The notes below the pieces were generated by a model, which was not told the DNA's origin, ran no database searches, and was given only the letters and a program-made list of their open reading frames with translations. Made by a program: the position numbers and the translations under genes. A DNA stretch of 64,000 bases from Bolinopsis microptera (Eukaryota > Ctenophora > Tentaculata > Lobata > Bolinopsidae): the NCBI RefSeq assembly GCF_026151205.1, contig NC_087084.1, positions 4,271,538 through 4,335,537 on the forward strand. The letters are read 5' to 3'. Of this stretch, positions 1-64,000 are shown piece by piece. Position 1 is the stretch's first letter, and each line of letters opens with the position of its first letter.

Positions 1-248
1 CTGAGGGTCACCAAAACACAGATGTTGAGAGCAAAAAGCACCTCCTGCACAAGTATGGGCCCACGAAAATCTTGAATTTTAAATAGAATTTCAAATATAA
101 TCACACAAAAATATCAAAAGCAATCAAATCATATAATAAAGTGAAATCCATGATGTGATGATATGCACTAAAATGAGAAATGAGAAATACAGACAGCAGG
201 GATTTAAGCTCTTATGAACATAATGTTATAGCTTTTAGGTAAACTGCC

Positions 249-382
249 TCACATCTCTGTCTCAAGGGAATAATCTAGATCATAATCAAAGTCCTCCAGC
301 AGAATTTTATCCCACATGTAGGAGGTCAATTTGCTTTTGAACTCAGAAATAGTCTCTATCTCACGTATAGCTATAGTATCTT
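249..382 (-). other. Possible 3' terminal coding exon, unrecognised
   Basis: On the minus strand a frame reads about 44 codons from a possible AG acceptor near 383 to a TGA at 249-251. It ends in an acidic, tyrosine-rich tail (EDFDYDLDYSLETEM). The composition is protein-like for such AT-rich surroundings, and it lacks an ATG, so it would have to be the last exon of a gene or the tail of a mobile-element protein lying across this window edge. I do not recognise the family. It is short and could be chance. Confidence 0.22.
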
Positions 383-1893
383 CTAGTTTCAGTTATTTCA
401 AATTAATTGTATACGGTAGTACATAGTAATATGTGTCACTATCAGCTAAGCTAGAAGAACTTTCGGTACTAATATTATATTTTAAGATTTAAAGAAATAT
501 TATTTTCAAAATATCCAATAGTTTAGAAGTTATAGGCATTTTATGCAAGACATATTATATTTCTCGTCAATTTTACACACTTGGAATGCATAAGAGGCCC
601 ACATACAGCTCGACCTAATCGTGCTGCACGATGAATTCATATTATTCACACTTAGAGGCAACATTTGGTACCTAGCTAAAAATCGGAGACAAAAAATTGT
701 GTGCCAACTTATTACTATACACACTTATTACATAAACTATTGAAAAAAGTACTGAAGTAGAATGATGATAAAAACATCGTTCTTGTTGCAATTCTTCATG
801 TATTTATTATACTCTTACACAGAAATCGTATCATTAGTAGCAAACCATGAATGGAAAACGTAACGTTTTATTTGTGGTACTGGTAAATAAGTGTAATATG
901 ATCTTACTGGGTGGCGCTCAGCCTTTCCACTTCCAATCCGCTGAATCTCTTATTCTATTTTATGAACATAATAGCTTGGCGGGTCCGATCCCCAATCAAA
1001 ATATATTCTTGCATAAGGACATTGTATCACCAATAAAGCAATAAGTCGCGAACACTGAGCGCTATAAAAGATATAAGAAGAGTAGATCAGTTTCATGTTA
1101 AAATGGTTAATTGCGAAGAATTAACTTATTTCTTAAAACTAAAATGAACTATTTACACTAACTTTCGCTACTTTCAGTAAGTGTAACTCAATTCATATAT
1201 TAATATGGTAAAATGACGGATACTCCAGCCTGGCAGTCAAATATGATGTGAGCCAATATAATACCGCATTTATATTTATGTGTCCCTTATAATTATAATG
1301 ATAAACATTGTGTTATTAAAGTTAAAATGCTCCCTATAATGTTTTAAAGTCTTTATTAAAATATTATAAAACGTTAAATTGTGCAAGCTCGAGACAAGTG
1401 AGACAATTTCATAAACCAGAAACTAGAAAGCAATCAAACCACTCAATACAATAAATTCCAGGCTTTTCACTGAAAACATAAAATAGCTCTTCTGCTTAAG
1501 AGTAAATATATCCTAGTACTAAAAATAACAGTCAGAAGAATTTAGCCTTAGTTAGAAAAAAAAAGATTACATTAATAATCAAGCAGCCAAGAAAATATAT
1601 GTAAAAGCGTAATAATAAAATATATTGTATAACTAATCAGTGAGAAATCACAAAATACCAACAACAAAAAGAAATAAACGATAGAAAATAAACAATCAAA
1701 TTTTAAATAAAAAATAGTCATATATTGGACAGTAATTGGATTGTCATGCTGTAACAAGAATTGTTATTATGTATAATAATCTCAAAATTGGACGTACAAT
1801 ATTACTTTAATTGACGACGAGTGGGTTATACGGGTTCCTGCTAGTTCCTATAATGCGATAAATCCCTGTGTCAAAATGTCCTTGATTAAAAAA
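383..1893. other. AT-rich non-coding stretch
   Basis: Short open frames here are AT-rich and lack domain-like composition. No RNA gene, repeat boundary or splice-bounded exon was recognised. Confidence 0.5.
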
Positions 1894-1894
1894 G

Positions 1895-2062
1895 TTATAT
1901 AATATGTGAATTCTGGTGGGGAGGTGAAGCATTTTTTGTGACACATGGCAGCGATTTTAGGGTTTGAATAGTCGATTCTCGATAGTCGATTCTGATTGTT
2001 TAAAGTCTGTCACGTGTCAAAAGATATGCTTCACCTCCCCTCCAGAATCCACATATATACAT
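1895..2062. repeat. MITE-like element with long terminal inverted repeats
   Basis: The two ends are inverted copies of about 35-45 bp. The left arm contains TCTGGTGGGGAGGTGAAGC (about 1912-1930) and the right arm its near-complement GCTTCACCTCCCCTCCAGA (about 2028-2046). Flanking ATATGTG / CACATAT may be part of the inverted repeat. The short spacer holds a direct duplication of TAGTCGATTCT. No transposase frame is present, so this looks like a non-autonomous DNA transposon. The target duplication is not clear. Confidence 0.6.
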
Positions 2063-2431
2063 CAACTTACAGTAGCTGCTCAAAATAAAAATGGATTGTT
2101 TGAAAAACCAATGACTATAAATTCGTGGATCATAAAAGTATTGAAATAAAGAAGTAGCAGTCGTTTATTACAGCTTTACAGTTCCTGGGCACCAATATTT
2201 TCAACACCATTGTAATTGTGATCAGCTGTGGCTTGAAAGGAAATAATGTCCATCTACTTTATCATCTTCCCTAAGCTCGTTCATACATTTGGTAGCTGTC
2301 CATTACGTAGTATTGCACCCTGAGAGTAGAATTAATGTTAATCACTAATAAACCAATTAAAGCTTTTAAACTGTTGGTGAAAGTGTTCAGCCATCATTTT
2401 TATCCAAGTGTGGGAATCTATATCGTGTAAA

Positions 2432-2437
2432 TTTATT
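2432..2437 (-). terminator. Candidate polyadenylation signal for the 7TM receptor gene
   Basis: AATAAA on the minus strand, about 130 nt after the stop codon at 2567. It is the first canonical hexamer seen downstream. Position fits a short 3' UTR, but AT-rich DNA gives such hexamers by chance. Confidence 0.35.
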
Positions 2438-2566
2438 TTGTATAATGTAAAATGTACATTCATCTTGATGATAACAGTTTTTAATAAAGCATATATCCTG
2501 CTTATTCAAAGATTCTATGTAAATCTGTAAAATCCTACCTTATCATTAGATGTTCTATGATTCCAT

Positions 2567-5500
2567 CTAAATTGGCGTTTCTGCGATGATATCCTCGTTT
2601 GCTCTTACTTGCGATGCTCCCTCTATTTGATCTCCCATTTCTACAGCAGTAACTTGCAATCTTAAACATGTAGCGCCTCTTGAACATCTAGCAGCAAAAT
2701 TTCTGAATGTCTCACCAAACAACTCTCTGAGAGTGTTATCATATAGCAAAGGGTTGATGACCGAATTGAGGGGTAAAACTATCATAGCGAAGCTTACGTA
2801 CCAATCTGTAGCATCGATTGTTTCGAGATTGTGGAGCCCACTGATGATCATAAATGGAACCCAACAGGCGAAATCTGTGGCTATGACCAGCGCAATCCTG
2901 GTCTGTATTGCTCGGTTTCTGCGGACAGCATCTGGATTGCTACTTTGCCCAGCATTTCTGGATGATTTCCGAGATATAATGTTGATCATCAAATAGGACA
3001 CGGTTATCACCACAAAGCAGAAAAGGTTGACGCCCAACATAAGCCAAACTATCATATTTCCTTTCACGTCGATCATTTCCGTTTCCATGTCCGATATTAT
3101 GCGGTTTCTTCTAGGATCATCACTACGAACAAAGTATTTGAAGAGGCACACACCATCATTTCCGTAAAAGTGCACTGCACTTCTACTCAAGCTTTGGTTG
3201 AACATTCCATCAACTTTCTTGCCGATCTCAGCCCAAGTTGTATTCGCCAAAAAATTTTCAGTTTTGTAGTATGCTTGAAGAATTTTAATATGCTTCATTT
3301 TGTTCGGGAATCCGATAAATAGCTTGTAGAGTGGATCATAGAAGAAACCTTGCACAAAGTAGTCCTCTAATGTGGGGACCAATGGTATGATTGCTACTGA
3401 TATCGATGCAGTAGCGATTCCAATAACGATCCCAATTAATTTTGCTAATGCTCTTTTATTGACAAGGGCTGGAATGCTAAGAGAGCTGTTCAGAATTCCC
3501 CACATCCTGATCAAACTTAAAAGAGTCATCGAAAATAAAGAGAGTTGTGATCCCGCAGTGCTGATAACTCCAAGAACAGAACAAGTATTTCCTGATAACC
3601 ACTCAGCTTGCTTCCTGCAATAATTCTTTCCGAAAATAATGCTGTCGAATACTGATAGTGCGATCAAGTAGACTCCTATTAGGAAATCACCCATTCCGAT
3701 TACACAAATTAGTACTGTAGTGTATAAATTGCTTCTTGTTTCAGAGTCTTTAATACAAGTCGCTACTTTGCACACGGTGATGATATTAAAAATTGCTGCT
3801 AAGAGGCCCAACAACCAGCAATAAAGTTTCAAAAACCAGTTTTGGAGGATTTCCTTGCCACACTCTAGATTGCATTCATCTGAAAGATCAAAACAATCGA
3901 ATCTACCATCACACTTCTGAGAATGAGATATCAAGTGCTCTTTTACTTGATCTGACCGGTTGTTTGTATTCTCACAAACTATATGATTTGTACAGTTTTG
4001 TTCATCCGACATGTCACCACAGTCATCAACAAGGTCGCAAACTTGGCTGTACTTTATGCATTTAGTATTCTTACATTGGAAAATTGTATTTTCATATTCA
4101 ACTACATCAGACATTGTCACAAAAGTCAGGTTATTGTTGTTTGCCAGAGTTTTGACTCGGTCAGGATACTGACCAAGACATGAATCATGTTCTAAAAAAG
4201 TGTCCTGAATAGGACACGTGGAGTTTAAGCATAATCCCATGCAACTGATAAATGCATAATATTCACCGAAAAGACTATTGCAGTTTACTCGAGAGGTCGG
4301 CACATTGAGCATTATATTGACACCGAAAGCAGATCCTGCTGGCCCCTGAAATTCCCGTATATGACATGTTACATTTGTAGAGTCCAATGATTTGCACAAA
4401 TCTCGTCCAGCACATCTTTCATTCACAGCAGTGGTATTGATACTCGGAAAATCTCGCGAAATTCTGCAGACCTCATTTTCAATCTCACAAGAGTTCACAC
4501 CATCACAAAGAAAGTCAAAATGAACATAGCCTTGATCAGAATCTCCAGGACACAACAAAATATCCTGGCAGGTTTTGTTTCCTAAGACAACTCTATAAGC
4601 CAAATCATTTTTCTCTCCACAATATTTCCAAAAGTTTCTTTCTTCATCTTCTCCATTGAGACAATCGGTTTGGTTGTCCATTATCCATTTTATGGGTATT
4701 GTTATATTTCTATCGCCACCAAAACTACGAGTACAGTTGAAGAATCCCACTGTTGTTAGGTGGCATATGTCACGGGTCTCATCACTATTATCTTCACAGT
4801 CACTAACTCCATCACAGAGTTTGTGTTTGTGAACAACACAGTTTGCAGATATTGACCTACAATCGTTTTCTAGATTATCGTCACAGAGACTAATCTTTTC
4901 ATTGGTCAGCTTAAATTCACTTCCACAGAACACATATATAATACTTTGATACACTCGACATGAAACCATTTATCAAACAGGAACCACCCACTCTGTTTAC
5001 ATCAGTGCAATTTGTTTGTTCTAGATATCTGTAACAGTACGGATAGGTGTACGAGTATTCTTCACTGTGATCAAATACACTACACCTGGTGTAGTTAAAT
5101 ATGGGGACTGTAATGTCCTCTCCCCTCCTCACTTTCTTATAATAATGTATACATGTTGGTATTGTGGTGTTGTTACAGTGCTTCTCATCCTCCTTGTTAT
5201 AACAATCATCATCTGCATCACAAACATAGATTACAGGTATATACTTACTGTAATATTTACTAGGACAGTTAACTCCGTATGTGTAACCCTCACATACACT
5301 CTCATCCTCACAGTAGTCAGAGTCGCATTTGTCGTCACACTGATCTTCGTTGTTGCCGTTGATGAAGCTCTGTGATGATTCCTCACCAGAATTTCTTCTA
5401 CAGTTCTGGTTACACGCTACAAACTGTTGTACTTCTATATTTGTATCGTTCCTAAAATAACCTCCACAGAAATAAATGTTCTGTAAGGTAATTTTCGTAT

Positions 5501-5726
5501 GAAAACCACATGCCTGATAACCATACGGGTCATTTTCACACACAGTAGAGACACTAAAGAGTGTGTTACTCTCAGTGCCTGTTACATTATAGGTAGTGTT
5601 CGAATAAGCACACTTGTGGGAAGTACTCTTTTTTACTCTCATTATAACACAAGTGTTTCAAAAATCCCCCGATATTAGTCACAGTGCAGTTTTTGTTTGA
5701 TTGCTGCAAAATTTCGTCAACACATC
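2567..5726 (-). CDS. Terminal exon: LDLa-rich ectodomain and rhodopsin-family 7TM receptor
   Basis: Encodes a cell-surface G-protein-coupled receptor with a cysteine- and N-glycosylation-site-rich ectodomain. Counting from the ATG at 4969, LDL-receptor class A modules lie near residues 36-64 (CDGVSDCEDNSDE), 297-326 (CDLVDDCGDMSDEQNC) and 333-366. Seven hydrophobic segments follow at about 378-401, 415-440, 463-487, 510-530, 638-662, 690-711 and 723-743. Rhodopsin-like marks are GDFLIGVYL in TM2, an arginine after TM3 (SLIRMW in place of DRY), CWVPF in TM6 and NPLLY in TM7. LDLa plus TM2 recalls relaxin-receptor/GRL101-type GPCRs. The TM4-TM5 loop is unusually long, about 105 residues. The exon starts at 5726 after a TTCAG acceptor, phase 1. 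The frame breaks near an A6 run (5629-5634) and again between 4969 and 4917; each side continues the same Cys-rich pattern. These are either assembly indels or a decaying gene. Confidence 0.82.
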
Positions 5727-6414
5727 CTGAACAGCGAAATGTTATTATTTAAAAAAATAGAACCAAAACCCAAAATCTGATGCCCTATATTTTCATTGTT
5801 ATGTCGTAGTGCTTATACAGTTATAAGGGCTATTTAGCATTAATTGTATAATGAAATAAATCGTAACTTAATTAGAAAGTTTATTGATAGTTTAAGTTTT
5901 TAAGGTAAACTATACTGGAGTGGGTCCGAGCAGTAGACTCGCGCTACTGACACCCGGGATTGGTAATGCACAGATACAGTTAACGCTGTGTAGCAAGAGC
6001 TTCAGAGGATCCTGCCCGCTGCAGGTATGCTGAGTGGCAGATGCAACAAGCGCACTACTTCCAGCGGATGCAAGATGGCAGTCTGGCCATCAGAGTTATT
6101 CAGAACACTCTCCCTTTTAACTAGAAACATGTTGATGTCAGAGTTTCCAGCCTAATTTTGCTGTAAGAACATTCTCACAGCTTAATGACTAACGGTTCTG
6201 TGTACTGAGGCACAAAACCCCCCTATTTTACTCTCCCTCACTGTCTGTGTGTGGCTGCAGACTCCCAGTGGTCTTATCAGTCATTTTTGGTTGCTTGAGA
6301 TCTTGGACTTGTTGCTAGTGGGCTACCGACCCCTAGCTTTACTCTGGTACTCGCAAAGTTTTTTGCCACGCACCCGTTTATCAACATTACAACGAACTAA
6401 ACAATTACAGCACT
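5727..6414. other. Intron sequence and probable 5' part of RTE element
   Basis: This lies between the receptor terminal exon and the first recognisable RTE frame. Composition changes from AT-rich to more balanced near 5925, which may be the 5' end of the retrotransposon. No open frame with domain similarity was seen. Confidence 0.4.
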
Positions 6415-7347
6415 ATGGTTTCAGCCCCTACCTCTCCTTCTGATAGTCCAGCTCATGATGATGCTACATCTTTAAACCCTTCGGGGAGAGATGCAGCTGA
6501 TGGTATCTGTGTTAAAAGAAGGTCCAACAAAAAACCAAAAATTAACAACAAAATCTCAGAATCATTTCACCTTTCTACTTACAATGTAAGATCTCTCACT
6601 GAAAAATGGAAGCAATGGGAACTTGTGTGCAAAGCCAAAGCCTTCGACATACCTGTGATTGCACTTCAAGAACATCGTATTAAGAAGACTCCTTATATAA
6701 TGCGTGATGGCTACAAGTTCCTCCTAGCATCTCCTCCCCCTAAAAGTAGAACGCTCCTCGGACTTGGCTTCCTTCTTTCCCCTTGGGCCCAACGCTGCTA
6801 CATCGACCATAACGTCTTCTCAGACAGGATAATGTTTGTTTCTTTTACCGGTGCAGTTTGCACACACTTAGTTACTTGTCATTCACCTACTAATGTATCT
6901 ACAGACCTTGAAGTTGAACAATTCTATGCAGAGTTAACTTCTTGTGTCCGATCTTTTCCACCTCATGACGTAGTAGCTATAGCTGGTGACCTGAATGCTC
7001 ACCTTGGAAAAGACACCTGCAACACCAACGCATTTTATGAATGTACTAACCGAAACGGACAGCACCTTCTCGACTTTGCCCAAGAAAACGCGTTCACCAT
7101 CGGTGCGCTAAAGTTTAACAAAAAGCATTCTAAAAAGGTGACTTGGACAGCACCAAATGGTCAACTGCATCAGAATGACCACATCCTCATTCGCTCAAAA
7201 TGGCAGAATTCACTTAAAAACTGTGAGTCATACATTAATCCCTCGGTTCAATCTGACCATCGGATTGTCACAGCGACCATCAAGCTGTCAGTAAGGACCA
7301 GCATCGTCCGACCGAAGGTTATCAAATATTCGACTGGGAGGAGTTAA
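6415..7347 (+). pseudogene. RTE endonuclease (EEP) domain
   Basis: A 310-codon frame encoding an exonuclease-endonuclease-phosphatase domain, which nicks target DNA to prime reverse transcription. Expected catalytic blocks are visible in order: STYNVRSL, IALQEHRI, AGDLNAHLG, a WTAPNG...NDHI segment and QSDHRIV. The endonuclease itself therefore looks intact, with a Ser/Lys-rich N-terminal leader of about 45 residues. The frame ends shortly after SDH, and the polypeptide would normally continue into the RT; a stop at about 7345 and later frame changes break it. Sense strand is opposite to the surrounding host gene. Confidence 0.85.
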
Positions 7348-9388
7348 AAAGTAACACTGCAACTTCAACAGCCTTCCAACTCCAGCTTCAACTTAATGAC
7401 GCAGCAGAGAAAGTACTTCCCAAAAGGAAGAAGACTAGTCTAACTGCTCAAATTTCATTTAATCCTGAGTACCGGGCTGCTGTCAAGGCACGAGATGCTG
7501 CGTTGAAAGATAGTCACAAAAGGAAGACACGAGCTGCTACTAAAGCCCTACGTGATGCCACCCTTGAAGTCAGGAAGGTCGAAACCAGCATACAAGAATC
7601 GTTTGTTAATAAGACAATTGATCAAGTAGATCAGCTGTTTATTCCGCAACCCGCAAACCACTCAGGGTATGCAGCATGGCACACGAAGTCAAACAGCTCT
7701 GGTATTGCGTGGAAGCTTATAAATGACCTTACCAATCATAAGCCTAAATCTATGTCTCCATTACCTGGACACAGAAACAAGGCAGATCGAGCAAAGGCGT
7801 GGACTGACCACTACATCAAACTGCTTTACAATCCTGCTGACAACATCAGAATGGGTAGCTTTGAAGTCCAAAAGCCAGAACTCCCAATTGAAACGTCACC
7901 GTTCTCAGCAGATGAAATATCTACAGCTCTCAAGCAGACAAAGGACACGTACGGTCATGACGGAATTCATCTCTGCTGTACAAGTGTGTTGACTTGGACA
8001 CTACTTTACTATCTCTGTTCAACAACATGCTAGCTACTGGTAAAGCCCCAGAAGAGCTTCTTGTCACTGCCATTCTTCCTATACCCAAAGGAGCTAAAAA
8101 GTTCTGTCCTGAAAATAGCAGAGGCATCTTCATCCTCCCTGTTGCCACGAAAATCTACGACAGGCTGCTTCAAACCGAATCAGGAGCCACATAGAACCTC
8201 GCCTCCGATACAACCAGAATGGTTTCCGGCCTGGAAAAGGGACTCGTGAACAGATTCTGGCTCTTAGACGTATCATCGAAGAGGTTGTGAACTTCCAGCT
8301 TCCTTGTGTCATCTCCTTCATTGATTTCTCAAAGGCCTTTGACTGCATCTTCAGATCTCACCTTCCCGACATCCTGGCTTCCTACGGTTTTCCTAATAAA
8401 ATCATAAAAGCCATTATGTCACTCTTACATCAACACTAATGCTAAAATCATGACCCCTGAAGGTATAACCTTAGAATTCCTTACCAACCTCGGAATTCTC
8501 AAGGGCGATGTTCTTGCGCCTCTCATTTTTATCATCGTCCTGGATTTTATATTAAGACTGGCAATAGGGCCACGTGATGGGTTTAAAGTTGGCAGTAACT
8601 ACATTGCTGATTTGGACTTCGCCGATGACCTAGCAACAATTACTGACAGCTTCAGCGAAAATGGCCGCCTTTGCCAAAGCATTTCTGACATAGCAGCCCG
8701 TTATGGTCTCCTTATTAACATCGAAAAGATCAACTACATGTCCTACAACGTCCCGCGACCTGTCAACTCAGACGAAAGAGTCTTTATTAACGGCATCCCT
8801 TTAGAAGAAGTTCATGACTTTAAGTACCTAGGATCTTTTATAGCCTCAACAAGCAGAGACATCAATGTCAGGAAAGGCCTCGCATGGAAAGCTTTACAGA
8901 GTCTGGATGCTTTTTGGAAATCTAGTATGTCTATGAAGATCAAGACTAAGATTTTTCGAACTGCAGTAGAACCTGTTCTGCTGTATGGCGCAGAAACCTG
9001 GACTCTTAAAAAGGCTGATATTAGAGCACTAGACGGTGTTTATACTAGAATGCTACGAAGGGTCTTTGGTATCTCATGGAAATCACATACACCTAACTCC
9101 GTTTTTTATGGAAAGATTCCATCGGTGACAGATACTATAAAGACACGAAGATTTCGTTTTGCAGGGCATGTCTACCGTCTACAGGACCAACCTGCCCAAC
9201 AACTCCTTTTTTGGCAACCATCCTACGGCCAGCGTTATCGAGGACGACCACATAAGACCTTCCCGGATGTTCTACTCGAAGACACTGGAATGGAACCTTA
9301 CCAGCTGCGTTTGCTCATGTGTGATAGAGATAAATGGAGAGAAGCGTTGACACGAAACTCGTTCCAGATTTCATCTGGATCGACCTAG
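7348..9388 (+). pseudogene. RTE reverse transcriptase, two or more frameshifts
   Basis: Reverse-transcriptase coding sequence scattered over frames. A linker frame (7503-8033) leads to DEISTALKQTKDTYGHDGI. The next piece reads KGAKKFCPENSRGI..., then NQNGFRPGKGTREQILALR and SFIDFSKAFD (motif A) around 8190-8345. The last frame (8450-9388) has GDVLAPLIFIIVLD, DFADDLATIT (motif C, FADD), KYLGSFI and the C-terminal RFRFAGHVYRL...RGRPHKTF tail. Motifs A and C both keep their aspartates, so decay is by frame loss rather than active-site substitution. RTE assignment rests on the tail and the short 3' end. Confidence 0.85.
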
Positions 9389-9399
9389 GCAGGGCATAC

Positions 9400-9908
9400 C
9401 TGTATTACTAAAGCAGTGGAGCCAAATATTGTCCTCATGTTGACAGTTGTGTCTCAAAATCCGGGAATCGCAATCTGATATGTCAATATCATTCTCTTTA
9501 CAGCTTACGTCATCCATTACTATTGACATGTCAGTTCGTTTCAGCCAATCCCTGAATGATTGAATGGTTTGGTGCAGATTGCAGAATGTTCGGATATTCA
9601 AAATAGCAAAGAAACAGCATTTCCATTGCAACAGAAACTAAAATGTTGACATATAAATCAAACTCACTCAGGAACATATTTCATGTTTCTCGGATTACTT
9701 CCCCAGTCAGAGAAGTGATGTCCAATTGTCCAGCAAAAAAGCTGTGCCGAATACCAGTTAAACGCATTCTTGCAAACTGTTCCATTTTTCACCATACCAG
9801 TTTGCTTGTTAAAAACTGTTGCGATCAAAAGACCCCCGCTATCATTAAGTTTTTTCGTTCCAGTCACCATGTTGATAAGAGATGCTCTCTCAAACTCCCA
9901 CACACGCT
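9400..9908 (-). CDS. SRCR domain encoded by two exons
   Basis: Scavenger receptor cysteine-rich domain, an extracellular ligand-binding module, split by a 116-bp intron. Exon A (9908-9668) starts after TTTCAG in phase 1 and ends at a GTGAGT donor in phase 2. It carries NGTVCKNAFNWYSAQLFCW, matching the SRCR GTVCxxxFxxxxAxxxCxxLG block. Exon B (9551-9400) starts after ATTCAG, fits phase 2, and ends at GTATGC in phase 1. It carries VMDDVSCKENDIDISDC and CQHEDNIWLHC, matching the LDDVxCxGxExxxxxC and CxHxEDxxxxC blocks. Together they encode about 131 residues, slightly longer than a standard SRCR. The next compatible acceptor on this strand is the 7TM exon at 5726, across the RTE insertion. Confidence 0.82.
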
Positions 9909-10129
9909 CTGAAACAATTATGATAACAGTTAGTGAAGAATCGTATTTTTGAAAGAGCGAATTTACCCTCATTTAACATTCATTGATCCTCCCATGACTG
10001 GTTTGATAATACACGAAATCGCAGTATCGGATCAAACAATGTCTAAAATATAAATTTAATTACACTTCTTAAAATAATAACATTGTCACCCACATCTGTA
10101 CTAAGGTACTATACTACCAAAGCACTAAC

Positions 10130-10594
10130 CTATATTATAATAAGAGGTAGTGCTGCCTGTACTAAGCTCTATTCTGCTCACTTCTCTTCCCCAATAAGTA
10201 TTCCATTTTACATAACTACACGTTTCAGATGATGCTGTTATGTCGAGTACCTGTTTTCCATTACAATATACTATGATCCTGTAGCCACGTTTCTCTACTA
10301 CCCAGTGTTTATCTGTTTCTGTAGGTAGACTCTGGAAGGGAGTGTTGCCTAACTGACAAAAGTGAAGCCAATACTTTACACGAGTACTGAACTGGATACC
10401 AATACCTCCTACTTCTTCTCCTTCCTCACTATAGAAATATATCCCTATCTCCTCCCCACTACCGACAGTGCTGTCTGTTCTCAGGTGCAGGTAAGAAGTA
10501 TCCAGATCAGCAGGGATACTTTTGTAATTAACCACAGGGCTCCACTTATCTGTTGATTTGTAAGTTATGATAAACTGGGTTGAAATGTTTTGAG
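10130..10594 (-). CDS. Exon for a beta-sandwich-like extracellular domain (copy 1)
   Basis: A phase 1-1 exon of 465 bp (155 residues) with acceptor GTTGCAG and donor GTTAGT. Its product alternates hydrophobic and polar residues as in a beta sandwich: VGSGEEIGIYFYSEEGEEVG, LPTETDKHW, YRIIVYCNGKQVLDI, a TC and a W...W pair near the end. The same layout occurs in the exon at 41138-41575 on the other strand, with LPSPTDKVWR, VRVVIHCNEVEVLNI and SQATCSNSDW, so both belong to one domain family. It resembles farnesoic-acid O-methyltransferase-like (Methyltransf_FA) or galectin-like modules, but I cannot fix the name. A 221-bp intron separates it from the SRCR exons, which supports one transcript. 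Confidence 0.7.
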
Positions 10595-10672
10595 CTGCAA
10601 CACGGATCTTAGAAATGTCGATTATTAGAATTATAATATTATATAATATATATATAATATATAAATTTAATA

Positions 10673-11305
10673 CTTTCAACACTACTATATAACAAATAAT
10701 TTGAGATAACGATGTTTAATAAATGATGCAAAGAATTTCGAAGATCTAATCAACACCGACTTTTAATGTGTAGGAGTACAGCAACGAAATATATATATAT
10801 ATATATAAGTTTTTTAATTATTTTCAACACTACTACATAACAAATAATTTGAGGATGACTGTAAAGGTACATTTTACCGACAATTGAAGTCAAGGCATTG
10901 TTTTACTGACAGTTGTGGCTGACTAACAATATATATATGAGAAGACTTGATTATGAACATCTCAGTTACAATTAATAATTTGATTAATACGGTAGATGGG
11001 GTGAGTTATTTTCATAGTGCAAATTTTAAAACCATAGAACCATCTTATAATGAACATTATGGAATGATAAAAGGCTTATCATGGTTGACGGTTAAAGTTA
11101 CAGAATGGAAACGTGCAATATGTATATCGTAATATACATGATTTAAAATGTATTACCTAATATATATATATATATATATTTCATGGCTGGACTTCTACAC
11201 AATAAAAGAAAGCGGTTGTGATTAGATCTTCGAAAGTCTTTGCATCGTTTATTTACATCAATTCTCAAATTATTTGTTATATAGTAGTGTTGAAAGTATT
11301 ATTAT
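10673..11305. repeat. Inverted-repeat element with about 85-bp arms
   Basis: The arm at about 10673-10755 (CAACACTACTATATAACAAA ... GAAGATCTAATC) returns as its reverse complement at about 11217-11305. A third partial copy lies at 10823-10853. TA-dinucleotide runs sit at 10788-10808, 11160-11180 and 11305-11320. The spacer has no domain-bearing frame. This looks like a non-autonomous fold-back or MITE insertion in the first intron of the receptor gene. Confidence 0.6.
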
Positions 11306-11316
11306 TATATATATAT

Positions 11317-11415
11317 ATCCTGGGTTTGTACAGGACATTACTCGCTCAAATTATTACAATAGCGATACATAATACTCAATAAATTTAATAGATTTGTAGT
11401 GTTGCAATTAGTTTA
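11317..11415 (+). repeat. Dispersed repeat, copy 1 (partner at 48470-48575)
   Basis: Both copies contain TATCCTGGGTTTG, ACATAATACTCAATAAAT and TAATAGATTT, with interspersed substitutions. They lie in the same orientation. No coding potential was seen, so it is probably an old non-autonomous transposon. Confidence 0.55.
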
Positions 11416-13140
11416 AGATTATATATGAATTAGTAATAACTAGCAGGAACCCGCCTAACCCTAAAGTGGTATCAAGACTCAAGAGACTAAAATAATTATT
11501 ACCTAATTAATTCGCGTTTTTGACACCACTTGGGGGTCCAAATTCTGGGCACTAAAATTCTTATTCCTCGGCCAATTTTTTATTTTGTCATGCTGATTTG
11601 AAGGCCATTAAAGCATTTCAACCAGTCAAAAAAATATAAGTTGTATATCTTTTACGGTTATAAAATCATCACGGGAAAGTTTTAATATGTGATTTGTTAC
11701 CAGCATTTTTTATATGTTCGTAATTATTTGTTTTTCGCCCCTCAGGAATGAATAGTACAACCCCTTTCAAGAGTCCTTTACTGCATAATTAATTTGTATT
11801 TCGTCCGAAGGGCTTTCCATAAAAAAAATACTTGGTCCATTTATTGATGTTTCACTTTTCACAGCAGTTTCCTTTTCAGAGTTTGAGTTTATATTTAGAA
11901 ACTAACCATACTATTTTTTAGATTTATGTCACTCATGATGGCTCCGGCTGAAAGTACTATGACTCATTTTATCTAGAAGATTGTAGTTTCATTGCTTCTG
12001 AAGTAGCTATCAGTTCGCCGGTCAATGTTGGGTATAATACACTTGTTATTTGTTTTTTAATTCAGTTTCACACGTAAGGTGCATTCGTGTAGATTTTTTT
12101 ATTGTGTATGGAGTTGGACATGGGTGAGGTTAGCACGTGGGATTTTAGGGTTAGTGTTAGTCACGTGAGGGTTTATACGTGCATTCTTCTTTATTTTTCT
12201 TCAGAGATTTAATGGTTTAGTATTTTAGGATTTTAGTAAGTAGGGGGAGGTTTGGTCGAATTTGTCAATACCTTGAGATATTGACGAAATCGATTAAATC
12301 TTCCCGGGGGATATAGTGTAATGTGGAAGCTGGTTTCAGCAGTTTAAGTGTAGTGATATTTTAGTTAGGATATTGTAGTTTAGTGAATTATACCTTTATG
12401 ATTAGTGCTTGATTAGATTTGATTAGTGTTGTAGATTAGGATTGGTTTTGGAGGTCACGCGGTAGTCAGGGTAGTTAGTTAGGTTATATTATTGGACACA
12501 CTGAGCCAAGTGTTGCCGAGTAACGCAGTGCTGGTAATTCTCATCTGTTACAGTCAGTTCTTAGGGTGGCTTGCTAGGTGCAGTTTAAATAAGTTACCGC
12601 TGCCGAAAAACACTGTAACGTGGCCGGCGAGTCACTAGTTTCGTTTATTGATTGACTGTAATTTATCACGCTTCGAAACTTGTTGTTCGAATACACTGTT
12701 TCCTTTGTTCATACCTTACTTAGGATCCGATCAAGTCATTCGATCATATTGAAAGTAATACGGCACTCAGTAGCCTGTAAGAGTTAAAGTACAATAGTTA
12801 CCGATACTTGAATTAGCGTATTATTCATTTATCACAGCACGTGTTTCTTGCAGAGCTAGAGGTTTGTAAGTATCCGTGTACGACACTTCATTATCGTACC
12901 CTTGTTATATCTTTTCAATTACAGTACTTCAGATTGTTCCCCTTCTCTGCAGTACCCGTACGATACTAAAATCTCGTACCTATCGTGTTAGATTAGCGTT
13001 CGATACTTGATTATATCGTGGGTTTTGTGGGGATTTGTCGCAGGACGACTAAGTCAGTATAGTGTGTAGTGAGTAGTACTTGTGAGCAGGCAGTGTTTAC
13101 CATTGGTACGCCCCGGGAGGATTAGTCTGGTCGCTACACC
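11416..13140. other. First-intron sequence without recognised features
   Basis: AT-rich on the left, becoming more mixed after 12000. No long frame, tRNA or clear repeat boundary was found. The stretch just before 13140 runs into a LINE 3' relic and may include its degraded body. Confidence 0.4.
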
Positions 13141-13380
13141 TTATTTTACTCTACAACTATCCTCTGCACTGGATCCCACAACATGGTAAAAGAGGTAAAA
13201 CTCGAAAAACTGGTTGTCATGTGTCCGAGAGGATGCAGCAATCTTCACAGGTGTTGATAACATTAGGATAGAAGATGCAGAACAACTAGCAACAAACAGG
13301 GTACAATGGAGAGGTCTAATACACCGGTGAAAGGAGTTACTATGTGGTGCAGGCCACTCCAACGACCTTTTCAAGTACAA
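13141..13380 (+). mobile_element. LINE 3'-terminal relic
   Basis: Reading the plus strand and allowing a frame change gives LHWIPQHGKRGKTRKTG, later EDAEQLATNRVQWRGLI. This matches the C-terminal tail of many RTE-related reverse transcriptases, where a W-x-P-x-GKR-x-GRP block is followed by AxxRxxWRxLV. Stops and one frame change show it is a fossil. It is too short to place in a clade. Confidence 0.45.
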
Positions 13381-13570
13381 GTAAGTATAAGAAGATGGTT
13401 AGCTATTATGTAAAGTTTGAAATTGAAGGAGTTTGAGGTAACTAAAGGAGTAGACTGTAAAGGGCGCTGAAGGCAATCTTCTGAGATAGCTGGAAAACAT
13501 TTTTATCCGGAGATACCGTAATTAAGTATGTTCTATTTTAGAGAATTCACAATTCAGAGCAGTGACTCAC

Positions 13571-13691
13571 CCTGGTTCCCCTTCACAGTTTCAACATCTT
13601 CTGTGGCCTCAGTTCTCACACCATCATTAAGCACCAGCGTTAAACTGCAGGTAGAAAAATTTAGCAACACTATCAGGTTAACAATCACCAT
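13571..13691 (-). CDS. Signal-peptide first exon of the receptor gene
   Basis: An ATG at 13691 on the minus strand opens 40 codons plus one base, then a strong donor GTGAGT (phase 1). The start MVIVNLIVLLNFSTCSLTLV is a short hydrophobic secretion signal. An acidic stretch follows (TEATEDVETVKGNQ). It is too short for usual gene finders, but start codon, signal, donor and phase all match the next phase-1 acceptor at 10594. Linking it to the downstream domains is inference from phase and order. If right, the mature protein begins soon after residue 20. Confidence 0.6.
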
Positions 13692-13869
13692 GGCTTTTTT
13701 TAGAAGAAACAAGATTTATATCCGATTATAAGTATACCCTAACCTCTATAGCTCTATCTATATACCAGGCATCTCGGGGAAAATAAAAGTGCATTGTATA
13801 GAATAAACCCGGTATAAGGAAAAATCAGATATACCCCATTAGAGCATTACATTATTGTGCCGGGTACAG

Positions 13870-14612
13870 GACATAAGGATGGGGAACACGAGGGCGGGGA
13901 ACACGAGGACGGGGAACACGAGGACGGGGAACACGAGGGCGGGGAACAAGAAGGCGGGGAATAAGAGGGCGGGGAACAAGAGGGCGGGGAGCACGAGGAT
14001 GGGGAACAAGAGGGCGGGGAACAAGAGGGCGGGGAACAAGAGAGCGGGGAACAAGAGGGCGGGGAACAGGAGGGCGGGGAACAAGAGGGCGGGGAACACG
14101 AAGGCGGGGAACAAGAGGGCGGAGAATATACGGGCGGGGAACAAGAGGGCGGGGAACACGAGGGCGGGGAACAAGAGGAGGGGGAACAAGAGGGCGAGGA
14201 ACAAGAGGGCGAGGGACAAGAGGGCGGGGAACAAGAGGGCGGGGAATAAGAGGGCGGGGAACACGAGGACGGGGAACACGAGGGCGGGGAACACGAGGGC
14301 GGGGAAAAGAGGGCGGGGAACAAGAGGGCAAGGAACAAGAGGGCAAGGAACAGGAGGGCGGGGAACAAGAGGGCGGGGAACACGAAGGCGGGGAACAAGA
14401 GAGCGGGGAACACGAGGACGGGGAACAAGAGGGTGAGGAACAAGAGGGCGGGGAACAAGAGGGCGGGGAACAAGAGGGCGGGGAACAAGAGGGTGGGGAA
14501 CAAGAGGGCGTGGAACACGAAGGCGTGGAACACGAAGGCGGGGAAAAAGAGGGCGGGGAACAAGAGGGCGGGGAACAAGAGGGCGGGGAACACGAAGTTG
14601 GCGAACACAGCC
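13870..14612. repeat. 15-bp GC-rich minisatellite
   Basis: About 48 tandem copies of GGGGAACAAGAGGGC with variants (CACG for CAAG, GAC or GAT for GGC). Because the unit is a multiple of three with few stops, it gives long artefactual frames on both strands. It lies about 180 bp upstream of the exon-1 start codon on the minus strand, that is, in the likely promoter region. The plus strand has regularly spaced G4 runs that could form quadruplexes. Confidence 0.95.
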
Positions 14613-15480
14613 CTTGTGTTTGGTTCCAATTGTGTGGTATTGTCATGGAATAAAGCTCAACATGTAGTCGACACAGAATGCGATAAGAGCTATTATGATA
14701 AATCACATTTCTTCCACAAAACTAGCTAATTAACTTAAAGTTTGGGGAAAAGGCGGGGCCGATATATCGATGTACTCGATATAGAGTGGCACGGTATATA
14801 GATTATAGACTTATAGAGGTTAGCTTGTAAAACGTCGGTTTGTTCATTCATAATTCATGATAGGAGGCAGTACGCGGCACAAGCCATGCGTTACGGAGTA
14901 AGTTATTTAAATTGATAGATCATTTCCTTTTGTTTGGAAAATGAATACACTGGGACGGTCCACTCAACCTAATTTTTATTTAAAATGTATGTACCCGAAC
15001 CTCTTATTCTTCAAAGTTTTAATTAATTAAGTTAACTTGAATAGAAAAATGTGTTTTATTTGAGAAAAGACACATATATATCAGTATTTCTTACCCTATC
15101 AAAGATGAGATCACGAAGCACCTCATATCGTCGTTGTAAAAAGTGCTCCTAAATTCTCATCAACTCTAGCAATCTTGAAGAAGTAAAATAAAACATAGCA
15201 AACAGTCGAATAAACTTAATAAGTTAAATTAAAGACACATAGGAAGGAATGATGGGTAGCGGGACAGTAAACAGTTTGTCAATTTGGAGGGTAGGGTCAC
15301 GTCATGGGAGAAGGAATATGATTCATAATTGGATAAATAAGTTTTATTAATTATAGGGGAATAATTTCGTACAATGGTATGTTTATTTGCATTAAACTTA
15401 ATAAGTTGATGGAGGGCGAAAAATGGAGGGTTCATTCAACTATTTGGAGATCGTGAAATCGAGTGTTCTATAGATGTGGA
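14613..15480. other. Non-coding, no feature recognised
   Basis: AT-rich intergenic sequence. Open frames are short and show no domain-like pattern. Confidence 0.45.
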
Positions 15481-15640
15481 TACTGGCAGGGAGGTGATAC
15501 ATGTTTGTTTACTTTAATAGTAAGCCCCTGTTATATATATTAGGCGGTTTGAAGAGGTGATACATGTTTGTATACATTTTTAGGGTAAGCCCCTGTTTGG
15601 CGGGTTAAGGAGGTGATACATATTTTGTATTATGGAACGC
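15481..15640 (+). repeat. Threefold tandem repeat of about 60 bp, followed by a C27 run
   Basis: GAGGTGATACATGTTTGT recurs at about 15490 and 15555, with a divergent third copy near 15611. The first two are followed by TAAGCCCCTGTT. A run of 27 C lies at 15669-15695; its exact length is doubtful in long-read data. Confidence 0.65.
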
Positions 15641-15695
15641 TTGTAACACTTGTAACGCCTTCTTGTTACCCCCCCCCCCCCCCCCCCCCCCCCCC

Positions 15696-17025
15696 TTTGA
15701 AGGCCCCGAATTATTTTCTGAACGAAAGCTCAAAAATAATCGAGAAATCGACCTTCTTATTAACTCATTTTGATGACTGTTTCTGACCTAAAATTGCACG
15801 AAAATCGATTTAGCTAGGTTTCAGACACTTCCTTATCCCTCAAAATTGATGTTTTATAGTTGATACGAGCAACAAGCAACATATATTCTGATCCTTCGGT
15901 TCTACTCATGACCTAGGGAGTTAAGCTGAAACCGAAAGATCGAGGCAATCCTCACCTTAACTGATCAAACTGGTACTAACACAATTTTCAGATATAAATG
16001 TTCTTTGCGATACGTTTATTGCAGCTTTGCAACTTGAGTGAAGACCAGAGTACGAAAACACACAGCAGGTAAGCAACTCAATTTTGGTGACTGTTCCTCA
16101 CGAACATTCTGATCCTGTAACATAACAACAAGGAGATCGTCTCCTAAACAAATCGAACAGGTACTAATTACTATCACAATTTCCAGAGCAGAGCATGATA
16201 ACAAAGTCAAAAGAAACACAATGAAGGTAGGTTACGAACACCACAATATAACAATCATACTAACAACTGGATTACATTTATTCTGATATGATGACGGGCA
16301 GCCCTGATTTGCTTCGTGATCCTCAACGAGCGACCAATTGTAATAGAGGTGTTATGTCACGTGACACCGATCCGTCCAATCACAAACATGAGTGTCACAC
16401 TTAAAGTGATTGTTATCATCAAATTGTACAGCTTTAGTTATATTGGTAACACTTGTTATATTATGTTATATTATGTTATATTATGTTACATTATGTTATA
16501 TTATGCTATATATTATGAGTAATATCATTGTATTGTGCGACTTAAGAAATATAAATATTATACCCAGATTTCTACAGGCTAGATAACCTGGAAAAGTAAA
16601 CAAAAGATCGATTTTTTCAATAAACCTGTCCCATTTTGATACGGTATTCTGTACCAACCAGTTTATGCTATTCTATCGCAGATTTGGTTCAGAATCCAGC
16701 ATCATGGTGAGAAACGGTTGATAAGTCATTGTCACGTGATCGTAGCCATCATAGACACCGGGTCGGGTGTGGATGATCCGATAATTAGTGCTAGATAACA
16801 GTCAGAATATATACGACTTACCAATGTAATCTGAGAAATTTTGTGGAGTAGACTGAGAAATATCCGGATTTAAGATTGGCGAGGATAGCGAAGAGAATGA
16901 TGTAACAGAATTTCAAAAATACCTCGATTTAAGGACGGAAATAATTTCGAAACAATCCCTCCCGTATGAGCTAATTTGATCTGTAACGAGAAATGACCGT
17001 ACTACTGACGATGCTTAGAATGTGA
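15696..17025. other. Intergenic, with a short TTATG repeat
   Basis: No gene recognised. A 10-bp tandem repeat TTATATTATG occupies about 16455-16510. The rest is AT-rich without splice-bounded exons that I can support. Confidence 0.45.
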
Positions 17026-17027
17026 TA

Positions 17028-17375
17028 ACCTTGTCGGACCATATTTGGACGGACATTACTTGAACGGAAATAATTAAGAACGGACATTAATATGAACACT
17101 AGAAGGCAATCAAAACCATCAAAAATTCGAGTTTTGTTTATCTTTTTTTGACGTTTTTAAATTTTAGCAAATGATTTTTAAACGATATAGTTTAGTCTAA
17201 TGATAGCTATTGAAATTGACTGAAATTAAAAAGTTGTCATTCTGGACAAAAAATTCAACGGACTTTAACTTTGACGGACATTAATTGGACGGAGTTTATT
17301 TGAACGGACATTAAGATGAACGCTAGGGCCTCCAGCGTTCAAGTAATGTCCGTCCAAATAAGGTCCGATAAGGTA
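17028..17375. repeat. MITE with about 40-bp terminal inverted repeats
   Basis: The left end (TTTGGACGGACATTACTTGA, about 17046-17065) returns inverted at the right end (TCAAGTAATGTCCGTCCAAA, about 17339-17358). The inverted similarity runs outwards to ACCTTRTCGG at each edge. Inside, ACGGACATTA recurs several times. There is no transposase frame. Target duplication is unclear. Confidence 0.7.
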
Positions 17376-17870
17376 GTAAATCTAAAGTGTTATTAGTGAT
17401 CTGTCCCAACAGTGTGATTCGCAAAAATAACGGCGCAGCTACTAACCTACTAAATATCAATATAATTGAAGATGCACATTTATTGTACTAACAGAATAGG
17501 AACCGACCAGTGCAGTTAACAAGGAAAACACAAAGGGTTACTTAACGCAAGGACACTTAACTAAGGCTCTAAGGTATGGCACGATTTCAAGAATCGGTTT
17601 CCTTGACAGCAGGACAGTATCTGATTCGACTAGAGCTAAAGCCACCCCTCCCCCACCCCCAACTATAAAGTCTGTGATATCCGCACAATCATCTGTGGAG
17701 GCAGAAATAAATTAGAGGAATCTCAAATTTGCTTTGCATCACAGACCACAGTGCCTTGCTCAACTTAATCAGTTAATCGTAGAGAGTGTTTTAGAACTAC
17801 AACAAAATGCCGAATTTTCACCGTGACCGAACCGGGATTGTTTTCTAAATTTAAATTATATCTTCAAGGT

Positions 17871-18475
17871 GGGTGCTACTTGTGATGAACTCTAGAAGGA
17901 TGGGATGGTAATACTCGGTCTGGCCGTCTGGCCGTCAATAGAATTCCAGTTCAGAAACCGAGTAAGGAGGTGCGGCTACTGATGAGAAGCCTCTTTAAAG
18001 TTTATTTGGGTAAGAAACGACATCTGGGTCCCTACCCTCGCACAAGATTATTCTCAATCTCAATTTTCTTGTTGTGTTCCACAACTGTAGTTCTGTACAC
18101 TTCAGTGATTGGGCTGATGACTACAGTGAAAGCGCTGGTGACTCTAGTGAAAGTACTGGTGACGCTGAGAAAGACCATAAACCAGGGATTCCTTCGGGAG
18201 CATGTAAGATTATATTCAGGTTTGTTCGCCAATGGGGTGTGTCTGGGTTCAAAGATCTTCAAGGTGGCCGTGGGTGCTACTTGTAATGAACTCTAGAAGG
18301 ATGGGATGGTAATACTCGGTCTGGCCGTCTGGAAGCCCATAAAATTCCAGTTCAGAAACCGAGTAAGGAGGTGCGGCTACTGATGAGAAGCCTCCTTAAA
18401 GTTTATTTGGGTAAGAAACGACATTTGGGTCCCTACCGTCGCACAAGATTATTTTCAATTTTCTTGTTGTGTTCC
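17871..18475 (+). repeat. Direct duplication of a 210-bp segment, period about 397 bp
   Basis: The segment starting GGGTGCTACTTGT at about 17873 recurs at about 18270, with GAACTCTAGAAGGATGGGAT, GAGTAAGGAGGTGCGGCTAC and GTAAGAAACGACAT shared. Small differences separate the copies. The 185-bp spacer reads as an acidic peptide (DDYSESAGDSSESTGDAEKD), but no family is recognised. The arrangement could be two tandem units or short LTR-like ends around a tiny core. Confidence 0.65.
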
Positions 18476-18511
18476 AAAACTAATTCAAAAAATTATTTCT
18501 GTATATAAATG

Positions 18512-18740
18512 TATGTACGACCGCCCACGTGCAAATTAGGTAAAAGCAAAAGTTGCATAGTAACCATGGTAAAGAGGATTGTTACACGCACGTGCACGTG
18601 CAATGATTGTTTTAGCGTCATTTTGATCTGTTTTGTGGTAATATTACGCGGTGTTTAGTACGAGCAACATTTTAATTGGCTGTATCTCCGGTTGTGTAGG
18701 ATATTTTTTGACGTGATTTAAACTTATTGAAAATACTCAC
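18512..18740 (+). repeat. Dispersed repeat A, copy 1
   Basis: Shares ACCGCCCACGTGCAAATTAG, ACACGCACGTGCAC and TAGTACGAGCAACATTTTAA with 42303-42545 in the same orientation. The 3' half, from the GAGCAACATTTTAA block onward, also recurs at 33258-33350. It is about 230 bp and has no frame. Copies share a 3' part while the 5' part varies, as in SINEs, but no tRNA-like promoter is obvious. Confidence 0.7.
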
Positions 18741-18861
18741 TTCCGACGTTAATTATAGAAAGTTTAAAGCCTTAATCAAAATCCATAGAATGCCATAGCC
18801 TATTTCTATTATTTTTTACAACCCTGCTAAAAATGGCGAGTCCATTTGCGAACTGAAATTA

Positions 18862-18897
18862 ATGTTACAAGGAATACAAGGAATACAAGGAATACAA
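18862..18897 (-). repeat. Short 9-bp tandem repeat, probable LINE 3' tail
   Basis: ACAAGGAAT repeats about three to four times (ATTCCTTGT on the minus strand). It lies about 230 bp after the end of the minus-strand LINE frame and could be its microsatellite 3' terminus, as CR1/L2-like LINEs have. That link is inference. Confidence 0.5.
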
Positions 18898-19123
18898 ATT
18901 TAAAATCTTAAGCTACAATAGTAACTGTTAAGATAATAACAATATCATAAGATTTGAATTTATTATATTAATATAACTTAAACTAAAGTGAAACATAAAG
19001 ATTTTGACAAAAAATATTTTGTTTACAATCGCCTTGGTAATGCTGTAATGCTTGAGCCAGGCCACTTTGCACTCGTTGTTGCGCGAAAAGAAACAAAAGC
19101 GCTGGTACAGTGATTTTCAGTGT

Positions 19124-21240
19124 TCATGTACTGGCCAGAGAGTCGACGAATTTCTTGCGGTTGTTAAAACACGTAGTGGCAAATCTAGCAACGACTCTCG
19201 TGAGGTGGACTTGACTTTCATTCGTGATTAATTCAATGATTTCACTGTTGTTGCTGATGAATTTGAGCACGTTTGCTCCAGGGATGACAGTGTAAACAGA
19301 ACAAGATGACGCAGATGGTTTGATTGAATTTGATATGATTGATTGGATCTTGTCTAGGACTTTTCGCCTCGATGCAGCGTTAAGATCACAATGGTTAAGG
19401 AAGTGATCTTCATTCTCAATAATACCAGAACCTAAGACTATATTGCACCAGGAGCATATTCGCTCATCGCGAGGAGTTTGATTATATCGGCCAAGTTCAA
19501 TTTCGAGTCGATGTGCACTGATCCGCAGTCTTGTGATATTAGCACGGTCTGCATATTTAATGACACTGTCTAGGTAATACTCTTTGTTAAATTTGGATTT
19601 TAGGTCACGATAGAATTCTAATTTCCGAGAAGTGTTGATACAGGACCCCCAATATTCTCTAAAGCTACTTTTCAAAGTTTTAGTAATGACGTGTGGTGTG
19701 AATATTTTACTCCCGATGGGTTGTGTTGATTGCGGAGGAATTCGTTTCTTGAAACCGTTGTGAATAAGAAAGTCCTCTTTTGGTGGTTTTGCGATACTCG
19801 GGTTACTTTCGAAAATTGACTTGGAGTGATTGTTTTTGAGTGTGCGGTAGGCTGTGACATGTTCGGTAGAGAAACATGGGTCTAGCGCGAGGACAGGCTC
19901 CAAACCTCTGTACCAGTCCAATTTCATGTTCATCTGTTCTTTGAAAGCTAAGGATACAAGGGAGTTATCTTTGAGATTTTTCAAGCGTTGGGTATATTTG
20001 AGAGTGAGGTTAATACATTCATAGATTAATGGGTAGCGGCCTGACTCACCCCAGACGCCTGCGTTACTGGTTTTACGATTTACACCCAGTGACCATTTAA
20101 GAAAGTGAAGGTGAACTTTTTCGCTGTCCAGAAGACTAATTTTCTTGAGGATACTAGTTTGAAATTTTGTTTTTGTGTCGGGATCCATATTGAGATCGAC
20201 TTGTTTTGTTATGTGTTTTATGATAGCCATATTAGGTGTGTAAATAGGCGCTCCGTAAAGAACGATAGGTTTAATAAGAGCGTCAAAGAGTGTTGTTAGA
20301 GAACGGAATGATAATTTGGATTTGTTTACTGAGCTTTTCATGCCATAAAGTGCACGCATGGCTTTCTTTTTGAGCTCAGTTCGGGCATTTGTGAATGTGC
20401 CGGATTTGTGTATTTCGATTCCTAGATAACAGTATGACTCGACTTCTTCTAACAAGTGATTACCTATTTTGAGGGGAACCGGCTGATAATTATCGAAGCG
20501 GGAATTAAATTTCATGAGTTTAGTTTTATTTGCATTAATTTCGACGCCCCATTCCAAGCAGAAATTGTTCAAAGCATCGAGTTGCTTTTGGAGGGTTTTG
20601 GGGTCCAGTGCCAAGAGTATCAGATCATCTGCCCATAGTAAGTGACTGATAAGTTGGTTCATTAGTTTTGGACAGTTATCAAATTCTAGTCGAGGGGAAA
20701 GATCTCTAATGTATATTTTAAAAAGATCAGGGGAAAGTGGATGACCCTGTTCAGTTCCTTTATTGATATCAAATTTTTCGCTGACAAATCCAGATAGCTT
20801 TATCTGGCCAGTGGAATTTTTATACATATGTTTAAGAACATTAAATGTTTTGCCAGTGATACCTAGTTTAGCTAACTTTAAGAAAAGAGCTTCACGACAA
20901 ACAGAGTCGAAAGCTTTCCGGAAGTCCACGAAAACAGCATAGACGGGAACCTTGAGCTTTTTGTATTTAGACGTAATGGTGTTGAGTGTGAGTATGTGGT
21001 CATATGTTTGAGCTCCTTTAGCGAAGCCAAGTTGATTTATGGGGTCCGGGTTGTATTCATTTTTGAACTTGATTATCCTGTTTAGCATAATGGTCGAGAA
21101 TAGTTTCCCGATTGTACTACTCGCCTTTTTTGTGTAGGGGTGTTATAATGCTGTTGTTCCACGGGTAAGTTCCAGTGTCCAAACAGCGGTTAAATACTTT
21201 GCAAAGGAGTTGTGTATTTGTTGTGGACAAGCTCCACTAA
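19124..21240 (-). mobile_element. 5'-truncated LINE, reverse transcriptase part
   Basis: A 654-codon frame (21088-19124) encodes the RT core and C-terminal region of a non-LTR retrotransposon. Motifs include NQLGFAKGAQTYDH, VYAVFVDFRKAFD (motif A), KGTEQGHPLSPDLFK (motif B) and SHLLWADDLILLAL (motif C, ADD). The C-terminus has a CSWC...HFLNHC zinc-knuckle. A further RT piece (CKVFNRCLDTGTYPW...ITPLHKKG) lies in another frame just upstream (about 21240-21135), then about 13 residues are missing before SSTIGKLFS. No endonuclease is present, so the copy is 5'-truncated. It belongs to the same broad family as the LINE at 26770-30990. Confidence 0.88.
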
Positions 21241-21420
21241 CCTTACATGGAATAGTGTATCGCCGATCGCGTGTAATTGGATTCAATTATAGGAGCTGTG
21301 CAACTTTATTCCAGCATCTTGATCTGGTATCACCTTCTGAAACCTAGCAGGCAGCTGGGTCAGAAATTTGAAGATAGAAGGATTTTTTGTCAATGAACAT
21401 CGAAGCGTAAATCATGTAAC
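21235..21420 (-). repeat. Dispersed repeat B, copy 1 (inverted partner 32685-32875)
   Basis: The reverse complement of this stretch matches 32685-32875: AATCCTTCTATCTTCAAATT, GATACCAGATCAAGATGCTG and CCAATTACACGCGAT are shared. It abuts the truncated end of the LINE. It has no coding capacity and is probably a non-autonomous element or UTR of a larger family. Confidence 0.65.
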
Positions 21421-21899
21421 CCTATGTTTTCGTCGTTGCCAAATAAAAGCCATACTACAGCTGTAGCTACAGAGCTAGATGATGAAGAGAAATTAAAACA
21501 TACCGTATCTGATTTTTTAAATTTCCTCGAACAAATCTTTCAAGATAATAATGAAATAAAACCAAAGTGGAAACTATTAAAATGTAAAACTTCATGATTC
21601 GAGTGGTCAATTGTATTCATAGGTCTGCTTTATAGATTAAAATAACCTTTCATTTAAAATAATTGTTCTATTAATTGTCTGGGACGAAGGTATGGCACGT
21701 GGTCACTGGTCACATCTAGCAAATATTGAATAATGGTCTCTAACCGCATCAACCAAGACGTTGTAATGTACAAGTGCTTGTAGCGTAACGCGAACGTTAC
21801 TATTTGTCACCCACAAACAGCTGGACTTGTAAATTAATGTCTTAGTAATTTTCATATTAGTGGCTTCTTCATAAAACTTACGATCATGATAAAAATCTA
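21421..21899. other. Non-coding, grading into low-quality sequence
   Basis: Normal-looking AT-rich sequence, no gene recognised. From about 21900 homopolymer runs become abnormally frequent. Confidence 0.45.
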
Positions 21900-24885
21900 A
21901 AAAGAAAATTTAATGAAAAATTTTAAAATTTTTTTAAAAATTTCCCAAAAATTTTTTTTTTCCCCAAATATTGCAAATTTTTTTTAAAAAAAAATTTTTA
22001 AAACAAAAAATTTGGAAAGGGGAAATTTTCGTTTAAATTTTTTTAATTTCCGGGGAAATTTTTTTTTTTTCCCCCCTTAATTAAATTTTCCAAAGGGCCG
22101 TGTTTTTTTTTTGGGAAACCCCCCGATTTTAAAAACCAATGGGGTTTTTTTTATTTTGTTTTAAACCAAAGTTTTCCCATTTCTTTAAAGGGGCCGTAAG
22201 GGGCTTTGGGTTGCCCGGAAGTTCCATAAATTTTTTCCCCTTTTGGGGACAGTTGTTTTGGGGTTTTATGAAGAAGAGATATAGAATTTTGGGTGTTTTT
22301 CCCTTATGGGTGTTTGGGGGGAGTTAAAATTAATTTTTAAAAATTTATATAAAATGGAAATTCAAAGAGGAAGGGAACTCGGGGTTTACTTTTAACTTTT
22401 ACATTTGGAAAAAACCCGAAAAGACTTAAAATTTTAGAAAAGAACAATAGTTTTGAAAATTTTCAAAAGGAAAGGGACCCCAGAGGTTTAATTTTAAACT
22501 ATAAAATGATCTTTTTGCCGCAAACAATTTTAGACAAAGTTTTTTAAATTGGGAAAACCAAAAGGAAAGGCCCACTCAAACCCCTTTTGAAACCCCCTAA
22601 CTTGGGGTTTTTGATGAAAAACTATCGGGAAAAAAGGGGAAAACCCCCATATAAGAGGTTTTGGGTTTTTTCACAAAATTCCCCCGGAAAAAACTCGGGG
22701 TTAAATTCCCCAAAACACCTAAAAAATATGTTTTTTTTTGACTTCCCCGGGGGGAAAATATTTAAAAAAAACCCCCCCCCCTTTTTTTTTTTATTAAAAA
22801 GTTTTGTTGATTCCTTTTTCCTATACCCCCCTTGCTATGTTCTTTTTTTTAAAGGCCCTTATTGATGAAACCCCAAAAATTTTGTTTTTCAGGCCGAATT
22901 CCTGTTTTAAAAAAGGGGGGGGGGGGGGGGTGTTGAAACCCCAAAAAATTCCCCCAATTTAAAAAAATTAAGTTGAGCCGAACAAAAAAAACTTCCCCAA
23001 AAAAAATTTATTTCGGGGGTTTTTTTTCCATTTTCCTGCTGAAAGGTTTAGCGTTGATAAATTTAATTTCAAATAGGAGGTTCCCCTTTTCTTTCGGCTT
23101 TGGGGGTTACATTTTAAATAAAAAAAACCCCCGTTCTCCAAAACCCAGGGACCATTCCTTTAAAAGGGTTTTTGACAGAATTCCTTTTAAAATAAATTAA
23201 CAAAAACAGGGGTTTTGGAAAACCCCCGTTTTAAGGCTTTTCTGAGGTCAGCTTGAAATCCTTGGCCCCCTTTTAAGTTTGTTTGTAATGAGAGTAAAAA
23301 CCCTTTTTCAAAACAAAACTTAATAGGGGTTTTTAAAAAAAAAATTTAGGGGTCCCCTTAAACCAACTTAATTAGGCTATATTGGGTTCCCGCTGTTGGT
23401 TGGCCCCCTACTTTTAATTCATTTAAAACGAAAGATTAAGGCTTTTTGACATCCCCCCCAAAAACCTTTTTTACAGTTCTAATACTGAAAAAAAAAAAAA
23501 AAAGAAAATTTAAAAAAAAGTTGTAATACGAAAATAAGTTTTGGGCATCAGGAAAAAAAAAAGTCCTTTTGTAATTTACACGTACCCCTTTTATTAAAAA
23601 TTATAACCAAATATTTTGGGGGGGGGTTTTCCCCCCAAAAGGTTTTTTTTCAATTTGAAATAAGGTTTTTCAAAAACAATTTTTTTTTTTAATCCTTCTT
23701 TTTTTTCTTTCCCATCCCCCCCTCAATTTAAAAAAAATTAGAAAATTAAAACCTTCGAATTTTTAATTTTTTTTAAAAATCTTTTTTTAAAAAAGGAACT
23801 TTAAATTAAAAAGAATTCAAGGTAAAAAACCCTGAAAATCTCTTTATTTTCCCTATTCTTCAGGGGGCTTTGTTTAATCCCCAAAAAATTTAAGTTCGCA
23901 TCCACAGAAGTTGGATACACTGTACCGGCCAAGTATTTTCCCCTTTGGAAATTTTATCCTTTTTTAAATTTTTCAAAATTTGGGGCTGGAAATTATTTAC
24001 ATTTTTGGGCATTTGGGAAATCAGCGCGGTTTTTAAAATAAAAATTTTTTTTTCAATGAAAAAAGGGAAAATATTTAACCCCTTTTTTCCCGGCCAAAAA
24101 AAAGCCATTTTCGTTTTTGGGAGTGAGGAAAAAATTAAAACCCCAGTTTATTTTTTAAATTTCCACGAAAAATTTTTTTAAAAAAAAAAAAAAATCAAAA
24201 AAAAATTAAAATTTTTCATGCAATTTATTCCCTTCCCTATATTAAAAAACCTTTTTTTTAAAAAATTTTTTTTTTGGGGAAAAATTGTTGGTCCCTAGTT
24301 TGATTGGGACTGCCGAAAAAAAGCTTTTATTTTCGGTTTTTAGGGCGAAGTTTTAAAGTCCCCCCAAAAAATTATTTAATTAAGCTTTAAAATAGAGTCT
24401 TTTTCATAAAAAATTTCTTTAAAAAAAAAATAAAATTAGTTTTGGGGAAAAATTTTTTGGTAACTTTTGGGGAAATTTCCCCCCCTCATCTTTTTAAATT
24501 TGTCAAAAAATTTTCAAAACAATTTTACGGAAAAAGGGCAAAACTTAAAAATTTTAAAAAAGGGGGGCCGAAAATTTTTGCCCTTTTTTACCCTTAGAAA
24601 ATTTTTTGAGAGTCAGGAAATTTTCTTTTCCCCGGTTTTTGAATTTCCCCTAAGGCAGGTTTTTTTAATAATTGATTAAATCCCCTTAGATTTAATATTA
24701 ATTTCCCCGACTAATTACCCCTATGATTTTGGTTTGGGGCCATCCCCCAAATCAAATTTTTTTCCAAAAGGGGGTTTTTAAAAATTTCCCCAAATTTTTC
24801 CCTATTCCCCGAGGGCCACCGGGGAAAATTTTTTTACCGGAGGCCCTCGGGCCCCCTGTTACATTTTTCCCCCCCGGGTAAAATT

Positions 24886-24920
<35 letters not shown>

Positions 24921-26755
24921 GTTAAAAAAAAAAGGTTTCCCCAAATTTTAAATTAACCCTTTTTTCAATTTCCCCAAAAATGTTGTTTGGGTGGGGGGAT
25001 GGACTCCGGCCGGAGAATAAATGAGAATTAGGCTTACAATAAAAAGGGGGAATTTTAGGCGTTTGTAAATTTTAAAATTGTTATAAAACTTTAATAAAAA
25101 AAATACTGAAAATCCCACTCCTAAGGTAGGGCACAAAAATTAAAAATTTAATACCCGCGTGGTTTTTCCCAAAGCCTCTCCCCGCCCCCTGTCCCAAACC
25201 CCCAAAACCCCCCCCCTTATAAAAAACTTTAAAATTTTAAAAGAGTTGCCCAGTTTTTAAAAAATTTCATTTCTTTTTCCCATTAAACCTTTTTTGCCAT
25301 TTCTTTAAATTTTTTTTTTGGGAGGGTCTAAAAGTTTAGTGTTTTTTTTTTTTTTCAAATTAAAAACAACCTAAAATACAATCAGACTAAATTAATTTTT
25401 GAATTACGCACCCCAATTCATTCCCAAACCCCGGGGTGACCCCCCCTTAAAAACCCCCTTTAAAAAGGCTTTTAAAAAGTCGTGTTAATGGTTACAAAAA
25501 ATTTTGGGCCTTTTTCGATTGTTTTTTTCCCCTTGTTTAAATTTTAAAAATAAAAAAAACTGTTAGCCCCCTTGGGTTAATCCACTCCCCGCCCCCCAAA
25601 AAAAAATTTAATGGGCCCTTGGGGCCCCTTTTAAAAAATTTTCCTCCCCGGTGGTGGGGACAAAGAAATTATCCGGGAAAATTTTGTTTTCCGCCCCCGG
25701 TCCCCCCGGTTATGTTATTTTAAACCCCCCTTTTTCCTACGGGGTTTCCCCGCCGCTGCAAAGGGGGTACTCTAAAGGAAAACCCGGGGTTAAGCTACTT
25801 TAAATTTAAAAGATTGTTGCGGTTATCATAGGGGCTGTGAACCCCTTTTTTACGGGGTGGTAGGACCCTTTTTTTCCAGGCGCTGGTAAAATTTAATTAG
25901 GGCTGGGGCGGAACAAAATTTCCCGGGCCCCCGGCAATAAAATATGTTTCCCAGGGGGGTAGGGGGGAAAAAAAATATTTTTTTTAAACCTCGGGCCCAA
26001 AAACATAAGATTTTTCCCCCGGGGGACATAAAATTTTTTTCCCCAAAGGGGGTTTCATTTATATAATTTTTTAAAAAAACCCAAATTTTAAAAAACCCCA
26101 AGAAAAGGCGCCCCCAATTTTGAAAATGGTAAAACTCAAAGGGTTAAATTTAACCAACATAAAACGCGATTAGGGTGGGAAAAACCAATGGGTTTAATTT
26201 AATTTCAGTGGTTTATAAAAAAAAGGGGTTAATTAAATTTTAATGAGTGTAAAATTTTAAAAACAAATTCTTTCCCTTAAAGGAAACACCTACCCCAAAA
26301 ATAAAAGTTTAAGGCATGTTAAGAATTTCAATGGGGGAAAGAAGAAAATATTTTTTAAAAAACCCTTTTAAATTTACGTTTAAAAATTTACTTTAGGGGG
26401 CTTTCAAGGGGGGGGTTTTTTTTGGGGGGCCCTTCCCCGGGCCCTAGGCCCCAAAAAAAACGCAAACCGGTGGGTTAAAAGGATTTTATTTTAAAAAACC
26501 CTGGGTTTAATTTGCGGGTTTTTAAAAAACCTTAAAAATAAAACCTTTTTTACTAGCTTTAAACATTTAAAAAGCGGGAAAAAAAAACCTTAAAAAAAAA
26601 GGGCCAAAATTTTTAAAAATTTTTTCCCGTTTAAAAATAATTTATTTTTATCCCCAGGACCCCTTAGGGGTTTAAGGGTTCTTATAAAAACAAAATTTGG
26701 GGGTTAAGCCAATCCCAAAATTAAATACAAACGGGTAATTACCAAAAAAGGGGTA
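21900..26755. other. Low-accuracy assembly segment (homopolymer-error rich)
   Basis: Almost every position lies in a run of As, Ts, Cs or Gs of three to ten, including a G29 tract near 24891-24919. No frame exceeds about 90 codons, and normal sequence resumes sharply at about 26755 inside an ORF. This is what uncorrected single-pass long-read consensus looks like. Nothing should be annotated here; the 5' part of the LINE whose ORF1 begins before 26770 probably lies inside. A cleaner island sits near 23890-23940. Confidence 0.85.
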
Positions 26756-26769
26756 ATGGCCCAGAAAGA

Positions 26770-27540
26770 ATAGAAATTTGCCCGAGATCCCCGCGCAAGA
26801 CAAGGACCAACAGAGATATCCCCGGTCTTCCTCCTGAGCGAGGCCAAAGAGAGTCATACAGAAGGAGTGAGAGGATCAACACCGATCACAGGAACAGTTC
26901 CAGAAATGGAAACACTACACACTCATCTGATCGATCTAAAAGATTGAGTAAATCATCAGCACGGAAGAAACCGAAAGTGGTCCTTCTTTGTGACTCAACT
27001 ATGCGGAGTTTCAAGTCAGAGGAGTTCTCCAAGAGATATGATGTCTCCATGATCTACAAACGCAGCTGGGACGAGCTCAGCTCCTGTTTGGGTGAAACTG
27101 CTGAGGAGATATCAAACAAAAACCCAGACGTAGTTTACATCCACCTTGGTGCTCATGACATCACGAATGGCCAACCGAGTGATTCTCTAATCAACACCTT
27201 TGTCCAGAGCACTGAAAAGATCCTCCGAGAAACATCACAAAAGTGCAAGGTGGTCATCTCTCATCCAATCATCTGCAATCAAACCGATGGAGGGGGACTT
27301 AGAGCCAGACAACTTATCTCGGAGGCAATTCACAATCTCAAAGATGATAGAGACAAAGCAGACTTCTGGACTAGAACTCGGGAGAACAAGAACTCCAACT
27401 TCTTTCCTGAAGATTCGGAACTTCCTCACAATTACATGTTGACCTCAAACAAATCTCAGCTCAACGACAGGGGTATCAGGGTCATTATGGGCAACTTCAG
27501 GACCAGCCTCGACAACACTTTCACCAGAGGCTCTCGTTAG
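26770..27540 (+). CDS. LINE ORF1 with SGNH-hydrolase-like domain
   Basis: First ORF of the non-LTR element. The readable frame begins near 26770 as sequence quality recovers, so the true start is lost. The N-terminal part is basic and disordered (CPRSPRKTRTNRD, RRSER, SSARKKPK). A Rossmann-like SGNH domain follows: VVLLCDSTM (block I, GDS replaced by CDS), YIHLGAHDITN (block III, GxND changed to GAHD), VVISHPII, and a C-terminal segment LNDRGIRVIMGNF. SGNH/esterase-type ORF1 proteins are known in several LINE clades, where they may bind membranes or RNA-protein particles. The stop at 27538 is 72 bp before ORF2. Compatible with a bicistronic LINE. Confidence 0.72.
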   Translation: MEICPRSPRKTRTNRDIPGLPPERGQRESYRRSERINTDHRNSSRNGNTTHSSDRSKRLSKSSARKKPKVVLLCDSTMRSFKSEEFSKRYDVSMIYKRSWDELSSCLGETAEEISNKNPDVVYIHLGAHDITNGQPSDSLINTFVQSTEKILRETSQKCKVVISHPIICNQTDGGGLRARQLISEAIHNLKDDRDKADFWTRTRENKNSNFFPEDSELPHNYMLTSNKSQLNDRGIRVIMGNFRTSLDNTFTRGSR

Positions 27541-27612
27541 TCCTTTTTCATTTCTTCATCTTTTCACCTTCTTTTCGTTTCTCTCCAGGTCCCTCTCTGA
27601 CCTTTCCTCATC
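27541..27612 (+). other. ORF1-ORF2 spacer of the LINE
   Basis: A pyrimidine-rich 72-bp gap (TCATTTCTTCATCTTTTCAC) between ORF1 stop and ORF2 ATG. The frames do not overlap. Confidence 0.5.
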
Positions 27613-30600
27613 ATGGACTTTGCTAACTCTATTATCTCCTGGAACGTAGCAAACATCCATGGCCTGCTTGGTAGCAAGACAGAAGATCCAGACTTTCTCA
27701 ATTTTATCACACCTCACGACGTTATCTGCAACTCGGAGGCCAATTTTGAAGCTCTCCAAGCAGAAATTAGCAATCTCCGCGAGACCCCCGAGGATGAAAT
27801 TCTTCTTGTTGGTGATCTCAACGCCAGAATAGGCTTGTCAACCAAGCTGCTGTTGTACGACAGAGCTGAAGAATTTGAGCTATTCCCAGAAACAGGCCGA
27901 ACTTCCCAGGCCATGATAGTTCCTGATTCTGTCCCAATATCAAAGAGCAGATGGAGTGAAGACAAGTGCACTAATAGTCATAAGAAGCAACTTCTTGACC
28001 TCTGCGGATCAGAAAACCTACTCATCCTGAATGGACGTACCATTGGGGATTCCACTGGAAAGTACACCTGTTTCAAGTGGAATGGCAACAGCGTAGTGGA
28101 CTATTTCATAGCATCTTCCAACTTCCTTCATAGAGTGAGAAGTCTGACAGTCGGTGAGCACACCTTGTACTCGGACCACAACCCAGTTCTTCTCAGCTTG
28201 CGGAAGCAGCATTCGGTGATGAACACTCAAACACCTGGAGATTCCACCCTCCGTTATGATGACGCTCCATTCCGATACAAGGTCTCAGAAAACAGTTTAC
28301 TCAACTTCGCCCAGTCGTTCGAGGAGCCAGATATAGTCAACAGAATCTCGAACTTGCACAATGCTGCTGACGCTATCCCGACTACCCAGCAAGGGGTGAA
28401 GGAACTGAGTGACAAGATAACTGATCTCATCAATTGCCTGGCAAAAAGAGAACTCGGTGTCTCTAAGCAAGCAAAGCATCCTAAACCAAAGTTCGATTCT
28501 TGGTTTGATGGTAATTGCCATGCAGCCAGGCGACTCTTCAAGCGGTCAATCAAAGTTGTCGACCAAAACCCCGACAGTCAAAGGATCAAAGCACGACACC
28601 GTGCCAACTCGAAAAGTTACAGGAAGATCATCAATAAAAAGAAGGATGACTTTTTCAAAAGACTGAACAAAAAAATCAAGAATGGTAAAGCTATCTCTTG
28701 GCGGGATTTCAAGAAATTAAAGAACTTTAAGAAAGATGAGGTTCAAACCGATCCCGAACAGCTCCAAACTTTTCAGAATTTTTATGCTGATCTTTACTCC
28801 GACTCCCACCCAACTGTTGACAGTCTTACTAAGAAAGCCCTTCTTGAAGAAGCTGACACATTTGCTAAAGGATCCGTGCCAAACGAAGCTTTAAACAGCC
28901 CTTTTACCATTGAAGAGCTGAACGGTGCCATCAAAAGTCTGAAGACTGGCAAAGCGTCATCCTTTGACCATGTCAGTAACGAGATGATCAAAAGCCTAAA
29001 CGAGAACATGAGAAATCTACTTCTTAAACTTTTCAATCTCTGTTTGACCACAGGTGTGTATCTTTGGAGTAAAAGCGTGATAACGCCGTTACACAAGAAA
29101 GGCTGCATTAGAAATCCCGATAACTACAGAGCTATTGCAGTCTGCAGCTGCATTGGCAAGCTATTGTCAACAATGCTGCTATCGAGACTTGTCACACACC
29201 GGCAAACGACACATTCAGATCCGCCCAATCAAGCTGGATTCACCAAAGGGAGCCAATGTAATGATCACATTTTCACTCTGATATCGATCATTGAGAAGTA
29301 CAAGAGAGTAAAGCAGAAGGTCTTTGCTATATTCATTGACCTTCGTAAAGCCTTTGACCTTGTATGTCGACAGGCCCTCCTATTCAAACTATCATGTTAT
29401 GGTGTTAATGGTGGGTTCTACAACATCATCAAAGACATGTACAGCAAGTCGGAAGGACATATAAAGATCAATGGCAAAATCAGTGAAGCCTTCAGTATCC
29501 TGAAAGGGACAGAGCAAGGTCACCCTCTTAGTCCAGAATTGTTCAAGGTGTACTTCAAAGAGCTCTCTGATCTCCTCAACGAAGCCCTAGCCAACTGCCC
29601 CATGCTTGCAGGACTTTCAGTAACTCATCTAGCCTGGGCTGATGATTTAGTTATTCTTGCCCTTGACCAAGAATCGCTGCAAAAGCTAATCACGATCATC
29701 ACGACGTACTGCGATAACTGGGGACTGGAAATCAATATATCCAAAACCAAGTTTATGGTTTTCAACAGTAAAGCTCCGGATACCCCTAGTTGGCGTCCCA
29801 AAGCACATGGCAACGACATCGAGATGGTCTCCCACTACTGCTATCTTGGCATTCTTATCAGTAGCAATGGTAAATTCCGACAAGCCACTGATTCTCTTTA
29901 CCGCAAAGGGCTCGGAGCATATTTCAGCCTCAGAAGCACAATCGATCGCAGATTTGTTGACGCCTCATGCTTCCACAAGCTTTTCAACTCACTGGTTAAG
30001 CCCATCTTACTGTACGGCTGCCAAGTCTGGGCACCCACTCTTCCAGAGGTAACAAAAGTTCTTTCGTGCCTCATGAGGGATCAAAACTTGAACAACTCAA
30101 TGACCCACATGGCAAAGCAACAAATCGAGCAGGTTCACCTCCGTCACCTGAAGTTCCTCCTTGGGATAAACAGACGGGCTACCAATGCAACTGCATGGGG
30201 TGAGACAGGTTCGTACCCACTACTGATCGAAGTATTAAAACTAAGTGTCAAATACTTCAAAAGGATAATGGGTCTCCCATCGTCTCAACTGGTGAAGGCT
30301 GCTATGACTGAGCAAATAAACTTGCATCTTTCGTGGTACTCTGGAATAGAAAACATCATCAAGTGCTTCAACAACATTGATCCTAGAACATATGCAAGGA
30401 ACTCTTCGCTTCTACTCAACGCAACTGCGTTTGCAGACGCTTGCAGTCCAGACGAGCTGGTAAATAACTTTCAAAAGCTTTTTACAGACTCCTGGAGATC
30501 AAAGATTAACGAGAGCAGGAAACTCACTTTCTACAAGGACGTCAAAACAGTCTTTGCATGGGAGCCTTACCTCGATTATGCAAGAACTCTCAATGACAGA

Positions 30601-30990
30601 AGATCAACAGCTCAAATAAGGTGCAGTTCTCACAGACTCAGCATAGAAATTGGGAGATACGACAAAACACCTCTAGAGAGCAGAACTTGCACCTTTTGTG
30701 AACTGAAAGGATCAACCGGGATCATAGAGGATGAAACACACTTTCTCACTTCCTGCCCACAAGGGAAGGCTATCAGAGACAAGTTTACCAGAGCTAGTGA
30801 AAGCTTGGGAAACAGCAATGACAACGGACTGAACAACATTGTCAACACTCTCTCTCGTACCGAAGATCTTTACGGTAACCTTAACGAGCAGGATGTGAAC
30901 TTGATTAGACTTTCATGCTCAACCATCAGAGAAATGTACAGTCTGAACCTCAAGCACAAAGACAGCCTTCGTGATGAAGATGGAAAGTAG
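27613..30990 (+). CDS. LINE ORF2: partial endonuclease, reverse transcriptase, zinc knuckle
   Basis: An uninterrupted 1125-codon frame from ATG. The endonuclease N-terminus has IISWNVANIHG and ends a strand with DVICNSEA; LLVGDLNARIG follows only about 25 residues later, then VDYFIAS and LYSDHNPVLL. The intact RTE endonuclease in this window has about 100 residues between the equivalent E and GDLN blocks, so roughly 80 are deleted in frame here. RT motifs are complete: NQAGFTKGSQCNDHI, IFIDLRKAFD, GTEQGHPLSPELFK, LAWADDLVILAL. The tail carries CTFCELKGSTGIIEDETHF...C. Length and lack of stops suggest recent activity of the family, but this copy probably could not cut its own target. Confidence 0.88.
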   Translation: MDFANSIISWNVANIHGLLGSKTEDPDFLNFITPHDVICNSEANFEALQAEISNLRETPEDEILLVGDLNARIGLSTKLLLYDRAEEFELFPETGRTSQAMIVPDSVPISKSRWSEDKCTNSHKKQLLDLCGSENLLILNGRTIGDSTGKYTCFKWNGNSVVDYFIASSNFLHRVRSLTVGEHTLYSDHNPVLLSLRKQHSVMNTQTPGDSTLRYDDAPFRYKVSENSLLNFAQSFEEPDIVNRISNLHNAADAIPTTQQGVKELSDKITDLINCLAKRELGVSKQAKHPKPKFDSWFDGNCHAARRLFKRSIKVVDQNPDSQRIKARHRANSKSYRKIINKKKDDFFKRLNKKIKNGKAISWRDFKKLKNFKKDEVQTDPEQLQTFQNFYADLYSDSHPTVDSLTKKALLEEADTFAKGSVPNEALNSPFTIEELNGAIKSLKTGKASSFDHVSNEMIKSLNENMRNLLLKLFNLCLTTGVYLWSKSVITPLHKKGCIRNPDNYRAIAVCSCIGKLLSTMLLSRLVTHRQTTHSDPPNQAGFTKGSQCNDHIFTLISIIEKYKRVKQKVFAIFIDLRKAFDLVCRQALLFKLSCYGVNGGFYNIIKDMYSKSEGHIKINGKISEAFSILKGTEQGHPLSPELFKVYFKELSDLLNEALANCPMLAGLSVTHLAWADDLVILALDQESLQKLITIITTYCDNWGLEINISKTKFMVFNSKAPDTPSWRPKAHGNDIEMVSHYCYLGILISSNGKFRQATDSLYRKGLGAYFSLRSTIDRRFVDASCFHKLFNSLVKPILLYGCQVWAPTLPEVTKVLSCLMRDQNLNNSMTHMAKQQIEQVHLRHLKFLLGINRRATNATAWGETGSYPLLIEVLKLSVKYFKRIMGLPSSQLVKAAMTEQINLHLSWYSGIENIIKCFNNIDPRTYARNSSLLLNATAFADACSPDELVNNFQKLFTDSWRSKINESRKLTFYKDVKTVFAWEPYLDYARTLNDRRSTAQIRCSSHRLSIEIGRYDKTPLESRTCTFCELKGSTGIIEDETHFLTSCPQGKAIRDKFTRASESLGNSNDNGLNNIVNTLSRTEDLYGNLNEQDVNLIRLSCSTIREMYSLNLKHKDSLRDEDGK

Positions 30991-31996
30991 TCCTTCAGCC
31001 AGCTCCCTTCTGCTTTTCTCGTTCTTTCTTTCCTTCTCCTTCTGCTTTGGATCTGTGACGGATGCTATGAGCGACTCTTGGGACTTTCCGTCCCTACATG
31101 GGCTTCCGGCCGTGCGTCCATGTAGGAACTGTGGGGCCTTCAGAGTGATAGGGTTACAATGGTTGTTAGTACAGCAATGGATCGCTCCATTGGCCCGACC
31201 TCCGAGACGGGGTATCCGAGAGGACCCTGGTCGTGACCAGCTCTGCACCAAAAGGTGTATTCTGGCGCCTGAAATCTTGGACCGTAGTCTGCGTACGGGG
31301 TAGACTGCCACGGACGATTTTGTTACACGGGCCGCTCACTGCATTCTGATTTTAGCCAGACCTCAGCAGGTGGTTTGTCTCCACTCTTGTTTCTTTTTTC
31401 TTGTCCCCCTGCATCCTTTCCTTCTCCTTTGCTTCCCCCCTTTCAGTCTTCATTTTCAGCATCAGCCTCATCAGTCTCATCAGTTTTAGTCTTCAGAGCC
31501 ACTTGCTCCTACGACCGCACCTTACTGGCTCACTGCATTTGGCCCAAGCGGCATTTTAATTTTCCTTTTTTTTTAACTTGCTTACTGTGCATTTCTTTTT
31601 TGCCCTAGCGACTAGCGCGCGTTCGTGTTCCCGAGCATGCCATCTCAGAACACCTCGGGTACACTTGTTCGTCCAAGTACCTAGTGGTCGACACTTTGAC
31701 AGTCATCACACTGTTCTGGATTATGGCACAGTCGACATGAAAACTTTTTCTTATCAGTCATTATCATGTCACCCATCACAACATTTTGAACTTCGATAGT
31801 ACCTTACATGAATTTATCGACAGTTAACTCTCTTTCACTAAGACATTCTTAACTTTGTCACACAGTATCACATTTTCATTAGACACCTACATTTTGAGAA
31901 TCATTTAATTTTCGATTGGAACTTAACCGAATTAAGACCTAGTGTGTGTGTTTGAGCGATTTGTACAACATTTCTGTAATGTTTCAAATTATATTC
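30991..31996 (+). mobile_element. Probable 3' UTR of the LINE
   Basis: Pyrimidine-rich non-coding sequence directly after the ORF2 stop, then AT-rich DNA. It contains a short hairpin-forming pair (CCTACATGGGC / GTCCATGTAGG, about 31092-31128). The true 3' end is not obvious; the A-run at 32006 has its own flanking duplication and may be a separate event. Confidence 0.45.
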
Positions 31997-32028
31997 AAAT
32001 GTTCTAAAAAAAAAAAAAAAAATGTTCT
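31997..32028 (+). repeat. Poly(A) run flanked by a 9-bp direct duplication
   Basis: AAATGTTCT at 31997-32005 is followed by an A-run (32006-32022) and AAATGTTCT again at 32020-32028. This is what a poly(A)-only retroinsertion leaves, or the LINE 3' tail if its 5' target copy happens to be elsewhere. Slippage is also possible. Confidence 0.45.
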
Positions 32029-32294
32029 ATAACAGGAGCGTCAACCTATCCGTAAGCAGCCCTAACACAACCCTAAAATACTGTTAGTTCATCCTGAAAC
32101 CGCTATGAAGACTTGAAATACTGCTTATAGAAGTCCCGATAAAATCCTTGGTAGTCCTTTTCGATTTTGGTTGATATCCGTATTCATAATGAGGTCTGAT
32201 CGTCATCTTCGTACAGCGTTCGATGTCTGTGTGAAGGTAAAATTATGGTGATATCCTCTGGATCAGGCAGAGGTCGAGTGTTATCGGGATTATT

Positions 32295-32370
32295 TCTGTA
32301 GTAGTGGAACAGCAATACTAAGGTATACTAAGGTCCCATTACCTTAGTATTGCTGTTCCACTACTACAGA
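32295..32370. repeat. Perfect 31-bp inverted repeat (hairpin)
   Basis: The arm 32295-32325 (contains GTAGTGGAACAGCAATACTA) is exactly complementary to 32340-32370, with a 14-nt loop. A relic with CATTACCTTAGCATTGCTGT lies at about 37160-37205. Likely a tiny fold-back MITE. Confidence 0.75.
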
Positions 32371-32684
32371 TATCCGTATTCGTTTATCTTAGGCAAATAT
32401 TTGGAAAAATTTCTTTCGTCTTCTGAACTCGAGATCTTTCCTTCTGACAAGCACTATCATTAGCTGAGAACTAGAGTCATTGTTTACAATTACTGAGATT
32501 CGGCAGAGAGACCGGTGCCATCCGATAAGCCGATAGCTTATAATATCATCTATAAGTATAACAGCCAAGTTTATGATAATAATATGAAAAATAAGTGCAT
32601 TTTAAATAATTTGCCCTTGAGTATGATAATTATAACCAGTTTTATCTTGTTTAGCGTCCTCGAAAACATAGGGTTACATGATTT
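32371..32684. other. Non-coding, no feature recognised
   Basis: Ordinary AT-rich sequence; a 62-codon frame here has no supporting signal. Confidence 0.4.
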
Positions 32685-32875
32685 TCGCTTCGATATTCAT
32701 TAACAAAAAATCCTTCTATCTTCAAATTTCTGGCTCAGCTGCCTGGTAGGTTTCAAAAGGTAATAACTGATACCAGATCAAGATGCTGCAATAATTGTGC
32801 AGCTCCTATTATAATTGGATCCAATTACACGCGATACAATATACTATTCCATTTAAGGCCTGATCAAGTAGCTTC
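32685..32875 (+). repeat. Dispersed repeat B, copy 2
   Basis: Inverted partner of 21235-21420 (see that entry). It shares about 180 bp with scattered differences, including AGCTGCCTG and CACGCGATA blocks. Confidence 0.65.
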
Positions 32876-33930
32876 AGCTCTGGTGACGTAGTTGTATGCC
32901 GACTATCCTATTCCTCTATTCGGCATACGACACGTTACGAATGTGATCGCGTGACCGAGGATTTACGAAACAAGGAGACGTGATGTGGGACAATTTTGGA
33001 AAGCTTAACTACGGTACTATGAAAAGTGCACGTTTTGCTCTAAAAACACACTTTTTTAGAGATTTTATAGGCGTATCCTCTAAAATCATCAAATTTGTCC
33101 AATTTTAGGGAGGGACGCCAAAATGGGAGGGGTCACCAACAGGAGGGAGCTTTTTCAGCGGGGGGGGGGGGGGGGGGGGGGCAAGTTAAATCAGTGGTGT
33201 AACATTGCCTGTTGGCGCCGAAAAAGCGCCCCTACGCTTGTTGAAATTACGCTGTGTTTAAGTGTTTAGTGCGAGCAACATTTTAATTGTCTGTATCTTC
33301 GGTTCATGTGTAGGATATTTTTTGACGCCATTTAAACCACGGGTTTTTAAGTATCATACAATATGATGTTTGCCTCTAGAAAGATGTAAGATTAAAATTA
33401 TTTAGTCGCAAAATTAATCGCAAGATGGTGATTGTAGACCCGCTTATTTAGTCTTTAGAGGATGGCAGAATGATGTAGAGCATGGACTTTCTGCTAGTTA
33501 TCATTCGCCGATGATATTTGAAACGTTTAGGAAAGAGCCCGGCCATGAAAGTATGTAAAAATAGTATAAGCTTCGTTTTTCATGTATTTTGGACGCTGAT
33601 TCCGAATTACCTGCTATTATTTAAATATATAGGGTTGCTATAAATGTATAGGGTTGAAACGCTCGCCCAAGAAGTTATCGGCAAAAACTGTTTTGGTCAC
33701 ACGACAGGCTTGTAAAACACGAATTACGGTCATTATAGTGATCAACTTCGGGGTCATGGTTACTGGATAGGATTAGGGGTTATAAAACCGCTGCAAATAA
33801 ACAAATTCATTTAATTCACGTGATAGCACTCTGGCGAGTTAATTAGTAAACTTGTATTATGTACTTTTCTCAATCTTCAGTTGTTGATATTTCGTTTAAA
33901 GTTAAACATCGATTTTTCTAACAATGTAGA
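32876..33930. other. 5' flank of second gene, with repeat A fragment and a G run
   Basis: Holds a poly-G run at about 33161-33181 and the 3' half of dispersed repeat A at about 33258-33350 (GAGCAACATTTTAATTGTCT, then CACGGGTTTTTAAGTAT). The last 200 bp before 33931 would be the promoter and 5' UTR of the plus-strand gene; no clear core promoter was identified. Confidence 0.5.
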
Positions 33931-33997
33931 ATGGCAGACATGCGGAATCTTCAAACGAAGTTAATATTCCTACAAATCATCTCGCTATCTCTATGTG
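33931..33997 (+). CDS. Signal-peptide first exon of the plus-strand gene
   Basis: ATG at 33931 opens 22 codons plus one base, then GTAAGC (phase 1 donor). The peptide MADMRNLQTKLIFLQIISLS ends LCG and is a typical secretion signal, with a charged start and a Leu/Ile core. It mirrors exon 1 of the minus-strand gene: signal peptide, phase-1 donor, next exon the beta-sandwich domain. It is far below the usual ORF cutoff. The 7.1-kb intron to 41138 holds nested transposons. The connection to 41138 is inferred from phase and strand. Confidence 0.55.
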
Positions 33998-34703
33998 GTA
34001 AGCTACGTGACATGTGCATGCATGAGCTGCTATTTTACTTATCATTGATCAAAAATAGATCGATAATTTATCGTTATAGAAAATAGAAATAGTATCATTT
34101 GTACCCGGTGAAATGAGATAATTATAGTATTAAACATTTTACACCAACACCAAAAATTGGGTAGATTGGACCATCGACCGTATCTCCTTTTTCCAGACAC
34201 AAAGGAAGTAGATCAATTTAAGTTACTGGTCTCAAATGTATGCAAAATGATACCGGGAATGTAATCGGTCGCTTGATTTCCCCATTCATTCACGGCCTGC
34301 AAATTGTAACGAATTTAGGTTAACTAAATTAATGAAACTCAGTAGAAATCTTTTTGAGCTGCTTTCGGGCTGATACTTAGTGTACGTCGGGATAAGAGCT
34401 ATAGGTAGTGTGTCCAATGGGGTGAAGTTTATCCAGTAGAAGTGCAAGTGTCGAAAGTATTATTTTTGAATTGACCACAGGGTGACAGGGATCAAACAGA
34501 AAAGAATCAAGACCTAAATGATAACATTGAAAATCCATCTGGTGTCACTACAATAAGTTCAAATTATTTAATTCTCGGTAATTCACTCCTCTGTTTGCTT
34601 CATGCTAAATCTAACAGCTGAAACAAACAGGGGTCTGACTTTGAGTTAACAACTTATACTCAAAGCGGCATTTTCTAGATGTCTCAGCCAACATATCATA
34701 GAC
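33998..34703. other. Intron 1, left part
   Basis: AT-rich intronic sequence, no further exon recognised. Confidence 0.4.
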
Positions 34704-34927
34704 TTAATTAGGCCCCTTCCAGCCATTGCCACTGCGAATTTAACCTAAAACCTGCCCAGTTAATAGCGAAGACTGCGAAATTACCACTCCTGCCTAGTAA
34801 TCTAATTTACCCTGTCCAGATCAGCAGTATATTACACTAAATCCGCAGGTTTTCTCTTAATTTTTTATGTCAAAACCTGCCTAATTAACTAGTGATCCTG
34901 CATCAACAGCGCAGGTATTTGTTATTT

Positions 34928-35170
34928 GGCAGGTTTTCTATTAACTTGGCAGGATTTGCTATAAAATTATCAATCCTTTCCGGATGGATTACGGCAGTGA
35001 TAAAGTTAAATCGGCAGGTTTTCCATTAACTTGGCAGGATTTTTTATAAAATTATCAATCCTTGCCGGATAGATTACGGCAGTGATAAAGTTAAATCGGC
35101 AGGTTTTCCATTAACTTTGCAGGATTTGTTATAAAATTATCAATCCATGCCAAATAGATTATAATGCTAT
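34928..35170 (+). repeat. 85-bp tandem repeat in left arm of fold-back element
   Basis: Unit starts GGCAGGTTTTC at 34928, 35013 and 35098. Each contains TAAAATTATCAATCC and GCAGTGATAAAGTTAAATC or variants. Confidence 0.85.
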
Positions 35171-35419
35171 AATCTTATTATGGCAGCGTTAAATTTATAA
35201 ATTGGCAGGTTTCTTTTATCTTTCTTTTAAGTTCTTAAGTTATTTGGAATTTTGCTTATTTGGCACCAAAACTAAAAGTCCATAAAACCAAGTTGATTAG
35301 CGCAGTCAAGAAATTGGCCGGAGTTGATAAAAAGCTGACAACCATGGCACTGAATCTCCAAATGAGAGGTATAGTACGCTATATACTTATATAGTACGGT
35401 ACCGCAACAATTGACCCCC

Positions 35420-35420
<1 letters not shown>

Positions 35421-35471
<51 letters not shown>
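35421..35471. repeat. C51 homopolymer with ACAATTGACCCC flanks
   Basis: Both sides carry variants of CCGACAATTGACCCC, and an inverted partner with a G run sits at about 36885-36910. Probably an expanded unit of a C-rich microsatellite; the length is not reliable. Confidence 0.7.
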
Positions 35472-35475
<4 letters not shown>

Positions 35476-35545
35476 ACAAATGAACCCCTGATGCAATCTA
35501 CCCCCGACAATTGACCCCCATGTAATTACACTGGGGTCAATTCAA

Positions 35546-35793
35546 GGTTAGGGTCAGGGTTATGGTCAGGGTTATGGTCAGGGTTATGGTCAGGGTTATG
35601 GTCAGGGTTAGGGTCAGGGTTAGGGTCAGGGTTAGGGTCAGGGTTAGGGTCAGGGTTAGGGTCAGGGTTAGGGTCAGGGTTAGGGTCAGGGTTAGGGTCA
35701 GGGTTAGGGTCAGGGTTAGGGTCAGGGTTAGGGTCAGGGTTAGGGTCAGGGTCAGGGTTAGGGTCAGGGTTAGGGTCAGGGTTAGGGTTACTG
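35546..35793 (+). repeat. Telomere-like array (TTAGGGTCAGGG)n, interstitial
   Basis: About 20 units of a 12-bp repeat that alternates the animal telomere motif TTAGGG with TCAGGG. The first few units carry TTATGG instead. The array resumes briefly as TTAGGGTTAG at 36848-36857, after the MULE relic. The long frames on both strands (Asp-Pro repeats, Val-Arg repeats) are artefacts of the repeat. Position inside a transposon argues against a true chromosome end. Confidence 0.95.
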
Positions 35794-36838
35794 GGTAACA
35801 CGACTCCTGTCAGCGACATCTGTCCGACAGCGACATCTGTCCGACTCAGGGTACCAGAAAAAACGACATTTGTCCGAAATTGTGATCTGATTTCAATACA
35901 ACACATTTCCAATTAGAGACGTGATCTGAACTGTTAATTTGAATACGTAACATTGCCAATTTGAGATATGATCTGAGCCATAGTGTACTACTAGTTTATT
36001 TTCGACCTAGGCAGGCAGGCATGAAGCAACTGCGTTGTGAATGGCGAGCTCGTAGTCCATGAGAATGTATTGTGGTTGGTAGCCCCAAGGCCTCAGAAGC
36101 CCAGGTGTCTATCTCCTCGAACATGTTGCGGTAGAGGGTCGTCGATTTTCCAGGAATGAGTCCTTAGAAGAGGGGGAGGTGCCAGCCGTCAGGGAAGAGT
36201 CCGTGGACTGTGAAGAGCTGATGGAAGAGATTAGGTGCGGATTTGAAGGTACCGTTGGGCGTTGACTACGCAATGCTCCGCGTCCACCATATGATCTGCG
36301 TTCTTAGGAGTCCCCCAAAGGAATGATCGACGAGTCTGTTCGTCCCATCCAGAGTCCCAGAGCATCATTGGACTGTTGTCGGTAGAGAGGATTTAGTTTG
36401 CAGGAATGGATAGCGTTTCCAGATCTCTCGGGTCTGTTTGCTGCAGATCTGGGTCTGTTTACTGAAGATTGGTTGCCATTGTGGATTGCGATAACTGATC
36501 TCCATACGGCTGCTATCCTATATGTACTCATGTAGGCTGTGTCCTGTGATGTGATCGACAGCTTGTTAGTGTACGGCTAGCACAATTCTGTCCTTAAATA
36601 GTCAATCACGTATCGATGGATCAGATCTCAATGGATCAAATCAGCATTCGAACAATGGGAGCAACGTCACGAAATTACCCGTGAGTTTGTGAAATACGAA
36701 TGTGAACCGAAATTACAATATGATCCAAAATTCGGACAGATGTCGCCAAAAACGACTCCTGTCCGACAGCGAAATCTGTCCGAAATCCCCAATTCGGCTG
36801 TCGGACAGATGTCGCTGTCGGACAGATGTCGCCCAATC
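35794..36838 (-). mobile_element. MULE-type element with transposase relic and 9-bp target duplication
   Basis: GGGTTACTG flanks both sides (35785-35793 and 36839-36847), splitting the telomere-like array. The ends are inverted and built of repeated GCGACATCTGTCCGACA units (about 35811-35845 and inverted at 36795-36832). On the minus strand a decayed transposase reads TRRSFLWGTPKNADHMVDAE (about 36330), GTFKSAPNLFHQLFTVHG (about 36200-36250) and LMDYELAIHNAV (about 36030-36063). These match the MULE transposase DGTF and DxE regions and the copy at 44840-45869. Stops and a frameshift make it inactive. Nine-base duplications are normal for MULEs. Confidence 0.82.
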
Positions 36839-36847
36839 GGGTTACTG

Positions 36848-37327
36848 TTAGGGTTAGTATAATAAATATATTTGTTTGGTCAATTGTCGGGGGGGGGGGG
36901 GGGGGTCAATTTTCAAGTATTATATCACTTGCACCGTTTAGCTCCACGTGGTTTCTTAAGCTTAAATACTTAACTGTCCTGTCAAGATAAAGTAAATCAC
37001 TATCACCTCTCATTCTTAATAAGTTAGTAAGCAAGCATCTGATCATTTTAAAACAGTCACCTCCCAATTTAGCAAGTTCTTACATCTATATTACAGTCTA
37101 CACCCTTCAATAATGAGATAATATGTTTGGCCGGTAGAGGGTCCGCAGTAGTCCCATTACAGCATTACCTCATTACCTTAGCATTGCTGTACAGTGTACA
37201 ACTACTATAAGAGTATAAGATATACATCCTTCACCAAAACTGGTTTGTCCGCTTTCTATTACTAATTTTCCGCTGAAAGTGCCACATCAGTGATCAATTA
37301 ATATTGGTAAATAGCAATAATTTGAGT
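36848..37327. other. Interior of the fold-back element, no gene
   Basis: Contains a G run near 36890-36905 and a relic of the 32295-32370 hairpin at about 37160-37205. Nothing coding. Confidence 0.45.
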
Positions 37328-37374
37328 TATAGGTTGACCTCCCACTTAGAGCATATGTGGGAGGTCAACCTATA
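37328..37374. repeat. Perfect 18-bp inverted repeat, 11-nt loop
   Basis: TATAGGTTGACCTCCCAC at 37328-37345 is exactly complementary to 37357-37374. It could be a tiny fold-back remnant or a cruciform site. Confidence 0.8.
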
Positions 37375-37774
37375 AATTATAGTACGAGCTATTTCCAATT
37401 CGTGAATACGAATTTCGATTAAGGTCCAACTTATTAAGTGTCACTTTAACGTGTGACAAATTTCCGATCAAATATCTCATAATCTGAAAATAACTGCATA
37501 TTTAGAACTATTATATTAATTGTAATTGAAGATTCTTTCAGAATCACTTCATTCACTAAATCTTACAATGTGAACAATGAACAGGTAGAGGCACTGCAAC
37601 TGAAAAAGTGCTGTCCTCACTACTTAAGAACATAGCAATCTAATCTAAAAGCAACCTAAGAACTGAAGTTAAGCAAACAGTTATTTTCCAATAATCGGTT
37701 TTTATACATATATATATAGTACTTTTATACTCAAACTTATCATAGACCCCGTGTTGGTAACAGTGGATAATATG
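37375..37774. other. Interior of the fold-back element, no gene
   Basis: AT-rich sequence without recognised features. Confidence 0.4.
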
Positions 37775-37874
37775 CAGTGGCGAAACGTACCTAAGAGGCC
37801 GCAGCTGCACCCCCCCCCCATCCCCTTCCGCATAGCAGGGGTTGCCGGAGTGTCGGGCGGTCGTTTCGCCACTG
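37775..37874. repeat. 100-bp hAT-like MITE
   Basis: Ends CAGTGGCGAAACG (37775-37787) and CGTTTCGCCACTG (37862-37874) are perfect 13-bp inverted repeats with the CAGTGGCG start usual for hAT elements. The centre is GC-rich with a C10 run. I could not find the expected 8-bp duplication. Confidence 0.55.
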
Positions 37875-38406
37875 ACAAGTGACTGCATGTATAAAAGTAT
37901 AAACTATAGAGCCATGTAGGCATGTAGCATTCTGTACTTCTGTAGCTTTGCACAAACCAAGTCTCAGTCCTACACCCTACCTAGTAATAAGGTTATACGA
38001 TCATTACAGTATTCCACATTGTACACTCAAATTATCCAAAACCCCTGCCAATATAAGTTTAATCACGCCACAAGTTGATTCAAATTATCTCAACTTACGC
38101 AGGATTTGCGTTAAATCTGCAGCATTCGACTTTATATTTAACGGAAAACCTGCGAAAATAGAGCAAACCTGCCGAGAGTAGGTGAAAGGTGAGGCAGGTT
38201 TTGTGTTAATTTTGCAGGCTTTTCTATAAATCAACAACTCGATTAAATAATTACGTGAGATAAATCTCTGCACGAATACGATAAATAGGCAGGTTTTCGG
38301 TTAATTTTGCAGGAATCATTTTAAGACTTCAAATTGATTATCAGTCTTAATGTAAAACCTGCCAAATTAGGTGGCAGGTGGCAATGGCTGGAAGGGGCCT
38401 TTAATT

Positions 38407-39107
38407 ACTGTGGCTTGTGTAGTTACATTATCTGATTGGACATACATCTATTGTTAAATAAGTGTTTTATTTAAATATAGCTTAAAACTAAGATCTTTGT
38501 ACTTATAGTGACTTCCGTCAATACAATTAACGCTCTAGGGAAAATACTTTGCTGTTTTTCAGCATTGTAACAGTCTGTATGCTTTGATCTTTCGCAAATA
38601 CAACAAGGTGTAAAGTTCTAAAATATTGGATTATAAAAGATAGCATAGTATGTCGTTGTAAGAAAAATGTTTTACAGAGCTGGTCGCATAAATACTGCTG
38701 CTTATCGAGTGACGGCAAGGCACCTAACAGGCAGCGAAGTAATCAGGAAATGAAGTAATCAGGAAAAATTTGAATTACAAGGTTCCTGCTAACCGGATAA
38801 CAGGTTAATTCAAATGATTACATAATATACTGATTAAAAGTTTACCATAATAATATTTATGCGATGTATCGCACAATAAATTTGGTTACAAACTTTTTGG
38901 TATTACCATAATTTTAGTCACAAATTTCTCAAATTTGTATACTAATTACTACCTATGGGAAAAGGAAGTAAGAGCCAACTATGACTGTTGTCACGAGTAA
39001 AGGCACGGCCTCTTAACACACTGTGCCATTTGTCATGATTTTAGGCTCGATCTCTAAACATACTATGATAATTGGGACGAAAATAGTAAAATGTGAGTGC
39101 TGCCAAG
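38407..39107. other. Intron 1, no feature recognised
   Basis: AT-rich intronic DNA after the fold-back element. Confidence 0.4.
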
Positions 39108-39180
39108 TCGGCCGGGTGGATTAGTGGTTTTAATACATTTACTTCCCACGCGGACGACTGGGTTTCGATTCCTAGTGGGG
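39108..39180 (+). ncRNA. tRNA-like sequence, probable SINE head or tRNA relic
   Basis: Contains an A-box-like TGGATTAGTGG (about 39117-39127) and a B-box-like GGTTTCGATTCC (about 39161-39172), spaced as in a tRNA gene. The T-arm can pair (CTGGG/CCTAG), but the acceptor stem does not close, so it is not a working tRNA. GC-rich sequence continues to about 39240 and may be the body of a tRNA-derived SINE. Confidence 0.45.
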
Positions 39181-41137
39181 ACCAATCTGGTTCCCAGTGG
39201 TGACCAATTCGGTCGGATGCAGTTCGGCCACCAAACCATGGTTTGATGCTTTCATTAGAACTTCTATTCGCAAAAAACTTTTGGCGGAAAAAAAGTTTTT
39301 TCAAAAACTACCTATACTACCTTTGTCCTTTTCCAGTGTTTCAAGAAATTCCGAAACATTTTTATGATTTTTGGTTACTTGCTAATTAGTAACTATCCAA
39401 TTATCTAATTGTCTGACATGAACATTTGTCTTACACAAGTTTTTCTCGTCGATATGATAATTACCCTTTATTAATTCGTATCCTTCCACAGCTGAAGATA
39501 TTTGACAAACAAGAAAGGAGGTAAAAAGTAGCAAAAAGTGGCAAAAAGTGGCCTTAAGACACGTTGACAATTTTGGAAATGTTGGCCACCCGAATAAAAC
39601 TTAAAATTGAACTCAAAAACGTCATAAATCCTTTGGAAGCTTCTTCTGTCTGCAGATCGATTTTTTTAGATCTGTCTGTACTATAGTACTATCTTTGCAC
39701 TCTGCACTGCTAATGTCCATATCACGCAAAATATTGACCTCATTAGGTAATCGTGACGTCACGTTATCCATGACAGTTGGCACAAGTACTGAATAGACTG
39801 TGCCTGCAGTCACGTCAGGCACGGATTATCAGCTAGGTACGGCTTTTGAAAAGCAGAGTGCCTGAGGAGTTGTCACGTATCCTTGGCACGCCCTATAAAC
39901 ACACTACGTACATATGGTCATTACATCTGACCGCACCATGACAATAGTCATGGTGACAACAGTCATAGTATGGTCCGGCCCTTAAATTCTGAGAATAAAC
40001 TATGGGCGACATTCATACAATTCCTTTACAATTTTGCTAGAACACAGGGATCATGAAGTGTCCCCGACTTAATCGTCAAAACATTTCACATATACTATCA
40101 CATAGAAACACTAATATAGGAATAGGGCTCGGAATTCCCAGATTCGTAACTTAATTATGTCGCGTGAAATCGATACTGGAATATCGCCCTATTTTGTTGG
40201 ATTGCGGCTAACTGTCAGACACCGCAATAGAAACAGTGTTAAAATGCACATTTTTATTCATGTGCTGTGGCGCCAATTTAATTGATAAAATCTTCAAATT
40301 AACGACACTTGATAGATTTGACTTTTATCTTTCGAAAATTGTGGTTGTATAATGTGCATAATATACACAAGCATCAAATAATTGTCTTATAAATTTACTA
40401 GTAAAAGCTCTTACGGGCATTTTCTGCTCGATACGCTAGGGACTCCACATACATCTTTCTAGACGTACTTTTGACCGTAGAATCGATTAAACGTGGTTTT
40501 GAAATGATAAGTCTGAGTTTCCCCAGTTAAAATCGCAAAAAAACGATTTTTGGGCCAAAAATATGCCAAAAAACCATGTTTTTTGAATTTTTGAGCAAGT
40601 TAATTTCGTTGGCATATCAGCAAAATGTGCATGAAGATAGCTAAAAACACAGCCGCACATGATGGCATTAAAATTAAGCTATTATTCCAGGATTTCGTGC
40701 TACATTCAAGTTCCATGAAGTGAGCTGCCTTTAATTGCTTGTAGGAACTAGATTAATCGCTGTACACCAAATTTAGGAAGATATGTGAAATATAATGGTT
40801 TATACCTGATGGTAATCTTGTCGGTTCAAAAAAATAACCAACAGAAAACTTGTTATGGACGATTAAAATCAGGTGTTTTTACACATGTCGTATATGCTAT
40901 CCTGTCACCTAGCCGCAACTTGGAAAAATGTAATTGATATGCCCCATATTATCTCAGCTTGTGAAGCAATTACGACGGAGCTATTTTGGGATTGCGGCAG
41001 AATTACCAAGCCTAGCTCACTACCCAAGTTTCGAGTATTTTTGAAGAATTCGCAAATGTACACTTCATGATCTCTTTAAATTCATGATATTCATTAATCG
41101 TTGCTCAGTAGTCATGAATTAAACATACAATTAACAG
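39181..41137. other. Intron 1, right part
   Basis: No exon that I can support. A hydrophobic minus-strand frame at 39382-39570 is discussed under rejected items. Confidence 0.4.
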
Positions 41138-41575
41138 GTTGGTTACCAGTGATACGTGAGGTGGAAATAGAGTGGGATCTTCAGTCGACACCTTTAGAAA
41201 TTAAAACTAATAGTGTGCTGGGGAGTGGCGATAAGGTGGTAGTGGACTTCTACTCTGCTGGGGGAGCATATGCAGGAAGAGTCGGGCTCTGGTTCACCTC
41301 TACTCCGGGATACTTAATCAACTGGTGCGGCATGTCCTACACTAACCTCCCTGTTAATCTCCCCTCTCCTACTGACAAGGTGTGGCGTATCACTCTAACC
41401 AGAACTGCAGGTGTTAGAGTAGTGATACACTGTAACGAGGTAGAGGTGCTCAACATACTGCTCTCTCAAGCAACGTGTAGTAACAGTGACTGGAGCACGA
41501 TCTGGATCTGGGACGTAGCAAAGATAATGTTCCATCCCGCCGACACAGCATCTGATTACTACGCAACACAACCAG
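41138..41575 (+). CDS. Exon for a beta-sandwich-like extracellular domain (copy 2)
   Basis: A phase 1-1 exon of 438 bp (146 residues), acceptor TTAACAG, donor GTGACT. It encodes VLGSGDKVVVDFYSAGG, LPSPTDKVWRITLTRTAG, VRVVIHCNEVEVLNI, QATCSNSDW and an ADTASDYY end. The same motifs in the same order occur in the minus-strand exon at 10130-10594. The fold may be a lectin-like or Methyltransf_FA-type sandwich; I cannot name it with certainty. It follows the signal-peptide exon of this gene and precedes the Cys-rich repeats, giving a secreted or surface-exposed protein. Confidence 0.75.
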
Positions 41576-42302
41576 GTGACTAATAACAACAAGCATTGGT
41601 TTAACAAACAATAACTTTAATTTACAAATAAGCCAACTTGCTGATTCTCTCGTAAGCTCGTGATTACGTGTTTTCTGTCTAAATTTCAAGTATGCCATTT
41701 AGTTATTTAACATAAACACATATATTATAGAATATGGGATATAAGATAGTTAGTACATATTGTTATTTATAACTGAATAAAGTGGTCATCATTTTATCAA
41801 TTACTATTTTACGAATGAGATAAAGTCAGATTCTTCCAGATTGCAAAATGGCTAACTATAATTTAGAAATATTGCATATTTTGTAGTAGACATCATGGAG
41901 ACAAGCCATTTTCAGCTACTAAAGGTTGAAACAATTATCAATTGTAAACTGACGTTTTTACAAAATATCTTGAACATAAGCAGTAAGGTATTTTACCAAA
42001 CAAACTCAAAACTTTTTTGGTTCAATATTTATTTTGCAGAGTTTACACAATTTGTGCATCGTGCAATGGGCATTGCTTCATAGTTTGTTGATGAGGCGAA
42101 TTTTTAGCGTTAATCCTTATGACTTATAACAATTTGAATTAGTATTGTGCTTAGAACCAAGAAAGAAAATTTGTGGTACAAAATTACAAGAATCGTAAGA
42201 GTCTGGGTGGCAATAATTTCTTCGAAAAACCGTGGAATATGTGGATATTTAATTTTTCACATTTCTACTATAATTCAGAGAATTCCCTTTGTACACTGTA
42301 CG
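41576..42302. other. Intron 2, left part
   Basis: No coding exon recognised. From about 42150 it contains the first copy of the intronic sequence that is tandemly repeated downstream (TTGTGGTACAAAA ... AAGAGTCTGGGTGG). Confidence 0.5.
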
Positions 42303-42560
42303 TACGACCGCCCACGTGCAAATTAGATGAAAAATATGACTTTGCTTAGTAACTGCATGGTAACGAGGGTTATTAAGTTATTACACGCACGTGCACTTGC
42401 AATGATTGTTTTAACGTCATTTTGATCAGTTTTGTTGATAATACGATTTGTTTAGTACGAGCAACATTTTAATTGGCTGTATCTTCAGTTGTGTAGGATA
42501 ATTTATGACACAATTTAAACTTACTAACACAAAATACTATTAGCTTTCTCCCTTTGACCA
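42303..42560 (+). repeat. Dispersed repeat A, copy 2
   Basis: Matches 18512-18740 (CGACCGCCCACGTGCAAATT, ACACGCACGTGCAC, TAGTACGAGCAACATTTTAA). It is absent from the later tandem copies of this intron, so it inserted in unit 1 only or was lost from the others. Confidence 0.7.
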
Positions 42561-42688
42561 CGGGTTTTCTAGTATTGTTATAAATCTAATGTTATTGTAA
42601 CACATCTTAACTGCACTTAAATAGTTATATAATAACGATTTTCTTATCTTCCACTACGATTTGCCAATTTTAGATTTATTAATTCCAG

Positions 42689-43375
42689 AGCCGTGTGGAG
42701 AAGGAACATATCGGAATGATGCTATGACAAGCTGTGAGACATGTGACGCTGGATTGACACCAAACTCTGATAAAACAGCCTGTGGTAAGATAACTTTGAA
42801 GCTTATTAAATTGAATATTATTGTTATGTTTTAAATTTGAATTAACTGTGCTATAGAATGAAAACCGAGGACATTGGTACTCACAATAACTTCTTGATAT
42901 TAATATACTTACATAGTAACGATTTTCTTATCTTCCACAAAAATTTGCCATTTGTAACATTATAATTGTAGAGCCGTGTGGAGAAAAATTATATCGGAAT
43001 GATGCTATGACAAGCTGTGAGACATGTGATGCTGGATTGACACCAAACTCTGACAAAACAGCCTGTGGTAAGATAACTTTAAAGCTTATATTTAATATTA
43101 TTGTTGTGTTTTAAATTTGAATTAATTGTGCTATAGAATGAAAACCCAGGATATTGGTACTCACAATAATTTCTTAATAATAATAAGGTAGTTCAAACGA
43201 ATTGCTGCTGAACGATTTCCCAATTCTTCAGAGCCATGTCCAGCTGGAAGCTACAAGAACATTGATATGAACACATGTAAAGAATGTTCTGATAACACGA
43301 TCAGTTCAGAAGGAGCAGCCTTGTGTACAGCTTGTGAACTTGGCCAGGAACAAAACTTAGGGAGAACAAAATGTG
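42689..43375 (+). CDS. Three Cys-rich repeat exons, first cluster
   Basis: Three phase 1-1 exons: 42689-42784 (32 residues), 42972-43067 (32) and 43232-43375 (48). The first two encode EPCGEGTYRNDAMTSCETCD followed by AGLTPNSDKTAC; in the second, GEK-L replaces GEGT. The third encodes EPCPAGSYKNIDMNTCKECS and CTACELGQ. This CPxGxYxxxxxxxCxxC pattern is that of ephrin-receptor/GCC2-GCC3 or TNFR-like EGF-type repeats, extracellular modules held by disulphides. Acceptors are TTCCAG, TTGTAG and TTCTTCAG; donors all GTAAGA. Since every exon is symmetric, gain or loss of any one keeps the frame. Confidence 0.85.
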
Positions 43376-43711
43376 GTAAGAATTGTTAACAAGAACCGAG
43401 CTGAGATGATTATATCTATATTATATAGATGGGCAAAGATAGGCTAAGGGTTAAGACGTGATAAGGATAAGGCGCCAGATAGGGCTTAGAATCAAGAAAG
43501 CAAATTTGTGGTACGGAAAGACAAGAACCGTAAGAGTCTTGGTGGTAATCATTCTATCTAAAAACCGTGGTTGTGTGGATATTTAATTTTTCACCTATTG
43601 TTTTAAATCTTATGTAATTGTTACACATCTGAAGTGTACTTAAATACTTATATAATAACGATTTTCTTATCTTCCACTACGATTTGCCAATTTTAAATTT
43701 ATTAATTCCAG

Positions 43712-44099
43712 AGCCGTGTGGAGAAGGAACATATCGGAATGATGCTATGACAAGCTGTGAGACATGTGACGCTGGATTGACACCAAACTCTGATAAAACA
43801 GCCTGTGGTAAGATAACTTTGAAGCTCATTAAATTAAATGTTATTGAATTTGAATTAACTGTGCTATAGAATGAAAATCGAGGATATTGTTACTCACGAT
43901 TACTTAATAAGCTAGTTCAAACGAATTGCTGCTTAACGATTTCCTAATTCTTCAGAGCCATGTCCAGCTGGAAGCTACAAGAACATTGATATGAACACAT
44001 GTAAAGAATGTCCTGATAACACGATTAGTTCAGAAGGAGCAGCCTTGTGTACAGCTTGTGAACTTGGCCAGGAACGAAACTCAGGGAGAACAAAATGTG
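43712..44099 (+). CDS. Two Cys-rich repeat exons, duplicated cluster
   Basis: Exons 43712-43807 (32 residues, identical peptide to 42689-42784) and 43956-44099 (48 residues). The latter differs from 43232-43375 at a few positions (for example CPDNT for CSDNT, QERNSG for QEQNLG). Introns are also near-copies, so this is a recent tandem duplication of an exon pair. The middle 96-bp exon of the first cluster is missing. Phase 1 throughout. Confidence 0.85.
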
Positions 44100-44231
44100 G
44101 TAAGAATTGTTAACAAGAATCGAGCTGAGATGATTATATATATATTATATAGAGGGGCAAAGATAGGCTAAGGGTTAAGACGGGATAAGGATAAGGCGCC
44201 AGATAGGGCTTAGAATCAAGAAGGCAAATTT

Positions 44232-46185
44232 GTGGTACGAGGTAATCGTACTGTAGTGCGACACGTACTCTAGTGCGACACGTACTCTAGTGCGAAGTCC
44301 GACAAAAACACCCTCAGTCGCACTAGGGTACGTGTCGCACTACGATCCAGGTAGCGTACTCTACTGCGACAAAATATCCTGACTTATTTCCAAGTTCAGG
44401 TCACATCCTATCCTTCTTATGGATCATTAAGTGATTCGTCGGGTCGGTTCACGTCACTTATTTCGAAGTGATCTTGCGAACACGATTCGTCGGTTCACAT
44501 CATGTATTTCGAAGTGATCCACTGATCATAATTCCTTCTGGTCAGTTCAAGCGACGTAATATGTGATCCACTGAGTAACTCGTAAGCAGCATAAGATCCT
44601 CATTCCTATCACACGCATCGTATGAAGGTATATCTCCGATTGGGATAACAAGTTCATATGCTTGGGCCATATATAAGGTCACGATGATTCACCAAAGCAT
44701 CGAACAACAGGACCTACTGGCGATGGACCTACTGGCGATGCACTGAGAAGATCTGCTCCGGACGTCTCAGTCTGATGAACGACACTACTGTGACCTTCCT
44801 ACTCCTGCAGCAAACTCTGTCTTTACAGCAAAGCAGAGCATGAAACGGAAAGCTTCCGATACTGACCTCCCTACGAAACACCTAATTGCTGAAGCTGTTG
44901 GACCCCTCTCCTTCGAAGCCATGTCAAAACTCAACTGTCAGCAGGAATCCCTCGCTAAGATGGCACGCACAGCTCGGACGAAGGCCATGAGGCATCCTAT
45001 TGCTCCCCGCTCTTTGGCTGACCTTGTCCTAACTCCTGACTACATCAGAACGAACAGTGGCGAAACCTTCCTTCTTTGGGATTCTACCTACTCAGCAGAG
45101 AGAAGAAGATCTTTCCTGTTCGGCACTGTGGAAAATATGGATCGTTTAGCTGAGGCCCCTCATCTTGTCATCGATGGTACCTTCAGCACCTCGCCTAACT
45201 TGTTTACGCAGTTGGTGACCCTCAATCTGTCATGAGTGACTACGAGAGAGCCCTGATAAACGCTGTGGAGACAACCTGGCCCACGACTACCAAGAGAGGA
45301 TGCTTCTTCCACCACAAGCAAGCACTTTGGAGGAAGATGCAGCAACATGACCTAGTCCCGGAATACAACGCAGAGAACTCAGCAGTCCGGAAGTACTTTC
45401 AGATGATCGGTGCTATTGCCTTCGTGGACCTTGGAGACGTACTGGATACCTGGACGCAGCTGAAAGCAACCCTTCCCTCGGAGATGGATTCCTTTGCTGA
45501 CTACTACGAACGTACCTGGGTCGGAACACAAACCTCCTCTCCCCTCTACACCCACTGGATCTGGAATCAACGGGATGCTGTCATGGCCGGACTCCCAGAA
45601 GTTCCAACATTGCTGAGGGTTGGCACAACGGTTTTCGATCCTTGATGGGCTGCACCAACCCTACTATCTGGCGATTTATCGACGTCCTGAAGAAGGAGCA
45701 GGATCTAACCCAATGGAAGATCAACCAGAAGATGCTCAGACAACCACCTCCTCGCCGACTGAAGAAGTGGACCGATTACGACCGTCGCTTGAACGCTGTG
45801 ATTGATAGCTACGATGATTATGACAGAATGGATTATTTGAAGTGTGTTGGAACAATGATTTTGAATTGAATATTGTGATTGTAATGTTTGATTTTATATT
45901 TAACCCCATTACTTATACACGACTACACTCTTGTCATTAAAACTTAAAAATGAAAAGTCAAATTTGTTTTGTCGCACTTTAGTTCGTGTCGCACTGCAGT
46001 CCAGGTAGCGTACTCTACTGCGACTGTGTCGGCCTTGAAAATTCTCTTGTCGCACTAGGGTACGTGTCGCACTACGATCCAGGTAGCGTACTCTACTGCG
46101 ACTGTGTCGATCTTGGAGGTTTCGCACTAGGGTACATGTCGCACTAGAGTACGTGTCGCACTACAGTACGTGAACCGTGGTACGA
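44232..46185 (+). mobile_element. MULE DNA transposon with 9-bp target duplication
   Basis: GTGGTACGA flanks the element (44232-44240 and 46177-46185). The element, 44241-46176 (1936 bp), starts GGTAATCGTACTGTAG and ends with the complement of GGTTCACGTACTGTAG. About 50 bp of inverted repeat follow, made of GTCGCAC/TAGAGTACGT units, with more direct copies inside each end (44317-44371, 45974-46110). The paralogous intron copy at 43508-43530 (GTGGTACGGAAAGACAAGAA) shows the empty site. The transposase remnant lies at 44840-45869 on the plus strand. Superfamily call rests on the 9-bp duplication and the transposase motifs. Confidence 0.9.
44840..45869 (+). pseudogene. MULE transposase, internally deleted and frameshifted
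   Basis: DNA transposase remnant that once cut and pasted the surrounding element. Frame 1 (44840-45235): N-terminal region, then RRSFLFGTVENMDRL and LVIDGTFSTSPNLF, with the first catalytic Asp. Frame 2 (45232-45645): SDYERALINAVETTWP with the second acidic site, then a CFFHHKQALWRKM block with the C...H typical of MULEs. Frame 3 (through 45869): SSNIAEGWHNGFRSLMGC, the conserved N-x-x-E-x-W-H block, and a basic C-terminus. DGTF and SDYE are only about 20 residues apart, against about 65 in the other MULE copy here, so a central piece is deleted. The frames are joined by no splice sites; it is dead. Confidence 0.85.
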
Positions 46186-46204
46186 AAAGACAAGAACCGT
46201 AAGA

Positions 46205-46374
46205 GTCTGGGTCAGGGACAAAAGGAAATCGCGGCATGTACGGAATCGCGTTTTTTCCCATTATTTGCAACACATTTTATGTATAGTTTAATATACCGCG
46301 AAATGTAATTCGCAGTATCGCGATTTTTGGCCAAAATAATAGCGAAATCCTTTTGTTATGTCACTGGTCTGGGT
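46205..46374. mobile_element. hAT-like MITE with 8-bp target duplication
   Basis: GTCTGGGT flanks it (46205-46212, 46367-46374). The 154-bp element starts CAGGGACAAAAGGAAATCGC and ends with the complement of CAGTGACATAACAAAAGGAT. The uninterrupted site is seen in the paralogous intron copies (AAGAGTCTGGGTGGCAATAA, about 42203). No transposase. An 8-bp duplication and CAG ends fit hAT. Confidence 0.85.
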
Positions 46375-46792
46375 GGTAATAATTCTATAAGAAAACCGTG
46401 GTTGTGTGGATATTTAATTAAGAAAACCGTGGTTGTGTGGATATTTAATTATTCACCTATTGTTTTAAATCAAATTTAATTGAAACACATCTGAAGTGTA
46501 CTTATATAATAACGATTTCCTTATCTTCCACAACGATTTACCAGTTGTAAAATCTTATATTATTGTTATGTTTTAAATTTAATTTAACTGCGCTACAGAA
46601 TAGTAAATTGTATACAGTATGTGAGACTTGGACCCCTAAGCGAACGATAGTATAGTTATATTTGAGGTTGCTTGAAAGGATTCGGGTTGGGACAGGAAAA
46701 CTAAATCGCGGAACTGCGGAAGAGAACATAAGAAACCGTCAAAATAACCCTTATTAATCAGTTTTACGTGATTTAATATGACATATCGACAG

Positions 46793-46987
46793 TGAGCTGT
46801 ACGGGACTGAAGGCTGAGTGGAGAACTGCGATCAGAACAACAACACAGTTCCCAGTAGTCCCAGGAACCGTGGTGGAAGTGAATTGTGTTGAATACAGAG
46901 CTCTCAATAAAGGAAGCAGCGAGGTGACCTGCACCTCAGGAACGGAATTTATTTTCGATTTTAATGAACCTGAGTGTATAAATACAG
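46793..46987 (+). CDS. Sushi (CCP) domain exon
   Basis: A phase 1-1 exon of 195 bp (65 residues), acceptor ATCGACAG and donor GTATAT. The peptide has the four cysteines of a complement-control-protein module: SCTGLKAEW near the start, VVEVNCVEYRAL, SEVTCTSGTEF and FNEPECIN at the end. CCP modules are extracellular beta-sandwich domains used for binding. It is the last exon I can support for this gene; a terminal exon with stop or membrane anchor was not found. The MULE and hAT insertions lie in the intron just before it. Confidence 0.78.
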
Positions 46988-47230
46988 GTATATTTGTAAA
47001 AGCGGATATGCTAAATGACCATATCATCACTACAAAAGGATAACTAAACTCTTCATACAACCAGGATAGTATCAGCATAACCGGTGAAAGGGGGTAAAAT
47101 AATGTCTTAAGGGGGAGAGTTGGTTAATGGCTATATTACTATAGAGAACTGATTTATCTAATCTTACAGTTGATGGGCTATGACAAATAGCTCAGATGAT
47201 ACTGCAATCTAACTTAGATATCTAAATAAA
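46988..47230. other. Intron or 3' flank
   Basis: No feature recognised between the sushi exon and the decayed copy that follows. Confidence 0.4.
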
Positions 47231-47245
47231 AAAAGGATGTTGGAG

Positions 47246-47345
47246 TTTTCCGGGTGGAAAAGTATGACAGCAGAAACCCAATACCCATAAGTCCCCAGAA
47301 AAGTTATCGAGGTAACCTGCTCTGAGATCTCAACACAACAGCATT
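47246..47345 (+). pseudogene. Decayed sushi-like exon
   Basis: One frame reads GWKSMTAETQYP, a stop, then VPRKVIEVTCSEIST. It lines up with AEWRTAIRTTTQFP-VVPGTVVEVNC of the intact exon at 46793. The in-frame TAA and missing flanks show a dead duplicate. Confidence 0.55.
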
Positions 47346-48469
47346 TGACAAAGCAAAATAAAATGTAAAATCAATTTAAATTCAAAAATTTAACAAAGGA
47401 TGCATTTTCTTTCTAACATAGTAAAACACTTTGTTTCATATATATATCAAATTAAAATAAAACACTTAATGCAATCGTGAGATATACGTAGAATCTAGCT
47501 CAATGTTACAACATAAACCCTTAATAATATAGTCTAGCAAATATTAGAAACTAACCGCAAATCCGGTGATTTCCATTTCAAATGACAAAAGCCAGAAGAA
47601 CTTAATAAGGTCTAAAGATAATCTACTCCTATCTCAAGTTACTAATTAACAACCCCAGGAACAATGACGATGATGTATAAAGTCTATACGAATGTCGACA
47701 GAATAGAGATGAACAGGAAGAAAGAGAGAATATCACCTCCAATTAATCTATGAGAATTCATGGTAGTAAGAAAAATGTCCAATTAAAGTGTTTGTTTTTT
47801 TTTCGTCATATACTGCAACACTTCTATTGTGCTGAATTCCTAAAATTCAATTGCTCTTTAAAACACATTGCTATTATCTAAATTATTTTCAATTTAACTG
47901 TGACCAAATTTTACATTTTGAACATGAACCGTGTTGATTACCAGAAATTACATGTACAATACCAGAAATAATGTGTCACTCAGCAACCAAATCACCATTT
48001 CAGAATACAGATTACAGAAACGAGCTTCATGGCATTGATAAGTGATGAATACCCTGAAAAAAGACACATAACTCCATCACTGTGAGTCATATTTGTGTTT
48101 TTAAACATTCATAAAAATTATTCAATGTTAAATACATATTATTTATAAATATGTATTTAACATTAAATTAAATTCAAAATCTATTCAAAGATTTAACAAA
48201 GGTTTGATGTATTGCTATAATATCATATTATAACAATTTGTTTCAGACCCTTACTTAGTAGGAACGAACCTTTCAACTGAAAAGATATGAATCCTTTGTT
48301 GACCATTTTATGAACTGTGAGCAGCAAGTACAAGAAGCTAAGAAGCGGAGGATTACTCTTTTCGTCGAAATCTTTCAAAAAACTGCTCAATCAATATCCA
48401 CAAAATTTTAACATTGTTAGGCTTATTTTAATACTTCTCATACAAAGTTACAACAAAGTCTTCATGTTA
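47346..48469. other. Non-coding, with a palindrome and a possible sushi-exon start
   Basis: After a CCAG acceptor near 47943 a phase-1 frame begins ITCTIPEI, as many sushi modules do, but stops after about 34 codons without the remaining cysteines. A 16-bp inverted repeat AATGTTAAATACATAT / complement lies at 48124-48164. Parts of 48.0-48.3 kb reappear in error-rich form near 60.9-61.1 kb. Confidence 0.4.
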
Positions 48470-48575
48470 TGTATCCTGGGTTTGGACAGGATAATATTAC
48501 CCGCTTAAAATATTTCCATCGCGTTACATAATACTCAATAAATGTAATAGATTTATAGTGTTGTAATTAGTTTTG
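48470..48575 (+). repeat. Dispersed repeat, copy 2 (partner at 11317-11415)
   Basis: See the entry at 11317. Same orientation and about the same length. Confidence 0.55.
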
Positions 48576-49139
48576 AACTGCTGAAGTTTATCCAGCCCTG
48601 ATATATAACAACCTTAGAAAAGCAAACTTATTTGCCTTCGTTTTTAAACCTACTTTCAGCTTTTATCAGCAGCTACAATTACGGTACGTACCTATACTTA
48701 ATACGTAGAATCTAGTCAATTGTAATAACATACGCCATTGATAGCTTGGTGATATTGTCTAGTAAATATTAGAAACTGACTGGAAATGGTGGTGTTTGTC
48801 CTGGTGGCGGTCGATCACGATGCGCACTGCGTCATCGACATCAGTCATACACACTTCACATTCAGAACTTGCAAAAGAAAAATATAGTATATGAAATTAA
48901 TTTATTGCGCTGGGCCACGCTCAGTCTGTCAACGAGTATGACAAGCCTGTTCAATCATGTCATTCCAAGGAATCTCTAGTCGGGCTGAGCGAATCACGAC
49001 GTCTGAAAAAAGTGCGGTACTCATTGAAAGTTAGCATGTGTGCGTGACCAGCATTCACGTACTTGTTCATAATCAATCTTGGAAATAAAAACAAGTACAC
49101 GCTGACTACCAATAGGAAAAAAAGTAATGTATATATACG
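48576..49139. other. Non-coding, left part of a segment found again at 56.0 and 57.6 kb
   Basis: Contains ATTGCGCTGGGCC, CAACGAGTATGACAAGCCTG and GCGTGACCAGCATTCACGT, all recognisable in noisy form near 56120-56290 (direct) and 57790-57950 (inverted). No gene recognised. Confidence 0.55.
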
Positions 49140-49850
49140 CTAGTAAAGCCGCGCGCGTGCAGGCGTGCTGAGATAAAATTGTAAAATTTGGTTATTAAAT
49201 AGTAAAACTGCATTAAATAAACCGCGCCAGCTTGCGCGTTTGAGTCGCTCTACGAATTTAAAAGCGATTCTACGCGCTTTTAAGCGTTTACTAGCGTCGC
49301 TGAGCGATTTGAAAAGCGGTTTTCCAGTAGGGATTGCGCCAAAACGGAGTGGATACGCGGTTGCCGGGATAAGCGATTCGTAGGCGCTTTTGTGAACCAT
49401 TTTTAAGCGATTATAAACGCTTATAATTGGGGTGCAATTTAGCTGTTTGAAAGCTGTAAATAAAGGCTTATAAGCGCTTTTAAAATGGGAGTCAGGAAAC
49501 GCTATATTTACATCTTATAGCCGCTTATAATCGAATTATAAGCGTTTTTTTTTAGGAAATCGCTTATTAATTACGGCTATTTCATCCGCTATTTCGCCCT
49601 TTTACCACATTTTCTTTCATCCTGGCCAGGTGAGCAGAAATTTAAAAAGCACTTGATAAAGCGTTTTCGATGCTGCACTAACCCTGGTCGGGACGGGGGA
49701 GTGCCGGAATTTAAAAGAGCTTTTATAAGCGCTTTTCAATGCCGCCCCTAACCGGTCGGAACGGGGTACTCAACGTGGTAGTGCCCGGAATTTAAAAGCG
49801 TTATAACACCCTACGCGCGTGGGGTGGATCCTGGGGTGGACTTTTATTTC
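49140..49850. repeat. Palindrome-rich repeat of GCGCTTATAAGCGC type
   Basis: Dense short dyads built on AAGCG/CGCTT: AAGCGATTATAAACGCTTAT, GGCTTATAAGCGCTTTTAAA, AAGCGCTTTTATAAGCGC-like units. Two partial copies of a module with ACCxTGGTCGGGACGGG occur at about 49680 and 49745. The same motif dominates 54.7-55.9 and 58.3-60.6 kb. No coding role seen. Confidence 0.75.
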
Positions 49851-51205
49851 AGCGCGTATTTTGTAGCCTGTTCAACTTGACTTTTTGAATCGTTACTATC
49901 TCAATGTCACAGATACACAGAATGTGAGGTGATCATCTAAGAGAAACGTCCAGCCTTTCACCTGGTTGTAAGTTTATCTTTGTCTCAATATATAGCTTTT
50001 TCCCCCGGGCTTTTTCGTGTGCAACTGAAGTTGACATTACCATAACCCGTCCGCAACCGGTCGTCAGATACGGAGTCTTGCACAAAATTGGGTCCCTAAC
50101 TTAAAATTTTATGGACACAGTTCGATGACTAGTGGACTGCGAAACTTTGGTGAAAATTGAAGGGTCTACTGTTATATTGGCAAAAGTTATTGAAAAAAAA
50201 AAACTAGCTTTTAATCAGAAGTTTTTTGGGAAAATTTCAAATTTTGTACGTAGCTAGTGGGGTCTACTGGGGTGGACTCTCGCAACGGCGCCATTGATGC
50301 GTGGCTTTTTCAACAGCAGTCAGTAGGCCAATATCAGAGCACAATTATTGTGAGTTAAGACCTTAATGGTCAGCTATGAACCCTCACTAAGAATCGGTAA
50401 CCGTATCTAAAAAACAACCGGAAATTTATTCCGTCAAAGCTCAAATTTTATACTTTCTCAGGGCAAGTTACTATGAAGTGTACTAGATTGAGTATCGTTG
50501 ATCGTAGCTGATTACACAGTAGAAGGTAACCATACACAGGAACAATATACAAGGAATGACTGTGATTAGTGAAGCCAATTTCAACCGTGAAACTGTTCCA
50601 AAATATCATAATCATGGCGACGATAGTTCAACTGAACCTATATAGTTTTGACCGGTCTAAGATCACAATAAAACTCAGTGAACTGCGAATCACAAATTCA
50701 AATCACTCAATCTGATACCAGTCCGTTACAGTCTGCTTTCGTGACAACCTCAACGCTTAAACAATAAATTTCTGCAGTCATGTGACCACCGATTGGCCCT
50801 TAACGCTCCTTGTCCGCGAGGAGCATCGTTGCGACCTTGGGGTTCGTTCTTTGTTCTTCCCACCTCGGCTTCGATAGATCGAATTGGCTGGAGTCAATCT
50901 TCAGAAAGACCTTTGTTCGATCTCAGGGGCGTGGTAAATAGTGGATGTCGGAGTATAAAAGCTTCCTGAAAAGATTGAGTCATTATCGGTCTGTTGTAAA
51001 TATCGCATAGTCCTTGTAGCAGAGATTTAATTTATGTGGGGTTTGATAACTAGAGAAGGCGATTTGATATTCATGGATAGTACTAAGAGTATAAGCATTA
51101 TAAGACTAGTGATAAGTTTTTTACCCTTTTTATGGTACCTCGATATCTTATAGAGTATATCTCACTCAAAATCTACTGATTAAATTTTATTAACTAAACA
51201 AGTTA
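49851..51205. other. Non-coding, no gene recognised
   Basis: The part 49880-50110 (CACAGATACACAGAATGTGA, GTCCGCAACCGGTCGTC, TTGCACAAAATTGGGTCCCT) recurs inverted and error-laden at about 54455-54700. The rest is unique here and without recognised features. Confidence 0.5.
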
Positions 51206-51550
51206 ATGTATTACCGTCCTAGAAGAGGTTTTCCTGAGAATTTGAAGTCTTGTGTAGGTTGGCTGACCTGTATACTATGCTCTTCGATTGTGAGGTGTTT
51301 TGGACCCCTCGGCGGTCCAAAGGATTTATATTGCTGTGGGCATTTTTTCAACATCTATCGAGCTAAACGCCCTCGCGCATATCTGTTAGAGAATGAACAT
51401 GTCATCAATGCAAATGTTTCAATGATAAATCAGAGTGGCGATTTCAACGGCAGAATTCGAATATCATGGCCCCATGGTATTGGACTATTTTTTGTCGATT
51501 TTATAACCAAACTGGCAAACGATTGTTTGATTTTCGTCACAAGTCTCTAA
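51206..51550 (+). CDS. Unrecognised 114-codon open frame
   Basis: ATG-started frame, the longest in its area, ending at 51550. Composition is mixed, with several cysteines and one hydrophobic C-terminal stretch (GIGLFFVDF), no domain recognised. Followed by more frames at 51613-51813 without clear linkage. It could be a small gene, an exon, or chance. Confidence 0.2.
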   Translation: MYYRPRRGFPENLKSCVGWLTCILCSSIVRCFGPLGGPKDLYCCGHFFNIYRAKRPRAYLLENEHVINANVSMINQSGDFNGRIRISWPHGIGLFFVDFITKLANDCLIFVTSL

Positions 51551-51845
51551 AATGAATGCAAAACTTCGTCCGACATTTACATGATTAAAACTAACCGCTT
51601 TCTTTCGTTATTTTGTACAGCATTAGCCAGGGCTTGGGGTTCCGCATAGATATCTTCTATCAGATTAAAGTTGAACCCACACTTTGTACTGCTCGCCTGG
51701 GAGGAGGAAAGCAATCTGATTACCTTTTCATGAGCATTCGTGTAGTACCTCATCATTTCGATCTGATTATCAGCTGCAAAATTCGTCTATTACTAAATGC
51801 AAGCTTTTCGTAACTTGTATCTTGGAAATAAAACTTCTATGAAAG

Positions 51846-51847
<2 letters not shown>
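51551..51847. other. Non-coding, no feature recognised
   Basis: Ordinary sequence leading into the CA microsatellite. Confidence 0.35.
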
Positions 51848-51894
<47 letters not shown>

Positions 51895-52240
51895 CACACA
51901 CCCACACACACACACCACACCCACACACACTCACACACACCACCTCACACACACACATACACACACAACAAACACCACACACACAGGGACAGACAGACAG
52001 GACCAACCCACCGAGACAGACAGACAGACAAGACAGCTACCACACCACCCACAAACACATACTGATACGCACACAGACACAGCATAAACACAGACCACAC
52101 ACTGACACAGGACGGACACACAGGCACAGACCACGATACACACAGACATATCACACACACCCACACAACACACCCACATACACACAGGACACATACACAC
52201 CCAGACCATACACACACAGACACACGCACACATTTAAACA
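51848..52240 (+). repeat. CA-rich microsatellite, 390 bp
   Basis: Pure (CA)n at the left passes into interrupted CACACC, CACAGA and GACAGA variants. Overlapping open frames on both strands are artefacts of the repeat. Confidence 0.95.
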
Positions 52241-52380
52241 CCACATAGTTCCCTTCAGCTTACACTACATTACAATTACAGAACACGCATGTACAATCAG
52301 AGACACCCATCGATACAAAGCAGGACACAGCACAAAACACACAGAGTAACCCTTCAGTACAATCACAGACGCAGGCACAA
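52241..52380. other. CA-rich flank
   Basis: Residual ACACAG motifs, nothing else. Confidence 0.4.
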
Positions 52381-52617
52381 ATGACACTACAAGAAGAGCA
52401 GATTGAAGTCCCTTCATTTGCAGATGTTGACGCATTGATCTGTGGGATATGTTCATCAGTCAGTACTTGTCATCTGCTAGAACTGTTCATTCGGATCACC
52501 GAGGAGTATCTTCCGGAGGAGTTCAGAGTGGTCTATCGGACAGCCATGGATCCGTCTCCGTACCTTGCTGAAATAAAGATCAAAGGTCAAACGAGGCTGT
52601 CGCATGTCAGTCTGTAA
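52381..52617 (+). CDS. Hypothetical short protein or exon
   Basis: 78-codon ATG frame with protein-like composition: MTLQEEQIEVPSFADVDALI, then a Cys pair region and an amphipathic segment LLELFIRITEEYLPEEFR. An AATAAA follows within about 30 bp (52641-52646). No family recognised. The ATG lies directly after a CA-rich repeat, so a real start is doubtful; it may be the tail of a retroelement protein. Confidence 0.3.
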   Translation: MTLQEEQIEVPSFADVDALICGICSSVSTCHLLELFIRITEEYLPEEFRVVYRTAMDPSPYLAEIKIKGQTRLSHVSL

Positions 52618-53063
52618 ACTAAATGTAATGCAAAATAGTGAATAAATAAAATTTTTACATCTGAACGATTGTTCATTGTTTCTTTGCAATCTGTTCATTG
52701 ATTCAAGAATCAATGAACAAAAGTTCAGGATTTTACCTTCTGTTAGCTGTTAGCACTGACTCGCGCCCCCTCTCCCTACAAACGACCATATCTCGGCTGG
52801 AGCTTTCAACCGTCTTGCCTCAGCGCCATCTAGCACCCAGTCGACCTGTCCTTGTTAATTATGTGATCATCAAGTTACAACTTTAATCCTTCACTATTCA
52901 AATCATTGATTTCAGACAAAAAGAGTATTAGAGCTCGATTACTGCTTCAGGGTTTCCACACTGTGCTGTAATCACGCTGACTACACTCTTGCTACTATTA
53001 CCAAGTTAGATAATCCCATTTGTTATAAGGCGGTCAAATGATTTCCTGAGTTGATCCGCGTCC
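52618..53063. other. Non-coding, no gene recognised
   Basis: Includes an 11-bp inverted repeat (TTGATTCAAGAATCAATGAA, about 52696-52715) and otherwise ordinary sequence. Confidence 0.4.
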
Positions 53064-53283
53064 ATGAAAAAGGGTTCAACTGCGCTCTGTCAGCTGGTTA
53101 ATGTTCCGCTCAGCAGCCCGCAGTGCCTCCGCCTCCGTCACTCTCCCTGCTTTGCATGTGCCAGTGAGGCGTTAGAGCTCCCCTCTAAGCTCTGTGACGA
53201 TCCGGACGAAGGATCCAGATTCCCTTCTTTTCTCTTGAGATTGCTTCAATTCTTCCTGGAGTATGCGGATTACATTTTTATAC
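53064..53283 (-). pseudogene. Coiled-coil-like coding relic
   Basis: The minus strand reads VIRILQEELKQSQEKRRES, then after more residues a TAA, then TEAEALRAAERNINQLTER. The charged heptad-like pattern suggests a coiled coil, as found in LINE ORF1 proteins. With an internal stop and no start it looks like a fossil. A plus-strand frame of similar length has less protein-like composition. Confidence 0.35.
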
Positions 53284-54060
53284 TTCAATAAAGGGCCGCG
53301 TGAACACTCAGCAATGAATTATCAATTAATCATTTCTGTTTTTGGTAAAAAGTCCAAAGATTGTGATACATTGGATTTGATATTGGGAAAAGACATGGCT
53401 TACCAAGTACCTTTACATGTGCTTTTTGGAGGACGGGGATGATTATTCCTGCGAGCCTAAAATTTTTCCCATAACTATCTGCTGTAAACAGCAAAAATTA
53501 GAATTATGTCGGACTACTTCTAAAAAATTGGAAAAACACTTGTAGTAATCAGTGTGGTGCTAACAACAGAGAGGATTTGAACGGTAGGCCAATTTCATAA
53601 ATTTCCATTAACTAGATATAAGGGATGATTGGAACAGGCTAAAATTCTACAATGTGGCATTCATAACGGCTATATCGCTGCATAAACGATTAAAGTATTT
53701 GTAACTAAGCTTTCTATGTGATCTAGCAGAGGGGAACCGGCACAGCCAGGATTGCGTTGTCGTCACTTACAGTGATAAGTTTCACGAGAGAAAAATTTGC
53801 CTTATGTATTTTAAATAAGGATGACACAGTTCAAGCAATAAATCGATCGGTGCTCATATGATATTTGCATTAAAGGGAGGGCCTAGTGTGCAGTGACCAG
53901 TAAGTCTGTTAAGGCAAATTTAGATCTGGAGATAAGCTGATAGTCTTGACCAAAAGATAAGTGAGTTTCGAGAAAGTGGCCACGGATAAAGTTATCAAAG
54001 TGACAATGATAAGACTAAGTTAAAAAAGTTTAAAATACAATATAAGACAAAGTTGGGAAG
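53284..54060. other. Non-coding, no gene recognised
   Basis: Normal-quality sequence until about 54060, where homopolymer errors begin. Confidence 0.4.
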
Positions 54061-57000
54061 AACAGAATGGCAGCTGTAAAACAAAAAATTTTTTTTGGAT
54101 GGGGATTTTTTTGCGGAGTGAATTTATTTGGGGGAAAAACAAAAAAAATAAACCCCGAGCAAGAAAAACAAAATTGGGAAGAAAATCGGGGTTGTCCCCC
54201 TTTCCCGTAGCAATCGGGTTTTTCCCACCAGATCGATCAGGCAATCGGTTTTCCCCAGGGAAAATTTTCGAGCCAACGCGCGCCTTGTGTCCGTGGGGCC
54301 CGGACGTTTAAATCGTTGTCCGTGGTACAAAAGGGGGGGTTTTCCGAGCGTTGATCTCGACAAGAGGATTTTCTCCGGTTTATTTCAAATATCGCTATTT
54401 TTATAGTAGGAGTTGAAACTTTCCCAAAAGTTTCCTAGCACTGTTCATCGTAACTGGTAAAAAAATTTTTAATTTAGGGACCCAATTTTGTGCAAGACTC
54501 CGGTTCGGGACGGACCGGTTGCGGACGTGGTTATTTTTAATGTCAACTTCGTTGCACACGAGCGAGCTAATTTGAAAACAAAAAAAACTTTAACCGGGTT
54601 TGAAAGCTGAGACGTTTCTCTTTAAGATGATCCCCTCACATTCTTGTATCTGTGACTTGGTAGAAAACGTTAAAACGTAAATTTTTGAACGGTACAAAAT
54701 ACGCGCTGTTTAAAAAAGGGTCCCCCAGGGGGTCCCCCCCACCGCGAGGGTGTATAAGCGATTTCCTAACCCCCTTAAACTGGTCGGAACTGGGGATCCC
54801 CCGGGGAAATGGGTGCACCGGCAGAGTCGGATTTAAAAAGCGATGGCGCTTATGAACGCTTTTTCCCGGCTTTTTCACACCCTCCTGGGGGCAGTTTGGT
54901 TAAAGCGTTTTTTAATGCCCCCCTAACTGTTCGGAACGGGGGGTGCCGGAATTAAAAAAAGGGCTTATAAACCCGTTTTCTAAATTTCCCTTAAACTGGT
55001 GGGAAAAATGGAGAGTCCCCCCCACTTGCATGTGCTTTTCGGAAACCCTGGGGTGCCCCGGGGCGAGTCGGTTAAAGCGCTATCTTTAGGCGCTTATGAG
55101 CTTTTTTTTCCGCTTTTCCCCCCCCCGGGCCCTGGTTGGCAAGAATTATAAAGCGTTATAAGCGTTTTTTAAAAGCTGCCCCCAACGGGTCGGGGGGGGG
55201 GGGTTTGCGGAATTTTGGGGTTAGGATTTTTTTTTCCCCCTTAATGGCGAATTTAAATGATCCCGCTTATAAGTTTTTGGAAACCTGGGGGGCACCGGCA
55301 GAGTCAGGATTTAAAAAAGCGCTTTTAGGCGTTTGTTTGCTTTCTACCGCTTTTCCATCCCCATGGCCTGGTTGGGGTAGGAATTAGAAAGCGCTTATAA
55401 GCGCTTTTTAATGCTGCCACAAACCCTGGTCGCAACGGGGGGTCCCCCAAAAATTTAAAAAAGGCGCTTTAAGCATTTTTTTCAATGCTGCCCCTTAATT
55501 GCGGTCATTCTGGCAGCTCGGCCGGCACAAGAGCCTTTCGCCGACATGTCGTGTGAAAACCCTTATTGAGTGCGCGGCGGGGGTTTCAGAAACGCTCGCG
55601 TTAATGCTGCCCAACCTGGTCGCAACGGGGGGTCCCCGGAATTAAAAGGCTTATAAGCGATTTCTCATTTTAAATGTGGGTGGGGGAGGCCCCCCTCTTG
55701 GTTTTTTGGTGGGGTCCCCGGAGAGTCGGGGGAAAAAAAGGTTATAGGGCGCATGCGCTTATTAGCCCCAGGAACCATGGGTGGTTGGGGAAAAGGGTTA
55801 AAAGGCTTTTTTAATGGGGCCCCTAAGGATTTGAAAAGCGGTTAAAGCGTTACATTCACTTTTTATTGCGGGGTTTTTACCGATTTATCTACATTTATCA
55901 ACTGGATTTTAAAATAGTTTTTTGACTGGCGATTGGGCCCCCGCAAAAAGGTTGTACGGCCGGAAATTTTCCCCGAAAAAAATTGTAAAAAATTTTAAGC
56001 GCTTGAAGGTTTTTATATTGGTTAGGGGGTGGTTGTCTGGTGGCGATCGATGCGGGGGCTGCCTCATCGAATCAGCATACCACTTTACTTCAGAAAAGCA
56101 AAAAAAAAAATATAGTTATGAAATTAAATTATTGCGCTGGGGGGGGACGCCAGTCTGTAAAGAGTATGACAGCCTGTTTAATCATGTCATTTCCAAGAAT
56201 CTCTAGTCGGGTGAAACGAACCGACGTCTGAAAAAAAATTGCCGGGGTGCTCATTGAAAGTTAGGTGTGTGCGTGACCAGCATTCACGTCTTGTTCAAAT
56301 CAATTTTGGGCAAAAAAAAAAGTACCGCTGGGCTACAATAGGAAAAAAAAGTAATGGGTTTTTAATACGCTAGTAAAGCGCGCGGTGGGCTGTGGGATAA
56401 AAATTGTTTAAAAATTTTGGGTTTTTAATAGTAAAAATGCATAAATAAACCCCGCCCGTTGCGGTTTGATCGCTCCCGAAACGCTCGCCCCCAATTTTAA
56501 GAACTTCTTGTGAAAAGGCCTTTGGGTTTGGCCCTTGATTAATCGGGTATTTTGGACGCTGTCCGATCACCCCCCCCGACGTGGGTAAAATATTTCCCCC
56601 GGAGGTTTGGGGTTCTTTGCTTATTTTGTTATTTGGGGGTGCACCTTTTAAAAAAAAAACTTTGCTGGATTTAAAATTTTTTTGTCCTTTTTTTTTCTGA
56701 GATGTGAGAATTTTCACAATACCAAAATTTTTTTTACTTTTGGAAAGATCAGTGGTTTCGCCTAGGTGCCCCATTTGTGGTCGCCGGTTTTGGAGCAAAA
56801 TTAGCTGTAAAAGTTGCGAAATTTGACCCAAATTTTACCAATTGTTTATTTTTGGTATTATTTTGGTTATATCTTCAGTTCTTGAATGGATCATTCTGAA
56901 AATTGGCGACGGGCCTTCCAAAGGGCTTTCACAACTGTCCGAAAAATTTTTGGGGGATATTTGGAGTTAATATAGTGATCAAAAGGGGGGAAAAAAACGC

Positions 57001-60000
57001 TGCTTTTAGGTAAAATAAAGTTGATGGTTGGAATTTTTTTAAACTTTTGGCACCTTTCTTGTAAGTTTATAATAGTTAACAAAATTTTGTTGCAATCAAA
57101 AGGGGGAAGGAATTCAATATTTATTTGTTTGAAAAAAAATTTTGCTCCCCCGAAATTAGCGCCTAAAAAACATCCTCAGTCGGCACCGGCGGCTCACTGT
57201 CGATGCATGGGCACTACCTACTTTTTTTGCATTGTATATCATGTGTAGCTTATTTTTGTATTTAAAAACGGTTTTCTTTTCGTCGCCAAAAAAATTTCAC
57301 GGACCCTTGGTTTTTAGGTTTTGAATACAAAACAATTTTACATCAAAAACCCTAAACCCAAACTAACCCCGAAGAACCATACCCCCCGTACCCCAAACCC
57401 AAACCCAAATGAGTCCTACACAATCGAAATCATGTTTTAAATTTTTCACGGACTAAACCCGGTTTTTTCCCTACGCTGGCGGGTGTTTTGGGATCCCCGT
57501 CCCAAAAAAATATCCTTTAGATCAAAGTCTTTAAAGGCTTTTTCACAGAATTTTCTTAAAATTTTGGGGGGAGCGATTTGTAGAGCGACTCAACGGCAAG
57601 CTGGCGCGGTTTATTTGTTGAGTTTTACTATTTTAATAACCAAAAATTTTTCAAGCTATCTCCCAGCCGCCTTTTCACCCCGCCCCGGCTTTACTAGGGG
57701 GTATTTTAATTACTTTTTTCCTATTTGGTTTAACCTTCCCCCCCCCCCCGGGGCGCGGGGGCAACCCCTTTTTTTTTATGTCCAAGATTGGGTTTGAACA
57801 AGTACGTGAATGGTGGTTTTCCCCACACACTAACTTTCAAAAGGGGCCCCCGCACTTTTTTCAGGGGGTCGTGGTTTGCTCAGCCCCGACTTGATAAAAA
57901 ATTTCCCGGAATGACAGATTGAAAAGGTTGTCATACTCGTTGACAGAAACCCCCCCCGGGGCCCCCTGGGCCCCGCCCCCAATTAAAATTTTAATTTCCC
58001 CTCCCCACCCCCATATTTTTCTTTTGCCCCCCAAGGGTTCCCCCCGGAATGTGAAAGGGGTGTATGACAATGTCGATTGAAGGCCCCCCCGGCCCCCCCC
58101 CCCCCGCCGCCCCCCCCAGGACAACCAAACCCCTCATTAAAAATTTTAAATTTAAAACCCGCTTGCCCCAAGGTTTTTTTAATTTCTGGGCCCAAATTTT
58201 TGTCGGGGGAACTTTGCCGGGGCCCCTTTCACTTAGCCTTTTTTGCTTGGCTTTTAGTGCCGTTTAAAAAAAAATGTTTAAATTTCCCCCCTTGACAAAA
58301 GTAGATAAATCGGGAAAAAGTTAAAAAAACCGAAATTTAAAAAGTAAATTTTAATTTTCTTTATTAAACCCCTTTTCTAATCCTTTGGGGCCGCATTTTA
58401 AAAAAGGCTTATAAGTGCTTTCTAATTCCTGCCCAAACCCGCCCCCAAAAGGGGGATGGGAAAAAAACGGAGATACAAGATAAGCGATAAAAAGGGCCTA
58501 TAAACGCTTTTTTTAAACCTTTACCCCCTTTTCCGGTGCACCCCAGGTTGCTCAGAAAAGCCCCTTCGGGGTGGGCATCCCGTTTCCCACCAAAGGTTTT
58601 TAACCAGGTTAGGGGGGAAGAATTTGAAAAAAATGCTTATAAGGGGCCCCTTTTTAAATTTCCCGGGGACTTTGCCGTTACGGGCCGGTTTGTTTGGGAG
58701 CATTGAAAAAAAAAAACGCTTTTAAGCGCTTTATAATTCTTGCCAAAAAAGGCCATGGGTAATGGGAAAAAACGGAGAAAAGGGGATCTTTAAACGCACT
58801 AAAAAGCGCTTTTTAAAACCTGGCTTGCCGGTGCACCCCAGGTTTCTCAGGAAAAGCACATGCCCAAATGGGTTTTTGGCACCTCCCCCCCCCCCCCAGT
58901 TCCCCCACCAGGTTAAGGGGGTTGAAAAAATCGCTTTTAAGCGCTTTTAAATTCCGGGGGACTACCCCATTCGACCAGGTTAGGGGCGGATTTGGGAAAA
59001 AAGGGTTTTTGCGCTTTTAAAAATTTGGGGACTTTCCCCCCTTTCCCACCGGGAAGGGGGGCGCCATTGAGGAAACGCTTATAAACGGGCTTTTTTAATT
59101 TTTGCCAACCCATGACCTTTTGGGTGTTAGGAAAAGTGGTAGAAAAAACGATTAAAAAGGGCATTTTTAAACGTTTTTTAAAACCCGACTCTGCCGGTGC
59201 AAATCAGGTTTTCAAAAAAGCACAGCAAGGTTTTTCCCACCAAGGGTTTTTAAGGGGGAAATTTAAAAAAATCGCTTTTTAAGCGGTTTTAAATTTTCCC
59301 GGGCAAATACCCCTGTTTTTCCGACCTTTTAGGGAGCATCCAAACCCAAAAAAAGGTTATAAGCGCCCCCCTGGCCTGGATGATAGGGGAAAAACGGTTT
59401 TAAAAAAGCGGGTGAAAATTTGCGATTTTTAATTTTGCCGTAATAAAAACCGGGTTTCTAAAAAAAACCGCTTTTTAAACGATTTTTTAAGCGGTTATTT
59501 TAAGATGTAATTTTGCGTTTTTTCCTTTTAAATCAATTTTTAAAAACGCTTTTTTTAAAACGCTTTATTTACGCTTTTTCCAAAAAGCTTTAAAAAACCC
59601 CCAAATTAAAGCGCTTATAATTTGCTTTATAAATGGTTCCAAAAAAAGCGCCTTTTCCCCATCGTTATCCGGGGGGGCCCAATTTTCCCCTTATCCACCC
59701 CCTTTTTTTTTGGCCCCCCAAATTTCCCACTGGAAAAACCCCTTTTAAATCGTCAGCGGGCGCTTGTTTAAAACGCTTTTTTAAAAACGCTTATAAGGGG
59801 CTTTTAAAATTTAAAAAGCGCCTTTTTTGAATTATTTACACCCAATTATTTGTCGATTTAAAAAGCGATTTTTTTTTGAACCGGTTTTTTAAACGTTTAA
59901 AAAAAAAGCGATTGTAAACGGGTTTTTTTTAAAGAGCGAGAAAGCGCCCCCAAAAAGGGGATTTTTTGGCGCCATAATAAAAAACGGTTTTTTGGAAACT

Positions 60001-63000
60001 TGCCCCCTTTAATACCCTAAACACATTGCTATTTTCCCAAAATTATTTTGGAAAATTGGACTGTGATCAAAAAAGCGTTTCTGCCCCTAACCGACCAGGT
60101 TTGGGGCCCGCCCTCGAAAAAAAAAGGGTTTTTAAGGGGCCCTTTAATTTTTTTCCTACCTGGCCCCGGGGTGATAGGAAAACCCGGTTAAAATTTTAAA
60201 AACAGGAAAATAGCGATTTAATTTAAAAGTAATAAACGTTTTTTCCCGACTCAATTTTAAAAAAACCCCTTTTAGGCGCTTTATTTGCCTTTAAAAAACG
60301 CTAATTGGGGAACCCCCCCTTATAAGCGCCAATAATCGCTTATAAAGGGGTTCCCAAAAAAACGCCTACGAATCGTTATTTTGGCCCCACCCCTTAAACC
60401 CCCGTTTTTGGCGCCAAAACCTTTTCTGGAAAATTTGCTTTAAAATTTTAAATCGTTCCGGGGGGACTTATGAAGGGTTATTCCCGGCCCAATAGTAATA
60501 AGCGCTTTTTAATTTACAAAAAAAGGGTTTTTTTTTTTAAATTTTGACACGATTATAGTCGTTATAAAACGATTTTTTTTGAACCCTTTATAATCGTTAA
60601 AAAAAAATCGATTGTAAACGGTTAAAAAAAAAAACGCAGAGGAAAAACGTCAATAAAACAATTATCGGCGCCGATCATAAAATATCCCTTTTGGAAATTG
60701 CCCGCCAAAAAACTGCGCGGTTTTTTCTTAGATTTACACTTTTTTTGAGTTTTACCGGGTATCTTTTTAAAAACAACTTAAATTTTTTTTAAAATTTTGG
60801 GGGCCCGGGAAAATTAAAGGGAAGGGGGGCCCCGGGGGGGCCTTTTTGGGGGGGGGGGGGGATGGGGGGGGGGGTAAGGTTTTGGAGTGATTTTTTGAAA
60901 ATATCCTGAAAAAGGGGTAATAACTCCATCACGGGGGGGAAATATTTGGGTTTATAAAAAATTTAAAAAACATTAATTTTAATGTTAAAATACTTTTTAT
61001 TCATAATTAAAAATTTATTTAACATTAAACAAAATTCCCAAATCCCATTCAAAAAAAATTTTAACCCCAAAAATTTTTTTGTTTTGTTTTTAATCATATA
61101 ATTTAAAGCTTTATTTTTTGATTCTTACTCAGAAGGAAAGACCCCCTTTAACTGATTAAACAAAAAATGGAACCCTTTTGGTTAAAAAATTTTTAAGGGC
61201 CCGTGGGAAAGTTAAAACAAGAAAATGGAAAATTTTTTCCGGGTTTAAAATTTTTGCAAATTGGTTTATTAATTAAATTTATTTCATGTTTTGTGTTTAA
61301 ATTTTAAATTTTACTTCCCAAAACCCAACTGGGGGTTGGGTTGGGTTTTTCCCAAAGGGCTTCTTTTTATACATATATTAATTTCCGATTTTTGGACAAC
61401 AATTTAGTCAGGAAGGTTGAATTTTTAAACGAAAATTTCGAAGAAAATACACAGCCCCAGGGCCCCTGTGAGATACTGCTGTAACCAAAAAATTTTAAGG
61501 GTTCTTAATGAACAATTTGACTAGGGAATTTGTATCAACCTACCACTGAAGGGTTGGGTAACATTTGTTTTTTTAAAACCCCTACCGAACAGTGAAAACC
61601 GGGGTCCTTTTTAACATTTTTTTTAAATGCAAACCCTTTTATAAATGGAACCGGTTTAAATTTTAATTTTTTTAAAACCTTTTTCTAAATCCCCGCCGGG
61701 TTTTGGCCCCCCATTAAATCTATAATTTCCCCTTTGGTTTTATTTTTAAAAAAATTTATTTCAAGGGCCCCCCTACCCCCCCCAAATTAGGAAAAATGAA
61801 AAAACAAAAAAATTTTAAAATGACAAAACAAATTGTGAACCCCTTTTTAAAACCCTTTTTAAAGGGAGCCTGGGGGGAATGAAAATACAAGAAAATGAAA
61901 GTAATTTTCTCCCTTTAAATTTTTTACCAAAAACTGTTCAAATTTAAATTTTATTTCATTTAAATGTGTTCATTTTCCCACTTTTTACGTTCCCAACCGA
62001 AAATTGGGTTTTTTTCCAAAAACCCACATAATAAACAGATTTTTGTCACCCGAAACCCTTTCCCGAAATTCCGGGGACGGGGGCCTCATGTATTGAAACG
62101 AAAATCACGAGAAAAAACACAGACCTCCGCCCCTGTTGGATACTGCTGTTAAACCCCGACATTTCAAGCTTTTTCTGAAAAGAACAATTTGCTTTGTAAT
62201 AGTATCCCAAACCCACCCCCCTGAAGATGGTTAAAATTTTTACCCTTTTACCCAACTGTTGAACTGGTGTCCCTTTTAACTTTTTTAAAAAAAATTTCAA
62301 ACCCATTGATAAAGGAACCCGGGTTAACATTTTTTAAAAGGGTTTTTATAAAAACTGCAGTTTTCCTCCGGGCTTCAAGTTATCATTGCCATTTCATATC
62401 CCCCGGGAACTTTTTGCCGTTTTTGGACGTGAAAGAAGAAAGAGGGGCCCAGGGAGAAAATTTCGGTCCACAGAGATCGGCCCCTTTAGTATTTTATTGT
62501 GCAGGGGTTTGGTTTGGGAAATTTTTGGGAAAAAGCCCCTGCATTTTTAAGCATTTCTTCCCTTTTTCTCTACAGGTTTTGGTGGGTTTTGTGCATTGGG
62601 GATAAAGTTTACCCAAAAAAATTTTTTAAACGTTTGTTCCCTGTCCATTGGGCAATTTAAATTTGTAAATTTTCCTTTAATTTTTTTCGTTTTTTTGAAT
62701 TTTTTTTTCCCAAAAATTTAGAAATTTTACCAAGAATTTTCCCCCATTTTTCCCCTTTGGTATTCAGTTTGTCAAGAAAATTTTTTTTTTTTAAAACGGG
62801 CAATTTTTTAATTTTTTTACGTATTTTTTACTTTGGTAAAAATTTTTTCGAAATTTGTTAACCCCTATTGGGGGGGAAATCAAGAAACAATTTGAGCTTT
62901 TTGCATCCGTTGTTAAAAAGGGGGTTTTTTTCTTCCCCTATTGGCTTTTTTTGGAAAACCCTTTAAAAGGGTTGTTTTTTTTATGGATCCCCTTTTTTTG

Positions 63001-63969
63001 GGGGGTTTAAATTTTGGGATGTTTTGGTCTTTTGGGCATTTGTCTGCTTTTTTTTTTGTTTCAAGGTTTTAACTGTGTATCTTCGTTCAATTTGTAATTT
63101 TTACCTAGGAGATCTTCGGGGAAAAATTTTTTCTAAAAAGGGGGTTTTTGGGAAAATTCTTCCCCAAGTGGGTCCAAACATTTGTATCCCCTAAAACTTT
63201 AAAAAGGCATCGGATTTATTTTGTAAACCCACGTGGGGCTGAGCGTAAGTTTCATGGGAAAAAGCCTTTGTGGGTTTTCAAGAAAGTTGGAAGGAGAGAA
63301 GTTGAGTGCCCCGGGTAGTGGTTTATGATCGAAAAAACCCCAAAGGGAAAGGTGGATTTGGGCATATGGCCCTACTAAATTACTGCAGTTTGGTGATCTA
63401 AATAAGTAGTCAACCAACGCTTGGCCCCCCCGCCGGGGGTTTTGGATACAAAAGGGGGGAAGGGGCCCCAAAAGAGGTTCCTAAAGTTCTCCCCTTTAGA
63501 TTTTGGAGTTCATTATTTTCCCGCATTTTTTAGAAAAGGGTTTTTTGTTTTTTTGTTCGACTTTTTGGCCTTTTTGGGTTTCCCGGTTGGGAAATTCTTG
63601 GAGGGCCCTTTGGGGTGGGGTTGTCTTTTTGGCAGGGGAAAGAAGCTCTCCCTAGCCACATTTCCCCCCTTTTTATGAAAATCAATGTCTTTTGGCCCAT
63701 ACGCGAGTTGAAGTCAACCCCAGGTAATAAAAATTCGCCTTTACTAGAAAAACATTTAAAAAAATTGGTCAGTTTCCCGGATGGGGTCAAAGCCCTGAAA
63801 TATTGGTTTTTTTTAGAGGAAGGGTTACTTGGGGTTAATGTTTTTAGTTTAACAATAATTATTTATCTTTCCCCCCAAAGTAATTTTTTTCCAAAATTTA
63901 CAGGGGAAAAAATATCTTCAATTGTGGATTTTTCCCGGGTTTTTCGCCTTTGGGGTATTTCGTTTTGGA

Positions 63970-64000
<31 letters not shown>
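54061..64000. other. Low-accuracy segment carrying noisy copies of the 48-50 kb repeats
   Basis: The same homopolymer-inflated texture as 21.9-26.75 kb. Recognisable pieces: 54455-54700 is the reverse complement of about 49880-50110; 56020-56380 follows 48790-49150 directly; about 57600-57950 is its reverse complement; 54.7-55.9 and 58.3-60.6 kb are AAGCG/CGCTT palindrome repeats; 60920-61040 resembles 48065-48180. Two related blocks with GATACTGCTGT lie at about 61470 and 62140. The window ends in 28 Ts (63973-64000). No gene should be called from frames here. Confidence 0.85.
63199..63790 (-). mobile_element. Noisy LINE endonuclease fragment
   Basis: Two minus-strand frames give FLLPGVDFNSRMGQ, then ALVDYLFRSPNCSNLV and LWGFFDHKPL. 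In order these match the GDFNSRxG, xVDYxxxS and SDHxPL blocks of the EEP endonuclease of non-LTR retrotransposons. Frame changes and odd residues are expected from the poor sequence. Clade cannot be set. Confidence 0.55.

Follow-up and report, generated by a model that had tools for sequence, protein, structure and literature searches.

Among described systems, the closest to the locus analysed here are GRL101 and the type C2 LGRs of snails, starfish and cnidarians, which share with it an LGR-like rhodopsin-type 7TM part and several LDLa repeats; in Biomphalaria, GRL101-type receptors are also reported to have expanded locally and to have gained a C-type lectin as a recognition module (PMC12297450). 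RXFP1/2 (type C1 LGRs) likewise join LDLa to an LGR 7TM part, but with one LDLa and with LRRs. SRCR domains are reported on GPCRs of amphioxus, where LDLa is also present, and of sponge, these receptors belonging to the Adhesion family (PMC2246102, PMC4302439). For Mnemiopsis, 55 SRCR genes are described, with LDL domains among the partners in their novel domain combinations, and the passages on these genes present neither SRCR with an LGR-like 7TM part nor the outer domain treated below; the report also finds no bona fide Toll-like receptors in the genome (PMC11797021). Open-access literature on ctenophore allorecognition yielded nothing specific, and that on SRCR combined with LDLa and a rhodopsin-type GPCR yielded only Adhesion-family or lectin variants, consistent with the statement in the preliminary description that no standard family has the order of modules found here.

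The window, i.e., the whole stretch of 64,000 nucleotides of Bolinopsis microptera DNA that was analysed, contains a locus that resembles these systems only in part. In place of the LRRs of type C2 LGRs, none of which was detected, it has an outer domain and an SRCR domain; it differs from RXFP1/2 in these same respects, as well as in its several LDLa repeats and long second extracellular loop, and from the SRCR-bearing Adhesion GPCRs in the matches of its 7TM part, which are to 7tm_1 and LGRs, and in that no GPS domain was reported. The window locus is best explained, with a probability of roughly 55%, as a copy of a large, modular and diversifying family of LGR-like rhodopsin-type recognition receptors, whose ligand and function we infer.

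Gene Structure and the LINE in Intron 4

The preliminary description had proposed five exons with GT-AG borders and phases in order, and this was verified at all four borders on the minus strand, where GT-AG is found at 4/4 and the phases 1, 1-1, 1-2, 2-1 and 1 fit (Table 1). Exon 1 is the sole candidate with an ATG, a hydrophobic start and a strong phase-1 donor within 5.4 kb upstream, a distance in which 0.08 such candidates are expected by chance at a donor score of at least 5 (0.59 at a laxer cut-off). It has 11 matches genome-wide, itself included; the other ten, compared by eye, lie on the same strand and 5' of a family member, 2.9 to 57 kb off, the farthest of them lending the assignment weak support. 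The ATG and donor are kept at C10:1.59 Mb, and the start is lost in the C10:7.48 Mb copy.

Table 1. Features of the receptor locus, given as positions in the window.
Feature	Position	Strand	Description
Exon 1	13571..13691	-	ATG, signal-peptide-like start, phase-1 donor at end
Exon 2 (phase 1-1)	10130..10594	-	Outer beta-rich domain, without Pfam model
Exon 3 (phase 1-2)	9668..9908	-	SRCR domain, first part; kept in paralogs
Exon 4 (phase 2-1)	9400..9551	-	SRCR domain, second part; PF00530 E 4.3e-6 alone
LINE	5915..9393 (about)	+	Endonuclease and reverse transcriptase domains, several frame breaks; fills almost all of intron 4
Exon 5	2567..5726	-	Cysteine-rich ectodomain, LDLa repeats, 7TM; two frame breaks in window copy
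Exon 5, open middle segment	4917..5657	-	246 codons, one weak LDLa
Exon 5, open last segment	2567..4969	-	800 codons; LDLa (PF00057) E 1.4e-14, 7tm_1 (PF00001) E 1.3e-11
LGR-like 7TM part and short tail	2570..3889	-	phmmer to TSHR, RXFP1, LHCGR

In the window, the SRCR and LDLa-7TM parts lie 3.7 kb apart with a LINE between them, an arrangement that would suit two genes, one for a secreted protein with the outer domain and SRCR and another for an LDLa-7TM receptor beginning near 5726. However, six copies without the LINE have a gap of no more than 182-207 nt, so that the 3.7 kb are due to the LINE; the donor and acceptor dinucleotides at the junction are conserved; a relative on C9 carries SRCR, LDLa and half of the 7TM part within a single open frame; 9400-5727 holds no candidate first exon for a separate LDLa-7TM gene, and no in-frame ATG was found just upstream of 5726. 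Two genes are thus very improbable, this reading being largely refuted by the LINE-free intron 4 and the C9 frame, and the earlier proposal of one gene running from signal peptide through outer domain, SRCR and LDLa to 7TM is borne out by the same order at ten loci, the short intron 4 in six and the C9 frame.

The LINE, which goes unmentioned in the preliminary description, is inserted six bases inside the donor of intron 4. Its 5' end lies near 5915 and its 3' end at about 9393, 35 of the 40 scored genome matches stopping at query 389-397; therefore, the hexamer of the donor (9394-9399) belongs to the host, and the LINE is ruled out as the source of the exon 4 donor. No target-site duplication of at least 7 bases was found.

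Domain Content and Receptor Class

Group A SRCR domains have six cysteines and are split over two exons, and the SRCR domain of the window, with six cysteines split over exons 3 and 4, is of this type (PF00530, E 1.9e-9 for the joined exons). LDLa is found in three stretches of the 800-codon segment and once, below the cut-off, upstream of it. The 7tm_1 match scores 44.9 bits against a curated cut-off of 30.5, and 43.1 bits in an intact paralog. By sequence similarity the 7TM part is LGR-like: compared by phmmer with solved structures only, it matches TSHR (1.5e-14), RXFP1 (6.7e-14), LHCGR (9.4e-14) and, less closely, the mu-opioid receptor (2.6e-6). No LRR appeared in Pfam scans of the window segments, exon 5 of an intact paralog and the C9 relative, and the scan of exon 5 reported LDLa and 7tm_1 alone, with neither 7tm_2 nor GPS/GAIN. 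Between aligned blocks, the second extracellular loop is lengthened to about 108 residues, versus 25 in TSHR. Inspected by eye, the motif at the end of TM3 has the Arg and lacks the acidic residue of DRY, which leaves ordinary G-protein coupling unproven, and the NPxxY motif of TM7 is present as NPLLY. The structure model of the 7TM part has a pLDDT of 41.6 and was set aside.

No Pfam family matches the outer domain of the window copy; the working label of this domain, "SAND", is unrelated to the Pfam SAND domain. A second copy of exon 2 lies at 41.1 kb in the window (34% identical, E 3e-24), and the genome holds at least 151 matches, i.e., this is a widespread extracellular domain without a Pfam model. 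The "sandwich-like" fold ascribed to it earlier agrees with an all-beta structure model, weakly, since this single model is poor (mean pLDDT 51.5), and the model gave no significant fold match. Matches to PDB sequences (influenza haemagglutinin and similar; E 0.39 or worse) and to phage rows (E 0.6) were dismissed as noise, and no relatives were confirmed in viral and bacterial collections.

The Family and the State of the Window Copy

The order and strand of outer-domain exon, split SRCR exons and LDLa-7TM exon are repeated at nine other loci of the 265-Mb genome. Introns 2-4 have conserved GT/AG ends and the exon 4 donor dinucleotide is kept at all ten loci; the intron-1 acceptor is at its expected place in six, the exon 2 start having been extrapolated by script in the other four. 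An LDLa-7TM query gave 57 matches at 56 loci with 48-100% identity, scoring having been limited to the best 56 among 666 candidates. In 21 of these 57 matches an outer domain is found up to 10 kb away on the 5' side and on the same strand, and in none is it on the 3' side or opposite strand (149 of the 151 outer-domain rows typed). Some paralogs are damaged: C10:10.3 has a stop in the SRCR, the C12 copy a frame break in the SRCR and a TAA in the 7TM match, and the outer domain of C10:8.53 is decayed. The joined coding frame is open in seven of the eight copies tested, a set from which C12 was left out, and stops at 181 in C10:10.3; the joined lengths of 1,328-1,358 are each one too large, owing to an extra codon at the border of outer domain and SRCR.

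Exon 5 is open to its stop in eight of nine paralogs, whereas in the window (5726-2567) it is spread over three frames because of two insertions, one of 1 base near 5620 and another of 7 bases near 4937-4943, both private to the window copy (the other eight copies in the alignment lack them). The window copy is therefore probably a recently damaged duplicate or a carrier of assembly errors. That it is a dead pseudogene, of no interest beyond that of a family relic, has somewhat better than an even chance: the private insertions break its frame, and it shares the LINE with C10:7.48, C10:1.59 and, in decayed form, C10:8.53. Nevertheless, its splice sites are intact, its segments are open apart from the breaks, and both other LINE-sharing copies have an open exon 5; moreover, an assembly built from error-prone long reads, such as the one described in PMC10232365, if that is the assembly concerned, may contain false insertions. 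Iso-Seq of Bolinopsis microptera is reported in the same paper. Of the modules named in the preliminary description, the signal-peptide-like start, the split SRCR (PF00530) and the LDLa-7TM part stand, and exon 5 as one open frame does not; "one large GPCR" is, judging from the frame breaks, probably untrue of the window copy in its present state.

Rates of Change across the Receptor

Among eight paralogs, dN/dS is 1.31 in the outer domain (dN > dS in 22 of 28 pairs), 0.47 in the second SRCR exon, 0.54 in the LDLa stalk and 0.21 in the 7TM part, the window copy and C10:10.3 being excluded; in the first SRCR exon, with C12 also excluded, it is 1.14 (dN > dS in 13 of 21 pairs). The dN of the outer domain (0.174) exceeds the divergence of three introns (0.066, 0.069 and 0.101) in 34/36, 35/36 and 10/10 pairs, respectively. 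In codon models run with our own code rather than a standard program, M2a versus M1a gave a 2dlnL of 102.8 for the outer domain (67.2 without its first 12 codons; at most 4.64 in the ten null simulations completed), 93.9 for the stalk and 0.00 for the 7TM part. Of the 14 sites called in the outer domain, six fall among its eight N-terminal residues, next to an exon edge of uncertain position. Synonymous divergence also differs by domain and the domain trees disagree, so that gene conversion or exon exchange may have inflated the codon-model result.

These rates bear on whether the family comprises ordinary hormone receptors of the relaxin or GRL101 kind, with an ectodomain made variable by relaxed constraint and gene conversion. 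Among solved structures, the glycoprotein-hormone and relaxin receptors are indeed those nearest to the 7TM part, LDLa is multiple, as is reported for GRL101 (PMC4079206), and dS depends on the domain. However, relaxed constraint cannot lift dN above intron divergence, the Pfam scans detected no LRR hormone-binding domain and at least 56 loci are present, which makes hormone receptors of this kind quite unlikely.

A Possible Role in Recognition

In a family of diversifying recognition receptors, the ectodomain would run from a signal peptide through the fast-evolving outer domain and a group-A-type SRCR to a cysteine-rich LDLa stalk, followed by the conserved 7TM part. The outer domain and part of the stalk could bind ligands that vary, the likeliest being molecules of non-self origin or of cell surfaces; this binding would be relayed via the LDLa stalk to the 7TM part, much as in LDLa-bearing LGRs, and the latter would activate G proteins. 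Since a fast-changing outer domain, SRCR and LDLa are joined to a conserved GPCR part, these proteins are good candidates for receptors that serve recognition, immune or otherwise. The modules "of immune or allorecognition type" suggested initially are made likelier by the contrast in dN/dS between outer domain and 7TM part, the codon models and the excess of dN over intron divergence, which fall short of a demonstration.

Gamete or chemosensory recognition would yield the same rate pattern, the outer domain then tracking prey, conspecific or gamete molecules rather than microbes, and fast evolution is also typical of reproductive and chemosensory proteins. GRL101-like receptors are reported from starfish sensory organs (PMC6267866), and Mnemiopsis GPCR clades are described as having radiated within ctenophores and as enriched in selection scans (PMC13231562). 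An SRCR partner is, however, more typical of immune recognition, and in Mnemiopsis re-exposed to Vibrio, 12 SRCR genes are reported to have changed in expression, 8 of them upwards, the window family not being identified among them (PMC11797021). A chemosensory or gamete-recognition family is accordingly rather unlikely, although less so than hormone receptors.

More tentatively, the family could form a ctenophore repertoire of G-protein-coupled recognition receptors, in which gene conversion homogenises the 7TM part and LDLa stalk, and positive selection and exon exchange diversify the outer domain, encoded by at least 151 shuffleable phase-1 exons. If so, an animal would signal defence or self/non-self recognition via rhodopsin-type GPCRs instead of Toll, NLR or Ig receptors. 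The means by which early-branching animals tell microbes or other individuals apart are largely open, and a family with a conserved signalling part, an outer domain under selection, short and regular gene structures and multiple copies makes the question directly testable.

Gene structure and other features of the window

Direct inspection of the sequence bore out the four GT-AG borders and the phases that the preliminary description had assigned to a five-exon gene on the minus strand (see table). Exon 1 has a signal-peptide-like start, the only candidate of its kind within 5.4 kb upstream, and exon 2 encodes a beta-rich domain, here called the outer domain, that a Pfam search places outside Pfam families. 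Pfam recovered the proposed split SRCR domain from exons 3 and 4 when joined, and located both the LDLa repeats and the 7TM in exon 5.

Features of the window
Feature	Position	Strand	Remarks
Exon 1	13571-13691	-	
Exon 2	10130-10594	-	
Exon 3	9668-9908	-	
Exon 4	9400-9551	-	
Exon 5	2567-5726	-	
15-base minisatellite	13881-14592		~47 copies; directly upstream of exon 1
Reverse transcriptase	19124-21142	-	
LINE-type open frame	27601-30990	+	1129 codons; endonuclease and reverse transcriptase matches
Second outer-domain exon	41138-41575	+	phase 1-1
Repeated cysteine-rich phase-1 exons, TNFR/ephrin-receptor-like	~42689-44100		after second outer-domain exon; joined pieces match Ephrin_rec_like, E 9.4e-7
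MULE-like transposase fragments	44247-46172		short tandem motifs at both ends, mutually reverse complementary
Noisy-looking stretch	54000-56500		homopolymer-rich, degraded short repeats, resembling unpolished long reads; may reach 64000, as the ORF list suggests

The second outer-domain exon and the cysteine-rich exons make up another mosaic extracellular gene.

The preliminary description gave exon 5 as one exon; in the window copy it falls into three reading frames. Aligned with eight other copies, it carries two insertions that none of them shares (1 base and 7 bases), and the private indels of those copies are multiples of three, except at C5:5.97 (contig:Mb), where 5 and 10 sum to 15. The window copy is probably damaged, or else misread. 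Passages of the assembly report (PMC10232365) describe 13 chromosome-scale scaffolds obtained with long error-prone reads, gap closing and polishing.

A family with a shared domain order

Across the genome (264.65 Mb, 232 contigs), the order outer domain, SRCR, LDLa-7TM was found on one strand in all ten loci examined (window plus nine paralogs), and the end dinucleotides of introns 2-4 are kept in all ten. Exon 5 is open to the stop in 8/9 paralogs (1,034-1,064 codons); on C12 it is open across the 765 codons fetched, and the longer match to that copy contains a single TAA. Splicing from outer domain to stop gives an open reading in seven of eight tested copies, and damage is also present in some paralogs. 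Exon 1 has 11 genomic matches.

An LDLa-7TM query gave 57 matches in 56 loci (the best 56 of 666 candidates scored). Of these, 21 have an outer-domain match no more than 10 kb away in the 5' direction and on their own strand; none has one that close on the 3' side or on the other strand. Widening the distance to 20 kb gives 23 (5', same strand), 1 (3') and 0 (opposite strand). The counts use the 149 outer-domain matches typed, of at least 151. The remaining LDLa-7TM matches are mostly less similar; their ectodomains may be of another kind, or their outer domains too distant to appear among the matches listed.

The disputed junction 9400/5726, between exons 4 and 5, could instead have separated two genes. 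Intron 4 of the window contains a LINE. When the LINE 3' part and adjoining exon were used as query, 35/40 scored genome matches ended at query 389-397, placing the LINE end at ~9393 and thus the donor in host sequence. A further four matches, from the window and three loci on C10, continue into the SRCR exon. The LINE 5' end (~5915) is where matches from LINE-free paralogs end. The codons flanking intron 4 lie 182-207 nt apart in six LINE-free paralogs, 1,924 in C12, 3,677 in the window, and 4,304 and 7,298 in two other LINE copies. In a relative on C9, a single open frame contains Pfam matches to SRCR (E 1.2e-10) and to LDLa (E 3.7e-10). This frame covers the beginning of the 7TM as well (query 12-610), after which the sequence runs into Ns. 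The short intron and the C9 frame together indicate that the proposed junction is real at family level.

Unequal evolution of the domains

Mean pairwise dN/dS (Nei-Gojobori, eight paralogs, 28 pairs) differs by domain: outer domain 1.31, first SRCR exon 1.14, second SRCR exon 0.47, LDLa stalk 0.54, 7TM 0.21. Outer-domain dN is 0.174, versus intron distances of 0.066-0.101 (36 pairs, window included). With custom code, the positive-selection model M2a outperformed M1a for the outer domain, with a 2dlnL of 81.5 on nine gapped sequences, 91.7 on eight (gap-free), 102.8 with several starts and 67.2 once the first 12 codons were removed; ten completed null simulations gave at most 4.64. Tests of this kind can be inflated by gene conversion or exon exchange. 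The gain was 93.9 in the stalk, whose replacement-rich part is alignment columns 121-240, 6.4 and 0.1 in the SRCR exons, and 0.00 in the 7TM. One or the other of these processes is at work, since trees of separate domains disagree and dS varies by domain within one pair (for example, C10:1.78 and C10:1.74 differ by 0.197 for the outer domain and by 0.011 for the 7TM). Neighbours at C10:1.64, 1.74 and 1.78 have nearly identical 7TMs (dS 0.007-0.018) and divergent outer domains (dS 0.058-0.197), a pattern that reads as gene conversion or exon exchange.

Relatives and proposed mechanism

GRL101 and relaxin receptors possess LRRs, whereas Pfam scans of window segments, an intact paralog's exon 5 and the C9 relative found none. 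Passages of published work describe SRCR-bearing Adhesion GPCRs in amphioxus (PMC2246102) and sponge (PMC4302439), and GRL101 with lectin in snails (PMC12297450). An SRCR survey covering 29 metazoans names 7tm_2 as one of the top domains in SRCR proteins from Acanthaster (PMC10855680). Among solved structures, the 7TM most resembles TSH, relaxin-1 and LH receptors; judged by eye, the Arg at the TM3 end has no acidic residue before it.

The analysis establishes the architecture and the unequal evolution of its domains. Beyond this, the outer domain would bind variable ligands, perhaps together with the SRCR domain and a portion of the LDLa stalk; this stalk and the 7TM would pass the signal on, as in LDLa-bearing LGRs, and G proteins would act downstream. 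The outer domain is very abundant in its own genome (at least 151 places), yet lacks a Pfam model: a curated family for it is missing.
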